Part shown: piece by piece, positions 1 to 64,000 of the stretch
Layout of the letters: the number at the start of each line of letters is the position of its first letter
How positions within the stretch are numbered: position 1 is the stretch's first letter
DNA from: Lentibacter sp. XHP0401
GTDB lineage: Bacteria; Pseudomonadota; Alphaproteobacteria; Rhodobacterales; Rhodobacteraceae
Assembly (NCBI RefSeq): GCF_025751535.1
Contig: NZ_JAOWLC010000003.1
Span: 1-64,000, forward strand
Length of the DNA: 64,000 nucleotides
Direction: 5' to 3'
Notes under the pieces: model-generated
What the model was told of the DNA's origin: nothing
The model's input: the letters and a program-made list of their open reading frames with translations, nothing else
Database searches by the model: none
Program-made: the position numbers and the translations under genes

Positions 1-1305
1 CTCAGTGGTTATGATGAGCCAACAACACTCTCTTATCAAATAACGCTATTTGGACCCATAAGCGCTGACGTCAGACAGGCAAAAGAAGGCGAGCTGGCCC
101 GCACTATCGCTGCCAGCCCCCTCGTTTCAGCAGCCCGTGTTCACATCGCAAACAGTTCTCGCAACCCTTTTCAAAAAAATGCCGAGCCATCTGCTTCGGT
201 TTCAGTAACAGCCGTTGATGGCTCCTTGCCGATAAAGCACGCTAAAGCGTTGCGCTATCTGGTGGCTTCTGCCGTAGCCGGACTGCCCGCCGAAAACGTA
301 ACCGTCATTGATGACAAAGGCGGCCTCATCGGAACAGGTGATGAAGCAACAACCTCTGAAGCGGGGCAAGACAAAGCTGAGGCCTTACGCGCAAAAGTGC
401 AGAACCTAATCGAAGCGCGCGTCGGATACGGAAACGCAGTTGTTGAAGTAAGTGTTGAAACAATAACAGAGACCGAATCAATTCGTGAAACCCTGATTGA
501 TCCCGAAAGCCGCGTTGCCATCAGCACCGATACAGAAGAACGCTCGGGGAACTCAACCGAAGCGCCAGGTGGTGATGTTACTGTGGCTTCAAATCTTCCC
601 GATGGTGCAGCTGGAGCTAGCGGAGACGGTAACTCAAGCCAAAACACAGAAACCCGCGAGCGAGTAAACTACGAAGTATCCGAAACGCTCCGGGAAGTCA
701 CTCGCGCAGCAGGTGCTGTCAAGCGACTGAGCGTTGCAGTTCTCGTTAATGGTGCGGAAGTCATCAATTCTGAAGGGCAAACCATATTTGAGCCACGCGC
801 CGCCGAAGAAATTTCTGATCTAAAGGAACTCGTGTCCTCCGCTGTCGGCTTTGATGAGGCCAGAGGTGATGTCATCACGATCAAATCCCTTCAATTTCAA
901 CCTTTAAGCTCGGCCGGGACAGAGGCCACATCTTCGTTCATGAGCTCTATGGCTCTGGATGCCATGTCGATTATTCAAATGGGTGTGTTAGCCCTTGTCT
1001 CTCTGGTCTTGGGGCTATTTGTGCTCCGCCCAATTCTTACCAAACCCGCCCCTTCCAGCCTTCCCTCACCCACTCCAAGCCTTGCGTATAACAGCAATGC
1101 TCCCAAGCCGCTTACAGGAGAGATCGCTGATGAAAACGAAGGAATAGGTGCCGTTGACTACACAACAAGAAACACTTTGCCGAGCAATTCCGCAAAGCCC
1201 GAAGAAGATCCGGTTGAACGCCTGCGCAATCTGATCGCCGAACGGCAGGATGAAACCGTGCAAATACTGCGCAACTGGCTCGAAAACAAAGAGGAGAAGG
1301 TCTGA
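1..1305 (+). CDS. fliF: Flagellar MS-ring protein FliF (5' end outside window)
   Basis: FliF forms the membrane-embedded MS ring on which the flagellar rotor and export gate are built. The frame is open from base 1, so the start codon and first transmembrane helix lie outside the window. The visible part has the YscJ/FliF ring-building segment (GELARTI, then ARVHIA and EPSASVSV within the first 65 codons). A variable serine/threonine-rich periplasmic stretch follows, then one membrane helix (about bases 955-1035) and a cytoplasmic tail that binds FliG. The stop overlaps the next start (TGATG), so it is translationally coupled to fliH. Family assignment is firm; the full length cannot be judged. 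Confidence 0.93.
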   Translation, partial: LSGYDEPTTLSYQITLFGPISADVRQAKEGELARTIAASPLVSAARVHIANSSRNPFQKNAEPSASVSVTAVDGSLPIKHAKALRYLVASAVAGLPAENVTVIDDKGGLIGTGDEATTSEAGQDKAEALRAKVQNLIEARVGYGNAVVEVSVETITETESIRETLIDPESRVAISTDTEERSGNSTEAPGGDVTVASNLPDGAAGASGDGNSSQNTETRERVNYEVSETLREVTRAAGAVKRLSVAVLVNGAEVINSEGQTIFEPRAAEEISDLKELVSSAVGFDEARGDVITIKSLQFQPLSSAGTEATSSFMSSMALDAMSIIQMGVLALVSLVLGLFVLRPILTKPAPSSLPSPTPSLAYNSNAPKPLTGEIADENEGIGAVDYTTRNTLPSNSAKPEEDPVERLRNLIAERQDETVQILRNWLENKEEKV

Positions 1306-1901
1306 TGACGATTTCGCATCTCCTTGAAGCCTTTGAGGGAGCCGGCGCCAATGGTGCAACGGGCCTTTCCATGGAGGACAGCCTCGCAGACCATGAGCTT
1401 GAAGTCTTTGAAAGTGGATACAAAGCCGGTTGGGATGATTGCCACAAAGCAGCACTCACCTCGGGCTCTGCGTTAAGTGAAGACTTCGCACAAAATCTGC
1501 GCGAGCTGACCTTCACATACCAGGAAGCGTATACAGCCGTGATCCGCTCCCTTGAGCCTCTGGTGTGCCAACTCGTTGGCACGGTACTGGAAGGTCTCGA
1601 CAGTGAAAGTCTCAGCAAAAAAATCAACAGCGAGGTTACAAAAATTGCCAAGTCACATGCAGGCTGCACTGTTCATATAATCTGCCACCCGCGCAAACTT
1701 GCGATGCTTAAAAGCGCTCTACCGCGGAGCACAGGCCTCACTATTACACTCGGTGCTGAAAGCACCTTTTCAGAGGGCCAAATCAATCTGCGATTTGTCG
1801 ATAGTGAGCGAGAGATAGATGCCTCGGCATTTGCCACTCAAGTCCGCACGCTCATCCAAAGTTACTTTGATGATCTTAACAGGGAGCCGATAGATGGCTG
1901 A
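1305..1901 (+). CDS. fliH: FliH-like flagellar export/assembly protein
   Basis: A 198-residue soluble protein in the fliH position, between fliF and fliN. FliH dimers hold the export ATPase FliI and dock it to the C-ring through FliN. Similarity to textbook FliH is weak, as is usual for this fast-evolving family: an acidic N-terminus containing a GYKAGWDD segment, then a helical middle and a mixed C-terminal domain. It starts inside the fliF stop and its own end overlaps fliN by 8 bases. The assignment rests on length, order and general fold pattern rather than on a diagnostic motif. Confidence 0.7.
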   Translation: MTISHLLEAFEGAGANGATGLSMEDSLADHELEVFESGYKAGWDDCHKAALTSGSALSEDFAQNLRELTFTYQEAYTAVIRSLEPLVCQLVGTVLEGLDSESLSKKINSEVTKIAKSHAGCTVHIICHPRKLAMLKSALPRSTGLTITLGAESTFSEGQINLRFVDSEREIDASAFATQVRTLIQSYFDDLNREPIDG

Positions 1902-2184
1902 AACTTCCGATACACCCAAAACTGAAAGCGGCGGCCTCTTCGCAACCGTTCCCATCGAGATGACCGTGTCCGTCGGCAAAGCCCGACCTCTCATCCGTGA
2001 TCTGCTCGCACTCGGCGAGAATGCAGTTCTCCCGCTTGATACCCGTGTCGACGACCTCGTCGAGCTTTTCGTCGGTGACAGGCTTGTTGCCCGTGGCGAA
2101 TTGGAAGAGCTTGAAGGCGAGGAGGCGGGCCAATTGGCTGTGCGCATCACCCAAATCGCCGAAGCTGGAAAGCCATTGAGTTGA
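1894..2184 (+). CDS. fliN: Flagellar motor switch protein FliN
   Basis: A 96-residue protein made almost wholly of the SpoA/FliN surface-presentation domain. It begins with the typical PIEMTVSVGKARPLIRDLL pattern, followed by LGENAVLPLDTRVDDLVELFVGDRLVARGEL. FliN forms the lower C-ring, contributes to switching of rotation and receives FliH-FliI. It lacks the long N-terminal extension seen in enterics, as is common in alphaproteobacteria. It overlaps fliH upstream and its TGA overlaps the ATG of fliP, so fliFHNP is one transcription unit. Confidence 0.92.
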   Translation: MAETSDTPKTESGGLFATVPIEMTVSVGKARPLIRDLLALGENAVLPLDTRVDDLVELFVGDRLVARGELEELEGEEAGQLAVRITQIAEAGKPLS

Positions 2185-2921
2185 TGAAGTTACGCCCAAG
2201 CTATATCCTCCTGCTTGGAGGTGTGTTCGGCTTCTTTGCAGATCCGCTTCTGGCTCAGGAGTTCTCCGTTTCCTTAGGTGAAGGTGCATCTCTTTCCGGG
2301 CGTTCCGTGCAGCTTATACTGTTGATAACAGTTCTCAGTATTGCCCCGGGTCTTGCAATAATGGTGACGTGCTTTCCTTTTCTCGTCACCGTACTGTCCA
2401 TTCTCAGACAAGCGATAGGCCTTCAACAGTCTCCGCCAAACATGCTCCTTGTCAGCCTCGCAATGTTTCTGACCTACTTCATAATGGAGCCGGTTTTCAT
2501 GCAGGCTTGGACTGAAGGAATCGAGCCGCTCACCCGTGAAGAACTCACCATGACAGAAGCTTTTCCTAAAGTAGCAGACCCGTTTCGTCACTTTATGATC
2601 GGAAGAGTAGACCCCGAAACTTTTGCTTCGATAGCGTCTCTGCGTCCCGAAATGGCTTCACTCAGTCCAAGCGCTGATGCCCCGCTCTCTGTTATTATTC
2701 CAAGCTTCATGTTGTCCGAAGTTGCGCGTGCTTTTCAGGTAGGCTTTCTGATCTTCGTACCTTTCCTGATCATTGATTTGGTCGTTGCCGCCATTCTCAT
2801 GTCGATGGGCATGATGATGGTCCCGCCTGCTGTCGTCGCACTGCCGTTCAAGCTATCGTTCTTTGTTTTGGCAGACGGTTGGCGCCTGCTCACCGAAGGG
2901 TTGGTGCGCAGCTATTTCTAG
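2184..2921 (+). CDS. fliP: Flagellar export gate protein FliP
   Basis: Integral membrane subunit of the type III flagellar export gate (FliP5Q4R1 pore). The 245-residue protein has a cleavable-looking signal (ILLLGGVFGFFADPLLAQ) and the family signatures LRQAIGLQQSPPNMLL and FLIFVPFLIIDLVVAAILMSMG; four membrane helices are visible. The ATG at 2184 overlaps the fliN stop (TGATG) and is preferred over the in-frame TTG three bases earlier. fliQ, fliR and flhB do not follow: the gene ends one base before a convergent operon, so the remaining gate genes lie elsewhere. Confidence 0.95.
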   Translation: MKLRPSYILLLGGVFGFFADPLLAQEFSVSLGEGASLSGRSVQLILLITVLSIAPGLAIMVTCFPFLVTVLSILRQAIGLQQSPPNMLLVSLAMFLTYFIMEPVFMQAWTEGIEPLTREELTMTEAFPKVADPFRHFMIGRVDPETFASIASLRPEMASLSPSADAPLSVIIPSFMLSEVARAFQVGFLIFVPFLIIDLVVAAILMSMGMMMVPPAVVALPFKLSFFVLADGWRLLTEGLVRSYF

Positions 2922-2922
2922 C

Positions 2923-4965
2923 TTAGCGCCGCCGGCCCTCTCGCAACCAGCCCCCAATAATGAAAGTTGCAAAAATCATCAGCGCGCCCCAAGGTGGCAT
3001 CAACGGATACTGCTTGAGCCCGATTGTTTCATAAGCCCCCCGCGGCGTCAGTCCAAGCCAGCGCGCGCCCGCCGCATTGCGTCCTTCGCGCACATTCCTA
3101 AAGCTCGGAAACCCGTCTTCTATACTGATCGCACCGCCTTGTCGTAAAGCAATCTGCGGTGCAAGCACGTCCGCGCTGGCAATGGTCGTAACAAACTCTC
3201 GTGGCGATGCAGGCCCAAGGCCTACAACAGAGGCCAACTCATTGTCTTCAAGCCGGTAAAGCCCTGCATCATCCGCACCAATGTCCGCTTCAAACACACC
3301 TGGGCTCACTTCTTGCAACATCACCTTAGCCGTTTCACCAGAAGGGCGCGTAACGGTTACACTATCAGGTGCATCAGAAAGACTCCTCCGCCTAATTCGT
3401 AAACCACCTTCAATCGCCTCTGCCGAAAGGGCTTCTTCTTCAAGCTCGGGCTCTTTCATCATCCAGTGAGAAAGCCTGCGTAACAACTCGAGTTGTGGGC
3501 CACCGCCCTCATATCCGCGTGCCCATAGCCAGGCATGGTCCGATGCAAGAAGTGCCACGCGCCCTTCTCCGACACGATCCAGCACCAGCAGCGGCCGCCC
3601 CTCAAAGCCCTCCATGAGCACATCACCGCGAACATCCTCAAGCTCGATCTGTCGCATCCAACGCCCCCAGTTGCCATCATCAAGTGCACGCGTCACAGGA
3701 TGGCGCCCTCCTGTCTCGGTAACGGTTGGTCGATAGGCCTGCTCGATAACCCGCGCAGTCGGGCTTGCCGGCACAATCTGTCCCAAGGGTGAGCGATAAA
3801 TACTATCTGCCGAAGCAAAATCGGGCCCTGCGGCAATCAACACAGCACCTCCTGTCTCAACGTAGTCGCGAACGTTGTCGAGATACGCCGCAGGAAGAAT
3901 ACCCCGCCGTTTGTAGCGGTCAAAAATAATCAAATCAAAGTCTTTGATCTTGTCGATAAAAAGCTCACGCGTTGGAAATGCGATGAGAGAAAGCTCGCCG
4001 ACAGGGACACCGTCTTGCTTTTCTGGCGGCCTCAAAATTGTGAAATGAACCAGATCAACAGAACTATCCGATTTGAGCAAATTACGCCAAGTGCGGCCAC
4101 CTGCATGTGGCTCTCCCGAAACAAGCAAAACACGCAGCCGGTCGCGCACCCCGTTTATCTCGAGGAGATAACTGTTGTTCCGCCCGGTCAGTTCCCCCTC
4201 GCCTTCAGGAATATCAAACTTGATTACATTACGCCCGCCATGTGGAAGACTCACAGGCACACTAATGTCGCGACCGATAGGAACATCAAACTTTATCGGT
4301 TCTTCAGCTCCAATCGAAATCGAGAGTTGCGTAAAGCTGTCCGCTTCAGGCGCGGCACCTTCATTTTCAATTCTCAACGTCAGTTCGACCGGCTCACCAA
4401 TAATCGCAAAAGCTGGCGCATTCTCAACTCTCAAACGACGGTCCCAATCAGCCCGTTCGCCAGTCTTAAGTAAGTGCAAAGGAGCTGGCATCTCGGGCGT
4501 GGCCTCCAGATCATGCACCAACCCGTCACTTATCACCAGGGCTCCCGCCACACGGCTACGTGGCTCCTCGGCCAGGGCGCGCGCAATCGCGCTCATCACC
4601 TGCGTGCCGGCATCGCCTGTCCCGTCACCTACAACGATCTGCCGCACATCTGTGTTCGCGCGCGCGCGCAATTTCTGTAATACATCTGCCTCGGTTTGGT
4701 CTGTTTGTTCGACCCTTCGACCAAGCTTCTGACTGGCACTCCGATCCGTAACAACAAATACAATATCACTGAGTGCTTCACGTTCTTCCTGCTGAAGGAC
4801 AGGCCCTGCCAATACAGCCAGCACAAGTGCCGCGGCCATGGCACGTAACCACGCACCTGCTAACCCCCGAAAAAAACCAAGGCCAACAGCAAAGCCCGAA
4901 AGAGCAGCCAAACCCCACCAAACCGGCCAGCTCAAAAGCGGATCAAATATCACTCCCAGGCTCAT
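2923..4965 (-). CDS. Large membrane protein with glutamine-amidotransferase-like domain, last gene of MoxR/DUF58 operon
   Basis: A 680-residue protein with two N-terminal membrane helices (about residues 13-60), a large extracytoplasmic region and one C-terminal helix ending in GGWLREGRRR. The front part (IVFVVTDRSASQKLG, then VISDGLVHDLEATP) resembles a degenerate von Willebrand A fold. The middle (LIIFDRYKRRGILPAAYLDNVRDYVETGGAVLIAAGP) resembles the class I glutamine-amidotransferase-like domain found in these aerotolerance-type operons, but I see no catalytic triad. It overlaps the upstream gene by 4 bases. Function is unknown; it probably forms an envelope complex with its operon partners, assembled by the MoxR ATPase. 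Confidence 0.8.
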   Translation of the reverse strand: MSLGVIFDPLLSWPVWWGLAALSGFAVGLGFFRGLAGAWLRAMAAALVLAVLAGPVLQQEEREALSDIVFVVTDRSASQKLGRRVEQTDQTEADVLQKLRARANTDVRQIVVGDGTGDAGTQVMSAIARALAEEPRSRVAGALVISDGLVHDLEATPEMPAPLHLLKTGERADWDRRLRVENAPAFAIIGEPVELTLRIENEGAAPEADSFTQLSISIGAEEPIKFDVPIGRDISVPVSLPHGGRNVIKFDIPEGEGELTGRNNSYLLEINGVRDRLRVLLVSGEPHAGGRTWRNLLKSDSSVDLVHFTILRPPEKQDGVPVGELSLIAFPTRELFIDKIKDFDLIIFDRYKRRGILPAAYLDNVRDYVETGGAVLIAAGPDFASADSIYRSPLGQIVPASPTARVIEQAYRPTVTETGGRHPVTRALDDGNWGRWMRQIELEDVRGDVLMEGFEGRPLLVLDRVGEGRVALLASDHAWLWARGYEGGGPQLELLRRLSHWMMKEPELEEEALSAEAIEGGLRIRRRSLSDAPDSVTVTRPSGETAKVMLQEVSPGVFEADIGADDAGLYRLEDNELASVVGLGPASPREFVTTIASADVLAPQIALRQGGAISIEDGFPSFRNVREGRNAAGARWLGLTPRGAYETIGLKQYPLMPPWGALMIFATFIIGGWLREGRRR

Positions 4966-7706
4966 TGCCCCAGCCTTTCCAAAAGTGCAGGCACATGAAC
5001 CTGATCCGATTTGTAGTTGCCCGTCAGCACATGCATCACAAGGTTAACACCAAAGCGAAAGGCCAGTTCTCTTTGCCGTTCTCCTGAGAAGCCCCGACCG
5101 ATCGGCAGAAGGGGTGCACCGCGCGCATCAACTGCCCAAGCCGCAGCCCAATCATTTCCGCCAATCACAACAGGTGTCACCCCGTCATTCAAGTTTCGAA
5201 AAGGCATCCCTTCCGCACGGGTCGCCTCAGGTGGTGAGGCCTCCACCCAGACATCACGGCTGCCATGACGTCCAGGGTAATCCTGCAAAAGATAGAAGGT
5301 GCGCGTTAAAACATGATCTTCAGGAAGCGGCTCCAGCTCGGGAATATCCAGCGGCCCGGCCAACCTGCGCAGCGCACGTCCCGCAGGGCTTGCAGCGCCA
5401 AACCGAGCCACATCAGAATCACGAGTATCAAACAATATCAGCCCACCAGCGCGCAAATAGGCGTTGAGTTTGGTATACGCGGCCTCCGATGGGCTTGCCT
5501 GATCAGGCGAAACTGGCCAATAAAGCATAGGATAAAAGGCAAGCTCGTCACGCTCCAGATCAACAGATTGTGGCAGATTGGGTTCAATGGATGTTCGGAA
5601 AAACAAGGTGTCCGACAAACCAACAAGCCCCGCACGCGCAACTTCATCAATCCGCGCATCCCCCGTCAGGACATGTGCCAAAACAATTTCATCGGTGGCA
5701 CTGATAGCACGCTGCTCATCCTGCGCATCAGCACCGGTCCCTGCGGTGCAAAGCAACAAAGCAAACACAGCCATGGCAGGCTGTCGCAACCGCCCTGAAA
5801 GAAGCAGTGTCGCCAATATATCCAGCGCCAAAGCAAGCAACCCTAGCGCAAACAGCGGCCCGCCCAAAACACGCTCCCGAGGCCCATCATAGTCACTACG
5901 TATAACACTCGCAGGCCAGCTTGCGGGCTCGATCTCCCTCCCCTGCGCAATCACATTTCGCGCCACGCGCCGCCCTGGCCCTTCATAAAGCCCTGGCTGA
6001 AGCTCGGGGCCGAACGCTTTTGTCATGAGGTCTGGCCCCGCAACGCCTGACAGATTCTTTGCATCTTTCAATCGGCCAAACCCGTCCAGCGTCTTTACAG
6101 GATTCCAGATCGTTCCTTCTAGCTCGCCCATATCAAGAGACGCACTTGAGGCAGCCACAGATAACCGCTCAAGCATTCGCACAAAAAGCCCCGAAAGTGG
6201 TAGATTCGACCATTCCGCATTTGCAGAAATATGAAACAGAACAACTTCTCCTTGCCCTAGCGCCTTGCGCGTTACGAGCGGGGTTCCGTCACTCAACCGC
6301 GCAATCACGCGCTCTGCAAGTTGCGGGTCAGGTTGGGCTACAACCTGCGCTGAAACGCTCAACTCGTCGTCAACATTCAGTCCAAAAAACGGCGACCCGC
6401 GCTCGAATTCTGCAAGAGTTTTGGGCTCGCCCCAACTCATCGCGCCCCCGACAAACCGCCCTCCTGCACGCAAACGCACAGGCATCAACGGGTGCTCCTC
6501 CTCCCGGCTCACTTCACTGGCGGCAAGCCTCGGCCCGGCAAAACGCACAAGCAAGCCGCCCTCATTTACCCATTCCTTAAGCGCGGCCTCGTCAGTCTCT
6601 GTCAGCTCGGCAATATCGGCCAAAATCACAACATCCGGCTTCGCGGGTAAAAGCTCCTCAAGGCTACCGGACCGGATATTGGCTGACGCAGAGAGAGCTT
6701 TCTCAATATAGTGCAACGGAGAAAGCAGCTCCAATCCTTCACGATTGATGCGCGTATCCACCAATGCAATATCACGCCGCCTCAGGCTATCGTCTGTCAA
6801 CACGACGGCTCCCGCATGACCAGCCCCTTTGATTGCAAAACGGGTAACACGCGCTTGAAGTTCAGCCGGCAAGGCAAAACTTGTTTCAAGTTCGTTTTCC
6901 CCCGCAAGTAAATCAATGCCAAATTCATCCAATACACGTTCAACTCCGGCTGGGTCGGGCCCAATGGCTTGCAAAACCACCTCCTGCGCATTGCCGGAGC
7001 GTAAGCGTTTAACATTAAGCCCAACACCGCGCTCTTCACCCTTGCTCAAGCTCAATGCATAAAGAGGAGCCCTGCCCTCGATCACTTCAACCGAGCCACG
7101 TTCCTCAAACAATGCGAGCAAATCCATTTTGCTTTCGCGCATCAGCCCGTCACTCGACCAAAGCGTATCAAAGTCTCCCTCAGGCAAAATGGCAGCCACG
7201 CGTTCAACATCAGCCGCCTCCCAGCTTTCAGGCTCAACACCCGCAAGCCCGCGTACCCAAGTTTGCGCAGCCAGAAATTCCACAGGCTCGGGCCGTGTGA
7301 GGCTCAGTAAAGCAACCACCCGTTCGTCTTGCGCTGCATCCTTTAGCACCCGCTCCAGATATTGCTGCCTTTGCGCCCAGTCCGCTGCACTCGCCCAACT
7401 CGCGTCCAGCACAACCAGAAGCCGCTGCGATCCGCTGGAAACAGTCTTTCCTTGAGGATTCAAAACAGGTGCCGCCAATCCGACGATCACAGCAGCAACC
7501 GCCAACATGCGCAAAAGCAAGAGCCACCAAGGCGTGCGGTCGGCACTCGTGTCTTCATCCTTCAGACCAATGAGTAAAGCCACCGCAGGAAACAAATGCC
7601 TTATTGGCGCGGGCGGCACAGCGCGAAGCAATATCCAAAGAATCGGTAATGCCAGCAGCGCCAGTAAAATATATGGCGCCGTAAAAAATATCGAACCAAC
7701 GCTCAT
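4962..7706 (-). CDS. DUF4159 / BatA-type membrane protein
   Basis: A 914-residue protein. Its N-terminus (FFTAPYILLALLALPILWILLRAVPP) is the aerotolerance-regulator N-terminal membrane domain, followed by a second helix near residues 60-80. A vWA-like region comes next (LLVVLDASWASAADW), then extracytoplasmic domains, two helices near residue 640, and a C-terminal DUF4159 domain (FYPMLYWPVSPDQASPSEAAYTKLNAYLRAGG and later GRHGSRDVWVEA). I chose the ATG at 7706 because it overlaps the TGA of the DUF58 gene in the usual ATGA manner; an ATG 30 bases upstream is possible. Typical for alphaproteobacterial MoxR operons; biochemical role unknown. Confidence 0.85.
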   Translation of the reverse strand: MSVGSIFFTAPYILLALLALPILWILLRAVPPAPIRHLFPAVALLIGLKDEDTSADRTPWWLLLLRMLAVAAVIVGLAAPVLNPQGKTVSSGSQRLLVVLDASWASAADWAQRQQYLERVLKDAAQDERVVALLSLTRPEPVEFLAAQTWVRGLAGVEPESWEAADVERVAAILPEGDFDTLWSSDGLMRESKMDLLALFEERGSVEVIEGRAPLYALSLSKGEERGVGLNVKRLRSGNAQEVVLQAIGPDPAGVERVLDEFGIDLLAGENELETSFALPAELQARVTRFAIKGAGHAGAVVLTDDSLRRRDIALVDTRINREGLELLSPLHYIEKALSASANIRSGSLEELLPAKPDVVILADIAELTETDEAALKEWVNEGGLLVRFAGPRLAASEVSREEEHPLMPVRLRAGGRFVGGAMSWGEPKTLAEFERGSPFFGLNVDDELSVSAQVVAQPDPQLAERVIARLSDGTPLVTRKALGQGEVVLFHISANAEWSNLPLSGLFVRMLERLSVAASSASLDMGELEGTIWNPVKTLDGFGRLKDAKNLSGVAGPDLMTKAFGPELQPGLYEGPGRRVARNVIAQGREIEPASWPASVIRSDYDGPRERVLGGPLFALGLLALALDILATLLLSGRLRQPAMAVFALLLCTAGTGADAQDEQRAISATDEIVLAHVLTGDARIDEVARAGLVGLSDTLFFRTSIEPNLPQSVDLERDELAFYPMLYWPVSPDQASPSEAAYTKLNAYLRAGGLILFDTRDSDVARFGAASPAGRALRRLAGPLDIPELEPLPEDHVLTRTFYLLQDYPGRHGSRDVWVEASPPEATRAEGMPFRNLNDGVTPVVIGGNDWAAAWAVDARGAPLLPIGRGFSGERQRELAFRFGVNLVMHVLTGNYKSDQVHVPALLERLGQ

Positions 7707-8575
7707 TTCGGGCCTTCGATCATATTGTAAAGCCACATAACAGCCGATTGTGCACTTTCATTCGTATGATGCGTAGCAAAGGTCCATCCGGTCCGCTGGC
7801 ATATTGCCTGCAAGCGCGCCTTGCGCTCTGCGAGCCGCTGAAGATACCGCTCCGAAAGGTCTGCAGCTTGCAGGGTTTCATGGCTCAGCGAACCACCAAC
7901 CGAGTTAAACACCGCCCGCCCGCGGAACGGAAAGCTCTCTTCCACAGGGTCTAGAACCTGCAAACAAACACCGCGCGCGCCCTTGGAAGAAGCCTCTCGT
8001 AAAGCAGCTTCAACCGCATCGATATCTCCCAGAAAATCCGAAACAAAAATGACAAAAGAATTTTTCGTCACTGCGCCAATTTGTGGCGTCGCGTAGTCCT
8101 CACCTCTGGGCTCTGCAAGCAATTCGGCAAAGCGCTGCAATTGCTTTGAGCCGGCACGCGGCGGCAAGTCTTCTCCCGAAAGCCCAATCCGTTCCCCGCC
8201 CCGTGACAGCAAAATTGCTACTGCAAGGCTCACAAGCTGTGCCCGATCCATCTTCTGCGGCAGCTTAGGTGCACTCGCAAACTGCATCGAGCGCGCCCGG
8301 TCCACCCAAAAGAAAACCGACTGCGAAATTTGCCATTCCCGCTGCCGCACATATTGCGCATCAGATCGGGCCGAACGCCGCCAATCGACCATCCTCAATG
8401 TGTCTCCGGCCTGCATAGGCCGATACTGCCAAAAGTCGTCACCTGCACCGGCACGCCTGCGCCCGTGCCCGCCCGGCATTACCGCTGAAGCCAAATGTTC
8501 AGCCCGCGCCAAAAGCGGCGCGAGGTTCGCCGTCGCTGTTTCGGCGCGGCTTCGCAATGGCAGCGCTTCGCTCAT
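7703..8575 (-). CDS. DUF58 domain protein
   Basis: A 290-residue cytoplasmic protein of the DUF58 family, which lies next to MoxR AAA+ ATPases in many bacteria. The diagnostic block is FWQYRPMQAGDTLRMVDWRRSARSD near residues 48-70. A vWA-like half follows (VFFWVDRARSMQFAS; FVIFVSDFLGDIDAVEAALREAS). Members are thought to act as adaptors or substrates of the MoxR ATPase during maturation of membrane or metal-containing complexes; that role is inferred from the family. It overlaps both neighbours by 4 bases, so the four-gene operon is translationally coupled. Confidence 0.9.
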   Translation of the reverse strand: MSEALPLRSRAETATANLAPLLARAEHLASAVMPGGHGRRRAGAGDDFWQYRPMQAGDTLRMVDWRRSARSDAQYVRQREWQISQSVFFWVDRARSMQFASAPKLPQKMDRAQLVSLAVAILLSRGGERIGLSGEDLPPRAGSKQLQRFAELLAEPRGEDYATPQIGAVTKNSFVIFVSDFLGDIDAVEAALREASSKGARGVCLQVLDPVEESFPFRGRAVFNSVGGSLSHETLQAADLSERYLQRLAERKARLQAICQRTGWTFATHHTNESAQSAVMWLYNMIEGPK

Positions 8576-9579
8576 GCTGCGTCTTTCAATCCCGCGCTTT
8601 TACAAATTTCGGCATCGATCAGCGCATCAAGGCTTTCCCCGCGTGCCAATGCCGCAAAATTCAGCGCCATACGGTGTTTAAGCACGGGCTTCGCCATTGC
8701 AATCACATCTGACGCATCCGGTACAAGCCGCCCCTGAAGAAGAGCCCGCGCACGCACGGTCATCATAAAAGCCTGACTTGCCCGTGGCCCCGGTCCCCAA
8801 GCAACGCTTTCGAGCACAGCCTCCGAAGCGCTGTCACTTTCAGGCCGAAAGGCGCGCACAAGATCAAGTATACTTTCCATCACACCTTCACCCACAGGCA
8901 TACGCCTGAGGAGCGCCTGCGCGGCCAAAAGCTCGTCAGCCGAGAACACATTTTCCGCCTCACATTCGGCTTCGCCCGTTGTCGAAAGCAAAATCTCACG
9001 CTCCGTTTCAAGGTCAGGATAACCCACATCAATACGCACCAGAAAGCGATCCAGCTGCGCTTCAGGCAAAGGGTAGGTGCCCTCCTGCTCAATCGGGTTT
9101 TGCGTTGCCAGCACATGAAACGGTTTGGCCAGATCCCGCGTCTGCCCTGAAACCGTTACTTGTCGCTCCTGCATCGCCTGCAACAACGCAGATTGGGTCC
9201 TGGGGCTGGCACGGTTGATCTCGTCCGCCATCAACAATTGGCAAAAAATTGGCCCCTCGATAAACTTGAACGCACGACTGCCATCCTTGCCAGTCTCCAG
9301 AATTTCCGAACCAAGAATATCCGCTGGCATCAAATCCGGCGTAAATTGCACGCGCTTTCCATCAAGGCCCATCACCGTTGCAAGGGTTTCTACAAGTCTC
9401 GTTTTTCCAAGGCCGGGCAAGCCAATAAGCAATCCGTGCCCACCACATAAAAGCGCCGACAGCGTAAGGTCCACAACCCGCTCCTGCCCGATAAACTTGC
9501 GCGTGATTTGCGCCTTAGCCTCTGCCAGCCGCGCCTCCAGCGCTTCGATCTCATCAAGCAGACTCTCCGCATCAGCCAT
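8572..9579 (-). CDS. MoxR-family AAA+ ATPase
   Basis: A 335-residue AAA+ ATPase of the MoxR family. Visible motifs are Walker A (GLPGLGKTRLVE), Walker B (LMADEINRASPRTQSALLQAMQERQVTV), sensor 1 (ATQNPIEQEGTYPLPEAQLDRF) and a C-terminal lid with the arginine-rich ASQAFMMTVRARALL segment. MoxR proteins use ATP to remodel or insert cofactors in partner proteins, often those carrying vWA domains, which fits the three downstream genes. It is the first gene of the leftward operon, divergent from the DUF1285 gene; the 57-base gap must hold both promoters. Confidence 0.93.
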   Translation of the reverse strand: MADAESLLDEIEALEARLAEAKAQITRKFIGQERVVDLTLSALLCGGHGLLIGLPGLGKTRLVETLATVMGLDGKRVQFTPDLMPADILGSEILETGKDGSRAFKFIEGPIFCQLLMADEINRASPRTQSALLQAMQERQVTVSGQTRDLAKPFHVLATQNPIEQEGTYPLPEAQLDRFLVRIDVGYPDLETEREILLSTTGEAECEAENVFSADELLAAQALLRRMPVGEGVMESILDLVRAFRPESDSASEAVLESVAWGPGPRASQAFMMTVRARALLQGRLVPDASDVIAMAKPVLKHRMALNFAALARGESLDALIDAEICKSAGLKDAA

Positions 9580-9636
9580 GGCAATTCTCCAAATGAAACA
9601 CTACGTTTGTGTCTCAGTCTAAACACAAAGTTACAA

Positions 9637-10242
9637 ATGGCAAAAACAATGAGCGGACAAAATCCCGTGATACCGAATGCCGAAGACCTTGCCACCTCGG
9701 CACGAGCCGCAAGCAAAGGCCGCGGCCTTCCTCCGGTTCATCTCTGGAATCCCCCACACTGCGGCGATCTTGATATCCGCATCGCCCGCGACGGTACCTG
9801 GTTTTACCTTGGCACACCAATTGGCCGCCCCGGACTGGTCCGGCTTTTTTCAATGATTCTGCGCAAAGATGGCGACGGCTATGTGCTTGTTACACCTGTC
9901 GAAAAAGTTGGCATAACAGTCGATGACGCCCCCTTTGTCGCCATTGACTTCGACGTTGAGGGCAAAGGCCGGTCACAGACCCTAACATTTCGCACCAACG
10001 TTGGCGATACAGTTTGTGCCGGCAAGGAAGCGCCTATCCGTGTCGAGCGTGACACCAAAACAGGCGAGCCTTCACCTTACATAACCGTGCGCGCAAATCT
10101 CGAAGCCCTGATTGATCGCAAAAGTTTCTACCGCCTTGTGGAAATCGGAACACACGAAGAGCACGAAGGCAGCCGCTGGTTTGGCCTTTGGTCGTGCGGG
10201 CAGTTCTTTCCTGTAATCCCTTCGGCTGAATTGATTGATTAG
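9637..10242 (+). CDS. DUF1285 family protein
   Basis: A 201-residue protein of the DUF1285 family, common in alphaproteobacteria beside MoxR operons. The family core is recognisable: PPVHLWNPPHCGDLDIRIARDGTWFYLGTPIGRPGLVRLFSMILRKDGDGYVLVTPVEKVGI. It has no signal peptide or membrane helix. The frame stays open upstream into the moxR gene, but translation most likely begins at the ATG at 9637 or the one at 9649, after the divergent moxR start. Function is unknown. It is convergent with flgI, whose stop lies 4 bases beyond its end. Confidence 0.85.
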   Translation: MAKTMSGQNPVIPNAEDLATSARAASKGRGLPPVHLWNPPHCGDLDIRIARDGTWFYLGTPIGRPGLVRLFSMILRKDGDGYVLVTPVEKVGITVDDAPFVAIDFDVEGKGRSQTLTFRTNVGDTVCAGKEAPIRVERDTKTGEPSPYITVRANLEALIDRKSFYRLVEIGTHEEHEGSRWFGLWSCGQFFPVIPSAELID

Positions 10243-10245
10243 GCT

Positions 10246-11349
10246 CTAATGCACGATAAACTCTGCATGAAGGGCACCCGCTGCTTTGATGCTTTTTAAT
10301 ATGTCGATCATATCTCGAGGTTGCACACCCAAGGCATTGAGGCCGGCAATTACCTCGGACAGCGTTGTGCCATCCGGCACTTCTGCAAGACTGATCCCCG
10401 GCTCCTCATCAATCGCAGCATTTGTGCGCGGCACGATCACAGTTTCCCCTTCCGAAAAGGGATTGGGCTGCACCACGATCGGCGCCTCCTGAATGCGCAA
10501 CGTCAATCCCCCCTGACTGACAGCAACACGCGATATGCGCACATCCTCTCCCATGACTATTGTTCCTGAGCGTTGATCAACAACGACCCGCGCGCGCCGC
10601 TCCGGGCGCACAAGAATATTCTCGATTTGCCCAATCGCATGTGCAGTCGAACGCCGTCCAGTTGATTTAACATCAATCTTCACGGTCCCCGAATCCAGCA
10701 TCACAGCAACACGCTTGCCAAAGCTACGGTTAATCGCCGTCTCTATCCGTCCTGCGGTGGTAAAATCGGCCTCCCGCAGAGCAAGGCGTAACGTGTCCAT
10801 GGACGCTAATTCAAATTCGACCTCTCGCTCCACACGTGCACCGGAAGGAATGACTCCCGCTGTCGGAACACCCTTCACAACACCGCCAGCATCGCCTTCA
10901 GCCGCAGCACCGCCGGCAATAATCGTGCCTTGGGCCACTGCGTAAATTTGCCCGTCCGCCGCATTTAATGGCGTCATGATCAGCGTTCCCCCAAGCAAGC
11001 TTTTGGCATCTCCGATAGCCGATACATTGATGTCTATAGTCGAACCAGCGCGTGAAAAGGCAGGCAGTTCAGCAGTCACAAAAACTGCCGCAACATTCTT
11101 TGGCCGATATTGTTCACCGCTTACGTTCACGCCCTAACGTTCCAGAATGTTCGACATGATTTCTTCGGTGAACGGCGCGTTCCTGATCCCGTCACCCGTA
11201 CCATTGAGTCCAACAACAAGCCCGTATCCGATAAGGTCATTACCCCGCACACCATCAAACTCGACAAGGTCTTTTATCCGCACATCACCGGCGGCTGCAG
11301 CCCCTAACCATGCGAAAAAGGACATGAAAAGCGCCAAAAGCCTGATCAT
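10246..11349 (-). pseudogene. flgI: flgI (flagellar P-ring protein) interrupted by an in-frame amber codon
   Basis: FlgI builds the periplasmic P-ring that acts as bushing for the flagellar rod. The reading frame spans 366 sense codons, the normal length, with signal peptide ([19 protein letters not shown]), the N-terminal block [19 protein letters not shown] and the rest of the family pattern to AGALHAEFIVH. Codon 72, at 11134-11136, is TAG instead of the expected hydrophobic codon (SNILER-stop-GVNVSGEQ). No base is missing and the frame continues exactly, so this is a point nonsense change, one base from TTG. A GTG two codons later (11128-11130) could restart translation, but without the signal peptide. 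True mutation and sequencing error cannot be told apart here. Confidence 0.85.
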
Positions 11350-12353
11350 TTCAAAAACCCCACGAGTGAAAGCTGTGATAGGCGCGATGTAGCAGTGTAG
11401 AGGCTTTCCAGCCTGAATTGTGTTTCTTCCAGTCGCACCACCGTATCGTATGGATCTGCCGAAAGAAGCCCGTTCCGTGCAATCTCAAGGCTTGTTTTCT
11501 GGGCTGAAAGCCGTGCTCCAGCTTCTTCGATCCGTGCCTGGGCATGGCCAAGTGTTGCCCGGGTGGCAGTCAAAGTATCGTTTGCCCCGATGCCCAGCTC
11601 GCCAGATCGCGCAAGCATTTGCGAACGAACTTCGCCCGTAAACCCTAGCGTTTTATCCTGAGACAAAACAGCCATCACCACCGCCTTCAGAGCCTCCCGA
11701 AAAACAACACCATCAGCCTTGATACTGAGATCAATACGTTCCCCATTTCCAAGTTGAAATGGCGCCAAATGATCTGCCCCACCCGCGTAAGCAACGCTAT
11801 CAAAACCGCCGCCGATATCAAACCAGCCGTCCAGAACAGCCTCAACACCCGCCAAAGTGCTCTGTCCTGAAATCCCAGTCTGCAGATCGGCAAGGATTGT
11901 CTCTGCGTCTTGCAGCGCTGTGCTGTCAGTTGCGCTTCCAGAAAATAATGAGCGCCCTCCGATAGCTGTATTGAGCGTAGAAATCACAGCGTCCATGGCT
12001 GAGCGCGCCGTTGCACCCAAATGTTGATGTGTCGAACTCATCCCTTGCGCGCCAAGGCTCAGAATTTCATGAGCCAAATTGCCAACCGTTTCTTGTAAAT
12101 ATCCAAGGCTCGCCTGCATTGTCGCAGTATAGCTTGCAGCTTCTTGCGTTGACCTTTCAAAAACATTGTTCAGTCGCATGTTGCGTTCGATATCCGTCAG
12201 GTAAGTGACATCGCCCCCCAAATGTTCGGTCACATCCTGCACCTTACCGCTGGAAAGCTCACTTGTGAGGCGCGCCATTTCGGTTTTCAGCTCAACGTTC
12301 TGGCGTCGCAGATAGACAGATTGTGCCAAATCACCAATCGAAAGTGTGCTCAT
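11346..12353 (-). CDS. flgL: Hook-filament junction protein FlgL
   Basis: A 335-residue flagellin-like protein in the flgL position between flgK and flgI. FlgL (HAP3) joins the hook and the filament. The coiled-coil N-terminus ([32 protein letters not shown]) and C-terminus ([51 protein letters not shown]) match the D0/D1 flagellin arrangement around a variable middle. There is no signal peptide, as expected for a type III export substrate. Its start overlaps the flgK stop by one base and its stop overlaps the flgI start by four. Confidence 0.88.
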
Positions 12354-13807
12354 CAGATGGCTCCCATCAAGGCATTCATCATATCATCAACTGTCTGCAA
12401 AACCCGCGCATTGGCGGCATAAGCCTGTTCAATCAACATCAGCTTTTGCATTTCCTGATCAGAATCAACGCCATCCTCCATCAAGAACATCTCGGCCTCG
12501 GTCGCACGCGTCGCAGCAAAAGTAAGATCTTGCTCAGCCCCAAGGCGCTCTGCACCAAACTTACTTGTCAGAAGTCCCACAAGGCCCGATGCCGAATTTT
12601 CTTGCCCTGCATAACCGCCAGAAAGCGGGCTGCGTCGTGCGCTCAATACATCCGACATCTCTTGCAAAAGTTCTGCGTTGCCAACAGGTCCTGGCGCAGC
12701 TGCGCCCAAACCGTCACGCAACCGCCAGCTGGTACCACCTTGTGCACTGTCGACTGCGACATTCACTGTCAACCGCCCCGCAAGCCCAACTTCATTGGCG
12801 GGGTCGACGAAAGCGCCGCCATCCGTAAACAAACCCAGATCACCCGTTGCTCGCGTCGCATCAAGACCTGCCGCCTGAAACCGTTCCCCCAGATCACGCG
12901 CAATAGCGTCAAGTTCGCTTTGTGCTGCAACAGACGCCTGATCGCGAATTTCAAATAGCGCCGCAAGCTTGCCCCCCCGCAATGGGCCCTGCTGAGGATC
13001 AACCGAAACGTCAACGCCATTGATCGCTATGCCTGAAAGATGTCCGCCTTGCTCTGTCATATGCGGCACAATCGTATGCGCATTGGCAAACGAGAGTTGC
13101 GCAGCCGAGCCATCAAGTAAAAGCACGCCACCTGTGCTATAGAGTGCAACTCCCTGATTGGGCCTCCGCATTTCCTTCACAGGAATCCATTCTGCAATCT
13201 CGCTGATCAGTTTCTCCCGAATGTCGATCAAGGAGGAAACGTCTCGCTTGGCAACTGAGCCACCAGCAATTTGCACACTCAGTTCCTGTACTTGCACAAG
13301 TTTTGCATCAAGCTCGTTTACACCCGCAGCGATATTCCGGTCAGCCGCAACACGTGCATCTTGCACTCCTTGCGAGGCCGTGGCCAAAACCTGTGCAACT
13401 GTCTGAGCATCGCGGACAACCTGGTCCAACCGTCCCGATAAATCCGGGCGGCTTGCCGCCGACAGTAAAGAAGCCTCAAGATCAGCCATCTTTGCAGTCA
13501 ATGAACTTGCATCGTCTGGCGTTCCAACCAGTTGCTCGACCTTGCTGTAAAATCCAGCCAAACTGGCCGAGGCCGAGCGATCGGCTGTCGCCGTGCGCAT
13601 TTCAGACAAAATCATCGGATCACGAAACCGAACTGTTGAAACGACACTTACACCACCACCGCGTGCAATCTGGGCTTCAAGCTCAACATCACGCCGCGCG
13701 TAACCTTCAGTCATCACATTGGCCAAATTCGAAGAAACAACGCCCGCAGAACGCGACGCAGCAGTCAAGCCACTAATTGCATTGGAAAGAGCTCCAGATA
13801 AAGACAT
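12353..13807 (-). CDS. flgK: Hook-associated protein FlgK
   Basis: A 484-residue HAP1 protein that caps the hook and links it to FlgL. The N-terminal axial-family motif SLSGALSNAISGLTAASRSAGVVSSNLANVMTEGYARRDVEL is clear, and the C-terminus (QEMQKLMLIEQAYAANARVLQTVDDMMNALM) is the standard D0 helix. A GAGG ribosome-binding site lies a few bases before the ATG at 13807. It follows flgE by about 60 bases and is coupled to flgL. Shorter than enteric FlgK but within the alphaproteobacterial range. Confidence 0.93.
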   Translation of the reverse strand: MSLSGALSNAISGLTAASRSAGVVSSNLANVMTEGYARRDVELEAQIARGGGVSVVSTVRFRDPMILSEMRTATADRSASASLAGFYSKVEQLVGTPDDASSLTAKMADLEASLLSAASRPDLSGRLDQVVRDAQTVAQVLATASQGVQDARVAADRNIAAGVNELDAKLVQVQELSVQIAGGSVAKRDVSSLIDIREKLISEIAEWIPVKEMRRPNQGVALYSTGGVLLLDGSAAQLSFANAHTIVPHMTEQGGHLSGIAINGVDVSVDPQQGPLRGGKLAALFEIRDQASVAAQSELDAIARDLGERFQAAGLDATRATGDLGLFTDGGAFVDPANEVGLAGRLTVNVAVDSAQGGTSWRLRDGLGAAAPGPVGNAELLQEMSDVLSARRSPLSGGYAGQENSASGLVGLLTSKFGAERLGAEQDLTFAATRATEAEMFLMEDGVDSDQEMQKLMLIEQAYAANARVLQTVDDMMNALMGAI

Positions 13808-13867
13808 GTCACTACCTCGGTTTTCTAATGAAAAGGGCGCGCCGCATCATGCCGCGAGCCGAGCGGT

Positions 13868-15169
13868 TCATCGTTTGATATTTGCGGTTTCTTGCAGCAT
13901 CTCATCTACCGTCTGAATCACCTTGGCGTTAGAGGTGTAGGCCCGTTGCGTCTCGATCATTGCAGTCAACTCACCAGCCACGTCAGTGGTAGATTCCTCA
14001 CGCGCATAAGCCACTATATCACCTGTCGGACCATCGCCGGCATCCCATAGAAAATATGATCCGCTCTCGGGTGAAGGTAGATATGTCTGCTGATCAAGCG
14101 CGACCATACCGTTGGGATTTGGAAGCGACACAAGCGGGATTTGGTAGATCGTACGCGAAATACCGGTGTCAAAGAAAGCGTGCACAAGTCCGTTCTGATC
14201 AACCTCAACCGAAGTCATATTGCCTACAGGTGTCCCGTTTTTCGAAATTGAGACAGGAGCAAAGCTGTCTGAAAGCTGCGTCAGCCCATCAGAAGTGCCG
14301 ATCATACCAATGTTGATGGCCATCGGTCCGCCAGCGACCATCACTTCAAGGTTGCCCGTCGCAGGATCAAACACACCACCTGAAACAGTGGCAACCGAGG
14401 CCAAGGTGCCCCCCGCGGACCGACTGTCATCAAATGTCAGCGTGTATTCCCCGATGACTGCCCCCGCGCTTGCTGAATCACTGATCGTCATCGTCCATTC
14501 ATTCGACACACCCGCGCCAGGAACGGTGGGGCTAAAGGATACCGAGATGTTCTCTGACGTGCCCATATTGTCATAATACTCGATCGACAGTTCAGAGCTT
14601 GTGCCCGCCGCGCCGGCCTCTGTTGCAGTCGCAGGGAGGTTTACACCAAGGTCAATCGTCGTGGTTGGCTCGCCTGAGAACTGGTTCACATTCACCTGCA
14701 CTGGCTTCAACCCGTCAGATGTGTCTCGCGGGTAGGTTGGAATACTCCCGTCAGGAGAAGCGGGCCAGCCCATGAGAATGAGTCCTGCCTCGCTGCGCAG
14801 ATAACCACTTGAATCTGTTCTGAACGAACCGGTTGTCGCCAAAAGCATCTGCGGCTGTCCGTTGCCTGCATTCACCTCCGAATCGCGTGCCACAGGCAAA
14901 AGCCCGTTTCCACGAACAGCGAGATCAGTAGGGTTCGATGTCGCCACAAGCGCGCCGCGTTCGTCAATCAACCGCTGCGTTGTTGTGCGCACACCGCCTG
15001 CCGAATAGGTTCCGCCTGTAGAGGAGATCACCATGGAGTGAAAATCCGCCTCCATGCGCTTGTAGCCATACGTCGCCGAGTTTGCGATATTGTCCGAAAT
15101 CGTCGCGAGCCGCGTCGCATTGGCCGTCAAGCCTGCCACACCGGCATTAAGCGAAGAAGAAATTGTCAT
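13868..15169 (-). CDS. flgE: Flagellar hook protein FlgE
   Basis: A 433-residue hook protein. The N-terminus has the axial rod-hook motif (LNAGVAGLTANATRLATISDNIANSATYGYKRMEADF); the C-terminus has the matching helix (VAGELTAMIETQRAYTSNAKVIQTVDEMLQETANI). The domains between are rich in serine, glycine and threonine. I chose the ATG at 15169, preceded by AAAGG at a good distance, over an in-frame ATG 30 bases upstream, because FlgE proteins begin MTISSS-like. It stands between motB (upstream, 108 bases away) and flgK in the reverse flagellar operon. Confidence 0.92.
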   Translation of the reverse strand: MTISSSLNAGVAGLTANATRLATISDNIANSATYGYKRMEADFHSMVISSTGGTYSAGGVRTTTQRLIDERGALVATSNPTDLAVRGNGLLPVARDSEVNAGNGQPQMLLATTGSFRTDSSGYLRSEAGLILMGWPASPDGSIPTYPRDTSDGLKPVQVNVNQFSGEPTTTIDLGVNLPATATEAGAAGTSSELSIEYYDNMGTSENISVSFSPTVPGAGVSNEWTMTISDSASAGAVIGEYTLTFDDSRSAGGTLASVATVSGGVFDPATGNLEVMVAGGPMAINIGMIGTSDGLTQLSDSFAPVSISKNGTPVGNMTSVEVDQNGLVHAFFDTGISRTIYQIPLVSLPNPNGMVALDQQTYLPSPESGSYFLWDAGDGPTGDIVAYAREESTTDVAGELTAMIETQRAYTSNAKVIQTVDEMLQETANIKR

Positions 15170-15230
15170 GGATACGCCTTTCTGCTGCCTCAACCTCAAT
15201 CAAGCAGCAGTCTTAAGGCGTCACGCTTAA

Positions 15231-15257
15231 CACAGGCCTAACAAGCACAGGCCTAAC
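15231..15257. repeat. Tandem 12-bp direct repeat upstream of flgE
   Basis: CACAGGCCTAAC occurs twice, at 15231-15242 and 15246-15257, separated by three bases (15-bp period), in the motB-flgE gap. Each copy contains the palindrome AGGCCT. Next to it, at about 15213-15231, is an imperfect inverted repeat with TTAA arms. Placement 60-90 bases before the flgE start suggests a regulator site for the hook genes, but no known operator is recognised. Confidence 0.55.
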
Positions 15258-15277
15258 GTCTAAAATCCAACACAATT

Positions 15278-16123
15278 TCAACGATCCGTTCTTAACAAGA
15301 CAATCTCAAGCCGGTTGTTGCGCGCTGCCATCCGGTTCTCCACAGCGGGGGATTTATCCGCATGACCGGTCTGGCGCTTAATACGGTCGCGCTTGATCCC
15401 GCGTTCCTCCAGCATGATACGCATTTGGTTCGCCCTCTCCGATGAAAGGCTCCAAACAGGGTTATCAGCCAGCACCACAGGCTCCGCCTTGGTATGCGCC
15501 CCAATGGCAATGTTGTTTTCTGTCAGCAAAGTCACCCGCGCGATCACATCAGCAAGATCGCGCAATACAAAGGTCGGAACATCTGTGCCCACCTCAAACA
15601 GCGCCCTTTCGCCAGCGTCAAAAATCTCGATAATCATGCCCTCGTCGGTCACCCGCGTTACGATGTGTTTCATCGTCCCGTCAGAGATCATGCTCTCTCC
15701 ACCAAGTCCCATAAGCGCCTCTTCAATCTTCCGAAAAGCGGCCTCTGTATCTGCGGTTTTCTCAGAATCTTCTGCAACGCCCATTTCTCCACGCGCCTGC
15801 TGTGAGGCCGTGGGAAACTGCCTGCTCGCACCAGTACCCGTCTGCGGCAAAACCTCCTCCGAAAAGACAGAGTCACCCCCGAAGTTGCCATCGCCTCCGC
15901 CCGAAACCCGATTGATTGGTATCGTCGGACTGAAATAATCAGCCACGCCTTTACGTTGCTGTTCTGTTGTTGCGTTCAATAGCCACATCAAAAGAAAAAA
16001 CGCCATCATGGCTGTCACGAAGTCAGCGTAAGCAACTTTCCACGCACCACCATGATGCCCGCCGCCGACAACCTTCTTTTTTCTTTTGATGATGATTGGC
16101 GCCACATTGCTATGTGTGCTCAT
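15278..16123 (-). CDS. motB: Flagellar motor stator protein MotB
   Basis: Stator subunit that anchors the motor to peptidoglycan and carries the proton-binding aspartate. The 281-residue protein has the N-terminal plug/transmembrane signature GGAWKVAYADFVTAMMAFFLLMWLL, with the conserved Asp in YADF. A linker with NRVSGGGDGNFGGD follows, then a C-terminal OmpA-like peptidoglycan-binding domain (LSSERANQMRIMLEERGI, then AARNNRLEIVLLR). The ATG at 16123 follows a GGTGGAG site; the ATG 24 bases upstream has none. motA is not adjacent, so the pair is split. It lies downstream of a LacI-type regulator gene read in the same direction. Confidence 0.93.
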   Translation of the reverse strand: MSTHSNVAPIIIKRKKKVVGGGHHGGAWKVAYADFVTAMMAFFLLMWLLNATTEQQRKGVADYFSPTIPINRVSGGGDGNFGGDSVFSEEVLPQTGTGASRQFPTASQQARGEMGVAEDSEKTADTEAAFRKIEEALMGLGGESMISDGTMKHIVTRVTDEGMIIEIFDAGERALFEVGTDVPTFVLRDLADVIARVTLLTENNIAIGAHTKAEPVVLADNPVWSLSSERANQMRIMLEERGIKRDRIKRQTGHADKSPAVENRMAARNNRLEIVLLRTDR

Positions 16124-16210
16124 CTCTCCACCACCTTGTTTATTCACCCAGCACCAGAGCTACGCCTCAAGGCTTACCCAGCACTTAACAAAACAAGGCA
16201 ATTTCGTGAT

Positions 16211-17236
16211 CTATAAGGGCCGCATTGTGTCACCCGGTGCGATGCGCGGAGTGAGCACGACCTTTTCCTCAAACTGCGCACTTTCATCAGCCGAGCGCGC
16301 AAGGATAATCTCCGCCGCTTTCCGGCCAATCTCGGCACGGCACGCATCCATAGTCGCCAGCACCTTTGGCAAGCCCTGCAGAAGCTCAACCCCGTTAAAT
16401 CCCGCAAGCCCGATCCGGCCAGGCACATCAATCCCCGCCTCAAGGCAATAAAGCAGGCCGCCCGCACCGATCATGTCGTTTGAGTAATAAATGAAATCAA
16501 GATCAGGCGTGCGCTCCAGCACTGCCTTCGTCATCTCGCGCCCCTTGGCCAAAGCCGACCCACCTGAGTAAAACTCCTGATCCGCCATTTCGATACCCGC
16601 CTTGGCAAGCGCTTGCGTGAAGCCTTCAAAACGTTTTCGCGCGCGGTGATCCAAAGGCATCTTTGTCCCCAGAAAAGCAACCCTCTTATGTCCGGCAGCC
16701 ACAATCGCCTCACCCATCTTGCGGCCCGCCGCGCGGTGCGAAATCCCTACAGCCGTGTCTACAGGTTCACCGTCCACATCCATAATCTCGACAACAGGAA
16801 TGCCCGAAGCCGCAAGCATCGCCCGTGCATTGTCCGAGTGCTCAAGCCCCGCAATAATAACCCCCGAAGGCCGCCACGAAAGCATCTCGTAAAGCACTTT
16901 CTCTTCCTTCTCGGGCAAATAGTCGGTGATGCCCACAACAGGTTGCAACCCACTGTCTTCAAGCACCGAAGTCACACCCGTAAGCACCTCGGGAAACACC
17001 ATGTTTTTCATCGAAGGGATTATCACGGCAACAAGGTTCACCCGCTGGCTCGCCAATGCCCCTGCAATCTTGTTGGGCACATACCCAAGCCGCTTGGACG
17101 CCGCGAGTACCTTTTCCCGTGTCGTTTCCGAGACATCACCGCGGTTTCTGAGCACACGGCTCACCGTCATCTCCGATACCCCAGAGGCTTCGGACACATC
17201 CCTCAAAGTCAGGGGCCGAACACTGCGCTTCATCAT
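16211..17236 (-). CDS. LacI-family transcriptional regulator, gluconate-GntR-like
   Basis: A 341-residue repressor. The N-terminal LacI helix-turn-helix is RPLTLRDVSEASGVSEMTVSRVLRNRGDVSETTREKVLAASKRLGYVPN. A periplasmic-binding-protein-like sensor domain follows (VNLVAVIIPSMKNMVFPEVLTGVTSVLEDSG; IAGLEHSDNARAMLAASGIPVVEIMD). The pattern resembles E. coli GntR, the gluconate repressor, so a sugar acid is a likely effector (inference). Two adjacent ATGs (17236, 17233) follow GAGGG; the first is used. A half-match to the TGTTAGCGCTAACA-type operator lies about 30 bases upstream, suggesting autoregulation. Confidence 0.88.
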   Translation of the reverse strand: MMKRSVRPLTLRDVSEASGVSEMTVSRVLRNRGDVSETTREKVLAASKRLGYVPNKIAGALASQRVNLVAVIIPSMKNMVFPEVLTGVTSVLEDSGLQPVVGITDYLPEKEEKVLYEMLSWRPSGVIIAGLEHSDNARAMLAASGIPVVEIMDVDGEPVDTAVGISHRAAGRKMGEAIVAAGHKRVAFLGTKMPLDHRARKRFEGFTQALAKAGIEMADQEFYSGGSALAKGREMTKAVLERTPDLDFIYYSNDMIGAGGLLYCLEAGIDVPGRIGLAGFNGVELLQGLPKVLATMDACRAEIGRKAAEIILARSADESAQFEEKVVLTPRIAPGDTMRPL

Positions 17237-17265
17237 GTTGCAAACCCTCACATTGGTGCATCCTG

Positions 17266-17281
17266 ATGTTAGCGCACCCAC
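17266..17281. promoter_or_regulatory. Possible LacI-type operator half-site upstream of the LacI gene
   Basis: ATGTTAGCGC at 17266-17275 equals the left half of the ATGTTAGCGCTAACAT-type operators used by gluconate-GntR-like LacI proteins. The right half (ACCCAC) is degenerate. It lies 30-45 bases before the regulator start. Supported by one half-site only. Confidence 0.3.
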
Positions 17282-17347
17282 CTCAACCCCCGCAAGCGGC
17301 TTTGGGGCTGACACAGCCAACGCAAGCCGCTATGCACCTCCCCAAAC

Positions 17348-17424
17348 GGCCCCGTGGCTCAACTGGATAGAGCAGCCCCCTCCTAAGGGGCAGGTTGCAG
17401 GTTCGAATCCTGCCGGGGTCACCA
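17348..17424 (+). tRNA. tRNA-Arg (anticodon CCT)
   Basis: A full cloverleaf can be folded by eye. The acceptor is GGCCCCG/CGGGGTC (one G-T pair), the D-stem GCTC/GAGC with loop AACTGGATA, and the anticodon stem GCCCC/GGGGC with loop CTCCTAA, giving anticodon CCT at 17382-17384. The T-arm is GCAGG-TTCGAAT-CCTGC. The discriminator is A and the CCA end is encoded (17422-17424). It reads AGG codons. It lies between two leftward genes on the opposite strand; no integrase or attachment-site duplication is seen. Confidence 0.96.
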
Positions 17425-17483
17425 TTTCTTACAACTCTCTTGCGCAAGGCGTGGTCTTTTACCGCAAGCCTACCACAGTGCCC

Positions 17484-19106
17484 TCACTCGGCTTCGGCCA
17501 AGGCGCGTTCGTAGTCTTGCCCCGGTATCGCATCAAGCAGGCTGCGCGTGTAATCAGTGTCAGGGTCGTGCAGCACTTTACCCACTGGCCCGGCTTCAAC
17601 AATGCGGCCTTTCTGCATAACGATGATACGGTCGCAAATGCGCGCCGCGACGCGCAGATCATGCGTGATGAACAGCATCGAAAGGTGCAGGCGTTCCTTT
17701 AGCTCGGCGAGCAAATCCAGCACTTGCGCTTGTATAGAAACATCGAGCGCCGAGACCGCCTCGTCAGCGATAATGATCGACGGATCAAGCGCCAAAGCCC
17801 GCGCGATACCGATGCGCTGACGCTGCCCGCCAGAGAACTCATGCGGAAACCGCATCATAGCCGACGCATCCAGCCCGACCAATTCAAGCAGTTCGCGCGC
17901 CTTGGTCTGTGCATCCGCCTTGGGTGTGCCAAAAGCAATCAACCCTTCTGTCAAAATACGAGAGACTCTCGCCCGCGGATTCAGCGATGAAAACGGGTCT
18001 TGAAAAATCATCTGAAGCTTGCGGCGCTGATCGCGGAGTTCCGCGCCAGACATATGCGCAATGTCGGCTCCGTCCATCAAAACACGCCCCCCGTCAGGGT
18101 CAAGAAGGCGCACAATACAGCGGCCCACGGTAGATTTTCCCGAACCGGATTCGCCCACAATCCCGATGGTCTCGCCGGCATATAGCTCAAAGCTCACGTC
18201 CTGCACCGCCTTTACAACGCGCCGCTTGCCGAAAAGCGTGCCCGAACCCGTTGAAAACGTCTTCTGCAGGCCCTCAACCGTCAGGATCGGCGTATGCTTA
18301 ACCTCTTCAACATCGCCGCCCCGCGTCAGACGCGGGATCGCATCAATCAAAGCACGCGTGTAGGGGTGCTGCGGCTTGAGCAACACATCATCCGCAGAGC
18401 CGCTTTCGACAATCTCGCCTTTCTGCATAACAATCACACGGTCGGCGATATCGGCCACAACACCAAAATCATGCGTGATAAAGATAACAGCCATCCCGCG
18501 CGATTTACGCAAATCTTCGATCAGCTTGAGAATCTGCGCCTGAGTCGTCACATCGAGCGCCGTCGTTGGCTCGTCCGCGATGAGGATGTCAGGCTCAAGC
18601 GCCAATGCCATCGCGATCATCACGCGCTGGCGTTGGCCGCCGGAAAGCTGGAAGGGATACGCGCGGATTGCTGCATCGGGATCAGGGATGCCGACCTCGT
18701 CAAGCAACTTCAACGCCCGTTCGCGGCGCTCCGCACCGTTCAGCGCACCATGCGCTTCAAACACTTCGGCAATTTGCGCACCGACCCGCATCAGCGGATT
18801 AAGCGCACTTAGAGGCTCCTGAAAGATCATCGAAATGCGCCCGCCCCGTAGCGGTAACATCTCCCGCTCGGACAGCCCTAAAATCTCCTTGCCATCAAAG
18901 GTGATCGAGCCGTTCACAGGCTTCACCCCCTGTGGCAACAAGCCCATGATCGCATTGGCAGACATGGATTTACCCGACCCGCTCTCACCGACAATGCAGA
19001 GAATCTCACCTGCCGCGAGATCAAAATTGATATGCTTGGCAGCATACAATCGGTCCGCCCCGACAGGCAGAGCGATATCAAGGTCACGGATACTCAGCAG
19101 GGTCAT
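17484..19106 (-). CDS. Peptide/opine-type ABC transporter, fused double ATPase
   Basis: A 540-residue protein made of two ABC ATPase domains in tandem, a DppD-DppF fusion. Domain 1 has Walker A GESGSGKSMSAN, signature LSGGQRQRVMIAMAL and Walker B DILIADEPTTALDV. Domain 2, from about residue 270, has GESGSGKSTVGR, FSGGQRQRIGIARAL and SIIIADEAVSALDV. Each is followed by the oligopeptide-transporter C-terminal extension. It powers import through the two permeases encoded upstream, overlapping the nearer by 4 bases. Together with the binding protein this is a complete family 5 importer for a peptide, opine or other amine-type solute. Confidence 0.94.
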   Translation of the reverse strand: MTLLSIRDLDIALPVGADRLYAAKHINFDLAAGEILCIVGESGSGKSMSANAIMGLLPQGVKPVNGSITFDGKEILGLSEREMLPLRGGRISMIFQEPLSALNPLMRVGAQIAEVFEAHGALNGAERRERALKLLDEVGIPDPDAAIRAYPFQLSGGQRQRVMIAMALALEPDILIADEPTTALDVTTQAQILKLIEDLRKSRGMAVIFITHDFGVVADIADRVIVMQKGEIVESGSADDVLLKPQHPYTRALIDAIPRLTRGGDVEEVKHTPILTVEGLQKTFSTGSGTLFGKRRVVKAVQDVSFELYAGETIGIVGESGSGKSTVGRCIVRLLDPDGGRVLMDGADIAHMSGAELRDQRRKLQMIFQDPFSSLNPRARVSRILTEGLIAFGTPKADAQTKARELLELVGLDASAMMRFPHEFSGGQRQRIGIARALALDPSIIIADEAVSALDVSIQAQVLDLLAELKERLHLSMLFITHDLRVAARICDRIIVMQKGRIVEAGPVGKVLHDPDTDYTRSLLDAIPGQDYERALAEAE

Positions 19107-19942
19107 TCGGATTTCCTTGTCAAACGCGGATTGAGCGCATCGTTCAGGCCTTCGCCGATCAGGTTAAGCGCCAGAACAGTCAACAAAATCGCCATCCCGG
19201 GCAGGAAGGAAAGCCACCATGCCGTGCGGATAACCGTGCGCGCCGCGCCGATCATATAGCCCCAGGACATGATGTTCGGATCACCTAGGCCCAGAAACGA
19301 AAGCGAACTTTCCAGCAAAATAGCCTGCGCCACCATGAGTGACGCCAGCACAATGATAGGCGGCAGCGCGTTGGGCAGGATATGGCGCAGGATAATCTGA
19401 GTGTTGCCAAGGCCCGAAAGAGTCGCAGCTTCCACAAACTCCCTTGTGCGCAGGGAGAGAACCTCGCCCCGCACAAGCCGTGCAACGGGGGGCCACGAAA
19501 CAATCGAAATAGCGATGATGACAAACGTCAAACTCGGCTGAAAAATCGCCAGAAGAACAATAGCCAAAGCAAAGCTTGGGATCGTTTGGAAAAACTCGGT
19601 AAATCGCATCAGCGCATCATCCGTGCGCCCCGCAAAATACCCCGCCAATGCGCCGACAGGCACACCAATCGCCAGCGCCACGATGGTCGAGACAAGCCCG
19701 ACAAGCAGGCTGACATAAGCACCATGGGCAAGCCCTGCCATCACGTCACGCCCCAGCGCATCTGTGCCAAGCATCAGCCCGTCTTGCGTAAAAGGTGGCA
19801 GAAAGGGCCGCTGAACCATCTTCCACGGGCTTTGTGGAAAAAGGACTGGTGCGAGAATGGCGGTTGCGATCACAAAAGCCAGAATGAACAGGCCAATCAC
19901 AGCACCGCGATTATAACGAAAACGTTTCCAGAAATCCTTCAT
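19103..19942 (-). CDS. ABC transporter permease (DppC type)
   Basis: A 279-residue inner-membrane permease of the DppC/OppC family. A short cytoplasmic N-terminus (MKDFWKRFRYNRGAVIGLFILAFVIATAILAPVLFP) leads into the first helix. The ATPase-coupling EAA loop reads EFVEAATLSGLGNTQIILRHILPNALPPIIV, and the C-terminus is the usual LNLIGEGLNDALNPRLTRK. It overlaps both neighbouring genes by 4 bases, so stoichiometry with the DppB-type permease is translationally coupled. Confidence 0.93.
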   Translation of the reverse strand: MKDFWKRFRYNRGAVIGLFILAFVIATAILAPVLFPQSPWKMVQRPFLPPFTQDGLMLGTDALGRDVMAGLAHGAYVSLLVGLVSTIVALAIGVPVGALAGYFAGRTDDALMRFTEFFQTIPSFALAIVLLAIFQPSLTFVIIAISIVSWPPVARLVRGEVLSLRTREFVEAATLSGLGNTQIILRHILPNALPPIIVLASLMVAQAILLESSLSFLGLGDPNIMSWGYMIGAARTVIRTAWWLSFLPGMAILLTVLALNLIGEGLNDALNPRLTRKSE

Positions 19943-20910
19943 GTTGTAAGCCTTATCCGCGGATCGACGATGACATAGACAACATCCGTGATCAGGTTGA
20001 ACAGCAAGACCATCGCTGCCGAAATGTAAAAGACCCCAAGGATCACATTGTAATCCCGCTGGTTTATCGCCTCAAACATCAGCCGTCCGATACCGGGCCA
20101 AGCAAAGACAGTCTCCGTCAGGATCGCTCCGCCAAAGATTTGCCCTGCCTGAAGCCCCGCCAGCGTAATGACAGGCAACAGCGCGTTGCGCAAAATGTGC
20201 CGCCGTTGGATCACACCGCGGGTCAGCCCCTTGGCGCGGGCAGTCTTTACAAAATCAAGCCGTGACACTTCCAGCATCGAGGCACGGGTCATGCGCATAT
20301 AAATCGCCATGAAGAACAACCCCAGCGTCGAAGCTGGCAGCACCAAATGCTTGGCCACATCCAGAACATGGGCCATCCCCGTATAACCCGCTCCAATGGT
20401 CGAATAGCCAAACCCTGGCAACCATCCCAACCAGACCGAAAACACCAAAGTCGCCATCAGCGCGACCCAGAACAAAGGAGTGGCATAAAAGAGCAATGCG
20501 AGCGTCGAGATGATCGTATCGCCCCAGCTGCCCTGCCGCGCAGACGCCGCCACACCGGCAATCACACCCAGCACGAGCGAAAGCACAAAAGCCACCCCCG
20601 TCAGCAGAAGCGTTGCTGGCAAACGGTCACCGATCAACTCGGCAACCGGCATCTGCTGGCGAAAAGAATAGCCGAGATCAAGCTGGACTGCGCCTTTGAT
20701 ATAAATCCAAAGCTGCACATAAAGCGGCTGGTCAAGGCCAAACCGCGCACGCAGGTCCGTAAGGAATTTTTCATCCGCCGCACCCGCCTCGCCAGCCATA
20801 ACAGCGGCAGGGTCGCCCGGCGCGGCATGGATCAGCAGAAAGTTGAAAACAAGAATGGCCAGCAGGATAAACACCGCCTTGACCAACCTGCCCAAAATGA
20901 AACGTATCAC
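19939..20910 (-). CDS. ABC transporter permease (DppB type)
   Basis: A 323-residue permease of the DppB/OppB family. The N-terminus (MIRFILGRLVKAVFILLAILVFNFLLIHAAPGDPA) and the EAA loop (DFVKTARAKGLTRGVIQRRHILRNALLPVITLAGLQ) are characteristic, and about six membrane helices are visible. It is the first permease after the binding-protein gene, from which it is separated by 72 bases holding a strong hairpin. Confidence 0.93.
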   Translation of the reverse strand: MIRFILGRLVKAVFILLAILVFNFLLIHAAPGDPAAVMAGEAGAADEKFLTDLRARFGLDQPLYVQLWIYIKGAVQLDLGYSFRQQMPVAELIGDRLPATLLLTGVAFVLSLVLGVIAGVAASARQGSWGDTIISTLALLFYATPLFWVALMATLVFSVWLGWLPGFGYSTIGAGYTGMAHVLDVAKHLVLPASTLGLFFMAIYMRMTRASMLEVSRLDFVKTARAKGLTRGVIQRRHILRNALLPVITLAGLQAGQIFGGAILTETVFAWPGIGRLMFEAINQRDYNVILGVFYISAAMVLLFNLITDVVYVIVDPRIRLTT

Positions 20911-20941
20911 ACTGTCCGCCCCGTTTATGTGTTGCGTAATT

Positions 20942-20965
20942 CCCGGGCCACATAGGCGGCCCGGG
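20942..20965 (-). terminator. Hairpin between binding-protein and permease genes
   Basis: CCCGGGCC (20942-20949) and GGCCCGGG (20958-20965) form a perfect 8-bp GC stem with an 8-base loop. In the direction of transcription it is followed by AATTACG rather than a T run. It is therefore more likely an mRNA-stabilising or attenuating element that keeps binding-protein mRNA in excess than a full terminator. Confidence 0.6.
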
Positions 20966-20982
20966 TTTTCAGGCGTTTGCCC

Positions 20983-22548
20983 TTACTTCGTATCGATCCA
21001 TACATCGCGGAAGCCGTCATTCACGCCAAAGGCCGTGTTAACCGGGTTCTTGATGTTGCAACGGTAGATCGTCGGGAAGCCAAGCTCCAGCAGCCATATA
21101 TTCGGAACGTCCGACACAATCTGATCCTGAATTGTCTTATAGGCCGCCTTACGGTCATCAGGGTTCGCCATCAGCGCCGCTTCTTCGAACATTTTGTCCG
21201 TTTCGGGGTTCTGATAGTTGGCAACGTTGTTCCAGGGTGAACCGGGGGCAGCATTGCTGCCCATGTAGCTGCGTGACACACCAAGTGCCGGGTCGCCGTA
21301 TTGGTAGAGATATGTAAATGCCAGATCAAAATCGCGGTCGGAAATTTTCTGGTTCCAACCCGCCACATCCGAGGGCACAATCTCGGTGTCCATACCGATC
21401 TCGCTCAGGTTCTGTTTGACCGCCTCGGCCCAACGCTGCCATGTCTCGCCATAAGGCAGGCCCAGGATGCGGATCTTCTCGCCGTTATAGCTGCTGTCTG
21501 CCAACAGTGCTTTGGCCTTTTCAGGGTCATAGGAAATGTCAGGTGTGTCACCATCCCAGAACCGTGTCGATGACGTAAACGGACCAGTCGCGACCTTGCC
21601 CAAACCGTTCCAGAGCGCGTCTTTGGCAAAGTTGCGATCGACGGCATGCATAATCGCACGGCGCACATTCACATCATCCAGCGGCTTGTTGTTCATGTTC
21701 ACCCACATCCACGACAGCGGCCCGAAATACTCCCAGCCCTTGTCCGTAATGCAGGTATTTTCCATCGCCTGAATCCGCGATACATCGAAGTTCTCGACAG
21801 AGCCGCCGGGCAACACATCAACCTTGCCGGTCTCGTAAGCAACCGCACGCGAAGCCGCATCCGGAATCACATGGTAATAAACCTCATTCACATAAGGCTT
21901 GCCTTCCATGTAGTAGTCTTCGTTCTTCACAAGGTGGATAAAGCTACCCTTTTCCCACTTGTCGAACTTGAAGGGGCCGGTGCCAATAGGCGTGTTGTTC
22001 GCCTCGTTGGTGGCAAAGTCGGTGCCTTCATAGATATGTTTCGGAATCATCGGCGCCGTTCCGGGCTCGAAGATACCGATGAAAGGGCCAAACGGCTGCT
22101 TCAGATTAAACACTACAGTGTGTTCGTCAGGCGTCTCGATGCTTTCGACATGCTCCATATAGGTGCGCATACGCGAGTGGCTCTCACGCAGGAACTTGTC
22201 CATCGAAAATTCCACATCCGCCGAAGTAAACGGCGTGCCGTCATGGAAGGTTACACCCTGACGCAGCTTGAACGTGTAGGTCTTACCATCTTCCGAAATC
22301 TCCCATGATTCCGCCAACTGCCCCTCGGGCTTCAGGTCAAAATCATAGCGCAGGAGGCTTTCGTAAATGTCCCCCCCAACCATCTGTGTTGGGCCGTTCT
22401 GAACAAGGCCAAGCATCAGGCTGGGCGGCTCGGGCTGAATGACAACATTAAGTGTCCCGCCTGATTGCGGCTCACCATCTTGCGCTGCCAGCGGACTGGC
22501 AAGCGACAGCGCCAGTAGGGCGGCCGCCAAATTGATAGGTTTAAGCAT
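20983..22548 (-). CDS. ABC transporter substrate-binding protein, family 5
   Basis: A 521-residue periplasmic binding protein of the oligopeptide/nickel/opine family (SBP_bac_5). It has a signal peptide (LKPINLAAALLALSLASPLAAQD). The family core reads LAESWEISEDGKTYTFKLRQGVTFHDGTPFTSADVEFSMDKFL, and later VRRAIMHAVDRNFAKDALWNGLGKVATGPF. I chose the ATG at 22548, with GGGGA upstream, because it starts directly at the signal sequence; an in-frame ATG 48 bases upstream would add a charged tail. The ligand cannot be read from sequence; the gene context suggests an amine-containing compound. Confidence 0.93.
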   Translation of the reverse strand: MLKPINLAAALLALSLASPLAAQDGEPQSGGTLNVVIQPEPPSLMLGLVQNGPTQMVGGDIYESLLRYDFDLKPEGQLAESWEISEDGKTYTFKLRQGVTFHDGTPFTSADVEFSMDKFLRESHSRMRTYMEHVESIETPDEHTVVFNLKQPFGPFIGIFEPGTAPMIPKHIYEGTDFATNEANNTPIGTGPFKFDKWEKGSFIHLVKNEDYYMEGKPYVNEVYYHVIPDAASRAVAYETGKVDVLPGGSVENFDVSRIQAMENTCITDKGWEYFGPLSWMWVNMNNKPLDDVNVRRAIMHAVDRNFAKDALWNGLGKVATGPFTSSTRFWDGDTPDISYDPEKAKALLADSSYNGEKIRILGLPYGETWQRWAEAVKQNLSEIGMDTEIVPSDVAGWNQKISDRDFDLAFTYLYQYGDPALGVSRSYMGSNAAPGSPWNNVANYQNPETDKMFEEAALMANPDDRKAAYKTIQDQIVSDVPNIWLLELGFPTIYRCNIKNPVNTAFGVNDGFRDVWIDTK

Positions 22549-22656
22549 TTGTTTTCCCCGTTGGTTATTGTTGGTCGTCTTTTTCTGAAGGTTCACTTTA
22601 GTATTTTTCCTTCAGCACCGGGCAAATGTCTTCTTCAGGCATTAACCCGTGTCTCT

Positions 22657-23313
22657 CTATTCCGTGGTAAATGTTTCGATATAAGCCAGCATACCTTCCC
22701 TTGCATCTTCGATATCAGCTCGCATCGCGGCAGCCGCCGCCGCAGGATCACGCGCCTCGCAGGCCGCCACAATGTTACGATGGTTTCGCACCAACTCAAC
22801 CTTGTTACGCGCATAATATCCCGCAATCAGCGGCCCCATACGCAGCCACAGGCGGCTCAGAATGCCCAGCAGCACAGGCATGTCTGCAATCTCTGCCAAA
22901 GCAAAATGAAACTGCTGGTTATACTCTACAGCCTTGCCCCAGCGCCCGCTTTTGGCCGCCGCTTCGTCGCGTGCAATAATCTTTTTCAGACGCGCAATAT
23001 CCTTGGCATCCGCCAACTCGGCAGCGCAGGCCGCCGCAAGCCCCTCAAGCTCACATCGGATACGAGCAATCTCCAGATACTGAACATCCGTCAACACAGG
23101 CACACGCACGTCGCGCATCGAGTGTTGAACCAGAGCTTCACCTCGCAAGAGGCGCTGCACGGCGTCCCTCACAGGGGTCGAGCTGGTCCCGAGTGACTCA
23201 GCAAGCCCCCTGATTGTTATTTTTTGATTCGGCCGTAACTTCCCGCTGACAAGGTCCTGACTGACCCTGTCATAGATAACATCCCCCATAGAAGCTTGAT
23301 TGATCTGGTCCAT
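22657..23313 (-). CDS. GntR-family regulator with FCD domain
   Basis: A 218-residue regulator. The N-terminal winged helix reads QDLVSGKLRPNQKITIRGLAESLGTSSTPVRDAVQRLLRGEALV. The all-helical C-terminal FCD effector domain (ARIRCELEGLAAACAAELAD; FHFALAEIADMPVLLGILSRLWLRMGPLI; NHRNIVAACEARDPAAAAAAMRADIEDA) carries the Asp/His pattern typical of metal- and carboxylate-binding FCD proteins. It lies between the ABC transporter genes and the divergent catabolic genes. A perfect palindrome 38 bases upstream of its start is the likely operator, so it probably controls both sides and itself. Confidence 0.92.
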   Translation of the reverse strand: MDQINQASMGDVIYDRVSQDLVSGKLRPNQKITIRGLAESLGTSSTPVRDAVQRLLRGEALVQHSMRDVRVPVLTDVQYLEIARIRCELEGLAAACAAELADAKDIARLKKIIARDEAAAKSGRWGKAVEYNQQFHFALAEIADMPVLLGILSRLWLRMGPLIAGYYARNKVELVRNHRNIVAACEARDPAAAAAAMRADIEDAREGMLAYIETFTTE

Positions 23314-23350
23314 TTTACCTTTGGGTCTGAACGGCGTTTCGCATCTTATT

Positions 23351-23369
23351 TTGATGCATCATGCATCAA
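23351..23369. promoter_or_regulatory. Perfect 19-bp palindrome, likely GntR/FCD operator
   Basis: TTGATGCATCATGCATCAA is a perfect inverted repeat with 9-bp arms and a central C. It lies in the 123-bp gap between the divergent gntR-type and deacetylase genes, directly upstream of a promoter-like pair. Size and symmetry fit an FCD-type GntR dimer site. The protein-site pairing is inferred from position. Confidence 0.75.
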
Positions 23370-23371
23370 TG

Positions 23372-23400
23372 TTGTTGCTCCTGCAAATCAAAACTGTAAT
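23372..23400 (+). promoter_or_regulatory. Candidate sigma-70 promoter of the rightward catabolic operon
   Basis: TTGTTG (23372-23377), a 17-base spacer and TGTAAT (23395-23400) give an acceptable -35/-10 pair, 37 bases before the deacetylase start. The operator palindrome abuts its upstream edge, where a bound repressor would block polymerase. Confidence 0.45.
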
Positions 23401-23436
23401 GCTTTTCCGAAACCACTCCAGCCCACAGGATACAGA

Positions 23437-24468
23437 ATGAAGGTCTTTTTCGACGAGCGTCAACTGCTCCACGCGCCGACACATTATTTTCGCCGCGGTG
23501 CCGCCATGCCGCATCAGGAACAGCCCCGGCGCGCCGAAATTTTGCGCGACATGCTCAAGAATGAAGGCTTCGAAATATCCAAACCCGCCGATCACGGCCT
23601 CGCTCCGATCAAGGCTGTGCACAATCCCGATTATGTCGATTTTCTCCCCGATGCGCACGCCCGATTCGTTGCAAGCGCAGGCACCGAGGCTTTGGCCATC
23701 CCGACGATGCACCCCGGCCTGCGACGCGGTAAAGAGCCCAAGGATGTTCACGGCCAGCTGGGTTGGTGGATGACAGATACGTCAACACCCCTTACAGAAG
23801 GGTCATGGCAAGCCATGTATTGGTCGGCTCAAACCGCAGTTGAAGCCGCCGAAGCCGTCATGTCAGGAGCCCGCGCAGCCTATGCGCTATGCCGCCCGCC
23901 AGGGCATCACGCGATGCGGGATTGTGCCAACGGCTTCTGCTTCTTTAACAACGCCTCCATCGCGGCCAACCACCTCACGCAAAAGTTCAAAAAAGTCGCG
24001 CTGATAGACATCGACGTTCACACCGGCAACGGCTCGCTTGATATCCTCTACGAGCGCGGCGACATTTTCTTCTGCTCACTGCATCCCGACCCTGCTACCT
24101 ACCCCACCTTCTATCTCGGCCATGCCGATGAAACAGGCGAAGGAGAAGGGGAAGGCACCTCGCTCAACATCCTGCTGGAGCAAGGCGCAAGCCAGGACGA
24201 TGTTCTGGCCGCACTCGAAAAAGGTATCGCGGCCATTCGTGATTTCGGAGCCGAGGCACTCGTGGTCTCGCTCGGCTTCGACATGGCCGCCGATGATCCT
24301 TTGGCCGCCGTTGCCGTCTACCCAGAAGGCTTCGCCGAAATGGCCCGCCGCCTTGCGGCCCTCAACCTTCCAACAGCACTCGTTCAGGAGGGCGGATATC
24401 TTGGCCCGTCTCTGGCCGACAATGCCAAATCCTTCCTCACCACCTTTCGTAAGGAAACAGCAGAATGA
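23437..24468 (+). CDS. Histone-deacetylase-family amidohydrolase (acetylpolyamine amidohydrolase-like)
   Basis: A 343-residue zinc hydrolase of the HDAC/AcuC/AphA superfamily, which removes acetyl groups from acetylated amines. Catalytic motifs are present: CRPPGHHAMRDCANGFCFFNN (His-His pair), LIDIDVHTGNG (Asp and His zinc ligands) and SLGFDMAADDPL (Asp zinc ligand). Bacterial members act on acetylpolyamines, acetyl-lysine-like amines or other small amides. The ATG at 23437, after AGGA, starts with MKVFFDERQLLHAPTHYF, like AphA; the frame is open further up but has no support. It leads the rightward operon and overlaps the next gene by 4 bases. Confidence 0.9.
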   Translation: MKVFFDERQLLHAPTHYFRRGAAMPHQEQPRRAEILRDMLKNEGFEISKPADHGLAPIKAVHNPDYVDFLPDAHARFVASAGTEALAIPTMHPGLRRGKEPKDVHGQLGWWMTDTSTPLTEGSWQAMYWSAQTAVEAAEAVMSGARAAYALCRPPGHHAMRDCANGFCFFNNASIAANHLTQKFKKVALIDIDVHTGNGSLDILYERGDIFFCSLHPDPATYPTFYLGHADETGEGEGEGTSLNILLEQGASQDDVLAALEKGIAAIRDFGAEALVVSLGFDMAADDPLAAVAVYPEGFAEMARRLAALNLPTALVQEGGYLGPSLADNAKSFLTTFRKETAE

Positions 24469-26027
24469 GCACCGCACCCAAGGAAATGAACGGCGCAGAA
24501 AGCGTTGTGCGCAGCCTGCACGCAGGCGGCGTTGACGTTTGCTTCGCCAACCCGGGTACATCCGAAATGCAATTCGTCGATGCGCTCGATCGCACCAAAC
24601 TTATGCACTGCGTTCTGGGCCTCTTCGAAGGGGTCGTGACAGGGGCCGCCGATGGCTATGCCCGCATGGCTGGCAAGCCCGCTGTCACCTTGCTGCATCT
24701 CGCCCCCGGCTTCGCCAATGCCGCCGCCAACCTGCACAACGCCCGAAAGGCACGTGTGCCGATGGTCAACCTTGTCGGTGATCACGCCTTGCGTCATCAG
24801 CAATACGATGCCCCCCTCTCAGCCGATGTTGCAGGCGCCTGCGCGCCTTTCAGTGATTGGGTGCGCTCGGGGCGCGATGCAGGTAGCTTCGCCGCCGATG
24901 CCATGACAGCTTTGTCCGTGGCCAAAAGCAAACCCAACAAAATCGCAACCCTGATCGCCCCAGCCGATATCGGCTGGGATGCAGGCGGAAAAATGGCCGA
25001 TGTGATAGCACCTCAAGACCCTGTCCCGCTCGATGAGGTCGCCCTGAACGCGGCTATCAACGCGCTGGAGAGCGGCGAGAAAACCGTGATCATCGCGGGC
25101 AATTCGGTGCTCGAAAACCCCGATGCGCTCGCCCTGCTCCAAGGCATTTCCGAGAAAGCGGGTGTTGACGTTCTTGCACCCACATCAAACCGCAGAATAG
25201 AGCGGGGAGCAGGCCGCTTTGCCATTTCAAAAATCCCCTACCCGATCAATCTGGCAATAGAATGTCTCGCGCCCTACTCCCGCGCCATTCTCGTTGAAAC
25301 TGTTCCGCCCGTGGCGTTCTTCGCCTATCCTGGCAAGCCAAGTCTCTTGCTGCCGGTGGGTTGCAACATCGTCACGCTCGCGGGCGTCGAAGGCGATGGC
25401 CCCGCCGCTCTGGCAGCGCTGGCCGATCGTATCGGCGCAACCGGCGGCAAGCCGCAGGATGCTGCTCCGCTTCCCGTTCCACAAGCGGGAGCTATCACGC
25501 TTGATAACATCGGTGCTGCTCTCGCCAACGCTCTGCCCGATCACGCCATTATCATTGATGAGGCGGTCACTTCGGGCGCAGCCCTCTACCCCGCAGGCAA
25601 CACCGCCGCCCCCAATTCATGGCTGGCCCTCACAGGCGGCTCTATCGGCATAGGTATTCCGCTCTCCGCAGGTGCTGCCATAGCCTGCCCCGACCGTCCC
25701 GTTATCACTCTACAGGCCGACGGCTCCGCGATGTATACTATTCAAGGTCTCTGGACGCAGGCGCGCGAAGGCTCGAACGTCACAACAATCATCCTCTCCA
25801 ACCGTTCTTACGAAATTCTCAAGGGCGAGTTGCACAACGTCGGCGCACAGCCCGGCCCGGATGCTCTCAGCATGTTGAACCTTGATCGCCCCAACCTCGA
25901 CTTTGTCGCAATGGCCAAAGGCATGGGCGTTCCGGGGCGGCGGGTTGAAGACGTGAAAGACCTGATGCAAGCAATCGCCGACGCCACAAAGGAGCCCGGC
26001 CCCTACCTTATTGAAGCAGCGCTCTGA
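24465..26027 (+). CDS. ThDP-dependent acetolactate synthase-like / benzoylformate decarboxylase-like enzyme
   Basis: A 520-residue thiamine-diphosphate enzyme with the three-domain layout of acetolactate synthases and 2-oxoacid decarboxylases. The N-terminal domain has FANPGTSEMQFVDAL and the cofactor-activating glutamate in GLFEGVVTGAADGYARM. The C-terminal domain has the ThDP/metal motif QADGSAMYTIQGLWTQAREGSNVTTIILSNRSYEIL (ADGS in place of GDGS). The FAD-binding middle domain looks reduced. It is closer to the MdlC-like group often annotated 'acetolactate synthase large subunit' than to biosynthetic IlvB, and no IlvH-type small subunit follows. The substrate is unknown; it would handle a 2-oxoacid formed in this pathway. 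Confidence 0.88.
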   Translation: MSTAPKEMNGAESVVRSLHAGGVDVCFANPGTSEMQFVDALDRTKLMHCVLGLFEGVVTGAADGYARMAGKPAVTLLHLAPGFANAAANLHNARKARVPMVNLVGDHALRHQQYDAPLSADVAGACAPFSDWVRSGRDAGSFAADAMTALSVAKSKPNKIATLIAPADIGWDAGGKMADVIAPQDPVPLDEVALNAAINALESGEKTVIIAGNSVLENPDALALLQGISEKAGVDVLAPTSNRRIERGAGRFAISKIPYPINLAIECLAPYSRAILVETVPPVAFFAYPGKPSLLLPVGCNIVTLAGVEGDGPAALAALADRIGATGGKPQDAAPLPVPQAGAITLDNIGAALANALPDHAIIIDEAVTSGAALYPAGNTAAPNSWLALTGGSIGIGIPLSAGAAIACPDRPVITLQADGSAMYTIQGLWTQAREGSNVTTIILSNRSYEILKGELHNVGAQPGPDALSMLNLDRPNLDFVAMAKGMGVPGRRVEDVKDLMQAIADATKEPGPYLIEAAL

Positions 26028-26118
26028 TGATAATTCTCATCTTCCAGTGTTGCACATCCGAAGGCATCAAAAGATGAGGGGCGCAACCGTCAGACAACCG
26101 GGTGGCTTGCCCCCTGCC

Positions 26119-27186
26119 ATGGTCATGAGTGCTGAAACAGATTGCGCCGATAAAGCCGATCTCCTCGCCCACGATCCGCCCCTGTTCTCTCCCGCCGAGG
26201 CAGCAGAGCTTGCGCAGCATCTCTATGGGGTTGTGGGCAGCATCCGGCCCTTGGCGGCAGAGAAGGATGCGAATTTTCTCATCACGCTCTCCTCTGGCGA
26301 GGAGGCTCTCCTGAAAATCACCAACGCGGTCGAAGACCGCGCCGTTACCGATATGCAGACAGCCGCCCTGATGCACCTCGCAGCAACCGATCCCTCACTG
26401 CCCGTCCAGCGCATTTGCGCCAGCCTTGCTGGCAACGCGAGCGAAATTGTAACAGCCGCCAACGGTCAGAGCCATGTTGTGCGACTCATGTCATTCCTTG
26501 GCGGAACCATCCTGAGCAGTGCCGCCCCGGGGGCAGGCCTGCACCACGAACTTGGCGCATTTCTTGCACGGGTCACACTGGGTTTGCGCGGGTTCTTTCA
26601 CCCTGCGGCTGGCCATGTTCTGCAATGGGATATCAAACAGGCCGCAAGCCTTCGGCCTATGCTGGACGCGGTACAAGACACAAGCCTCCGCACCCGTCTC
26701 ATGACCATACTTGACCGCTTCGATGCCGAAATAGCCCCCCGCCTGCCGCGCCTGCGCGCCCAGGTTGTGCACAATGATTTCAACCCGCACAATGTCCTGA
26801 TCAACAGCCCGACAGGCACGCACCCCATCGGGCTGATCGACTTTGGTGATATCGTGCATACGCCCATTGCTTGCGATCTGGCCATCGCCTGCTCATACCA
26901 GATCGGCGAAGGCGCAAGCGCCCTGAGCCATATCTGCGAAATGGTCACAGGCTATGCCGGCAAGCTGCCGCTCGAGCGCGAAGAGGTCGCGCTTCTGCCC
27001 GATCTCATCCGCTTACGCCACGCCACAACGCTGGCCATCGGCGCTTCACGCGCCCGGCGCTATCCCGAAAATGCCAGCTACATCTTACGCAACGCCGCTG
27101 CCTGCTTGCGCGGCATGGATGCACTCGACCACATCGGAGATGCAACCACCATAGAGGCTCTGCACGCCGCCGCCCGAACGGAGTAA
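26119..27186 (+). CDS. Aminoglycoside-phosphotransferase-fold kinase, hydroxylysine-kinase-like
   Basis: A small-molecule kinase of the APH/choline-kinase fold. Visible are the nucleotide lysine strand (EEALLKITN), the catalytic loop VVHNDFNPHNVLI and the metal-binding IGLIDFGDIVHTPIACDLAIA. This last pattern matches the hydroxylysine kinase (HYKK/AGPHD1) group better than antibiotic kinases. The next gene is a class III PLP enzyme of the matching phospho-lyase group, a strong functional hint. The start is uncertain: ATGs at 26119 and 26125 best fit the domain border, but the frame is open from an ATG at 26011 inside the previous gene. Confidence 0.85.
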   Translation: MVMSAETDCADKADLLAHDPPLFSPAEAAELAQHLYGVVGSIRPLAAEKDANFLITLSSGEEALLKITNAVEDRAVTDMQTAALMHLAATDPSLPVQRICASLAGNASEIVTAANGQSHVVRLMSFLGGTILSSAAPGAGLHHELGAFLARVTLGLRGFFHPAAGHVLQWDIKQAASLRPMLDAVQDTSLRTRLMTILDRFDAEIAPRLPRLRAQVVHNDFNPHNVLINSPTGTHPIGLIDFGDIVHTPIACDLAIACSYQIGEGASALSHICEMVTGYAGKLPLEREEVALLPDLIRLRHATTLAIGASRARRYPENASYILRNAAACLRGMDALDHIGDATTIEALHAAARTE

Positions 27187-27192
27187 CCCGCC

Positions 27193-28509
27193 ATGACCAT
27201 GGTTAACGCCTACAACGCCACCGCCGACAAAAATCTTGATCCTGAAGATAAAGCGCTCATTGCACGCCGTACCAAAGCGCTGGGGCCAGCCTATCGCCTG
27301 TTCTACGAAGAGCCGTTGCATATTGTGCGCAGCGAGGGTGTCTGGCTCTGGGACAAACACGGCAAGAAATATCTCGACGCCTACAACAATGTCGCCTCCG
27401 TGGGGCACTGCCATCCGCGCGTTGTGCAGGCAATTTCACAACAGCTTGGCGTGCTCAACACCCACACCCGCTACCTGCACGAAGATGTCGTCACCTATGC
27501 CGAGCGGCTTCTGGCAACACTGCCCGACGCACTGGGCCACATGATGTTCACCTGCACAGGCTCCGAAGCAAACGACCTCGCGCTCCGCCTCACCCGTAGC
27601 TACACGCGGCGGCAAGGCGTCATCGTCACCCGCCTCGCCTATCATGGCCTCACCGAAGCCGTGTCCGAGCTGTCTCCCTCGCTAGGCGAGTTTGTGCCGC
27701 GCGGCCCCCGTGTGCGGCTGATAGATGCGCCAAATCCGCTACATGTGCCGCCAGAAGACCAAGGCGCGCTGTTTGCCACCAATCTGGCCAAGGCCATTGC
27801 CGACATGCGCGCCGACGGGGTCGAACCCGCAGCGCTCCTTGTCGATACGTTGTTCTCCAGCGATGGCCTCTACCCCGATCCAGTCGGCTTTCTAAAGCCC
27901 GCAGTTGATCTGATCCGCGCCGAAGGTGGCCTTTTCATTGCCGACGAAGTTCAGGCAGGCTTTGCCCGCACAGGCAGTGCCTTCTGGGGCTTCCAGCGCC
28001 ATGGTCTCGTGCCTGACATCGTCACCATGGGCAAGCCGATGGGCAACGGGTTTCCCCTCGCAGGTGTCGCCATGCGCCCGGAAATTATCAAGGAATTCGG
28101 GGAGCGTGCGCGCTACTTCAACACCTTCGGAGGCAACCCTGTAGCCGCAGCCGCAGGAATGGCCGTTCTCGATGTCATCGAAGAGGAGGCCCTCCAAAGC
28201 AATTCGCAGCACATGGGCACTTTCGTCAAACAGGGTCTCTCTGACATCGCCACGCGGCACATAGCCATCAGCGATGTGCGCGGCGCAGGGCTTTTTCTCG
28301 CGGTAGAGTGTGTTTCAAACGGTGCACCAAACGCCACATTGGCCAGCTTCGTCGTGAATCACCTGCGCCAGAACGGCGTGCTCATCAGCGCAACCGGTCC
28401 CGATGGAAACATCCTCAAAATCCGCCCCCCCCTCGTCTTGCAACAGCCTGAAGCGCAGTTCTTTCTCGATACCGTCGACGCAGCCTTTAACGCCGCTAAT
28501 CCGCAATAA
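27193..28509 (+). CDS. Class III aminotransferase-fold PLP enzyme, likely O-phosphoamine phospho-lyase
   Basis: A 438-residue PLP enzyme. The core motif FIADEVQAGFARTGSAFWGFQRHGLVPDIVTMGKPMGNGFPLAGV contains the PLP lysine in TMGKPMGNG. That string is typical of the AGXT2-like group, which includes ethanolamine-phosphate and 5-phosphohydroxylysine phospho-lyases. Those enzymes eliminate phosphate and ammonia from a phosphorylated hydroxyamine to give an aldehyde. It starts 7 bases after the kinase gene, whose product would be its substrate. An ordinary omega-aminotransferase activity cannot be excluded from sequence alone. Confidence 0.88.
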   Translation: MTMVNAYNATADKNLDPEDKALIARRTKALGPAYRLFYEEPLHIVRSEGVWLWDKHGKKYLDAYNNVASVGHCHPRVVQAISQQLGVLNTHTRYLHEDVVTYAERLLATLPDALGHMMFTCTGSEANDLALRLTRSYTRRQGVIVTRLAYHGLTEAVSELSPSLGEFVPRGPRVRLIDAPNPLHVPPEDQGALFATNLAKAIADMRADGVEPAALLVDTLFSSDGLYPDPVGFLKPAVDLIRAEGGLFIADEVQAGFARTGSAFWGFQRHGLVPDIVTMGKPMGNGFPLAGVAMRPEIIKEFGERARYFNTFGGNPVAAAAGMAVLDVIEEEALQSNSQHMGTFVKQGLSDIATRHIAISDVRGAGLFLAVECVSNGAPNATLASFVVNHLRQNGVLISATGPDGNILKIRPPLVLQQPEAQFFLDTVDAAFNAANPQ

Positions 28510-28542
28510 CCCACATCGCTCACCATAAAACTGTCTGAACAC

Positions 28543-29070
28543 ATGCTAAATTCAATTACACCCAACCCCGATTTCCGCATTCGCCACGCCACAGGCGAAG
28601 ATGCCGCCCTTGTCGTCGACTACATGAAAAAGCTCGGCACATACCAGAAAATGGCCGACAAAATCACTGCAACAGCCCCGGATATCAAACGCCTGCTTGA
28701 TGAGAGTCTGGGAGAGGCCATCTTCGGCATCTACAAAGGACAGGTCATAGGCTTTCTCTATTTCTGTCAGAAATCATCCGCCTTCACAGGCCGTTCGGGG
28801 CTCTATGTCGATGGCTTTCTGGTTGATACAGATGTCCGCCACCTCGGGTTTGGCAAACTCATGTGGGCCTATCTCAGTAAGCTAGCTCTGGAGCGCGGCT
28901 GCCTGTTCCTCGAATGGGGATGCCTGGATTGGAATACTCCCGCCATTGCGTTTTACAGAGGCCTCGGCGCCTACAGCGTCGATGACATGACTATTTTCAG
29001 GTTCACGCCAGACGCCCTGAAGGCCAACGCTCTTACAGCAGATACAGCCAGTTTACGCGAAATACCCTGA
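28543..29070 (+). CDS. GNAT N-acetyltransferase, SSAT/thialysine-acetyltransferase-like
   Basis: A 175-residue acetyl-CoA-dependent N-acetyltransferase. The acetyl-CoA site is GFLVDTDVRHLGFGKLMWAYLSKLALERGCLFLEWGCLDWNTPAIAFYRGLGA. The LEW-x-LDWN-PAIAFYRGLGA ending is the hallmark of the spermidine/spermine acetyltransferase (SSAT) group, which acetylates diamines, polyamines and lysine analogues. It sits 33 bases after the aminotransferase gene and so closes the catabolic operon, whose first gene is a deacetylase of the opposite activity. The substrate is inferred as an amine of the same pathway. Confidence 0.88.
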   Translation: MLNSITPNPDFRIRHATGEDAALVVDYMKKLGTYQKMADKITATAPDIKRLLDESLGEAIFGIYKGQVIGFLYFCQKSSAFTGRSGLYVDGFLVDTDVRHLGFGKLMWAYLSKLALERGCLFLEWGCLDWNTPAIAFYRGLGAYSVDDMTIFRFTPDALKANALTADTASLREIP

Positions 29071-29119
29071 AACGATCAACAATGTTGAAGCTACGTGAAA
29101 CCGCACACGCTAAATCCAC

Positions 29120-29162
29120 TTGACCAAATTTTAATGTTTCCATATTTCATAAATTATGGAAA
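29120..29162 (+). promoter_or_regulatory. Ars promoter with palindromic operator overlapping the start codon
   Basis: TTGACC (29120-29125) is a good -35; a -10-like TATTTC or ATAAAT lies at 29143-29154. TTTCCATA (29137-29144) and TATGGAAA (29155-29162) form a perfect 8-bp inverted repeat around a 10-base partly symmetric centre containing ATTT-CAT-AAAT. The second arm contains the ATG at 29156. Transcription from this promoter would start at or next to the ATG, and no Shine-Dalgarno sequence precedes it. The mRNA is therefore probably leaderless and the ArsR-type dimer would cover both promoter and start. Confidence 0.7.
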
Positions 29163-29989
29163 TATTGCTAACGGATCAACTTGCCGCCCTCAGTCATCCG
29201 CAGAGAATGGCCGTATTCCGCCTTCTCATGCGGCGCTGCCCTGATGAGCTTCCCGCAGGCGAAATAGCGCAGGTGCTGGCGCTCAAGCCCAGCACCGCCT
29301 CGGTCTATCTCGCGGCGCTCACACAGGCTGGCCTTATCACCCAGCGCCGCGACGGCACGCGCCTGCTCTACACAGTCAATCTCAACGCCACCCGCGCTGT
29401 TATCGCAGGTCTTGTGCTTGATTGCTGCCAAGGCCGCACCGATCTCTGCCCGCCTCACTTCTCGGGCATCCTCGAAAGCTTCCCTCCTGTGTCGGACCAA
29501 AAATTCAACGTCCTCTTCATCTGCACGGGCAACTCTGCCCGCTCGATCTTTGCCGAAACGATCCTGCGCGACATGGCCGGTGACAGGTTCACCGCCTACT
29601 CGGCAGGCACAGCATACCGTTCCGCGCTCAACCCCTTCGCCGTTGAAATGCTGAAATCAAAGGGGCATGATGTGTCCCCGCTACGCTCCAAAAACCTGAC
29701 CGGATTTCAAGGTTCCGATGCGCCGCAAATGGACTTTGTCTTTACCGTCTGTGACCTTGCCGCCAATGAGGAATGCGCCGCATGGCAGGGCCAGCCCGTC
29801 TCGGGCCATTGGGGCATGCCCGACCCCGTCAAAGCCCAAGGCACAGATGCTGAAAAGCGCCTCGCCTTTCAGCAAGCCTACGGCGCGCTGCACAACAGGA
29901 TCACCGCCTTCACCTCCCTGCCGTTCCAGGCCCTCGACCGTGCAACGCTCCAAACCCGCGTTGATGCCATCGGTAAAAAACCCTCATAG
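29156..29989 (+). CDS. Fused ArsR repressor - arsenate reductase (LMW-PTP type)
   Basis: A 277-residue fusion. Residues 1-105 are an ArsR/SmtB winged helix ([49 protein letters not shown]). A Cys-Cys pair at 90-91 and Cys98 resemble the C-terminal arsenite site of Acidithiobacillus-type ArsR. Residues 116-277 are a low-molecular-weight phosphatase-type arsenate reductase with P-loop CTGNSAR (Cys123-Arg129), relay cysteines Cys199 and Cys207 ([10 protein letters not shown]) and the Asp of MPDP. One protein would thus sense arsenite and make it from arsenate. It heads the ars operon with gapDH and arsJ. Confidence 0.92.
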
Positions 29990-30002
29990 AGGATTTCGCA
30001 AC

Positions 30003-31001
30003 ATGACAACCTACGCAATCAACGGCCTCGGCCGCATGGGCAAACTCGCCCTGCGCCCGCTTCTGGAAAGCGGCGCAAAAGTCGCCTTTATCAACGATGC
30101 CGTGGGCGACCCCGCCATGCACGCGCACCTGCTCGAGTTTGATTCTGTTCACGGCCGCTGGCCTGCTTCCTTTTCCTCTGATGACACCTCTGTCAGCATT
30201 GACGGAACCCGAATTCCCGTCACTCAAACCCGCAACTTGCAAGAGCTTCCGCTTGAAGGCGTCGATGTAGTGATTGATTGTACAGGTGCTTTCAAAACCG
30301 AGGCAAAACTCGCGCCATACTTCGCAGCTGGCGTGAAAAAAGTGGTCGTCTCCGCCCCTGTAAAAGACGGCCCCACGGCCAATATCGTGGTCGGCGTCAA
30401 CGATGATAGCTACGATCCCGACACCCACCAGATCGTAACAGCCGCAAGCTGCACAACCAACTGCCTCGCGCCCGTGGTAAAAGTGCTACTCGAAGGTATC
30501 GGTATCAAGCACGGCTCTATCACAACCATCCATGACGTCACCAACACCCAGACAATCATTGACCGCCCCGCCAAAGATCTGCGCCGCGCCCGCTCGGCTC
30601 TGACAAACCTCATTCCCACTACAACAGGCTCCGCAACAGCGATCACGCTCATCTACCCCGAGCTTAAGGGCAAACTAAATGGGCACGCCGTCCGCGTGCC
30701 GCTTCTCAATGCCTCGATCACGGATTGCGTGTTTGAAATGGAGCGCGAAACAACGGTCGAAGAGGTGAACGCGCTGTTCAAAGCCGCTGCCGATGGCCCG
30801 CTGAAAGGCATCCTCGGCTTTGAAACACGGCCGCTGGTCTCGTCGGACTACACCAATGACAAACGCAGCAGCATCATCGATGCGCCCTCAACCATGGTCA
30901 TCAACGGCACGCAGGTGAAAGTTTACGCTTGGTATGATAATGAATACGGCTATGCCTACCGCCTGATTGATGTTGCTCTCATGGTCGGCGCATCTCTGTG
31001 A
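30003..31001 (+). CDS. ArsJ-associated glyceraldehyde-3-phosphate dehydrogenase
   Basis: A 332-residue GAPDH. The NAD-binding N-terminus is [19 protein letters not shown], the catalytic cysteine lies in [15 protein letters not shown], and the C-terminus is [18 protein letters not shown]. In ars operons with arsJ this enzyme uses arsenate in place of phosphate to form 1-arseno-3-phosphoglycerate, which ArsJ exports. The immediate arsJ neighbour supports this role over glycolysis. The ATG at 30003 begins the Rossmann fold directly; the longer open frame upstream runs over the arsC domain in another frame and is not used. Its stop overlaps the GTG of arsJ. Confidence 0.93.
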
Positions 31002-32254
31002 CACAGGCTCCGGAACGCCCCGCAGGCTTCGCCGCCTACATCACCGTAACGGCAGCTTACTGGGCCTTCATGCTCACCGATGGTGCACTGCGGATGCTGG
31101 TGCTTTTGCACTTTCACACGCTCGGCTTCTCGCCTGTGCAGCTCGCTTACCTGTTTGTGCTTTATGAAATTGCAGGGGTGGTCACCAACCTCTCCGCAGG
31201 CTGGATCGCCGCACGCTTCGGCCTCACCTCAACGCTTTACGCAGGCCTCTCCCTGCAAATTCTGGCGCTGCTCGCCTTGGCACGGCTTGATCCCGCGTGG
31301 AGCGCCACCGCCTCGGTCATCTTCGTGATGCTGGTGCAAGGCGCATCCGGCGTTGCCAAAGATCTCGCTAAGATGAGCTCGAAAAGCGCCGTCAAAATCC
31401 TCGCTCCCACAGAAAATGGCGGCCTCTTCCGCTGGGTAGCGCTTCTCACAGGTTCAAAAAACGCAGTCAAAGGCGCGGGTTTCCTGCTCGGCGCGGCGGT
31501 GCTGGGGCTCTTCGGCTTCGGCCCCTCGGTCCTCACAATGGCCACGATCCTCTTTCTCATTCTGGTCGGCGTTGTCATCGGTATGCCCACGGGCCTGCCT
31601 GTGGGCCGCAAGGATGCAAAATTCTCCGAAGTTCTCTCCATAAACCGCAACATCAACTGGCTCAGCGCTGCGCGTCTGTTCCTCTTCGGCGCCCGCGATG
31701 TGTGGTTTGTCGTCGGCATCCCGATCTATTTCTACGCGGTGCTCTCCGACGGCAGCGAAGCGGGCAACCGCACCACATTTTTCATGATCGGCTCATTCAT
31801 GGCCGTTTGGACAATCCTCTATGGCGTAGTCCAGGGCTGGGCGCCGCGCATCCTTCGCGCAACATCACGTTCCAATGCCGATATCCTCGTCCAAGCCAAA
31901 ATCTGGGTCGCAGCCCTCATCGTCATCCCCGCATCGCTTGCCGCTCTGGTGTGGCTGTCCGCTGGCCCCTCGCCCCTGCTCACCGCAACAATCGTGCTGG
32001 GCCTCCTTGTCTTTGGCGGTGTCTTCGCGGTCAACTCCGCGCTGCATTCGTTTCTCATCCTCAGCTTCACCGATGCAAAGCGCGTCACGATGGATGTCGG
32101 ATTTTACTACATGTCCAACGCAGCGGGTCGCCTTGCCGGCACCGTGCTCTCCGGTTTCACCTATCAACTCGGCGGCCTCGCCCTCTGCCTCGCAACTGCG
32201 GCGCTCATGCTGGCTCTAAGCTGGCTGACCACAGCCCAACTCCGTATGCCATAG
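30998..32254 (+). CDS. arsJ: Organoarsenical efflux MFS transporter ArsJ
   Basis: A 418-residue major-facilitator transporter with about twelve helices. The family-specific start ([44 protein letters not shown]) and the loop [21 protein letters not shown] are those of ArsJ. It exports 1-arseno-3-phosphoglycerate, giving arsenate resistance with the GAPDH encoded just before it. It starts with GTG at 30998 in a GTGA overlap. It is the last gene of the operon and is followed by a shared terminator. Confidence 0.93.
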
Positions 32255-32259
32255 AAAAA

Positions 32260-32287
32260 GGCCACCGCGCCCTTATGTGCGGTGGCC
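32260..32287. terminator. Bidirectional terminator between arsJ and the TRAP operon
   Basis: GGCCACCGC (32260-32268) and GCGGTGGCC (32279-32287) make a perfect 9-bp stem with a 10-base loop. Read leftward it is followed by TTTTTC, a good intrinsic terminator for the TRAP operon. Read rightward, for arsJ, the tail is T-poor, so it is weaker there. Confidence 0.85.
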
Positions 32288-32314
32288 TCTCAACTTTAAG
32301 TAACTGTGTCTCCC

Positions 32315-34540
32315 TCAGGCAGAAGCACGGCCTTTCGGCCGCATGGCTCTGGCAATCAGAAACAGACCGACTGCCCCCGCGACCCCGACAACATCAGACA
32401 AAAGACTGCCCTCAATCATAAAGAGCGCCACAACGATAAGCGCAATGCGGATGGGCGCTCCGGCACGGTCACCAACCCACCAGCCCTGCACGCCCGACGA
32501 AAGCAGGAACACCCCGAACACAGCCGTCGCACCGGCCCGCAAGATTTCATACCAGGCTCCATCAAACAGCAACGCGCCGTTATAGAAAAACATGAACGGG
32601 ACGATGAAGGCCGAAATCCCGATCTTGAACGACGCCACAGATGTCGACATCGGGTTGGCCCCCGAAATACCCGCCGCCGCATAACTCGCCAGCGCAACAG
32701 GCGGCGTAATCGCCGAGACAACCGCAAAGTAGAAGACAAAGAAGTGAGCGGTCAGAGCAGGAATGCCAAGCTGGATCAACCCGGGCGCAACAACAGATGC
32801 CGCAACAGCATAAGCCGCCGTTGTCGGCATCCCCATGCCCAACAGGATCGAGATACACATCGCAAAAAACAACGCCAGAAGCTGGTTTGCATCAGCAATA
32901 TCGAGCAGCACAGAAGAGAACCGCGCGCCCACACCTGTCAGCGAGATGACCCCGACGATGATACCCGCACAGGCACACACAGCAATAATCTGGACCGACA
33001 TTGTCCCCGCCAACTCAAACGCCTTCGAGACCGAGCGTATCCCCATACGGTAGGGCGTCAGCCAGCTGACAACAGCAGCCGAGGCTGTCGCCAAAGTGCC
33101 TGCGCGGATCACCGAATAGCCCATGAACAGAGCGACAATGAGAATGATGATCGGCAGGAACAGAAACACCTGACGTATCATATCACGGAACTTTGGCAGC
33201 TCTTCTTCACGCATCCCGCGCATGCCCAGTTTGGCCGCTTCGAAATCAACCATGAAGTAGATCGACACAAAGTAAAGCACCGCCGGAATGATCGCGGCAA
33301 TCGCAATATCGGTGTAGGGAATACCCGTGATCTCGGCCATGATAAACGCACCCGCGCCCATGATCGGCGGCATGATCTGCCCGCCCGTCGAGGCCGCCGC
33401 TTCAACAGCACCTGCCGTTGTCGGCTTGTAGCCCACCTTCTTCATCAAAGGGATCGTAAGCGAGCCGGTGGCAACAACATTGCCCGCCGATGTGCCGTTG
33501 ATCATGCCCATCAAGCCCGAAGCAAAGATCGACACTTTAGCAGGCCCGCCCCGCGCACGGCCAGCCGCCGCAAAGGCAAAGTTCACAAAGTAATCACCCA
33601 CTTTCGAGGCCTGAAGAAAGGCCGCAAAAATGATGAACAAAATGATGTAGGTCGAGGACACAGCCGTTGTCGGCCCGAGAATACCTGCATCGGTGTAAAC
33701 CTGGCTAAAGAAGCGCTGCCACGTAATGTCAGGCGCGTTCAGAAAGCTTGGCAGCATGTCACCGACAAACACATAAACAAGGAAAAACCCCGCAATGATG
33801 ATCAAAGCCAAACCCGCCACACGGCGCGTCAGCTCCATAATCAGCGCAGTGCCCGCAACAGCCGCAAGGCTCATGCCGATAGGCGCAAAGGGTGTGCCCG
33901 TCGAGTTGCGCATCAAAGTGCCGAAAATCGTGACGAGATAAATCGCAACCGCCACGGCACAAACGGAAAGGACAAGATCAGCGGGCGCAATACTGCCGCG
34001 CACACGGGGCCGTATCCAGCCCAGCACAATACCCAGCGCTGTCGCCACCAATAGGGGGATGCCGTAGTGATAGGTCTCGGCATTGCGAATACCCGCATCC
34101 ATCCCGTTCCACATCACACCATTGGCAATCTGGTTGCCAAAGCTCAGCGCTGTGTAACACGCATAAAGCGCTGGCAACATGACAAGGTAAGTTATGTAAT
34201 CAATCGGATGTTTGGTGTCTGTGTCGCGGTCAGGAAAATCGCGCGCAGAATACAAAAGAAACCCGAGGATCAACGCACCGGCAATATGCACAATGCGGAA
34301 ATTCCATGTTTCCATCGGAAAAACAGGCAGCCCCGGAATGCTTACACCCGTCCAGCTGTTGATAGACCAGCCGTTCAGCGCCGCCATGTGAAACAGAGCA
34401 TAAAACCCCGAAATACCCGCAATGGCCAAATACGTCCAACCGTGAAAAATACGGCGGTTGTGTTCAACAGGTTCATCATCAACCCCCTGCGCAAGAATAG
34501 GGCCGTCCGTAAGGTCTTCATTTGGTGTATCGGTGTTCAT
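32315..34540 (-). CDS. TRAP transporter permease, fused small and large subunits (TAXI type)
   Basis: A 741-residue 4TM/12TM fusion permease typical of TAXI-type TRAP systems, which import organic acids with sodium or proton co-transport. After a charged N-terminus come the DctQ-like helices (TYLAIAGISGFYALFHMAAL onward) and then the DctM-like part with GLMGMINGTSAGNVVATGSLTIPLMKKVGYKP, GGQIMPPIMGAGAFIMAEITGIPY and ILLGMGMPTTAAYAVAASVVAPGLIQLGI. The solute-binding partner is encoded 123 bases upstream. The C-terminus (VGLFLIARAMRPKGRASA) adds extra helices. Substrate unknown. Confidence 0.94.
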   Translation of the reverse strand: MNTDTPNEDLTDGPILAQGVDDEPVEHNRRIFHGWTYLAIAGISGFYALFHMAALNGWSINSWTGVSIPGLPVFPMETWNFRIVHIAGALILGFLLYSARDFPDRDTDTKHPIDYITYLVMLPALYACYTALSFGNQIANGVMWNGMDAGIRNAETYHYGIPLLVATALGIVLGWIRPRVRGSIAPADLVLSVCAVAVAIYLVTIFGTLMRNSTGTPFAPIGMSLAAVAGTALIMELTRRVAGLALIIIAGFFLVYVFVGDMLPSFLNAPDITWQRFFSQVYTDAGILGPTTAVSSTYIILFIIFAAFLQASKVGDYFVNFAFAAAGRARGGPAKVSIFASGLMGMINGTSAGNVVATGSLTIPLMKKVGYKPTTAGAVEAAASTGGQIMPPIMGAGAFIMAEITGIPYTDIAIAAIIPAVLYFVSIYFMVDFEAAKLGMRGMREEELPKFRDMIRQVFLFLPIIILIVALFMGYSVIRAGTLATASAAVVSWLTPYRMGIRSVSKAFELAGTMSVQIIAVCACAGIIVGVISLTGVGARFSSVLLDIADANQLLALFFAMCISILLGMGMPTTAAYAVAASVVAPGLIQLGIPALTAHFFVFYFAVVSAITPPVALASYAAAGISGANPMSTSVASFKIGISAFIVPFMFFYNGALLFDGAWYEILRAGATAVFGVFLLSSGVQGWWVGDRAGAPIRIALIVVALFMIEGSLLSDVVGVAGAVGLFLIARAMRPKGRASA

Positions 34541-34623
34541 GGTATAGCTCCGTTTCAGGCCAAAACCCTGCCGTCATCAGACAGCTTTCAGCACGAGCAA
34601 TTTTTGGAATGATCGAAGGTCAA

Positions 34624-34648
34624 GGGGCCGCGTGTGATACGCAGCCCC
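34624..34648 (-). terminator. Hairpin between TAXI binding-protein and permease genes
   Basis: 34624-34633 pairs with 34639-34648 (10 bp with one G-T pair, 5-base loop), starting 16 bases after the binding-protein stop. Only a short T stretch follows in the leftward direction. It probably attenuates or stabilises the upstream mRNA so that the binding protein exceeds the permease. Confidence 0.55.
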
Positions 34649-34663
34649 GATCTTCTTCAGCTC

Positions 34664-35644
34664 TTAGTTACCGTAAATCTGGTCGGCAGGAATTTCTGCA
34701 CCAGCATTTTCAGTGAACCACTCTGCCGCACCGGGGTGCCAAGGCAAAACGCCTGCGTTCTTGGTCCAGTTGTCAGGTGTCGATGAACGCGCCGCGCGGT
34801 GAATGTTCACCATGCGCTCGTTGTCAGACATAACAACATCCACAGCCGCTTTCACAAAGCTGGCAGGCAGGTCGCAGTTCGCAATCGCAAAGTTCCACAT
34901 CGAAACAGAACGCGCATCTTTTTCAAGTGTGGTGTAAACACCTGCGCCAATGTCAAAGCCCGAAACAGGGAAGGCCGCCATAAGCTTGGCCTGCTCTTCT
35001 TCGGTAAACTCGATGATGTTCACTTCCGTTTGCACTTCAAGCTGGCTCACAGCAGGCACAGGAACACCCGCGGCAAACGCGATCACGTCCAGCAAGCCGT
35101 CCTGAAGCTGGCCACCAAGGTCAGCCCAACCGCCGTTGCGGCGCTCGTAGTTTACCCCCAGCTCGTCCATCATGCGCGGGAAGTATGTGTCCGATGTCGA
35201 GCCCGCAGGGCCAAAGCCGATACGCGCGCCGTCAGGGATGCTGTCGATGGATGTGATGCCTGAAGATGTCAGCGCCGTCACAGAAAACGGTGTCTGATAC
35301 ATAGGGAACATCGCGCAGGCTTTGGTCATTTCAAGGCCAGGCGCGATAGGGTTTGTGCCGGCGATTGATTCAGCAGCAGGACCCATTGTGGTCATACCGA
35401 ACTGCGCGTCGCCCGTGTGCACAAGTGCCATGTTCTGCATTGGTCCGCCGGTGACTTCGCCACCGCCCGTCAGGCCAAGCTCTTCCGCAACAAGGTTCGC
35501 CCAGCCGGAACCATAGGCAAAATATGTGCCCCCCTGTGAGGCTGTGCCCACAGTAAAGCTCGTCGGCCAATCGCTGCGGTCTTCTTCAGCAAATACAGCC
35601 GATGCTGTGAGTGCTGTTGTTGCAATAAGTGTTACAAGTTTCAT
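34664..35644 (-). CDS. TAXI-family TRAP transporter solute-binding protein
   Basis: A 326-residue periplasmic protein with signal peptide (KLVTLIATTALTASAVFAEE). The TAXI signature is FTVGTASQGGTYFAYGSGWANLVAEELGL, and further family blocks are AMFPMYQTPFSVTALTSSGITSIDSIPDGARIGFGPAGSTSDTYFPRMMDELGV. It captures the solute and delivers it to the fused permease. GGAGG lies just before its start, and a candidate sigma-54 promoter about 27 bases upstream fits control by the neighbouring DctD-like activator. Confidence 0.94.
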   Translation of the reverse strand: MKLVTLIATTALTASAVFAEEDRSDWPTSFTVGTASQGGTYFAYGSGWANLVAEELGLTGGGEVTGGPMQNMALVHTGDAQFGMTTMGPAAESIAGTNPIAPGLEMTKACAMFPMYQTPFSVTALTSSGITSIDSIPDGARIGFGPAGSTSDTYFPRMMDELGVNYERRNGGWADLGGQLQDGLLDVIAFAAGVPVPAVSQLEVQTEVNIIEFTEEEQAKLMAAFPVSGFDIGAGVYTTLEKDARSVSMWNFAIANCDLPASFVKAAVDVVMSDNERMVNIHRAARSSTPDNWTKNAGVLPWHPGAAEWFTENAGAEIPADQIYGN

Positions 35645-35670
35645 TTAGGTTTTCCTCCACTAAGATTAGC

Positions 35671-35687
35671 TAGCCTCTCCCTGGCCA
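35671..35687 (-). promoter_or_regulatory. Candidate sigma-54 (-24/-12) promoter of the TRAP operon
   Basis: Read leftward the sequence is TGGCCAGGGAGAGGCTA. The GG of the -24 element and the GC of the -12 element are exactly 10 bases apart, as required; the -12 box is AGGC instead of TTGC. Predicted transcription would start near 35660, leaving a short leader containing the GGAGG site. Two TTGGGTCA direct repeats (35804-35811, 35836-35843, 32 bp apart) upstream could be activator sites. Confidence 0.45.
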
Positions 35688-35767
35688 GCCTCCAAACCAA
35701 ACGCCAAAGCGCTATGATTTGAATATTGCAGACAGCAATCGCACCACAGGATCAACTGCACCATAGG

Positions 35768-35785
35768 ATTGTTAGCGCTATCAAT
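35768..35785. promoter_or_regulatory. LacI-type operator upstream of the TRAP binding-protein gene
   Basis: ATTGTTAGCGCTATCAAT is an 18-bp near-perfect palindrome (16 of 18 positions) centred on AGCGCT. It closely resembles TGTTAGCGCTAACA-type operators of gluconate-GntR-like LacI regulators; such a regulator is encoded at 16.2-17.2 kb. A second smaller palindrome (ATTGC-N5-GCAAT) is at 35725-35739. Confidence 0.5.
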
Positions 35786-35877
35786 TTCTACCATACACCG
35801 CTTTTGGGTCACAATGGGAACAAACCGTTAATAACTTGGGTCAAAAACGTAACATAATACACAAGCAAGAGTCACGT

Positions 35878-37200
35878 TTAGGCATCCGGCTTCGAAAGCC
35901 CGTGCTTCTGCATCTTCTCATAGAGCGTCTTGCGCGACAGCCCCAAGGCCTCATATGTTGGCTTCAAGCGCCCCTGATGCGCCGTCAGACACGCCATAAT
36001 AAGCGATTTTTCATGCGCCGCAACGCCCTGCGCCAGCGTCACACCAGCCGCTTCCGCCGAAACGGCTGCAACAGGGTCAAGCCCAAGCACAAACCTGTCC
36101 GCCGCATTGCGCAGCTCTCGCACATTTCCGGGCCAGTCCTGCGTGGCAAGTTGCAAAAGAACGTGCTCCGGCACATCGGGCATCGGCTTTGAATAACGCG
36201 CAGCCGCCTGCGCAGCGAGGTTGAGAAACAGCGAGGGAATATCATTGCGCCGTTCGCTCAGTGGCAGAACGTCAACAGTCACAACATTCAACCGATAGAG
36301 CAGATCGGCCCGAAAGCTCCCCTCCGCAACTGCGGCCTCAAGATCGGTCTTCACCGCAGCAACTATGCGGATGTCCAAAGCCACAGGATCGTTCGAGCCC
36401 AGCCTGCAAACTTCGCGGTTCTGGATGGCGTGCAAAAGCTTCGCCTGCACCGCAACAGGCAGACTGTCTATCTCGTCCAGAAACACCGTGCCCTGACGGG
36501 CATATTCAAACTTGCCATACCGCGCCCGCATCGCGCCGGGAAAGGCCCCGGCCTCGTGGCCAAACAGCTCTGTCTCGACAAGATTGGCAGGCAAGGCCGC
36601 GCAGTTGATATGCACAAACGGGTGCCGCCCGCGCTCTGACAAATCATGCAGCGCGCGCGCCACCACATCCTTGCCCGCACCCGTTGGCCCCGTCACCAAA
36701 ACGTCGGCATCTGTTGCCGCAATCGCCCGCACCTTTTTGCGCAGCGCAACAGCGGCATCAGAGCGGCCAATCAACCGCGCCTCCAGCTTGTCGCGCCCGC
36801 CCGCTTCGCGCTTCAGATGACGGTTCTCCAGTGTCAGTCGCCGCTTTTCCAAAGCGTGCTGCACAGTGCTCACAAGCCGCGCGGGCGCAAACGGCTTCCC
36901 GATAAAATCATAGGCTCCCTCACGCATGGACTGCACCGCAAGCTCCACATCACCATGCCCTGTGATCAGGATCACGGGAAACTCGGGGTCAATCTCCAAC
37001 ACCTGCCGCATCAGCCAAAGCCCGTCTTTGTCTGGCATGCGAATATCGGTCACCAGCACCCCGTCATACCCGCGGCTGATCTTGGCCAAAGCCTCCTCGG
37101 CCCGCCCGAACACAGCGGCAGGCAGATCGGCAAGCATCAGCGTCTGGGCGCCCGCTTTGCGCAGCTCTTCCTCATCATCTACAAAAAGCACAGTCTGCAT
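35878..37200 (-). CDS. Sigma-54-dependent response regulator, DctD-like
   Basis: A 440-residue activator. It has a receiver domain (phospho-acceptor Asp in GVLVTDIRMPDKDG) and a central AAA+ domain with Walker A GPTGAGKDVVAR and Walker B GTVFLDEIDSLP. The sigma-54 contact loop reads GAFPGA instead of GAFTGA. A C-terminal Fis-type helix-turn-helix (GRLKPTYEALGLSRKTLYEKMQKHGL) completes it. With the kinase encoded upstream (one-base overlap) it forms a DctBD-type system for C4-dicarboxylate-like solutes; the adjacent TAXI TRAP operon is the obvious target. Confidence 0.92.
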   Translation of the reverse strand: MQTVLFVDDEEELRKAGAQTLMLADLPAAVFGRAEEALAKISRGYDGVLVTDIRMPDKDGLWLMRQVLEIDPEFPVILITGHGDVELAVQSMREGAYDFIGKPFAPARLVSTVQHALEKRRLTLENRHLKREAGGRDKLEARLIGRSDAAVALRKKVRAIAATDADVLVTGPTGAGKDVVARALHDLSERGRHPFVHINCAALPANLVETELFGHEAGAFPGAMRARYGKFEYARQGTVFLDEIDSLPVAVQAKLLHAIQNREVCRLGSNDPVALDIRIVAAVKTDLEAAVAEGSFRADLLYRLNVVTVDVLPLSERRNDIPSLFLNLAAQAAARYSKPMPDVPEHVLLQLATQDWPGNVRELRNAADRFVLGLDPVAAVSAEAAGVTLAQGVAAHEKSLIMACLTAHQGRLKPTYEALGLSRKTLYEKMQKHGLSKPDA

Positions 37201-38978
37201 TATTGAGCCGCTATCTCTTCAGGGGTGGCCGCCTGCAACGTCACCGAAAACTCGGCCCCGCCTTCAGGGTGGTTGCGCGCTGCAAGCGTGCCGCCAAAGT
37301 CATTCACGATATTATAAGAAATCGACAAGCCAAGGCCAAGGCCGTTGCCGGGTGACTTGGTGGTGAAGAAAGGATCAAACATCTGCTGGCTGATTTCCTC
37401 GCCAATCCCCGGCCCCGTATCGCGCACCAGAACACTCGTGCCCGATACAGTCACCCTGACAACAGGTGCGCTCTGCTCCGCCATTGCATCCAAAGCATTG
37501 TTGAGCAGGTTCAGGATCACCTGTTGCAACCGCACATGCCCGCCAATCACCCACACATCCGCCTTAGGTGGTGTATACTCAATCCGCCCGCCGCCCGTTG
37601 CCAGCCTCACATCCAGAACCGCAATCGCATCCTGCACCACCGTGTTCAAAAGCAAAGGCCGTGTGGCCTGTTGCGGGCGGCGGGCAAAGTTGCGCAGATG
37701 GGTCGAAATCGTGGCCATCCTGTCGGCCATCTTAGATATGCTCTCAAGGTTCTCGTCGGCCTGCGCAGTATCCTTACGCTTCAGAAAAGCGCGCGCATTG
37801 TCTGCATAGGCTTTCACGGCGGCAAGCGGCTGGTTCAATTCATGTGATAAAGCCGCCGACATCTTCCCCAATCCCGCCAGCTTTCCCGCCTGAACAAGGT
37901 CCATCTGGGTGCGCTCAAGGTCTGCCAAAGCGCGGCGCAAATCGGCGGTGCGGCTTGTCACCGCATCTTCCAGCGCCCGCTTGGCCCTCTGCTCCCGCAC
38001 AAAAGCTTCTCTCTGCCGCCCTCGCTTCAACATAAAGGCCAGAAGCCCCGCCAGAAGCAAAAGCACACTCAGCTCGACAAGCAAAAGCGTGCGCACGGCG
38101 TTCAGCGTCGCAAGCGTGGTGGGCGAGAGCGAGGCGATCGTCCAGTCGTAATCCGGCAAATGCAGCCGCGTCATAACCAGCCCCTCGGTTTGCCCCGTCT
38201 CAACATCCACGTACTGCGCAGTATCGCTGAGATCATATGTGGTAATCGGCAGCCGTTCGATCCGGTCAATCGGATACTGTAAATATTGCGCAATAACCTG
38301 ATGGGTCCGCTCGCTCAAAGGCCGCATCGCCCTAAAGTGCCAGTCAGGCCGCGAGGACATGAGAATAAAATCGTTGCGGTCCGTCACGATAAAATCGCTG
38401 TCCGCACCACGCCAGACACTCTCGAATGCATCAATGTTAAACTTGACGGCAAGCACACCGACAATCCGCGTTCCGTCTTCCACAGGAGCGGCGTAGAAAT
38501 ACCCGTGTTCACCCGTTGTGGTGCCGTGCACCTGAAAGCTCGAAAGCGCACCTTCAAGCGCTTGGGAAAAATAGGCGCGATAGCTGAAGTTTCGCCCCAC
38601 AAAGCTCATGGGCTGACGATACGAAGCCGCCGCAAGCGTCTTGCCGGTGATGTCCATCAAAAACACATCCGAGGCCCGCACAGCAGTTGCTGTCTGGCGC
38701 AGGTCTTCATTTACCTGCGCCAAAAGCTGCGCATTGTCAGGCTCTGTCAAAAGCTCGGCCAATATACCGCGCTCGGCAATCAGGGCTGGCAAAGGCGCAT
38801 AACGGTCAATCGCGGCACGCAGGCTCTCGGCGGCAAGCTTCAGCGGCACAGTGTCCTGCTCTGCCTGCTGTCGGAAGTAATGCCGCTCCAGCGAAGGCAA
38901 CGCCATGACCCCCGCAAAAACTGCGGCTGCCACAAGACTGGCGATAAAAGCAAATGTGTTGCGACGGGACAAAAGCAC
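37200..38978 (-). CDS. Sensor histidine kinase, DctB-like
   Basis: A membrane sensor with an N-terminal helix (FAFIASLVAAAVFAGVMAL), a double-Cache-type periplasmic domain (about 230 residues, with TAVRASDVFLMDITGKTLAAASYRQPMSFVGRNFSYRAYF), and a second helix (LLLVELSVLLLLAGLLAFML). A coiled coil follows, then the HisKA motif MSAALSHELNQPLAAVKAYADNARAFL and the ATPase motifs NNALDAM, VRDTGPGIG and NGLGLGLSIS. The start is unclear: no ATG fits. GTG at 38978 gives 592 residues; a TTG at 39014 gives 604. The insertion element lies just upstream and has removed the original leader. Confidence 0.87.
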   Translation of the reverse strand: MLLSRRNTFAFIASLVAAAVFAGVMALPSLERHYFRQQAEQDTVPLKLAAESLRAAIDRYAPLPALIAERGILAELLTEPDNAQLLAQVNEDLRQTATAVRASDVFLMDITGKTLAAASYRQPMSFVGRNFSYRAYFSQALEGALSSFQVHGTTTGEHGYFYAAPVEDGTRIVGVLAVKFNIDAFESVWRGADSDFIVTDRNDFILMSSRPDWHFRAMRPLSERTHQVIAQYLQYPIDRIERLPITTYDLSDTAQYVDVETGQTEGLVMTRLHLPDYDWTIASLSPTTLATLNAVRTLLLVELSVLLLLAGLLAFMLKRGRQREAFVREQRAKRALEDAVTSRTADLRRALADLERTQMDLVQAGKLAGLGKMSAALSHELNQPLAAVKAYADNARAFLKRKDTAQADENLESISKMADRMATISTHLRNFARRPQQATRPLLLNTVVQDAIAVLDVRLATGGGRIEYTPPKADVWVIGGHVRLQQVILNLLNNALDAMAEQSAPVVRVTVSGTSVLVRDTGPGIGEEISQQMFDPFFTTKSPGNGLGLGLSISYNIVNDFGGTLAARNHPEGGAEFSVTLQAATPEEIAAQ

Positions 38979-39018
38979 GGTGCAATTATGCTGACGGCAG
39001 CAACTTGTTGGCAATGCC

Positions 39019-39026
39019 TAATTTAA
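39019..39026. repeat. Left 8-bp target-site duplication
   Basis: TAATTTAA directly precedes the left terminal inverted repeat and recurs at 41778-41785 directly after the right one. An exact 8-bp duplication is characteristic of IS1595-family insertion and shows that the element is intact and not strongly diverged since insertion. Confidence 0.92.
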
Positions 39027-39051
39027 GGCGATGTTATACTTGACAAACCAA
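39027..39051 (+). repeat. Left terminal inverted repeat of the IS1595-type element
   Basis: Starts GGCGATGTTATACTTG; matches the right end (reverse complement) at 23 of 25 positions. The two differences are G/A at position 7 and A/G at position 17. Confidence 0.9.
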
Positions 39052-39093
39052 TGGCTATTTCGTATCTATAGTGTATAGAAACGAGGTTCACCA

Positions 39094-40044
39094 ATGTCCG
39101 CACTGTCCGCCCCTTACATGCACAACGAAGCCGCAGCGTTTGCGCACGTTGAGGGTATGCTTTGGCCGGAAGGGCCTGTTTGCCCCGCTTGCGGCGTGGT
39201 CAACAACGCTTATGCCCTTAAAGGTGTTCGCTCTAAGCCATCCAAAAAGAATCCCGAAGGCGTTGAGCGTCACGGCCTCAAGAAATGCAAAGACTGTGGC
39301 AAGCAGTTCACTGTGCGCATTGGCACGATATTTGAGAGCAGTCACGTAAAGCTGAACCTGTGGCTGCAAGCAATCTACCTTATGACCAGCAGCAAGAAGG
39401 GCATTAGCAGCCACCAGCTGCACCGCACTCTGGGCGTAACAGTCAAGACCGCATGGTTTATGTCCCACCGCATCCGCGAAGCTATGCGCGACGATACGAT
39501 CGTTGATTTTGGCGCTGGCGGCGGCACTGTTGAGGTCGATGAAACATTCATCGGCAAACAGCATGAGAAAAGCCCAACTGCGCGCGGTGGTGATCATAAG
39601 AACAAGCTCCTAACGCTTGTTGACCGCTCTACAGGCCGCGCTAAGTCCATTGTGGTGAAAGACCTCAAGGTTTCTACCCTACTGCCCATCTTGCGCGAAA
39701 ACATTGCCGAGGAGGCCGTCGTTTACACTGACGAAGCGCGTCAGTATTCCAAGCTCGGCAAGCATTTTGCTGACCATGACTTTACTACTCACAGTAAAGG
39801 CGAGTATGGCCGTGGCGTTGTCCACACGAATACCGTTGAGGGGTATTTCAGCATCTTTAAACGCGGCATGAAGGGCGTCTATCAGCACTGCAATAAACGC
39901 CATCTTCATCGTTATGCGGCAGAATTTGAGTTCCGTTACAATAATCGCATCGCCAATGGCGTGAACGATTTAGGCCGTGCAAATAACGCACTTTTCGGTG
40001 TTGTAGGAAAACGAGTTCTGTACAGGGACTCATTGGGCGCGTAG
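39094..40044 (+). CDS. IS1595-family (ISXO2-like) transposase
   Basis: A 316-residue transposase. The N-terminal zinc ribbon is CPACGVVNNAY...CKDCGKQFTVRIGTIFESSHVKLNLWLQAIYLM. The catalytic region carries the DDN/DDE-like residues in GGTVEVDETFIGKQ, VVYTDEARQY and GVVHTNTVEGYFSIFKRGMKGVYQHCNKRHLHRYAAEFEFRYNNR. The last string is the diagnostic ISXO2 block containing the catalytic Asn/Glu positions. Length is normal and no frameshift is seen, so it is probably active. The gene begins 43 bases inside the left inverted repeat. Confidence 0.95.
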   Translation: MSALSAPYMHNEAAAFAHVEGMLWPEGPVCPACGVVNNAYALKGVRSKPSKKNPEGVERHGLKKCKDCGKQFTVRIGTIFESSHVKLNLWLQAIYLMTSSKKGISSHQLHRTLGVTVKTAWFMSHRIREAMRDDTIVDFGAGGGTVEVDETFIGKQHEKSPTARGGDHKNKLLTLVDRSTGRAKSIVVKDLKVSTLLPILRENIAEEAVVYTDEARQYSKLGKHFADHDFTTHSKGEYGRGVVHTNTVEGYFSIFKRGMKGVYQHCNKRHLHRYAAEFEFRYNNRIANGVNDLGRANNALFGVVGKRVLYRDSLGA

Positions 40045-40067
40045 AATCTGCGCAGAAAGCGCAGAAA

Positions 40068-40928
40068 ATGACAAAGCCAATTAAAATCACAGTCAGCGGT
40101 ACAGATCATCGAGGCGGAGACGCCCCGACGGTCGAAGACCTTTTGTCTCAGATTCAAGATTTTGTCTACGTTCTACGCGAAGTTGAGAGCGCAGTTTCTG
40201 ATACCAGTAGTAGCGAGATTGTTTGGCGGGTTACAAACGCGACTAAAAACTCTCCTCTTACCATTGAGGTAACTCCTACACCAAAACAGCACGCCATGAA
40301 TATTGATATGCGCGCTGAGAAGGTCGTGCGCGCAACTGCTTTAGGGTTCCAAAAGATTGCACAGACTGGTGAGAGGCCCCCATTTTTCACTGATCAAGTC
40401 TTGGATCGCGCAGCAAAAGTCTATGCACGAGTGACAAATGGGTTGGCGACAACCGTAGTGGACTTCGGGGCCTATGAAGATGCTCCAATACTAAATGCCA
40501 CACCAAGCGCGGCTCGTGATATTGTAAAAAGACTCGATGCGGCGAAACGGCCTGCACCCATTTCCCATCGGGAATTAGGGTCTTTGGAGGGATTTATTTC
40601 CAAAGTGGAATTGGACGGATTTGGGCGACCAATAGTCTGGCTGAAATCTCGCCTAGATGGTCAAGTCGTGAAGTGTATATCTGACGAAGATGGCTTGGAT
40701 AGAATAGGACATTTTGAGGTTTCCGAAGTTCTAAAGGGCTTAAGGGTTCGAGTTCACGGCATGATGCACTTCAAAGACTTGGAGCAAATAACTTCCATTG
40801 ATGTTGATGGCGTTCACGTCTTTGAAGCCGATGCGGGGTTACCTGATTACGCTAGTATCGTAGCGCCCGATTTCACTGGTGGGCTTGAGGCCAGTGAGTA
40901 CCTAGAGGAGTTACGTCGTGATGGCTAA
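40068..40928 (+). CDS. IS1595 passenger protein of unknown function (286 aa)
   Basis: I do not recognise a family. The 286-residue protein has no signal peptide or membrane helix. Its first half (VEDLLSQIQDFVYVLREVESAVSDTSSSEIVWRVTNATKNSPLTIEVTP) looks alpha/beta with a helical segment. The second half (ISKVELDGFGRPIVWLKSRLDGQVVKCISDEDGLDRI) looks beta-rich. It begins 23 bases after the transposase stop and its end overlaps the PIN gene, after a GAGGAG ribosome site. A toxin-partner or antitoxin role is possible from the overlap, but it is large for an antitoxin. Base composition differs from the host genes. Confidence 0.75.
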   Translation: MTKPIKITVSGTDHRGGDAPTVEDLLSQIQDFVYVLREVESAVSDTSSSEIVWRVTNATKNSPLTIEVTPTPKQHAMNIDMRAEKVVRATALGFQKIAQTGERPPFFTDQVLDRAAKVYARVTNGLATTVVDFGAYEDAPILNATPSAARDIVKRLDAAKRPAPISHRELGSLEGFISKVELDGFGRPIVWLKSRLDGQVVKCISDEDGLDRIGHFEVSEVLKGLRVRVHGMMHFKDLEQITSIDVDGVHVFEADAGLPDYASIVAPDFTGGLEASEYLEELRRDG

Positions 40929-41445
40929 GTTGCCTTGGGTTTATTGGGATGCGTGCACTTGGATTGCCTACATCAATCAAGAGAAGTCCGTTTTGGGCAA
41001 GGATGGAACTCTAGAAAACCGTTTCGCTAAATGCCTAGAAGTTCTAGATCAGGCGAATAATAAATCACTGGAAATTGTAACCTCTGCTTTCACTTTAGCA
41101 GAGGTTTGCAAGAACCCAAATGTAAGAGAAAGTCCGTTGGACAACCTCCCAGCATTCTTTGAAAAATCCTATATCCTTGTTGTTCCCGTAGATATGTCGA
41201 TTGGAAGGCGAGCGCAGACCATGCAAGCGAGCGGACTAGTTAGCCTTAAGCCGCCAGACTCAATACATCTGGCTTCTGCAATAAGGGCAAAGGTCACAGA
41301 ATTGCACACATTCGATAGAGGCATACTGCAACTTGATGGCTTAGTTCCAGGTGCGGACGGGAAACCTTTAAAGATATGCAAGCCGTCGGAGGGTTTGCCC
41401 CTTGGCCCACTGTTTGAAGGGGATGAAGATGAAAGAGAAGACTAA
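40921..41445 (+). CDS. PIN-domain protein (putative ribonuclease) in the insertion element
   Basis: A 174-residue PIN-fold protein. Acidic active-site residues are placed as in PIN nucleases: VYWDACTWIAYI (first Asp), FTLAEVCKNP (Glu), KPPDSIHLASAIRA (Asp) and LHTFDRGIL (Asp). PIN proteins are metal-dependent RNases, often VapC-type toxins. Start: ATG at 40921 or GTG at 40918, both behind GAGGAG at 40905-40910. It overlaps the 286-residue gene before it and the small charged gene after it, so the three are probably co-translated. Whether it acts as a toxin, or in maintenance of the element, is not known. Confidence 0.85.
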   Translation: MAKLPWVYWDACTWIAYINQEKSVLGKDGTLENRFAKCLEVLDQANNKSLEIVTSAFTLAEVCKNPNVRESPLDNLPAFFEKSYILVVPVDMSIGRRAQTMQASGLVSLKPPDSIHLASAIRAKVTELHTFDRGILQLDGLVPGADGKPLKICKPSEGLPLGPLFEGDEDERED

Positions 41446-41584
41446 AACCCAGCGTGAACGCTTTGAAGAAACGGCCCGTCAGCTTGAGTGCGACGAGGAC
41501 GAAGCGAAGTTCAACGCTGATCTGAAAAAGATTGCAAAAGCCAAGGCGGCAACGGGAAAATCAAGAAGTTCAAAAGATGGATGA
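41429..41584 (+). CDS. Small charged passenger protein (51 aa)
   Basis: A 51-residue, highly charged, probably helical protein (RERFEETARQLECDEDEAKFNADLKKIAKAKAATGKS). Its ATG at 41429 lies 6 bases after AAGGGG and overlaps the end of the PIN gene; an ATG at 41423 is also possible. Its size, charge and overlap with the PIN gene would suit an antitoxin or nucleic-acid-binding accessory protein, but no family is recognised. Part of the passenger set in the insertion element. Confidence 0.6.
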   Translation: MKEKTKTQRERFEETARQLECDEDEAKFNADLKKIAKAKAATGKSRSSKDG

Positions 41585-41750
41585 TTTAGCTCTGCAGATA
41601 GGAAGGATCGTGCTTGCTGGTGCGTTTCTTTTCGGATGGTTTGCCGCAGGTGTAAAAGCTGCTGACAATGGACATGAGGCGCTTGCTTGGGTGATTGGCT
41701 TAACCCCACCGGCAATTTTTATCTTGGCGCTATTTGGCGTCTTTAGTTAG
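41577..41750 (+). CDS. Small membrane passenger protein (57 aa)
   Basis: A 57-residue protein with two hydrophobic helices (LALQIGRIVLAGAFLFGWFAAGV and ALAWVIGLTPPAIFILALFGVF). The ATG at 41577 overlaps the previous gene's end; the stop at 41750 is two bases from the right inverted repeat. No family is recognised. Its tight fit between the neighbouring gene and the repeat argues that it is real cargo. Confidence 0.6.
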   Translation: MDDLALQIGRIVLAGAFLFGWFAAGVKAADNGHEALAWVIGLTPPAIFILALFGVFS

Positions 41751-41752
41751 AT

Positions 41753-41777
41753 TTGGTTTGCCAAGTATAATATCGCC
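41753..41777 (-). repeat. Right terminal inverted repeat of the IS1595-type element
   Basis: Reverse complement begins GGCGATATTATACTTGG and matches the left end at 23 of 25 positions. Confidence 0.9.
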
Positions 41778-41785
41778 TAATTTAA
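41778..41785. repeat. Right 8-bp target-site duplication
   Basis: TAATTTAA, identical to 39019-39026, directly after the right inverted repeat. Confidence 0.92.
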
Positions 41786-41827
41786 AGCCACCTTGAAAAT
41801 CAGCACGTTTCCGGCCTCTGCGCGGCC

Positions 41828-41846
41828 CGTAAGGTTTGCGTAAGGT
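41828..41846 (+). promoter_or_regulatory. CGTAAGGT tandem repeat upstream of eptA, likely response-regulator site
   Basis: CGTAAGGT occurs at 41828-41835 and 41839-41846, a direct repeat with 11-bp period, 43-60 bases before the eptA start. OmpR/PhoB-family response regulators bind such one-turn tandem repeats overlapping the -35 region. The operon encodes one at its distal end. A -10-like TAAAAC lies about 18 bases downstream. Regulator pairing is inferred. Confidence 0.5.
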
Positions 41847-41888
41847 AGCCATGATCAACAGCGCTAAAACAATAGCGCGGTTTATCCT

Positions 41889-43553
41889 ATGTTCACGTCA
41901 TCACCAGCCTTCCGGCAATTCACATCCCTTCGCGAAAAGCTGACACTCTCGCCACTGTCGCTGACTCTCCTCACAATCGGTTTTCTGTTCTGTGCCCATA
42001 ACAGAACATTCTGGTCCATCGGGTTTGAGGTCTTCCAAGGGCATCCGCTATCCTTCGCCGCCTTCGTTGCGGCCGTCTTCTTTCTTTTGCTTGCCGCGTT
42101 CAGTCTCTTTGCCTTTCCATGGCTTGCCAAGCCGTTTCTGGCCGCAATGGTCGTGCTCAGCGGCGTCACCTCCTACTACATGGACAGCATGGGCGTGATC
42201 ATCGACCGCGACATGATCCAGAACGTCATGGTCACAACCATGACCGAATCCAAACACCTCATCACCTTCGGCTTCGTGTCGCATGTGCTGGTTTTCGGCG
42301 TCCTGCCTGCGGGTCTGGTGCTGATGGTCAAACTCAAGCCGCAAAGCCTGCTCAAGTCTGCCGCCTTGCCCGTTGTTACCTTTGCAGTCAGCCTCGCACT
42401 CGCAGCGGGCCTTCTGATGAGCGATCTGAAAACCTATTCTTCCATCTTGCGCGAGCGCAAGGATTTCATGAGCAGCTTCCAGCCCGGCCAGCCGCTGGTC
42501 GGAGCCATCCGCTACGCCAAGATGATGTCGCGCACAGCCAATATCGTTGTGGAGCCTCTCGGAGAAGATGCCGCAAAAGGCCCGTCTTACGCCAAAGCAG
42601 ACAAGCCAATGCTCACAATCCTTGTTGCAGGTGAAACCGCCCGCACACAGAATTTCAGCCTCAACGGCTACGCAGTAGAGACAAACCCGAAGCTCGCAAA
42701 ACTGCCCGTGGTTAGCTTCTCCGATGTCTCCTCCTGCGGCACGGCAACGGCGGTGTCCCTGCCTTGCATGTTCTCGGCCTTCAGCCGTGGTAGCTATTCC
42801 TTCGAGAGAGGTATTTCCCAACAAAACCTGCTCGATGTGCTCGATCATGCAGGCCTGAAGGTCGAATGGTGGGATAACAACACAGGCGATAAAGCCATCG
42901 CTGCGCGTGTCGCTTCCCGCTCTCTCACCCATACCGAAAATGAAGAATTTTGCGCCGCAGGCGAATGTATTGATGGTATCTTCATGCAAGAACTCGCCGC
43001 CTACGCCGAAACAATAACCGAAGACACAGTGCTCGTGCTCCACCAGATCGGCAGTCACGGCCCAACCTACTACCTGCGTTACCCCGAAGAATTCGAGCGC
43101 TTCACACCCTCCTGCCGTACGGCCGAGTTCAAAAACTGCACACCCGAAGAAATCACCAACGCTTACGACAACACCATCGCCTATACCGATGAAGTCCTCG
43201 CCCGGACAATCGAGTGGCTCGGAGCACAAGACAAGCTCGACACAGCTCTGCTCTATGTCTCCGATCATGGCGAGTCACTGGGCGAGAACGGCCTTTACCT
43301 GCACGGCTCGCCCTACTTCATGGCGCCCGAGTATCAAACCAAAGTCCCGATGATCCTCTGGATGTCGCAGGCCTTTCAAGACCGCGTTGACGTTTCTCAA
43401 GACTGTATGGCCGACAAGAAAAATGCGACCCTGTCACATGACAACCTGTTTCACTCGGTTCTGGGCCTGCTCGATATCGAAACAGCCGAGCGAAACGCCG
43501 GCCTCGACATCTTCGCCTCCTGCAAAAACGTCTCGAAAGTCGCCAGCAATTGA
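41889..43553 (+). CDS. eptA: Lipid A phosphoethanolamine transferase EptA
   Basis: A 554-residue inner-membrane enzyme that transfers phosphoethanolamine from phosphatidylethanolamine to lipid A, lowering surface charge and polymyxin sensitivity. Five N-terminal helices (to about residue 180) precede the periplasmic sulfatase-fold domain. Its motifs are LTILVAGETARTQNFSLNGY (metal-binding Glu), DVSSCGTATAVSLPCMFS (nucleophile Thr), YVSDHGESLGENGLYLHG (metal Asp/His) and cysteines for disulfides. Downstream psd and pssA supply the donor lipid, and the final two genes encode a PmrAB-like two-component system. Confidence 0.94.
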   Translation: MFTSSPAFRQFTSLREKLTLSPLSLTLLTIGFLFCAHNRTFWSIGFEVFQGHPLSFAAFVAAVFFLLLAAFSLFAFPWLAKPFLAAMVVLSGVTSYYMDSMGVIIDRDMIQNVMVTTMTESKHLITFGFVSHVLVFGVLPAGLVLMVKLKPQSLLKSAALPVVTFAVSLALAAGLLMSDLKTYSSILRERKDFMSSFQPGQPLVGAIRYAKMMSRTANIVVEPLGEDAAKGPSYAKADKPMLTILVAGETARTQNFSLNGYAVETNPKLAKLPVVSFSDVSSCGTATAVSLPCMFSAFSRGSYSFERGISQQNLLDVLDHAGLKVEWWDNNTGDKAIAARVASRSLTHTENEEFCAAGECIDGIFMQELAAYAETITEDTVLVLHQIGSHGPTYYLRYPEEFERFTPSCRTAEFKNCTPEEITNAYDNTIAYTDEVLARTIEWLGAQDKLDTALLYVSDHGESLGENGLYLHGSPYFMAPEYQTKVPMILWMSQAFQDRVDVSQDCMADKKNATLSHDNLFHSVLGLLDIETAERNAGLDIFASCKNVSKVASN

Positions 43554-43718
43554 TAGCCGCACAAACCCCGCCTGAAACGAGACCCTCACACCATGCCCCG
43601 CCTGGATGCAACCTTGACCATGTCACTCAGCACTGGGAGAAGTCCGCGCACGGTGCTAAAGACCAAGGGTCGCGCGCAACCTGCGCCCGCTCCTTTGACC
43701 TGATGTGAAAGACCGCCC

Positions 43719-44411
43719 ATGAATATGCTCAAGATCGTTGCCGTCCCGATGCACAAAGAAGGCCGCAAATTCGTTGCGATTTTCGCCGCAATAACGGCTG
43801 TGCTCTACTTTGTCTGGATGCCCTTGTTTCTGCTGGGCGTCGTCGTCACTGTCTGGTGCTATTACTTCTTCCGCGATCCGGTGCGCGTCATCCCGCAACA
43901 ACAAGGGCTGGTCCTGTCCCCTGCCGATGGCATCGTCTCCCTCATCGAAGATGTCATCCCCTCGCCCGATCTTGGCCTCGGCGATGCGCCCCTCACACGG
44001 GTCTCGGTGTTCATGAATGTGTTCAACTGTCACGTGAACCGCGCGCCTGTTGCAGGCAAAGTCACCCATGTCGTCTATCATCACGGCAAGTTCCTAAACG
44101 CCTCACTCGATAAAGCCAGCGAGCACAACGAGCGCAACAGCATCACCATCGAAACCGATGAAGGTGTGCGCATCGGCGTGGTCCAGATCGCTGGTCTCGT
44201 GGCGCGACGCATCGTCTGTTTCGTGCAAACAGGCAGCATGCTGGGTGTCGGCCACCGCTTTGGCCTCATCCGCTTTGGCAGCCGTCTTGATGTCTACCTG
44301 CCCAAAGGCGTCTCGCCGCTTGTCGCTGTCGGCCAAACCGCCGTGGCAGGCGAGACAGTTCTCGCCGACCTCAAAGACCCGACACGCCAGCGCGTGGGTG
44401 TGCCCGAATGA
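43719..44411 (+). CDS. psd: Phosphatidylserine decarboxylase
   Basis: A 230-residue decarboxylase of the short (type II, Psd-related) form that turns phosphatidylserine into phosphatidylethanolamine. N-terminal helices lead into [22 protein letters not shown]. Conserved blocks include [22 protein letters not shown] and [29 protein letters not shown]. The self-cleavage/pyruvoyl serine is in [12 protein letters not shown]. The start may be the ATG at 43719 or at 43725. A 165-base gap separates it from eptA; no gene or clear terminator is visible there. The stop overlaps the pssA start. Confidence 0.94.
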
Positions 44412-45175
44412 GCGAGCCGCAAAGCATCAAGCTACGCCACATCGTTCCGAGTGTGGTGACGGCCTTCTCGATCTGCGCTGGCATGTCCGCGATACGGATG
44501 AGCCTTGAGGGCCGCATCGAACTGGCGCTCTATTTCGTCCTCCTCGCGGTGTTTCTTGATGCCGCCGATGGCAAGCTTGCGCGCTTCCTCGACAGCGCCA
44601 GCCCCTTTGGCGCCGAGCTTGATACGCTGGCCGATTTCTTCAACTTCGGAATCGTGCCGGGGTTTCTGCTCTACAACACGCTCTACATCGGCACCGAATA
44701 CGCCAGCCTCGGCTTCCTCGCGACACTGGTTCTCGCCGTCTGTTGTGCGCTCAGGCTTGCACGCTTCAACCTCTCGATGCGCAGCACAGAAGTCACGCTC
44801 ATCGCCGATGATCACTTTGTCGGCGTCCCCGCTCCCGCACTGGCCTGCCTCGCGCTCATGCCTGTGTTCATGCATCTCTACGGCTTTAAGGACACCGACC
44901 TTCCGATTGTGCGCGCCGCCTATATCATCGGCGTTGGCCTGCTCGCCGTCAGCACAATCCCGACGTTCTCAATCAAACACGCCAGCATCAAACGTTCGCA
45001 ACTGCCCTTCGCCATCGTCGCAGCGATGGTGCTGGTCATGTGCCTCGTCGTTTACCCCTGGCCCACCCTGATTATGGTGAATCTCATTTACCTTGCTTCG
45101 CTGCCCTTCTCCTACTTTTCAAAATGCAAACACACCAAGGCAATGCAGGAAAATCATGCGAATTCTGCTGATTGA
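44408..45175 (+). CDS. pssA: CDP-diacylglycerol-serine O-phosphatidyltransferase
   Basis: A 255-residue membrane enzyme that makes phosphatidylserine from CDP-diacylglycerol and serine. The CDP-alcohol phosphatidyltransferase motif is complete: [27 protein letters not shown] (D-G-x2-A-R-x8-G-x3-D-x3-D). About seven helices are visible. It overlaps psd by 4 bases and runs 20 bases into the response-regulator gene. psd and pssA are commonly paired; their coupling to eptA and to a regulator is less usual. Confidence 0.94.
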
Positions 45176-45812
45176 AGATGAAGCGGCGCTGGCCCGCCCC
45201 CTGAGCGAGCACCTGCAAGCCGATCATCACATCGTTGAATGGTTCAGCACACTCGACGAAGCCGACAGCGCCATCCGTGCGCTGGAGTATGACGTGGTGC
45301 TGCTTGATCTACAGCTCCCCGATGGCGACGGCCTCGCCTTTCTGAGCAAGCTGCGCGATCAACACATCCGCACGCCTGTCATCATCCTCACAGCCCGTGA
45401 CAAAGTCTCCGACAGAATAGACGGGCTCAACCGTGGTGCCGATGACTACGTGATCAAACCGTTTGATCTTGATGAGGTAAAAGCCCGCATTCACACCGTC
45501 TGTCGCCGCAGCAATGACCTGATGACCCAGAACATCACCCTGCGTGACCTCACCATCTGCCTCTCCGATCAAAGCGTTCAGCGTGCGGGCCAACCCGTCA
45601 GACTCACGTCCAAGGAATGGGGCCTGCTTGAGGTTCTGCTCCGCCGCAAATCAAAGATCGTTCCAAAAGAAAGCCTCGAAGCCGCAATCTATGCCTACGG
45701 TGAAGAGGTCGAAAGCAACGCGCTCGAAGCCCACATCAGCCGCCTGCGCAGCAAACTGGGCAAAGATCTTATCGTCACACACCGCGGTATGGGCTACACC
45801 CTGAACACATGA
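45156..45812 (+). CDS. OmpR-family response regulator (PmrA/QseB-like)
   Basis: A 218-residue regulator. The receiver domain has the acidic pocket [11 protein letters not shown], phospho-acceptor Asp in DVVLLDLQLPDGDG and KPFDLDEVKARI. The winged-helix output domain has LTSKEWGLLEVLLRRKSKIVPKESL and EAHISRLRSKLGKDLIVTHRGMGYTL. The ATG at 45156 follows AGGA and starts exactly at the receiver fold. It overlaps pssA and, by 4 bases, the sensor gene. By family and position it should sense envelope stress and control eptA, perhaps through the CGTAAGGT repeats. Confidence 0.92.
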   Translation: MRILLIEDEAALARPLSEHLQADHHIVEWFSTLDEADSAIRALEYDVVLLDLQLPDGDGLAFLSKLRDQHIRTPVIILTARDKVSDRIDGLNRGADDYVIKPFDLDEVKARIHTVCRRSNDLMTQNITLRDLTICLSDQSVQRAGQPVRLTSKEWGLLEVLLRRKSKIVPKESLEAAIYAYGEEVESNALEAHISRLRSKLGKDLIVTHRGMGYTLNT

Positions 45813-47137
45813 CACACCGCCGCCCGAGCCTGCTCCGTACCCTCTTCAAATCCCTGCTCCTGCCGGGCATCCTCGCCGCTCTTCTCGGGGTCTTCATCGT
45901 CTATAATCTCACCAAAGAGGAATACGACGAGCTGCAAGACGCCAGCCTGATTTCCAAGGCCCACCTGCTCCTGAAACTGGCCGAAGCCGGCAACGCCTCC
46001 GCGCAAGCCTCCTTTTTGTCCTTTGAAACTGACATCCTCAGCCCGGAAGAGCGCTCTGTTTACTGGTTCCTCGACAACACAGGCCAAGTCGCCGCACATT
46101 CACCCGAAGCCACGCCCGATTTGCTGCCCTCACAACTCACCAACGGCATGATCACCGCAAACAACCACCGCTTCGCCATTGTCAGCAGCGGCGACAAGCG
46201 CACCGTTGTCGTCGGCATCCCCATGGACGAGCGCAACGAGGCGATCACCGATGTCCTCATAGGCGTTGTTCTGGGCTTTCTGCTGCTCGGCGTGCTCTTT
46301 TCCGCAGCCGCCTTTCGCGCGGTGCGCAAATCTTCGCGGACCATCGCCAAACTCAGCGAGAATATCGCAAGCAAGGATGAGCACGACCTGTCGCCCATCA
46401 ACAGGCACAATTCCTTCGCCGAGATCGACCCGGCAATCGACACACTCGACACCCTCATGGCACGGCTCGATACAGCCCTCGCCGCCGAGCGCGCCTTTGC
46501 CACCAACGCGGCCCACGAGCTGCGCACCCCCGTCGCCATCGCTCTGGCCCACGCCCAGCGCCTCAAGGCGCAACTGGCCGAGCCCTCATTGGCAAACAAC
46601 GCCGCCGAAATCGAGCAAGGCCTCAAGCGCCTCGCCCGCCTCATCGAGCGCCTTCTGCAAATGTCACGCGCACAGTCGGGCCTCGGCACAACCCCCGCCA
46701 AATCCGATGTCCGCCCAGTCATTTCCATGTTGCTGTCAGAACTGCGCCAGCGCGAACCCTCCGAAGACAGGCTTGCTCTCAAAGAACCAACAGGCATCTG
46801 GCCCAGCCGCGTTGACCGTGACGCGCTGGGCATCATCCTCAACAACCTCTTTGACAACGCCCTGAAATATGCCTCAGGCCCGATGCCCACGGTGGTCGAT
46901 GCAAGCCAACCAGGGCAAATCACTGTGTCCAATGATTGCGAGGCGCTTTCCCCGTCCGATCTTGAAGCCATCCAGCACCGCTTCGTGCGCAAGGAAACCA
47001 AATCCGAAGGCTTTGGCCTCGGCCTCGCAATCGTGCAGCAACTCTGCAATCAGTCAGGATGCACGCTTGAAATTCACTCGCCCCAAACAGGCCGGCAACG
47101 CGGCTTCACAGCCGTCCTCACGCTTCCACCCGAGTAA
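45809..47137 (+). CDS. Sensor histidine kinase (PmrB/QseC-like)
   Basis: A 442-residue membrane kinase. Two helices (LLPGILAALLGVFIVYNLT and VLIGVVLGFLLLGVLFSAAAF) flank a periplasmic domain of about 120 residues. HAMP, the H-box AFATNAAHELRTPVAIALAHAQRLKAQL, N-box NNLFDNALKYA and the G-box FGLGLAIVQQLCNQSG follow. It forms a pair with the overlapping response-regulator gene. The periplasmic sensor has several acidic residues, as in cationic-peptide or metal sensors, but no defined ExxE motif was identified. Confidence 0.92.
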   Translation: MTHRRPSLLRTLFKSLLLPGILAALLGVFIVYNLTKEEYDELQDASLISKAHLLLKLAEAGNASAQASFLSFETDILSPEERSVYWFLDNTGQVAAHSPEATPDLLPSQLTNGMITANNHRFAIVSSGDKRTVVVGIPMDERNEAITDVLIGVVLGFLLLGVLFSAAAFRAVRKSSRTIAKLSENIASKDEHDLSPINRHNSFAEIDPAIDTLDTLMARLDTALAAERAFATNAAHELRTPVAIALAHAQRLKAQLAEPSLANNAAEIEQGLKRLARLIERLLQMSRAQSGLGTTPAKSDVRPVISMLLSELRQREPSEDRLALKEPTGIWPSRVDRDALGIILNNLFDNALKYASGPMPTVVDASQPGQITVSNDCEALSPSDLEAIQHRFVRKETKSEGFGLGLAIVQQLCNQSGCTLEIHSPQTGRQRGFTAVLTLPPE

Positions 47138-47238
47138 CAGCCTTCCGCCCGGTCCTGAGCACTCCGATGGCCCAACGAGAATTTCATTCACAGAGCAGTT
47201 TACCTAAAATTGTTTCGAAGCTTTCACCTGCAAAACAA

Positions 47239-47652
47239 TCAGCGGCAAAGCTTCAACGCTGGGTCAAGCTCAACCATCTGCTCTGCGGTCAGCTTGGTCA
47301 TCTCGCGGCTCTTGCTCCACTTGCCCAGAAACTCCCGCCTGATAACAGGCGTCAGATACTGCGCATTCAAGCCATTAAACCGCCCGTTCAAATTGCTCGC
47401 ATGAAAGCCAAAGCGCTTGCCGCGGATCAGGCAGGCGTTGGGCAAGCTCGTCAACATCGTGCAAGCCGAATTACACTCCCCCAACCGCACCCGCCGCCCG
47501 CTGGCCTTCAGTTCTGCATGTAACGCGGCATACTCGTATGGGTTCCCGCCCGTATCCCCCAATATCGTCAAAGGCCCGCTGCCCTGCACATCCGGCGTAG
47601 TGTTCATAGAACACGCCGCCAGCAACCCGATCACAAGAAAAAGAAATCTCAC
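47239..47652 (-). CDS. Putative periplasmic lipoprotein, COG3904-like
   Basis: A 137-residue protein with a lipoprotein signal (FLFLVIGLLAACSMN; lipobox LAAC, Cys15). The body contains VRLGECNSACTMLTSLPNACLIRGKRFGFHA, the pattern of COG3904-type predicted periplasmic proteins distantly related to Clp-like serine proteases (serine in NSAC, histidine in FHA). It starts with GTG in a GTGA overlap with the glyoxalase-cupin gene. Convergent with the sensor kinase gene 100 bases away; no strong terminator is seen there. Enzymatic activity is not shown. Confidence 0.7.
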   Translation of the reverse strand: MRFLFLVIGLLAACSMNTTPDVQGSGPLTILGDTGGNPYEYAALHAELKASGRRVRLGECNSACTMLTSLPNACLIRGKRFGFHASNLNGRFNGLNAQYLTPVIRREFLGKWSKSREMTKLTAEQMVELDPALKLCR

Positions 47653-48788
47653 GCAACAACCTCAGAGTTAAAATCACCCCTGAGCGCGCATTCCAGAAGC
47701 TCCAGGTTCTCAGAACAGTCCGCATAGCGCGCCACCATATCGGGGGGCAGCACAAAAGCGTCACCCGCTGTCAGCTCGCGCGGTTCCTGCCCCTCGGCAT
47801 GAAGCACCATTGTGCCTTCCATCACGAAGGTAAAGTGAATGTCCGCATCAGTCCGTGTGGCGGGTGGCTCACCGCCCTCAAACCGCACCACCTGAATGCC
47901 GGCAACACCCTTTGTGCCGTCACAAATCCCCGTATCGCGGCAGGTAAAGCAAGGCACGCGGAAAGGCTGCCAAACGGCCCCCTCCTTCACATGATGGACA
48001 AAGCGCTGCCCCTGCCATTCGCGCGCGGGGTCGCCCTGCCCGTTCGGCAAGGTAAACTCGTGGTCAATCGTGGTCACATGGTCCGCAGGCACGCCAATCT
48101 CGATCACCTCGATATCAGGCGAGGCATGGCAAACACGGTGGCGGATTTCGGGCGGCTGGATCACGCAGTCACCTGCGTGCAACCGCATCATATCGCCTTG
48201 GTCTTCATAGAGCACATCAACCCATCCCTTGTAGCAAAAGATAAGCTGGAACCCGACGGTATGGTAATGCACCATATCAGGCACATCGCCGCCGCCGGGC
48301 ACGCGGATATGGCTGGCAATAATCGCTCCGCCAAGCCGTGTTGGCAGCAAGTCGCGGTAGTTCATCCCCGCACGTCCAATCACCCAAGGTGCACTGTCCC
48401 GCAAGCGGCGCACATCAAACATATGTTCGGTTTTGGGCATCACCATCGGCGGGCTGATCTCGTCAATCTCGATGCGCGTCCCGTTCGGCGCCGTCAGCTC
48501 ACGCGCACCGCCCGCAAATCCGTCGGGGTCGCTCGTCAGAATGCGCAATGTCCCCGCAGGCTCCTTCGCCCCCTTCTCGATCCGTAGCCGCAAGCCATGC
48601 CCCGAAAGCACCGCCACGCGCGGGTCATCGGCCGGGAAAATCTCGTCCAGCCGCATCCCGAGCACCTTGGTGTAAAACGGCAGATCGTCGCGCAGCTTAT
48701 CTGTCGGCAGGCGAATTTCGGCGCGAATTTCTCCGCGCGGTGCGCCCTCTAGCGCGCGTGCCGCTTTCTGGCTCGCCTTTCCGCTCAT
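47649..48788 (-). CDS. Glyoxalase/VOC - double cupin fusion protein
   Basis: A 379-residue fusion. Residues 20-115 are a glyoxalase/bleomycin-resistance (VOC) domain (AEIRLPTDKLRDDLPFYTKVLGMRLDEIFPADDPRVAVLSGHGLRLRIEK). Two cupin domains follow: around 175-240 (MVHYHTVGFQLIFCYKGWVDVLYEDQGDMMRLHAGDCVIQPPEIRHRV) and around 290-370 (THFTFV-like FTFVMEGTMVLHAEGQEPRELTAGDAFVLPP). A CFTCRDTGICDGTKG stretch between the cupins may bind metal. Substrate unknown; such fusions are annotated as cupin proteins in Rhodobacteraceae. Overlaps both neighbours by 4 bases. Confidence 0.82.
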   Translation of the reverse strand: MSGKASQKAARALEGAPRGEIRAEIRLPTDKLRDDLPFYTKVLGMRLDEIFPADDPRVAVLSGHGLRLRIEKGAKEPAGTLRILTSDPDGFAGGARELTAPNGTRIEIDEISPPMVMPKTEHMFDVRRLRDSAPWVIGRAGMNYRDLLPTRLGGAIIASHIRVPGGGDVPDMVHYHTVGFQLIFCYKGWVDVLYEDQGDMMRLHAGDCVIQPPEIRHRVCHASPDIEVIEIGVPADHVTTIDHEFTLPNGQGDPAREWQGQRFVHHVKEGAVWQPFRVPCFTCRDTGICDGTKGVAGIQVVRFEGGEPPATRTDADIHFTFVMEGTMVLHAEGQEPRELTAGDAFVLPPDMVARYADCSENLELLECALRGDFNSEVVA

Positions 48789-49378
48789 GCCGCAAGCCTC
48801 CCCCGTGCTGCCTTGAAGCCGTCCCGTTTGCGCACACGGCTGGCGTATTGGTTGAGCTTCTCGTCATCCAGATCAAACTTCGCGCTGATCGCCCATCCAA
48901 GACAATGCACAAGCAAGATATCGGCAATCGTCATCTCCTCACCCATCAGGTAAGGCCCGACCATCCGGTCTGAAATGCGCTTCAGGTTGCGAGAAAATTC
49001 CCACTTAAGCGAGTCCTTCACAGCGGGCACACGCTTCTCTTCAGGCAAAATAAACGAGTGCCGCGCCGCCGTCCAAAGCACCGCATCCACCTCATCAATA
49101 ATCTGGTGAAACCACGCATCCTGCTTGGCCCGCTCCAGCGTCCCTGCTGGGTAGGTAAACTGCCCGTGTTTGTCGGCCAGATAGGTCATGATAGCCGATG
49201 AATCAGTTATCAATTCCCCATCCACCTTCAGCGCAGGCACTTTTCCAGACGGGTTCACCGCCTTCATCTCGTCACTGCCTGCTTTCAGGTCGTGGTGGGT
49301 AAATTCCACACCCATCTCGTCCAACAACCAAAGCACCCGAAACGCACGGCTCGCAACGCCACCAAAGACTTCATACAT
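48785..49378 (-). CDS. Glutathione S-transferase family protein
   Basis: A 197-residue GST. The N-terminal thioredoxin-like domain reads MYEVFGGVASRAFRVLWLLDEMGVEFTHHDL, then GKVPALKVDGELITDSSAIMTYLADKHG with the cis-Pro and the glutathione-binding ESAI-like DSSAI. The all-helical C-terminal domain is complete (PYLMGEEMTIADILLVHCLGWA). I chose the ATG at 49378 after GGGAGAG; an upstream ATG at 49414 would add 12 residues not seen in the family. It is in one unit with the glyoxalase-cupin gene, suggesting related detoxification or ring-cleavage chemistry. Confidence 0.9.
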   Translation of the reverse strand: MYEVFGGVASRAFRVLWLLDEMGVEFTHHDLKAGSDEMKAVNPSGKVPALKVDGELITDSSAIMTYLADKHGQFTYPAGTLERAKQDAWFHQIIDEVDAVLWTAARHSFILPEEKRVPAVKDSLKWEFSRNLKRISDRMVGPYLMGEEMTIADILLVHCLGWAISAKFDLDDEKLNQYASRVRKRDGFKAARGRLAA

Positions 49379-49469
49379 GGTTTCTCTCCCTCGTTTGGGG
49401 CCACGAGACATCAAACGGCAGAAAGCTGCAAGGCCAACAATCAGAGATATCTGTAAGGTGGGTGATAAC

Positions 49470-50498
49470 TCACCGCTTCCCCGCCAGTCCCGCCAGCCTT
49501 ATCAACGTCCGCTCCACCAGAGCCATCTGCGGCGCGGTCTGCCCTGCGCTGCGCAGTTGCAAATCGGTCTCGATAAGATAGCTCAGTGCCTGCTCAAGCT
49601 TCACAGCGCCCCAACCCTGCGCTTGCTTGAGCATCCTGTCGCGGCGCGGCCCGAAGATCGGAGGGCGTAGCCGCGCAATCCCCTGACTCGCCCCCGCAGG
49701 GTCGCTCGCCGCCGCATAGAGCGCTTTGAAATGCCGTGTCGCGCCAATGACAAGCCCGACAGGCTGCACACCCTGCGCCTTGAGCTTCGTCATGATCGGA
49801 TGGATCTGCCCCATCTTGGCCTCGGCCACAACGTTCAGCAAATCATCAAGCGCCGCCTCGGTGCTCTGCGGCGCGCAGGCGGCAATATCCGCGCTGCTCA
49901 CCTCGCTCGCATCGCCGTGTTTATACAGCGAGAGCTTCTCGATGGTCTGGCGAAAGTCCCCCGGCCCCAGCTCGCGGCTCAGTGCCGTAAGGTCGGTCAT
50001 CGCGTCACGGCTCACCTGCGCAAGCCCTGCGTCCTTCAGCATTCCTTCAATCTCGTCGCGCCCCGGCGGGTCGTCATAAATTCCGACAGCATAGGCATTG
50101 CGATGCCCCTCAAAAGCCTTGCGGATTTTCGAGGTCGCCTTGAGCTGCCCGGCGGTAACAATAATCTGCGCGTCACCTTCGGCCCAGTCTTCCAGCGCAG
50201 CCAGAATAGCAGGCGCGGCCAGTTCGGTCGCATCCTCCACAAACGCCACACGCGGACCGGGGAAAAAGCTCACCGCCTTCACCGCGTCCAGAAGCGCGGC
50301 AGGGTCTTTGCGCAAATCGCCCGCAGGCATCCGCACAAGGCGCATCTCTTCGTCGCCCTTGGGGCCAATCAGCGCCTTGATGACCTCTTGCCGCTTCAGC
50401 GCAACGCGCATCCCGTCACTGCCATAAATCAGCAAGCCTGTGCGCGCAGGGTCGGGCTTTTTGAAATACCCCGCCGCCTCGCGCCCACCCAGCTTCAT
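49470..50498 (-). CDS. holA: DNA polymerase III delta subunit
   Basis: A 342-residue clamp-loader subunit that opens the beta sliding clamp. Recognisable are the N-terminal [43 protein letters not shown] and the alphaproteobacterial HolA pattern (FFPGPRVAFVEDATELAAPAILAALEDWAEGDAQIIVTAG; LSLYKHGDASEVSSADIAACAPQSTEAALDDLLNVVAEAK). It overlaps lptE by 4 bases in the conserved leuS-lptE-holA order. Confidence 0.93.
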   Translation of the reverse strand: MKLGGREAAGYFKKPDPARTGLLIYGSDGMRVALKRQEVIKALIGPKGDEEMRLVRMPAGDLRKDPAALLDAVKAVSFFPGPRVAFVEDATELAAPAILAALEDWAEGDAQIIVTAGQLKATSKIRKAFEGHRNAYAVGIYDDPPGRDEIEGMLKDAGLAQVSRDAMTDLTALSRELGPGDFRQTIEKLSLYKHGDASEVSSADIAACAPQSTEAALDDLLNVVAEAKMGQIHPIMTKLKAQGVQPVGLVIGATRHFKALYAAASDPAGASQGIARLRPPIFGPRRDRMLKQAQGWGAVKLEQALSYLIETDLQLRSAGQTAPQMALVERTLIRLAGLAGKR

Positions 50499-50983
50499 GC
50501 CGCTGGCTCAAGCTTAACCGCCATAAGCCGTGTAACAATCTTATCGCCAAGTATAACCATGAGCCGCTCGGTCGCGTCTTTCTCGGCGGCGCGCGTGGCC
50601 GCTGTGCTGCCCGTGGTTGAATAGGCCGTAAAGCTCTGCACAATCCCGCTGCTCACAACCTTACCACCGTCAAGCGCACGCAAAGCATAAGTCGCCTTGC
50701 CCAAAAGATTATACCGCGTCGCCACGTTGTCTGCCGTAATCGCCATACGCTCGGTATCAAGCTCGATCGAGACAGACAGCGCATAGGCCGCGTTGCTCGT
50801 CCGCCCAAGCCGCTCTTCAAGATGCCGCACAAGCAAGTAGCCCTCACGGTCACGCGGCGGGTCAACTTCTATCGCACCAAGCAGCGCGCGCGCGTCACTT
50901 TCGGGCCCATAGACGGGCGTAAACCCGCAAGCCCCCAGCGCCAGCGCGCCCAGCAAAAATGCTCTTCGGTCAAGCAACCACAT
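50495..50983 (-). CDS. lptE: LPS-assembly lipoprotein LptE
   Basis: A 162-residue outer-membrane lipoprotein that plugs the LptD translocon. Signal and lipobox: [21 protein letters not shown] (Cys19), then [21 protein letters not shown], typical of alphaproteobacterial LptE. The C-terminal part carries the [26 protein letters not shown] helix. It starts within leuS (14-base overlap) and overlaps holA. The overlap pattern is common in the order. Confidence 0.92.
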
Positions 50984-53510
50984 TCACAATCCGCCCCGGA
51001 ACAACGATAACCTTCTTGGGCGTTGCCCCGTCCAGCACCTTTTGCACAGCATGATGCGCCAGCGCGAGCTTTTCAACCTCGGCTTTGTCCATATCTTTCG
51101 GCACGCTGATTTCCGCACGCCGCTTCCCGTTGATCTGGATGGGCATGACGATCTCGTCATCAACCAGCATCGCCTCGTCAGCCACGGGCCAGGGCGCGAG
51201 CGCGCACAACCCCTCGCCACCGAGCATTTCCCAAACAGCTTCCGCCAGGTGCGGCGTCATCGGGCTCATCAACTGCGCCAATGTCAGCGCCGCTTCCCGC
51301 TTGGCTTTGCCACCCGCGTTTGATTTGCCCAAAGCGTTGGTAAAGCCGTAAAGCTTCGCAATTGCCGCGTTAAAGCCAAAGCTTTCAACACCCATCGTTA
51401 CATCATGGATCGCCTTGTGCATCTCACGAATGAGCGCCGTGTCATCGGCCTCTTGGCCCTTGGCATCGGCATCAATCTCGCTAGCGATACGATAGACACG
51501 GCCCAAATGCTTATGCGCCGCCTCCGCGCCCGAGGCCGTCCACTCCACATCGCGCTCGGGCGGGGAGTCGCTCAGCACAAACCACCGCGCCGTGTCGGCG
51601 CCGTAGCTTTCAATAATGTGCAGAGGGTTTACCACGTTGTTCTTTGATTTCGACATCTTCGCCGAAGGCACAACATCCACTTCGCGCCCGTCTTCCAGCA
51701 CAGCCTTGTCGCCCTTCAGGGTCACTTCCTCGGGGTAGTGATACACAGGCCGCCCGTCTGCGCCCTCGCTCTTATAAATCGCGTGCGTCACCATCCCCTG
51801 CGTAAACAGCGCATCAAACGGCTCTTTCGCGCTCTCGGGCAGATGCCCGCAAATATGCATCGCCCGCGCAAAGAAGCGCGCATAAAGCAGGTGCAAAATC
51901 GCGTGCTCCACCCCGCCGATATACTGGTCAACATTCATCCAGTATTCGGCATCCGCCGCATTTGTCGGAGTCTCGGCGCGTGGCGCCGTAAAGCGCGCAA
52001 AATACCATGAGCTGTCCACAAATGTGTCCATCGTATCTGTCTCGCGCTTGGCAGGTTTGCCGCACGCGGGGCAAGCCACATCGCGCCATGTCGGGTGGCG
52101 GTCAAGCGGGTTACCCGGCTGATCAAAACTCACATCATCAGGCAGCTCGACAGGCAGGTTTTCCTTCTTCTCAGGCACAACACCACAGGCATCACAATGC
52201 ACCACAGGAATAGGGCAACCCCAATAGCGCTGACGGCTCAGCCCCCAGTCGCGCAAGCGGAACTTGGTCACGCCCTCGCCAAGCCCTTTGGCTTCCATAA
52301 AGTCGATGGTCGCGTTGATAGCCTCTTCGCCCGTGGCCTCATCAAGCCCCGCAAAGTGGTCAACCCACTTCACCTTCTCCGATTTCGGCGGCACAAACGC
52401 CGCCTTATCCACTGGCTTGGGGTCATCCAGCGACACAAACGTGTCAATCACCGGCAAGTCATACTTGCGGCAGAAATCAAGGTCACGCTGGTCATGCGCT
52501 GGGCAGGCAAAGATAGCGCCCGTGCCGTAATCCATCAGAATAAAGTTGGCGATCCAGACAGGAAGTTCTGCCCCCGTCAGCGGATGCTTCACTTTGATGC
52601 CCGTGTCATAGCCCAGCTTCTCGGCCGTCTCGATAGCCTCTTCCGTCGTCCCGCCCTTGCGCGCTTCCGCGAGGAAAGCGTCAACCTCAGGGTTGCCTTC
52701 CATCGCCTTGGCAATCGGATGGTCAGGCGAAATCCCGACAAAGCTTGCGCCGTTCAGCGTATCGGGCCGCGTGGTATACACCACGATAGGCTCGCCGCCA
52801 TCGACGCGCTCAAATCCAAACTGCAAACCACGGCTCTTACCGATCCAGTTCGCCTGCATCAGCTTCACTTTCGCGGGCCAGTTGTCCAAGCCGTCCAGCG
52901 CTTCAAGCAACTCGTCCGCCATGTCAGAGATCTTGAAGAACCACTGCGTCAGCTCTTTGCGCTCCACAACAGCGCCCGAGCGCCAGCCGCGCCCGCCTTC
53001 AACCTGCTCGTTGGCAAGCACGGTCATGTCCACAGGGTCCCAGTTCACAACCGCGTTCTTGCGATAGACCAGCCCCTTGTCGAGAAAATCGAGGAACAAT
53101 GACTGCTGCTGCCCGTAATACTCCGGGTCACAGGTCGCAAACATGCGCGACCAGTCAAGCGACAGCCCCAAAGGCTTCATCTGCTCGACCATGTCGTCAA
53201 TGTTGTTGTAGGTCCAGGTCTTCGGATGCCCGCCGATCGCCATCGCCGCGTTTTCCGCGGGCATACCAAAAGCGTCAAAGCCCATGGGGTGCAGCACATT
53301 ATGCCCTGTCGAAATTTTGTAGCGCGCGATCACATCGCCCATCGTGTAGTTGCGCACATGGCCCATGTGCAGCTTGCCCGACGGATAAGGGAACATCTCA
53401 AGCACATAATACTTGGGCTTTCCCTCCTTGCGCTCCGCCGTAAAGATTCCGGCCTTGTCCCATGCGTCTTGCCATCTGGCTTCAATCTCTGCGGCGTTAT
53501 AGCGGCTCAT
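50970..53510 (-). CDS. leuS: Leucyl-tRNA synthetase
   Basis: An 846-residue class I aminoacyl-tRNA synthetase. The HIGH motif is [15 protein letters not shown], the KMSKS motif is [14 protein letters not shown], the editing domain includes [24 protein letters not shown], and the leucyl-specific zinc-type insert has [28 protein letters not shown]. Length and all domains are normal. It is the first gene of the leuS-lptE-holA operon. The 375 bases upstream contain no gene on this strand but hold a small-RNA candidate on the other. Confidence 0.98.
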
Positions 53511-53714
53511 TGCGTGTCTCTCGGTCTATGTTTGGTGTTGCCAGCGGTGATAGAGGGTTTTGCTTGCAGGTTAAATCCTCAAATGCCGCTCCTGCAGCGC
53601 CTGCACATTTTTTCACCGCCCAGAAACCATGCATCTGCTGAAATTTTTACCGCAACTATACTGATTCAAAGAAAATATGCACTTGCAGCATTTTTTATCT
53701 TGAGGTTTCGCTGC

Positions 53715-53874
53715 GTTGCGGCAAATCTGGTTCTACAAACGGTGTTTCTTCTCCTCCTCCCTCTGAAGGGCGCCGCAACATAAAGCTCTCTGCGAGGCAC
53801 TCCTCCTCCCGTCGCGCAGAGAGCGCCAAAAAGTCCAACAGGGCGATGGCCGGATGTGTGCGCATCCGGCCATC
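53715..53874 (+). ncRNA. Candidate small RNA with two CTCCTCCTCCC hairpins (CcsR/cuckoo-like)
   Basis: Two copies of CTCCTCCTCCC lie at 53751-53761 and 53800-53810. The second sits in the loop of a perfect 10-bp stem (GCTCTCTGCG 53785-53794 / CGCAGAGAGC 53815-53824). The first is enclosed by GTTGCGGC (53715-53722) / GCCGCAAC (53772-53779). A third, 12-bp perfect hairpin follows (53845-53856 / 53863-53874), probably the 3' end. Tandem hairpins presenting this anti-Shine-Dalgarno-like motif define the CcsR RNAs of Rhodobacter and the related cuckoo RNAs. TATACT at 53657-53662 is a possible -10. The 5' end is not determined, and no DUF1127 gene precedes it. Confidence 0.7.
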
Positions 53875-53885
53875 TCTGTTCTGCC

Positions 53886-54434
53886 TCAAGCGCGCAACCT
53901 TTGCACAGCAATCGCCAGCAAAGCGCCAACAAGGCCCACAGTCCCCGCCGCAAGCAGACCGAATTTAACAACCGCCGCACCCGAATAGGGCAGTGCAAGC
54001 CAAGCCGCAAAGCCTTGCGGATTTTCCAGCATAATCAATGAAATAAGGTTCTCCGTCACATCAAACACCGCCGCGGCCATCACAAAAAAGCCAGCCCGAA
54101 GTGCCAGCCTGCGCGCAAAGCTCTCCCCGGCTGCAAACCGCGCCACAAATGAGCTCAGAACAAGTCCAAGCAAAAAGAAACTGGCGATAAAACCAAAATC
54201 AAGCATCTGTGAGCACACATAAATATCGAGCGTCCCCGCGTCTTGCATAACCGCGTGGTAACCCCTGATTCTCTCGGCGCTGAAACCCGTCTGCCCCCTG
54301 AAGTAATCGACAGGATGCTGCGAGGCAGCATAAGCCGCGTCCATCAGGCCCTTGGCCCACCAGAACAGGCCCAAAACCAGAGCCACAGCTCCCGCATGAA
54401 CGCCGCCGCTCAACCGCATCAATCCTTTCATCAT
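53886..54434 (-). CDS. Hypothetical four-helix membrane protein
   Basis: A 182-residue integral membrane protein with about four hydrophobic helices (SGGVHAGAVALVLGLFWWAKGL; FGFIASFFLLGLVLSSFVARFAAG; LRAGFFVMAAAVFDVTENLISLIML; AAVVKFGLLAAGTVGLVGALLAIAV). I do not recognise the family. I use the ATG at 54434, behind GGGGAGG at a 9-base distance, rather than the open-frame ATG at 54512. It ends 11 bases from the 12-bp hairpin of the small-RNA candidate, which could serve as its terminator too. Divergent from the glycosyltransferase gene. Confidence 0.7.
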   Translation of the reverse strand: MMKGLMRLSGGVHAGAVALVLGLFWWAKGLMDAAYAASQHPVDYFRGQTGFSAERIRGYHAVMQDAGTLDIYVCSQMLDFGFIASFFLLGLVLSSFVARFAAGESFARRLALRAGFFVMAAAVFDVTENLISLIMLENPQGFAAWLALPYSGAAVVKFGLLAAGTVGLVGALLAIAVQRLRA

Positions 54435-54587
54435 CCTCACGGGCCTCCCCTCTCGCTGCGCCAACACAGCCAGCCTCCCTCCATTTAACGCAGACTTGTC
54501 CGATCTTGCCAAAAATTACCTGCCCCTCGCCGTTCTGATGCCATAGTCTGCCGCCAAAACACGGCCAAACAATCCGGGCAGCACCAC

Positions 54588-55820
54588 ATGAAGATCCTCT
54601 TTATCCACCAGAATTTTCCGGGCCAGTTCAAACACCTCGCCCCCGCTCTGGCCAAACTCGGTCATGAGGCCGTGGCGCTGACCCTGCGTGTGGAAAAGCC
54701 GACAAACTGGAATGGCGTGCGCGTGCTTCCCTACAAAATAAAGGCCCGCGCGGGCCAGAATACCCACCCGTGGCTGGTGGACTTTGACACCAAAGTCACC
54801 CGCGCCGAGGCCTGCTACCATGCCGCCGTGCAGCTCCGCGATCAGGGCTTCACCCCCGATCTCATCATCGCGCACCCCGGCTGGGGCGAGTCGCTCTTCC
54901 TCAAGGATGTCTGGCCCAAAGCCAGAATAGCAATCTACTGCGAGCTGTATCATCAGGCCGAATACCCCCACACCGGCTTTGATAAAGAGTTCCAGCCCGA
55001 GATCCGCCCGACAGAAGCACTCCGCCTACGGCTGAAAAACATCAACAACCACGAACACTTCGATATCGCCGACGCAGGCATCAGCCCGACCGCGTTTCAG
55101 GCCAACACCTTCCCGCCCGAGTTCCGCGACAAGATCACAGTCTGTCACGATGGTATCCGCACCGATACGCTAACCCCCGATGCGCAAGCCTCCCTCACGC
55201 TCGACACTGGCGAAACCCTCACCCGCAACGACGAGATCATCACTTTCGTGAACCGCAATCTAGAGCCCTACCGCGGCTATCATGTCTTCATGCGCGCCCT
55301 GCCACGGCTCCTCAAAGAACGGCCCAATGCCCGCGTGCTCATCGTTGGCGGCGATGATGTCAGCTATGGCGCCCGCCCGCCCAAAGGCCAGACATGGAAG
55401 CAAATCTTCATCGACGAGGTGCGCGCACAGATCTCCGATGAAAACTGGGCCCGCGTCCACTTCCTCGGGCGTATCCCTTACGACAAGTTCCAATCGCTGC
55501 TCAAAGTCAGCCGCGTGCATGTCTACCTGACATACCCGTTCGTGCTCAGTTGGTCCCTGTTTGAGACAATGAGTGTTGAAGGAGCAATCGTCGCCAGCAA
55601 AACAGCTCCGGTTGAAGAGGCCATAGAACACGGCATCAACGGCAGGTTGATCGACTTCTTTGATAAAGACGCGCTGGTCGAGGAGGTCTCCCGCCTGCTT
55701 GATAACGCCGGGGAGCGCGCCGAACTGGGCCGCAACGCCCGTAAACTCATCATAGACAACTACGATCTGGAGAGTATCTGCCTGCCACGGCAGCTACAGT
55801 GGGTTGAAGAGTTGGCTTAA
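54588..55820 (+). CDS. Glycosyltransferase family 4 protein
   Basis: A 410-residue GT-B glycosyltransferase. The N-terminal domain begins MKILFIHQNFPGQFKHLAPALAKLGHEAVALT. The C-terminal nucleotide-sugar domain has NRNLEPYRGYHVFMRALPRLLKERPNARVLIVGGDD, VHFLGRIPYDKFQSLLKVSRVHVYLTYPFVLSWSLFETMSVEGAIVASKTAPVEEAI (the E-x7-E region) and a final DNAGERAELGRNARKLI. It probably adds a sugar to a surface polysaccharide or glycolipid. Isolated, not in a polysaccharide cluster; convergent with the DUF3576 gene, overlapping 4 bases at the 3' ends. Confidence 0.9.
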   Translation: MKILFIHQNFPGQFKHLAPALAKLGHEAVALTLRVEKPTNWNGVRVLPYKIKARAGQNTHPWLVDFDTKVTRAEACYHAAVQLRDQGFTPDLIIAHPGWGESLFLKDVWPKARIAIYCELYHQAEYPHTGFDKEFQPEIRPTEALRLRLKNINNHEHFDIADAGISPTAFQANTFPPEFRDKITVCHDGIRTDTLTPDAQASLTLDTGETLTRNDEIITFVNRNLEPYRGYHVFMRALPRLLKERPNARVLIVGGDDVSYGARPPKGQTWKQIFIDEVRAQISDENWARVHFLGRIPYDKFQSLLKVSRVHVYLTYPFVLSWSLFETMSVEGAIVASKTAPVEEAIEHGINGRLIDFFDKDALVEEVSRLLDNAGERAELGRNARKLIIDNYDLESICLPRQLQWVEELA

Positions 55821-56332
55821 AGCCGCCCGTCAGCAATACGCATCTGGCGCGCGCGGTTCAGGATAGCGTCTTCCACAGCGCGCTGCGTGCCGGCGGCTAC
55901 AGGGCCACCACGGCTGGCCAGAGCAACATTAAGCGAACGCGCATCAAGCGCAGGGTCGTCTATATATACTGTGGCGCGGTAAGCCTTGCCGCCACCGGGC
56001 GGGTTGCCATAGCCAAAGACGATAACACCGGTAAACGGATCAATCGACTGCACAGGCATAAAGCTCAATACATCAAGCGAGGCCTGCCAGAGATAGCGGT
56101 TCACCTGCACATTGGCTTCATTGTTCTTTTTGCGGAACGCATCCCAAATGGTTGTTTCGGTATCACTGCCCTCGATTGCAGGCGTCGAAGGGGTGCGCAC
56201 CGCACCGGGCGCATCATCCGCCTGCGTCGCCGCAGGGCCGACTCGCCCGAAAAGCCCGCTGCCCCCGCCACAGGCTGTCAGCGTTGTGATAAGAAACAAG
56301 ATGGCAACAGACTTGAGTGCACGGCTGGGCAT
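55817..56332 (-). CDS. DUF3576 lipoprotein
   Basis: A 171-residue envelope lipoprotein of the alphaproteobacterial DUF3576 family. The lipobox is LITTLTACGGG. The conserved core reads TETTIWDAFRKKNNEANVQVNRYLWQASLDVLSFMPVQSIDPFTGVIVFGYGNPPGG. The ATG at 56332 is preferred because it starts directly at the lipoprotein signal; the frame is open further upstream. Its promoter region overlaps that of the divergent porin, where a TATATATATA stretch (56411-56420) can serve either strand. Confidence 0.85.
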   Translation of the reverse strand: MPSRALKSVAILFLITTLTACGGGSGLFGRVGPAATQADDAPGAVRTPSTPAIEGSDTETTIWDAFRKKNNEANVQVNRYLWQASLDVLSFMPVQSIDPFTGVIVFGYGNPPGGGKAYRATVYIDDPALDARSLNVALASRGGPVAAGTQRAVEDAILNRARQMRIADGRL

Positions 56333-56473
56333 GTGAAGAATTCCGCTCTTTAATTGCATCTCCGTCCTACCCAAGCCTCGCGCGCTGAGCAAGCCTTTAT
56401 GGTGACTTCCTATATATATAGCGCATTTCATGCCGTTTTAGCCCGTGTTTGCCCCGCACATCTCGCCCAACCG

Positions 56474-56617
56474 CCCCGCTTGGGCCTGTTTCTTCACTGT
56501 GGCATCTGTGCACCAACTTTTACAGCTTTGCGCAGGTGCATCCCGGCGCGCTTGCAATGAGACCCCGTTTAGAGCGAAACACCTTTCATACCCAATGCGG
56601 ATTCCCCGCTTGGGCCT
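56474..56617 (+). repeat. Duplicated hairpin element in the porin leader
   Basis: CCCCGCTTGGGCCT is present at 56474-56487 and 56604-56617, 130 bp apart, in the region before the porin start. Each copy can pair with an upstream CCCAA (GCCCAA at 56465-56470; CCCAA at 56591-56595) to form a TTGGG hairpin. With the likely -10 TATATATATA at 56411-56420, the porin mRNA would have a leader of about 200 bases containing both, which suggests post-transcriptional control. Confidence 0.5.
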
Positions 56618-56643
56618 ATGACATGAAAACCGAGGGAAAAATC

Positions 56644-57567
56644 ATGAAAAAGATTCTTTTCGCTACGACAGCTCTCGTTGCAACTGCTTCTGTTGCCGCA
56701 GCTGACGTAACATTTGGCGGCTACGGCCGTTTTGGCATCATCCACTCAGACAACGCTGGCGCAGACGGCATTGCCGGCAACGCAGACGATGGCACAGGCG
56801 CATTCGGCAGCGGCACAGACGTAACATCACGTCTTCGTCTCATCATCACAGCAACAGCTGAATCAGATGCAGGCGTTACATTCGGTGCGATGACACGCAT
56901 CCAGCAAGGCGAAGGCCAAACTGGTACAACAAACGGCGTTCGCTTCTTCGCCCGCTCAGGCGGCCTCGAAGTTGGTGTTGGTCACATCTGGGGCGCTCTC
57001 GAAAACATGCCAGGTCAGTACCCGGTAGACATGGGCCTCACAGGTCTTGGCTACGACTACACACCTTACGTTGGTGACGGTTACACATCACGCGGCGTTG
57101 GCATCTCAGGCACAAACGGCATCGAAGTAATGTACTCAGCTGGCGATTTCGCAGCTCACATTTCTGCTTCAGACACAAATGATCGTATCGCCGCCTACGG
57201 TGCATACACATTCAGCGGCTGGACAGTTGCTCTTGCCGTTCAAGACTCAAACGTAGCGACAGACACAGAATGGGCGGCCTCAGTTGGCGGCACAATCGGC
57301 CCAGTAGCTGTTGGCCTGTCATACACAGAAAACGGTGTAGACGGTGGTCGTGCAGTTCTTTCAGCAGGCATGGACGTTGGCGCAGCGACAAACGTAGAAT
57401 TCTACTACGCTAAAGACGACAACGATCTTCTTGCTCTGACAGATGACGACTCATACGGCATCGACTTCAACCACGACCTCGGTGGCGGCACATCGCTCCG
57501 CGGTGGTGTTGTGAAACGCTTCAACAGCGCGACACAAGCCGACTTCGGTGTTCGCTTCAACTTCTAA
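56644..57567 (+). CDS. Outer-membrane porin (Rhodobacter-type)
   Basis: A 307-residue trimeric-type porin with signal peptide (KKILFATTALVATASVAAAD), mature start VTFGGYGRFGIIH, many short amphipathic strands and the terminal aromatic residue (FGVRFNF) needed for outer-membrane insertion. It resembles Rhodobacter porin. The ATG at 56644 follows GAGGG at the right distance. Codon choice differs from its neighbours: threonine is nearly always ACA and serine usually TCA, while nearby genes prefer C-ending codons. It is monocistronic, with a long leader and a strong terminator. Confidence 0.92.
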   Translation: MKKILFATTALVATASVAAADVTFGGYGRFGIIHSDNAGADGIAGNADDGTGAFGSGTDVTSRLRLIITATAESDAGVTFGAMTRIQQGEGQTGTTNGVRFFARSGGLEVGVGHIWGALENMPGQYPVDMGLTGLGYDYTPYVGDGYTSRGVGISGTNGIEVMYSAGDFAAHISASDTNDRIAAYGAYTFSGWTVALAVQDSNVATDTEWAASVGGTIGPVAVGLSYTENGVDGGRAVLSAGMDVGAATNVEFYYAKDDNDLLALTDDDSYGIDFNHDLGGGTSLRGGVVKRFNSATQADFGVRFNF

Positions 57568-57593
57568 TCCTAGAAGCTGAACGAGTTATAGTT

Positions 57594-57624
57594 AAGGGCA
57601 GGCCTCGCGCCTGCCCTTTTCTTT
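57594..57624 (+). terminator. Intrinsic terminator of the porin gene
   Basis: AAGGGCAGGC (57594-57603) pairs with GCCTGCCCTT (57609-57618) around a 5-base loop, followed by TTCTTTT. It lies 27 bases after the porin stop. Confidence 0.92.
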
Positions 57625-57668
57625 TGTGCGCACCTGTTGTTATTTGACGGCAAACAAAGGAGCGCCCC

Positions 57669-58325
57669 ATGTCCCTCTCGGAAATCACATCACGGATCGC
57701 CAAAGCCGAAGCCGCTGCAAACCGCCCCGCAGGCTCTGTGCATCTTATTGCTGTCTCCAAAGTACAGCCCGACGAGCGCGTCGAAGCTGTGCTCAAAGAG
57801 GGCCACAGGCTCTTTGGCGAAAACCGCGTGCAAGAAGCCGCAGGCAAATGGCCCGCCTTCCGCGAGGCCTACCCCGAAACGCAGGTTCACCTCATCGGCC
57901 CCTTGCAAACCAACAAAGCACGGCAGGCTTTCGAGCTGTTCGACGCCATCCACACGCTCGACCGCATGAAGCTCGCCAGCACCTTCGCCCGCCTCGCCCA
58001 AGAGACAGGCCACTGCCCCGAGCTTTTCGTTCAGGTCAACACAGGTGAGGAAGATCAGAAAGCAGGCATCGCCCCCGCCGAAGCGGACGCTTTCATCAAG
58101 GAGTGCACAGCGCTCGATCTGCCCGTTGCGGGCCTCATGTGCATCCCTCCCGTCGATGAAGAGCCCAGCCTGCATTTCGCCCTGCTCGCCAAAATAGCTG
58201 CCCGCAACGGCCTCACAGGTCTCTCGATGGGCATGAGCAGCGACTTTGAATCAGCCATTGCCCTCGGCGCAACCCATGTTCGCGTCGGCTCCGCCATCTT
58301 CGGCGCACGGGCCTACGAGCTGTGA
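57669..58325 (+). CDS. yggS: PLP-homeostasis protein YggS/PROSC
   Basis: A 218-residue PLP-binding protein that buffers free pyridoxal phosphate. It has the alanine-racemase-like N-terminal fold with HLIAVSKVQPDERVEAVLKEGHRLFGENRVQEAAGKW (PLP lysine in VSK), HLIGPLQTNKARQAFELFDAIHTLDR, and GLSMGMSSDFESAIALGATHVRVGSAIFG. Length is normal. It is followed by benE with a GTGA overlap. Confidence 0.95.
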   Translation: MSLSEITSRIAKAEAAANRPAGSVHLIAVSKVQPDERVEAVLKEGHRLFGENRVQEAAGKWPAFREAYPETQVHLIGPLQTNKARQAFELFDAIHTLDRMKLASTFARLAQETGHCPELFVQVNTGEEDQKAGIAPAEADAFIKECTALDLPVAGLMCIPPVDEEPSLHFALLAKIAARNGLTGLSMGMSSDFESAIALGATHVRVGSAIFGARAYEL

Positions 58326-59470
58326 ACTTTCCACCGCTACAAACCGTCTCCACAGGGCTCGTTGTTGCCATTGTCGGCTTTTTCAGCTCCTTTCCCATCG
58401 TGCTTCAAGGCCTCACCGCCATGGGCGCAACCGAAGCTCAGGCAAGCTCTGGCCTCATGGCCTCCGCCCTTGCCATGGGCCTCACCGCGATCGTCATCAG
58501 CCTCGTCACGCGCCAACCCTCCTCCGTGGCATGGTCCACACCGGGGGTCGCTTTCCTCGCCGTTTCCGCCGCCCCCGCTGGCGGCTTCCCCGAGGCGGTC
58601 GGCGCATTTCTCCTCGCAGGCGCGCTCACCGTGCTCGCAGGCCTTTTCCGCCCCCTGCGCCGCCTCGCCGCCGAAGTTCCGCTGCCACTGGCTCACGCCC
58701 TTCTCGCAGGCGTGCTCATCACCATCTGCGCACAGCCCTTTCTGGCGCTGGCCAGCGCGCCCTATACCGCCCTGCCGATCCTGCTCACATGGTTCATCAC
58801 GAGTCAGATCTCGCGCCTCTTCGCCGTGCCCGCCGCCGTGCTCATGGCCCTCGCGCTCACGCTCTTTCCCGCAGGCGTCGCTCTGCCTGAAAGCTTGCTC
58901 ACACAGCCCGAACTGGTCACACCCGCCTTCAGCATAGCAAGCACCCTCGGCCTCGCGCTGCCGTTGTTCATCATCACAATGGCCACACAAAACAGCCCCG
59001 GAATGGCCGTGTTGCGCGGGGAAGGCTACCCGCCACGCCCCGCCTTCTTCCTCTCGGCGGTCGGCATCGCAAGCATCCTCTCGGCCCCCTTCGGCGCGGC
59101 CCAAACCTGCCTCGCGGCCATCACATCATCGCTCTGCGCAGGCAATGACTCGCACCCCGACAAAGCCCTGCGCTTCTGGTCAGCGGTCATGGGCGGTATC
59201 TACTACTGCATCTTCGGCCTCTTCGCCGCGCTCATCATCGCCGTCGCCCAAGCCGCACCGCCCCAAACGCTCGAAACCCTCGCAGGCATCGCCCTCCTCG
59301 GCGTCTTTGCCAATTCGGCCAGCATCGCCCTCTCCGAGGTAAAATCCCGCGAAGCCGCCGCCATCACATTCCTCACAACAGCCTCGGGCGTCAGCATCCT
59401 CGGCCTCAGCGGCGCAGTCTGGGGCCTCGCCCTCGGCGGCATCGCCTACTTTATCGCCCACAGGCACTAA
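58322..59470 (+). CDS. BenE-family benzoate/proton symporter-like protein
   Basis: A 382-residue membrane protein of the BenE (benzoate transporter) family with about twelve helices. Family blocks are FFSSFPIVLQGLTAMGATEAQASSGLMA, PSSVAWSTPGVAFLA, QNSPGMAVLRGEGYPPRPAFFLSAVG and GAAQTCLAAITSSLCAGNDSHPDKALRFWSA. It starts with GTG overlapping the yggS stop. No aromatic-degradation genes are nearby, so the natural substrate is uncertain. Confidence 0.9.
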   Translation: MNFPPLQTVSTGLVVAIVGFFSSFPIVLQGLTAMGATEAQASSGLMASALAMGLTAIVISLVTRQPSSVAWSTPGVAFLAVSAAPAGGFPEAVGAFLLAGALTVLAGLFRPLRRLAAEVPLPLAHALLAGVLITICAQPFLALASAPYTALPILLTWFITSQISRLFAVPAAVLMALALTLFPAGVALPESLLTQPELVTPAFSIASTLGLALPLFIITMATQNSPGMAVLRGEGYPPRPAFFLSAVGIASILSAPFGAAQTCLAAITSSLCAGNDSHPDKALRFWSAVMGGIYYCIFGLFAALIIAVAQAAPPQTLETLAGIALLGVFANSASIALSEVKSREAAAITFLTTASGVSILGLSGAVWGLALGGIAYFIAHRH

Positions 59471-59507
59471 TTCGTGCTATCCTCTCCCCAAACAACGGGA
59501 GACAAAC

Positions 59508-59894
59508 ATGAAGCCAATCACCCTCGCCGCCGCCCTCATCCTCGCCGCAGGCACAGCCCACGCCGAGATGCAGCTCAGCTTCAAAGGCTGGGGCAATATC
59601 CCCTCCTGCACCACAGGCAAACCAAACACAGTGGGAAACCCCGCCTTCACCCTCAAAGGCATCCCCGCAGGCACAACCCAAGTGCAAATCCGCCTTAAAG
59701 ATCTCGATGTCCCAGGCTACAACCACGGCGGCGGCAAGCTCAAAATGACAGCCGACGGAACCATCCCCGCAGGCACCTTCAAATACAAAAGCCCCTGTCC
59801 GCCCTCAGGCGTCCACACCTACGAATGGACGGCCACTGCCAAAAAAGGCAACAAAACCCTGGCGACAGCCAAAGCCGCCAGAAAATACCCCTAA
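59508..59894 (+). CDS. Small secreted PEBP-like protein
   Basis: A 128-residue exported protein (signal KPITLAAALILAAGTAHAE). The mature part, with FTLKGIPAGTTQVQIRLKDLDVPGYNHGGG and YKSPCPPSGVHTYEWTATAK, resembles the ligand-pocket strands of phosphatidylethanolamine-binding (PEBP/YbhB-like) proteins but is shorter. Two cysteines (SCTTG and SPCPP) could form a disulfide. Starts 37 bases after the benE-type gene on the same strand. Family assignment is tentative. Confidence 0.6.
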   Translation: MKPITLAAALILAAGTAHAEMQLSFKGWGNIPSCTTGKPNTVGNPAFTLKGIPAGTTQVQIRLKDLDVPGYNHGGGKLKMTADGTIPAGTFKYKSPCPPSGVHTYEWTATAKKGNKTLATAKAARKYP

Positions 59895-59931
59895 GGCCAG
59901 CCTTAAAACGGCCGCCCTTTCTTATTGCCTT

Positions 59932-59995
59932 AAATATCCCGGGGGTAGGATTCAAAAGCTATAGAGCTTTTGAATCTAGGGGGCTGGCCCCCGCC
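59932..59995. repeat. Intergenic palindromic element of Rhodobacteraceae type
   Basis: Between convergent genes lies an AATATCCCGGGGG start, a perfect 12-bp inverted repeat GATTCAAAAGCT / AGCTTTTGAATC (59949-59960 / 59965-59976) and GGGGGC-TG-GCCCCC (59979-59992). TATCCCGGGGG followed by G-rich/C-rich palindromes resembles short intergenic repeats found in many copies in roseobacter genomes (from general knowledge). It may also act as a terminator for the gene on its left. Confidence 0.5.
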
Positions 59996-60027
59996 ACCGC
60001 GATTTGGCGTAGCCAAAGCGCAATCCC

Positions 60028-60522
60028 TCACCGCACAATCAACCGCGCGCCATACTCCACCCGCGCCGCAATCCAGTGCAGGTCTTCCCGCGCAAAGGCC
60101 ACACAGCCCTCCGTCGGATAGCCCTTCCGCCGCCACTGATGCAGGAAAATAGCCGAGCCTTTGCCCGCCTCCGCACGAGGCCAGTTCCAGTCCGTCACAA
60201 TCACAAGGTCATACAGCGGGTCCGCCCGCCGCATCCGCTCATGGCTGCCCCCGTAAGGCGCTTGCACAAGCTGGTTATACTCCGCATCTCCACTCTCGTC
60301 AGACCACAAGTCGCGCGGCCCGATCCGCTCCGCCCAAGAGCGCGGCTGCGCAATACGGTCGGGCCGATAAAACATCCCGACAAGCCGATGCTCCCCCAAA
60401 GGCGTCGCTCCGTCACCCTCGCGCTTGTCAGCCCGTATTCCGCCTTTACCAATCACACAAGGAAACGTGCGGCCCATAAAGCGCAGCCCCGTCGGCGTCA
60501 GCACCAAGTCGGCCACACTCAC
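60028..60522 (-). CDS. L,D-transpeptidase (YkuD) family protein
   Basis: A 164-residue protein consisting of a YkuD L,D-transpeptidase catalytic domain. The active-site region is IFLHQWRRKGYPTEGCVAFAREDL: His, then Gly-Cys, where Cys is the nucleophile. GKGGIRADKREGDGATPLGEH precedes it. It cross-links or anchors peptidoglycan. No signal peptide is visible, unusual for a periplasmic enzyme, though seen in this subfamily. It starts with GTG in a GTGA overlap with ribA. Confidence 0.9.
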   Translation of the reverse strand: MSVADLVLTPTGLRFMGRTFPCVIGKGGIRADKREGDGATPLGEHRLVGMFYRPDRIAQPRSWAERIGPRDLWSDESGDAEYNQLVQAPYGGSHERMRRADPLYDLVIVTDWNWPRAEAGKGSAIFLHQWRRKGYPTEGCVAFAREDLHWIAARVEYGARLIVR

Positions 60523-61610
60523 AACAAATGCCCCGATTTCGCCGCCTTCACCTTGAGATACGCGTGGTTATGCGCATTCTCGCCCACAACAAGCGGCACG
60601 CGCTCAACCACTTTCACACCGGTTTTTTCCATCATGGCAATCTTGGCAGGGTTGTTCGTCATCAGGCGGATCGCATCAAAGCCAAGCTCTTTCAAAATCG
60701 CACCGCCCACCCGAAAGTCGCGCTCGTCGTCCTCAAACCCGAGTCTGTGGTTCGCCTCCACCGTGTCAAACCCCTGATCCTGCAAGGAGTAGGCCCGCAT
60801 CTTGTTGGCAAGACCAATTCCGCGCCCCTCCTGGTTGAGGTAAAGCAAAACCCCCGCGCCCTCGGCCCCCATCTGCGCCAAAGCACCGCGCAGTTGCGGC
60901 CCGCAATCGCACTTAAGTGACCCCATCAAATCGCCTGTAAAACAAGCCGAGTGCAGCCGCGTCAAAACAGGTTGCGCGCGGTCAGGCTGGCCAATCTCGA
61001 CAGCATAATGCTCCTCGCTCCCGTCATCGGGGCGAAACACATGCAGCCTCGTATTCTCCGAAACCTCGATAGGCACACGCGCCGCAACAGTCTCGCGCAG
61101 AGCAGCGCTCGCATCCATCGTCACACGCGCCGCATCAGCGTCCACAACCGTCAGTCGCTGAGCAGCCGCAAAAGCCTCGGGCGCCTCCAGATTGGCCACC
61201 AAAGCTGCTGGCAGCAACCGCGCCGCTTTCGCCAGCATCAAGGCAAGGCGGTGCAACGCTGCACTGCCCTCCCGCTCCGACATCAGCGGCCCTTTCATAG
61301 GGGTTGCCAAATCATCCTTTGGGTCGGCCACAGCCAGCACCCAGCGCAAATCAGCACCTTCAGGCAGCATAATCCGCGCCAAATCGCCGTCATAGGCTCT
61401 TGCCTTCAGCGTCTCTGCCCGCCGCGCCGTTATGGCCAGCACAGGCTTGAGCCCGTCGGCCTGCAACGCGTTCAAACGCACCGCATCCGCTGTTTCTGCC
61501 GCCATAACAACCGCACCTTGCCCGCCGCTCACAAGCACAACAGGCACACCAATGCGCAAATCGGCGCGCGCCCGCGCCAGAGTTTCGTTTATGTCGGGGC
61601 CAAGGTTCAT
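60519..61610 (-). CDS. ribA: GTP cyclohydrolase II with degenerate N-terminal domain
   Basis: A 363-residue protein. The C-terminal half (from about residue 190) is GTP cyclohydrolase II, first step of riboflavin synthesis: zinc cysteines in HSACFTGDLMGSLKCDCGPQL, catalytic block LLYLNQEGRGIGLANKMRAYSLQDQGFDTVEANHRLGFEDDERDF and RLMTNNPAKIAMM. The N-terminal 170 residues look like a RibB-type domain that has lost its acidic metal-binding motif, as in several alphaproteobacterial RibA proteins. The gene overlaps the L,D-transpeptidase gene and is followed on the other side by a divergent regulator. Confidence 0.93.
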   Translation of the reverse strand: MNLGPDINETLARARADLRIGVPVVLVSGGQGAVVMAAETADAVRLNALQADGLKPVLAITARRAETLKARAYDGDLARIMLPEGADLRWVLAVADPKDDLATPMKGPLMSEREGSAALHRLALMLAKAARLLPAALVANLEAPEAFAAAQRLTVVDADAARVTMDASAALRETVAARVPIEVSENTRLHVFRPDDGSEEHYAVEIGQPDRAQPVLTRLHSACFTGDLMGSLKCDCGPQLRGALAQMGAEGAGVLLYLNQEGRGIGLANKMRAYSLQDQGFDTVEANHRLGFEDDERDFRVGGAILKELGFDAIRLMTNNPAKIAMMEKTGVKVVERVPLVVGENAHNHAYLKVKAAKSGHLL

Positions 61611-61762
61611 GGCTCACTCTTAGGCGATCAGATTACAGAATTGAAACAAAAACAGCCCTCACAACACGACCCCGTGAAAGATTGCAGCAAAACTTGCGAG
61701 AGCTGCGTTCCGCCCTACCTTGATCACAAGACGTTCACAAAGAAGTTCATTCGGAGGCCCCA

Positions 61763-62449
61763 ATGGCTCAGCTTAGAAAAATCCTGCTTGTCGATGATGA
61801 TGATGACCTGCGCGAAGCGCTCAGTGAACAACTCGTCATGACAGAAGACTTCGACGTATTCGAGGCCGACAGCGGCGCCACTGCTATGCAAAAAACTAAG
61901 GAAGGCCTCTACGACCTCATCATCCTCGATGTCGGCCTCCCCGATACCGACGGCCGCGAGCTCTGCCGCCTCATGCGCAAGCAAGGTGTCAAAGCCCCCG
62001 TGCTCATGCTCACAGGTCATGATAGTGACGCCGATACCATTCTCGGCCTTGATGCCGGCGCCAATGATTACGTGACCAAACCGTTCAAGTTCCCCGTGCT
62101 CCTCGCCCGCATCCGCGCCCAGCTGCGCCAGCACGAACAAAGCGAAGATGCGGTGTTCACACTTGGCCCATACACGTTCAAACCCGCGATGAAGATGCTT
62201 GTCACTGAAGATGACAAAAAAATTCGCCTGACCGAGAAAGAAACGAACATTCTCAAGTTCCTCTATCGCTCAACCGACGGTGTAGTCGCTCGCGATGTGC
62301 TCTTGCATGAAGTTTGGGGCTACAACGCCGGCGTCACTACCCACACGTTGGAAACCCACATCTACCGCCTGCGTCAGAAAATCGAGCCTGACCCCTCAAA
62401 TGCACGCCTTTTGGTCACAGAATCGGGCGGGTATCGTCTGGTTTCGTGA
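61763..62449 (+). CDS. OmpR-family response regulator, orphan
   Basis: A 228-residue regulator. The receiver domain has an acidic pocket (ILLVDDDDDLREAL), phospho-acceptor Asp in LIILDVGLPDTDG and YVTKPFKFPVLLARI. The winged helix has IRLTEKETNILKFLYRSTDGVVARDVLLHEVWGYN and VTTHTLETHIYRLRQKIEPDPSNARLLVTESGGYRLV. GGAGG lies close before the ATG. No sensor kinase is adjacent, so the partner is unknown. The next element downstream is a small-RNA candidate with a strong terminator. Confidence 0.92.
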   Translation: MAQLRKILLVDDDDDLREALSEQLVMTEDFDVFEADSGATAMQKTKEGLYDLIILDVGLPDTDGRELCRLMRKQGVKAPVLMLTGHDSDADTILGLDAGANDYVTKPFKFPVLLARIRAQLRQHEQSEDAVFTLGPYTFKPAMKMLVTEDDKKIRLTEKETNILKFLYRSTDGVVARDVLLHEVWGYNAGVTTHTLETHIYRLRQKIEPDPSNARLLVTESGGYRLVS

Positions 62450-62465
62450 GGAATACCTGATTTTC

Positions 62466-62495
62466 TTGATTTGCATCAAAGATGCATGTTATAGT
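62466..62495 (+). promoter_or_regulatory. Promoter-like element with a TGCATC-AAA-GATGCA palindrome in the spacer
   Basis: TTGATT (62466-62471), an 18-base spacer and TATAGT (62490-62495) form a plausible sigma-70 promoter. The spacer contains a perfect inverted repeat TGCATC (62472-62477) / GATGCA (62481-62486), a natural position for a repressor site. It would start a transcript near 62502. Confidence 0.45.
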
Positions 62496-62501
62496 TGTGT
62501 A

Positions 62502-62589
62502 TACAAGTTAACTACCTCGTCGCATATGCGGGCAATCATATGTACCTCCCTGTTGGACTACGGCCGAGCTTTTAGCTCGGCCTTTTTTT
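62502..62589 (+). ncRNA. Candidate small RNA ending in a strong terminator
   Basis: A predicted transcript of about 88 bases runs from the promoter-like element to the terminator at 62562-62589. It contains a CATATG-N8-CATATG hairpin (62523-62542) directly followed by an unpaired CCTCCC (62545-62550), complementary to ribosome-binding sites. No open frame of note is present. It could instead be only the 3' untranslated end of the response-regulator mRNA. Confidence 0.45.
62562..62589 (+). terminator. Strong intrinsic terminator
   Basis: GGCCGAGCT (62562-62570) and AGCTCGGCC (62574-62582) form a perfect 9-bp stem with a TTT loop followed by seven T residues. Confidence 0.95.
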
Positions 62590-62694
62590 ATCCGGCTGAA
62601 GTGTGGTGATTCACGCAAGCGCCGTCTGCCTAAAGCGTTTTGCGTTTCATCTCTGTCACAGGTCTAATGCAAACATCCGAAACCGTGAAAGGCT

Positions 62695-63402
62695 CTACAC
62701 AACGACGCCGAACAGTGTCCCCAATAGTGAGGTAATGGCCATGGCAAATACGCCCCAGCACACAACCCGCACAATAGCGCGAAACTTTGGCGCTCCGCCG
62801 GCGATAGCCCCCAAAGCCCCCAGCACAGCCAGCGCAAACAAGGTCACCACAAGCACAACAGGAATAATCCAGCCTTGCGGTGCAACCACAGCCGCCAGAA
62901 GCGGAACAGCCGCTGCAACACTAAATGTCATACCCGAAGCAAAGGCCGCCTGAAACGGGCGCGCAGAATGCACTTCAGAAAGCCCGAGTTCGTCACGCAT
63001 ATGCGCTCCAAGCGCATCATGTTCGGTAAGCTCCAGGGCAACCTTGCGCGCCGTGTCTGGTGAAAGCCCGCGCTCTTCATAGATATGTGCAAGCTCCGCA
63101 ATCTCGGATTCAGGGTTCGCTTCAATCGCCTTTATTTCCCGAAGCATATCCGCCTTCTCGATATCCGCCTGCGAGGAAACAGAGACAAACTCCCCCGCCG
63201 CCATCGAAAGTGCACCCGCGGCAAGCCCGGAAAATCCGGCCAGAAAGACCGTGCTCGCGCTCGGATCGGCCGCAGCAACGCCAACAATAAGCGCCGAAAC
63301 CGAGACGATCCCGTCATTGGCCCCCAAAACGGCTGCTCTCAGCCAACCGCTTCTGTTTACATAGTGTCGCACTTCGGGGTGTGCGGGCGGGCCTTTTGCC
63401 AT
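62695..63402 (-). CDS. VIT-family iron/manganese transporter-like protein
   Basis: A 235-residue membrane protein of the VIT1/CCC1 family. The N-terminal family motif is HYVNRSGWLRAAVLGANDGIVSVSALIVGVAAADPS. GLAAGALSMAAGEFVSVSSQADIEKADM follows, then a cytoplasmic helical loop rich in Glu that binds metal, and three C-terminal helices. Such proteins move Fe2+ or Mn2+ out of the cytoplasm. Divergent from xthA, with a 103-base gap. Confidence 0.92.
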   Translation of the reverse strand: MAKGPPAHPEVRHYVNRSGWLRAAVLGANDGIVSVSALIVGVAAADPSASTVFLAGFSGLAAGALSMAAGEFVSVSSQADIEKADMLREIKAIEANPESEIAELAHIYEERGLSPDTARKVALELTEHDALGAHMRDELGLSEVHSARPFQAAFASGMTFSVAAAVPLLAAVVAPQGWIIPVVLVVTLFALAVLGALGAIAGGAPKFRAIVRVVCWGVFAMAITSLLGTLFGVVV

Positions 63403-63505
63403 CAGCCTCTCCTGTCTTCTCTGCCTGTTTACGCCGACAATAGCCGATTCCCTGCCAGTGCGTGTTGTGCTAACTCATAGGTTCTTTCAATCAGGAGCGC
63501 ACCCC

Positions 63506-64000
63506 ATGTCATTCACTCTCGCCACTTGGAACATCAACTCTGTCCGCCTGCGCGAGCCTCTGGTGCTCAAACTCCTGTCGGAAGAGGCACCCGATGTGCT
63601 CTGCCTGCAAGAGTGCAAAAGCCCGGTTGATAAAATCCCCCTCGATGGCTTCAAAGCCCTCGGCTACAACCACATGGTCGCGCGTGGCCAGAAGGGCTAC
63701 AACGGCGTCGCGATCCTTTCAAAAATCCCGATGATCGAGGCAGGCGCAGAAGACTACGCCCAACTCGGCCACGCCCGCCACATCGCAGGCAAGCTCGAAA
63801 ACGGCGTAACGGTGCACAACTTCTATGTCCCCGCCGGCGGTGATGTCGCCGACCGCGAAGTGAATGAAAAGTTCGGCCAGAAGCTCGACTACCTCACCCA
63901 GATGCGCGATGCCTTCCACGCCGATGCGCCGCAAAAGTCCATCCTCGTGGGTGATCTCAACATCGCCCCCCGTGAAGATGACGTTTGGGACCATAAGAAA
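63506..64000 (+). CDS. xthA: Exodeoxyribonuclease III (3' end outside window)
   Basis: The first 165 codons of an Xth-type exonuclease III / AP endonuclease, which repairs abasic sites. It begins MSFTLATWNINSVRLREPLVLKLLSEEAPDVLCLQECK (metal-binding Asn and Glu). GYNGVAILSK and the metal/catalytic block SILVGDLNIAPREDDVWDHKK follow. The frame is open to the last base. The ATG at 63506 is preceded by AGGAG at a suitable distance. Confidence 0.95.
   Translation, partial: MSFTLATWNINSVRLREPLVLKLLSEEAPDVLCLQECKSPVDKIPLDGFKALGYNHMVARGQKGYNGVAILSKIPMIEAGAEDYAQLGHARHIAGKLENGVTVHNFYVPAGGDVADREVNEKFGQKLDYLTQMRDAFHADAPQKSILVGDLNIAPREDDVWDHKK

What the first reader, a model, noticed from the sequence alone, without database searches (positions are those of the whole stretch)
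17484..29070. Possible new catabolic system for an acetylated hydroxyamine or hydroxylysine-like compound
One regulator gene and one palindrome stand between a complete family 5 ABC importer and a rightward operon of five enzymes: HDAC-like deacetylase, ThDP enzyme, hydroxylysine-kinase-like kinase, AGXT2-like PLP enzyme and SSAT-like acetyltransferase. The kinase/phospho-lyase pair is known chemistry for hydroxylysine (and, for the lyase group, ethanolamine phosphate): phosphorylate the hydroxyl, then eliminate phosphate and ammonia to an aldehyde. A deacetylase before it and an acetyltransferase after it suggest that the substrate arrives N-acetylated, or that N-acetylation protects an amine. 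The ThDP enzyme fits no published version of that route that I know. The whole set looks like an undescribed pathway.
Basis: inference. Interest (0 to 1): 0.72.

Follow-up and report, generated by a model that had tools for sequence, protein, structure and literature searches.

The report
Operon for an N-acylated hydroxy-amine
This bacterium carries a conserved, jointly controlled set of genes that probably imports an unidentified nitrogen compound, strips off an acetyl group and breaks it down by phosphorylating a hydroxyl and removing phosphate and ammonia together; one deacylase gene that its relatives keep has been deleted here.

Summary
The genes are as reported: a family-5 ABC importer and a GntR/FCD regulator face an operon of HDAC-like deacetylase, ThDP enzyme, APH-type kinase, class III PLP enzyme and GNAT. 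It is not a chance collection. Of 17 related loci compared (16 genome contigs, 1 plasmid), 15 have ThDP–M20 deacylase–kinase–PLP in that order, and the 14 whose contig reaches further have HDAC and importer too. Corrections: the module includes an M20 (ArgE/DapE-type) deacylase, of which the window keeps only about 14 codons; the GNAT is in 1 of the 17 loci, though unrelated-looking HDAC–GNAT pairs occur on rhizobial plasmids. The palindrome is a perfect 19-bp site, kept in all 12 of these loci that keep GntR and degenerate or absent in the 2 that lost it. The PLP enzyme is closest to ammonio-phospholyases. HDAC–kinase–PLP sets recur in Chelatococcus, Bosea and a Comamonadaceae plasmid but are rare overall. 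Best reading: catabolism of an N-acylated vicinal hydroxy-amine. Hydroxylysine is unproven, the ThDP step unexplained, completeness in this genome open.

The parts
17484..19106 (-). fused two-domain ATPase of family-5 (Opp/Dpp/Gsi-like) ABC importer
   Evidence: 83-90% identical in 14 of 17 related loci
19103..19942 (-). ABC permease, OppC/DppC type
   Evidence: 92-97% in the same 14 loci
19939..20910 (-). ABC permease, OppB/DppB type
   Evidence: 91-98% in the same 14 loci
20983..22596 (-). solute-binding protein family 5 (probable start about 22548)
   Evidence: best solved relative AgaA 6hlx 165.7 bits; 51-67% to the binding protein near HDAC genes in Paracoccus liaowanqingii, Nitratireductor, Qingshengfaniella, Azospirillum and Chelatococcus
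22657..23313 (-). GntR/FCD regulator, same strand as and upstream of the importer genes
   Evidence: present in 12 of the 14 loci that have importer and HDAC, and in L047
23351..23369 (.). 19-bp perfect palindrome TTGATGCATCATGCATCAA, probable GntR operator between the divergent genes
23434..24468 (+). HDAC-like deacetylase of the acetylpolyamine amidohydrolase group
   Evidence: 82-91% in the 14 loci with importer
24465..26027 (+). ThDP enzyme, NCBIfam PRK07586 (named 'acetolactate synthase large subunit')
   Evidence: 674.5 bits against cut-off 363; closest solved structures benzoylformate decarboxylases
26030..26077 (+). remnant of a deleted M20 (ArgE/DapE, PRK06837) deacylase gene: last ~14 codons and stop
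   Evidence: gene present at this place in relatives
26119..27186 (+). APH-fold small-molecule kinase, probable true extent
   Evidence: PF01636; invariant HNDFNPHN and DFGD; model pLDDT 87.2; fold matches
27193..28509 (+). PLP enzyme, class III fold, ammonio-phospholyase group
28543..29070 (+). GNAT acetyltransferase, SSAT/thialysine-acetyltransferase-like; probably not a core part
   Evidence: found in only 1 of 17 related loci, L035

Best explanation
This is one GntR-controlled catabolic locus for an imported, N-acylated amine that carries a hydroxyl next to the amine. The family-5 importer takes the compound up. The HDAC-like enzyme removes an acetyl (or other short acyl) group from a terminal amine; in relatives an M20 deacylase removes a second acyl group, perhaps from an alpha-amino acid nitrogen. 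The kinase phosphorylates the hydroxyl and the PLP enzyme eliminates phosphate and ammonia, leaving an aldehyde or ketone. The ThDP enzyme decarboxylates or otherwise cleaves a 2-oxo-acid-like intermediate at an unknown point, and in 7 of 17 related loci an SDR dehydrogenase gene follows the ATPase gene. GntR controls both directions from the palindrome in response to the compound or an intermediate. Shown here: genes, conservation, operator conservation, family membership, gene deletion. Inferred: every reaction, their order, the substrate, and binding and sign of regulation.
For: Synteny: 15 of 17 loci have ThDP-M20-kinase-PLP and 14 of them HDAC and importer as well; the fifteenth contig (L036) starts at ThDP. 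Operator kept in 12 of 12 of these loci with GntR, degenerate or absent in 2 of 2 without. Phospholyase assignment by a margin of about 150 bits. Kinase-lyase coupling: in 198 genomes of the window's family, of 41 kinase matches 22 have a PLP match within about 1 kb on the same strand and 19 lie in open frames of 984-1111 aa, the size of the fused kinase/PLP proteins PRK06148/06149 (sorted by eye; the PLP half of the 19 was not checked). HDAC-kinase-PLP sets occur in Chelatococcus, Bosea and a Comamonadaceae plasmid with kinases from outside the window clade. ABC5+M20+HDAC without kinase in Nitratireductor and Qingshengfaniella; HDAC-ThDP adjacent in Azospirillum. HDAC keeps RPPGHH and EGGY, motifs tied to acetyl removal in PMC11532494 (section 16 read).
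Against: No substrate is identified and no activity was measured. The ThDP step has no place in any kinase/phospholyase route known to me. Elsewhere the parts are usually unlinked: in 289 Alphaproteobacteria, apart from the own genome, no two of HDAC, kinase and ThDP matches lie within 20 kb (compared by eye; strict cut-offs, and at most 7 or 5 candidates scored per genome). M20 is lost in the window and shortened in L045, so it is dispensable or the pathway is failing there. L047 has ThDP, M20, another family-5 importer and GntR but no HDAC, kinase or phospholyase; L033 has only HDAC and ThDP. The Chelatococcus GntR is 50% identical, yet its locus has no operator-like site with 2 mismatches or fewer; the nearest, with 3, lies before the binding-protein gene. 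The plasmid regions were chosen by eye from the hit lists, not sampled.
Confidence: 0.6

Rival explanations
1. The substrate is 5-hydroxylysine or its acetylated or peptide-bound forms (for example collagen-derived). The HDAC frees the epsilon amine, the M20 enzyme the alpha amine, and kinase plus lyase give 2-aminoadipate semialdehyde.
For: The closest solved PLP enzyme is A1RDF1, recalled as acting on phosphohydroxylysine and phosphoethanolamine; two deacylases fit a diamino acid; the importer resembles peptide and opine importers.
Against: No aldehyde dehydrogenase is among the window's operon genes; the flanks of the related loci were not scanned for one. No hydroxylysine kinase is among the listed solved relatives of the kinase. 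The ThDP step is not needed on that route.
Confidence: 0.2
2. The substrate is a small N-acylated amino alcohol (N-acyl-ethanolamine, N-acyl-1-amino-2-propanol and the like). The kinase/lyase pair works as in ethanolamine-phosphate or 1-amino-2-propanol-phosphate breakdown.
For: The second closest solved PLP enzyme is ethanolamine-phosphate phospho-lyase (342 bits); a microcompartment aminopropanol kinase is the third fold match; near-orthologous kinase/lyase genes lie with a sugar-type ABC importer and diol dehydratase.
Against: A family-5 importer and an ArgE/DapE-type M20 deacylase suit a larger, carboxylated compound; no aldehyde dehydrogenase is among the window's operon genes.
Confidence: 0.2
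3. The substrate is a hydroxylated diamine or short hydroxy-diamino acid, such as acylated 2-hydroxyputrescine (giving 4-aminobutanal, then GABA) or 2,4-diamino-3-hydroxybutyrate from hydroxyectoine (giving aspartate semialdehyde).
For: The Chelatococcus version carries gabT and an aldehyde dehydrogenase gene at one end, and at the other lies two genes away from eutB-eutC-doeA-doeB-ehu ectoine genes; the HDAC belongs to the acetylpolyamine amidohydrolase group.
Against: Between the two sets in Chelatococcus stand an Lrp/AsnC regulator and a PLP-dependent aminotransferase-family gene, so they may be only neighbours; the related loci were not searched for ectoine genes. The window HDAC has His where M. 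ramosa ApaH has the polyamine-binding Glu106, as promiscuous PsApaH does.
Confidence: 0.2
4. In this genome the locus is a broken relic: with M20 (and the SDR of some relatives) gone, the pathway no longer works.
For: M20 deletion remnant; no close M20 elsewhere in the genome (best 29% identity), although 14 M20-dimer-domain matches exist; no SDR match in the window, best 47% elsewhere.
Against: The other frames are intact, the operator is perfect, catalytic motifs are kept, and the window kinase's end branch (0.14) is not longer than that of its sister L035 (0.19; fork support 91/73).
Confidence: 0.25
5. Two unrelated pathways share one regulator: a deacylase/ThDP module and a kinase/lyase module, joined only by co-transport or co-occurrence of their substrates.
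For: Each module occurs alone: kinase-PLP pairs without common neighbours, GntR-kinase-PLP in Azospirillum p3, ABC-M20-HDAC without kinase, ThDP-M20-ABC-GntR in L047.
Against: Recurrent joining of HDAC to kinase-PLP with different kinase lineages.
Confidence: 0.2

Closest known systems
Hydroxylysine kinase + ammonio-phospholyases (AGXT2L1/2; 5-phosphohydroxylysine, phosphoethanolamine; Veiga-da-Cunha 2012, seen only as a reference in PMC8154272)
   Same: APH-fold kinase next to a class III PLP enzyme whose closest solved relatives are these lyases
   Different: Here combined with deacylases, a ThDP enzyme, an importer and a dedicated GntR; substrate unknown
Aminoacetone / 1-amino-2-propanol microcompartment pathway (aminopropanol kinase 6ef6; pathway details recalled)
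   Same: Same kind of kinase fold and, as recalled, a kinase followed by a class III PLP phospholyase
   Different: No shell protein or aldehyde dehydrogenase among the genes of the window's operon
Bacterial acetylpolyamine amidohydrolases (PA0321, PA1409, M. ramosa ApaH, PsApaH)
   Same: Same family with RPPGHH and EGGY motifs; acetylcadaverine/acetylputrescine catabolism shown in P. aeruginosa (PMC4784309, passages seen)
   Different: Gatekeeper PIS is PLA and Glu106 is His here; encoded with a kinase/lyase pair. In PMC11532494 'operon' occurs once, about AcuC, and 'aminotransferase' not at all
Fused kinase/aminotransferase proteins PRK06148/PRK06149
   Same: The kinase matches their N-terminal and the PLP enzyme their C-terminal part
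   Different: Separate genes here, each far below those families' cut-offs
Shinella / Agrobacterium plasmid cluster: sugar-type ABC, diol dehydratase, SDR, kinase, PLP, GntR
   Same: Kinase 58-62% and PLP enzyme 70-75% identical to the window's; same kinase clade, support 100/100
   Different: No HDAC match in the stretches and no M20, ThDP or family-5 importer among the listed genes within 10 kb (PLSDB gene tables are incomplete)
Rhizobial plasmid sets: class III-type aminotransferase, (3-keto-5-aminohexanoate cleavage protein), GNAT, HDAC
   Same: HDAC 45-49% identical to the window's (Shinella and Phyllobacterium), with a GNAT gene abutting it
   Different: GNAT only 24-27% identical; no kinase of this type among the listed genes; amino-acid or sugar importer instead of family 5 where one is shown

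Membership tests
Ammonio-phospholyase (ETNPPL/PHYKPL/A1RDF1 group) | Class III aminotransferase fold with conserved PLP lysine region | tested here: met
   PF00202 262 bits; MGKPMGNG aligned identically with 5g4i and 6tor; that its lysine binds PLP is recalled
Ammonio-phospholyase (ETNPPL/PHYKPL/A1RDF1 group) | Closer to known phospholyases than to transaminases | tested here: met
   364 and 342 bits against 189 for the next solved enzyme
Ammonio-phospholyase (ETNPPL/PHYKPL/A1RDF1 group) | Releases phosphate and ammonia from an O-phospho amino alcohol | not testable with these tools
   needs purified enzyme
Hydroxylysine kinase (HYKK) | APH-type fold with catalytic HxDxxxxN and DFG motifs | tested here: met
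   PF01636; HNDFNPHN and DFGD invariant in 14 sequences; meaning of the motifs recalled
Hydroxylysine kinase (HYKK) | Specific relationship to hydroxylysine kinases rather than other APH kinases | tested here: inconclusive
   No hydroxylysine kinase among the listed solved matches; best sequence match amicoumacin kinase 30 bits; best fold match homoserine kinase
Acetylpolyamine amidohydrolase (cluster 4) | RPPGHH and EGGY motifs | tested here: met
   alignment; motif meaning from PMC11532494 section 16
Acetylpolyamine amidohydrolase (cluster 4) | PIS at the gatekeeper position | tested here: not met
   PLA in the window
Acetylpolyamine amidohydrolase (cluster 4) | Glu106 for polyamine selectivity (M. 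ramosa) | tested here: not met
   His, as in promiscuous PsApaH; so deacetylase is claimed, polyamine specificity is not
Acetolactate synthase (name of NCBIfam PRK07586) | Family model above cut-off | tested here: met
   674.5 bits against 363
Acetolactate synthase (name of NCBIfam PRK07586) | Closest to true acetohydroxyacid synthases | tested here: not met
   benzoylformate decarboxylases 134.6 bits, best acetolactate synthase 88.5; not filed as acetolactate synthase
M20 ArgE/DapE deacylase in the operon | Gene present between ThDP and kinase | tested here: not met
   full length by tblastn in 14 of the 15 relatives with this gene order, shortened in L045, only a remnant in the window
FCD-type GntR regulator with its own operator | GntR + FCD domains and a conserved palindrome in the divergent gap | tested here: met
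   binding itself not testable here

The most novel reading that the evidence does not exclude
An undescribed pathway, spread patchily through roseobacters, other Alphaproteobacteria such as Chelatococcus, Bosea and Azospirillum, and some Betaproteobacteria, that scavenges doubly N-acylated hydroxy-diamino compounds. Two unrelated zinc deacylases (HDAC type and M20 type) unmask the amines, kinase and ammonio-phospholyase take out the amino alcohol, and a PRK07586 ThDP enzyme performs a C-C cleavage not so far linked to this chemistry. That would give a substrate class to the PRK07586 family and a non-polyamine metabolic role to HDAC-like deacetylases.
Probability: 0.4. Interest if true: 0.65.

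Novelty: new variant of a known kind. Interest (0 to 1): 0.5.

Why it matters
Thousands of bacterial HDAC-like deacylases are uncharacterised (PMC11532494, abstract start seen), and the 'acetolactate synthase' name of PRK07586 looks doubtful at least for this member. A conserved locus with a likely operator, an importer and five to six enzymes makes the substrate directly findable: one binding-protein screen or one transposon-fitness run could do it. It would add a class of compounds to the kinase/phospholyase route and could identify an acylated amine used as food by marine bacteria.

Tried and rejected
Neighbours of stand-alone kinase-PLP pairs (15 stretches fetched, one of them G167 with the full cluster): ten neighbouring proteins scanned with Pfam gave no common theme. 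ThDP neighbours in distant loci (hydantoinase, carbamoylase-like, aldehyde dehydrogenase, GABA transaminase, CoA transferases) vary too much to fix its reaction. Chance assembly of the window cluster: rejected by 15 of 17 syntenic loci. GNAT as a core part: rejected for this locus (1 of 17), although HDAC-GNAT pairs exist elsewhere. Classical acetylpolyamine catabolism: considered, but Glu106 and PIS are not kept and a kinase/lyase pair is not needed for it. SBP structure model: pLDDT 41, not used. The ORF pickers are crude, so counts were taken from tblastn. Plasmid hits: of 75 (ThDP), 312 (kinase) and 53 (HDAC) records found, 30, 60 and 53 were listed, and 10, 5 and 8 of these hits were opened, chosen by eye. 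The literature searches listed no paper whose title or abstract start describes this gene set; only open-licence PMC papers are held, only the top rows were seen, and only passages of three papers and one section were read.
Full report
What is there. The reported genes are all present. Leftward: GntR/FCD regulator, family-5 binding protein, two permeases and a fused two-domain ATPase. Rightward: HDAC-like deacetylase, ThDP enzyme, APH kinase, class III PLP enzyme and GNAT. The 120 bp between the two divergent starts hold a perfect 19-bp palindrome at 23351-23369. A tRNA-Arg (17348-17424) lies left of the locus and an ArsJ-type arsenical gene pair follows on the right.

Conservation. The sixteen with ThDP at 75-84% identity (L033-L048), plus a Tritonibacter mobilis plasmid (L147; a second Tritonibacter record was not examined), were compared gene by gene with tblastn. 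Fifteen of the 17 have ThDP, M20 deacylase, kinase and PLP enzyme in that order. Fourteen of these 15 have HDAC directly before ThDP and the same importer on the other strand; the fifteenth, L036, is a contig that starts at ThDP. GntR is in 12 of these 14 (missing in L038 and L039). An SDR gene follows the ATPase in 7 of the 17 (L034, L035, L040, L043, L045, L046, L048), and L047 carries one elsewhere. L033 has only HDAC and ThDP. L047 (Paracoccus alkanivorans) has GntR, a class III aminotransferase, ThDP, M20, a different family-5 importer (binding protein 28% identical) and the SDR, without HDAC, kinase or phospholyase. The GNAT is found only in L035, behind a DMT transporter. The remaining 64 of the 80 loci have ThDP at 48-70% identity, and tblastn found none of them with the window's HDAC or kinase.

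A deleted gene. In the window the ThDP stop is followed almost at once by the kinase frame; in the relatives a 429-aa M20 protein (PRK06837, 681 bits against cut-off 376, tested on L037) lies between. Window 26033-26077 reads ILIFQCCTSEGIKR-stop; the M20 gene of L035 ends LFIAEWCGTEDIKK-stop. The last 33 nt match at 22 of 33, and among 525,660 positions on both strands of 13 loci this is the only place with 21 or more matches; L034 and L040 match at 20 of 33, the other relatives at 6-18. So the gene was most likely lost, leaving its tail. No close M20 is found elsewhere in the genome (best 29% identity over part of the protein), though 14 matches to the M20 dimerisation domain exist. In L045 the M20 gene is shortened to a 203-aa frame that appears to keep both ends, a second erosion of the same gene. 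The window's other frames are intact, and the kinase's end branch (0.14) is not longer than that of its sister L035 (0.19; fork support 91/73), so there is no clear sign of general decay, but this is weak evidence; whether the pathway still works here is open.

Regulation. The palindrome core (TGATGCATNATGCATCA) occurs with at most one mismatch just upstream of GntR in all 12 of these loci that keep GntR and in L047, and with two mismatches upstream of the GntR-kinase-PLP trio of Azospirillum p3 (L156). In the loci held at that time (2.38 Mb) the only other place with at most two mismatches was the second site of the own genome. The two loci without GntR have a degenerate (L038, 3 mismatches) or no (L039) site. 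The own genome has this site and one further site with two mismatches at C24:15625, not followed up. This points to GntR as the regulator of both directions and to a small regulon. Against it: the Chelatococcus locus, whose GntR is 50% identical, has only a 3-mismatch site before its binding-protein gene, and in the window alone at least one match with up to three mismatches appears in 42 of 100 shuffles. Binding was not tested.

Enzymes. PLP enzyme: closest solved relatives are the phospholyase 5g4i (364 bits; recalled as A1RDF1 of Arthrobacter) and ethanolamine-phosphate phospho-lyase (6tor, 342 bits); the next, a racemase, has 189 bits. Kinase: APH family with invariant HNDFNPHN and DFGD; a model of good confidence (pLDDT 87.2) is nearest to homoserine kinase, amicoumacin kinase and a microcompartment aminopropanol kinase. 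HDAC: closest to acetylpolyamine amidohydrolases (263-245 bits), with RPPGHH and EGGY, but PLA instead of PIS at the gatekeeper position and His instead of Glu106 (meaning of these residues from PMC11532494 section 16). ThDP: over the PRK07586 cut-off but closer to benzoylformate decarboxylases (134.6 bits) than to acetolactate synthases (88.5), so the database name should not be trusted.

Elsewhere (plasmid records opened by choice, not sampled). Chelatococcus CO-6 has gabT-ThDP-ABC5-HDAC-GntR-Zn hydrolase-kinase-PLP-DMT-cupin with an aldehyde dehydrogenase at the left end; an Lrp/AsnC regulator and a PLP-dependent aminotransferase-family gene then separate it from eutB-eutC-doeA-doeB-ehu ectoine genes. 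The Zn hydrolase is 47% identical to the second one of Azospirillum and belongs with the carbamoylase-like M20 branch. A Comamonadaceae plasmid has ABC5-glyoxylate reductase-aminotransferase-HDAC-Zn hydrolase-DMT-GntR-HDAC-kinase-PLP; Bosea F3-2 has HDAC-kinase-PLP behind a different ABC importer. Paracoccus liaowanqingii has importer, M20, oxidoreductase, HDAC (71%), PLP, a gene annotated as phosphotransferase (not matched at 90 bits by the window kinase), SDR and an aminotransferase. Nitratireductor and Qingshengfaniella have importer, M20 and HDAC without kinase. Azospirillum has M20, importer, a second M20-type hydrolase, HDAC, ThDP and a 3-keto-5-aminohexanoate cleavage protein. Five of these binding proteins were compared and are 51-67% identical to the window's. 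The kinase tree puts the window type and the Shinella/Agrobacterium kinases in one clade (100/100) and the Chelatococcus, Comamonadaceae and Bosea kinases outside it (the Bosea branch is long), so the HDAC-kinase-PLP link seems to have arisen or been refreshed more than once. In 7 of the 53 plasmid records with an HDAC match a GNAT gene lies under or against the match; the three opened show aminotransferase, (cleavage protein in two), GNAT and HDAC in a row. Their GNATs are 24-27% identical to the window's.

Results against. In 289 Alphaproteobacteria, HDAC (76 genomes), kinase (18) and ThDP (55) matches are, apart from the own genome, never within 20 kb of each other (compared by eye; strict cut-offs, at most 7 or 5 candidates scored per genome). 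In the 198 genomes of the family, one per genus, only the own genome and G167 have ThDP and kinase together (by eye); G167's contig has the same length and gene layout as the Seohaeicola contig of L043, so it is probably the same genome. The locus is therefore a patchy accessory trait. The substrate could not be fixed: hydroxylysine, small amino alcohols, hydroxyputrescine, hydroxy-diaminobutyrate and hydroxy-GABA all fit the kinase/lyase chemistry; that list is inference.

Literature. Ten searches of the open PMC library listed nothing that by title or abstract start describes this gene set; most subscription papers are not held. Looked into: PMC8154272 (passages), PMC11532494 (passages, and section 16) and PMC4784309 (passages).

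Verdict. It is a conserved new combination built on known kinase/phospholyase and deacylase families.

Noticed in passing
29156-32254: Directly right of the locus: a frame that reads as ArsR fused to a low-molecular-weight phosphatase/arsenate reductase (by reading; no NCBIfam match at 1e-30), ArsJ-associated GAPDH and ArsJ, a known arsenate-efflux set.
   Followed up: partly
17348-17424: tRNA-Arg (anticodon cct) at the left edge of the locus, next to a LacI-type regulator 16211-17320 whose best NCBIfam models are gluconate-type repressors, below their cut-offs.
   Followed up: no
L154, L155: Shinella and Agrobacterium plasmids hold near-orthologues of the kinase/lyase pair with a sugar-type ABC importer, diol dehydratase large and small subunits, an SDR and a distant GntR: possibly a second undescribed amino-alcohol pathway.
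   Followed up: partly
L170, L171, L172: Rhizobial plasmids carry an aminotransferase, (in two of three) a 3-keto-5-aminohexanoate cleavage protein, a GNAT and an HDAC in a row; the cleavage protein of Azospirillum's HDAC-ThDP cluster is 66% identical to Shinella's. This looks like a pathway with a transiently acetylated amine.
   Followed up: partly
L049, L053: ThDP relatives (62-70% in L049-L055 and L061) sit in a different recurrent cluster with family-5 importer genes, a TRZ/ATZ-type amidohydrolase, an amino-acid ABC system, an N-carbamoylputrescine-amidase-like enzyme and a D-hydantoinase (identities taken from L049 and L053, several below cut-off).
   Followed up: partly
L037 15418-19631; L043 1-1966; L135: Beside the operon a second set: another HDAC (41-42%), a ~380-aa protein with no Pfam or NCBIfam match in L037, and in L037 and L135 a further class III PLP enzyme (glutamate-1-semialdehyde-aminomutase-like in L037) and an HTH-cupin regulator.
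   Followed up: partly
G000:C1:82224-83081: A second HDAC-family gene in the same genome (264 bits).
   Followed up: no
G000:C23:259480-260727: A second ammonio-phospholyase-like PLP gene in the same genome, 50% identical; the only kinase match at 1e-20 in this genome is the window's.
   Followed up: no
G000:C24:15625-15641: The only other GntR-operator-like site in the genome with at most 2 mismatches; neighbouring genes not examined.
   Followed up: no
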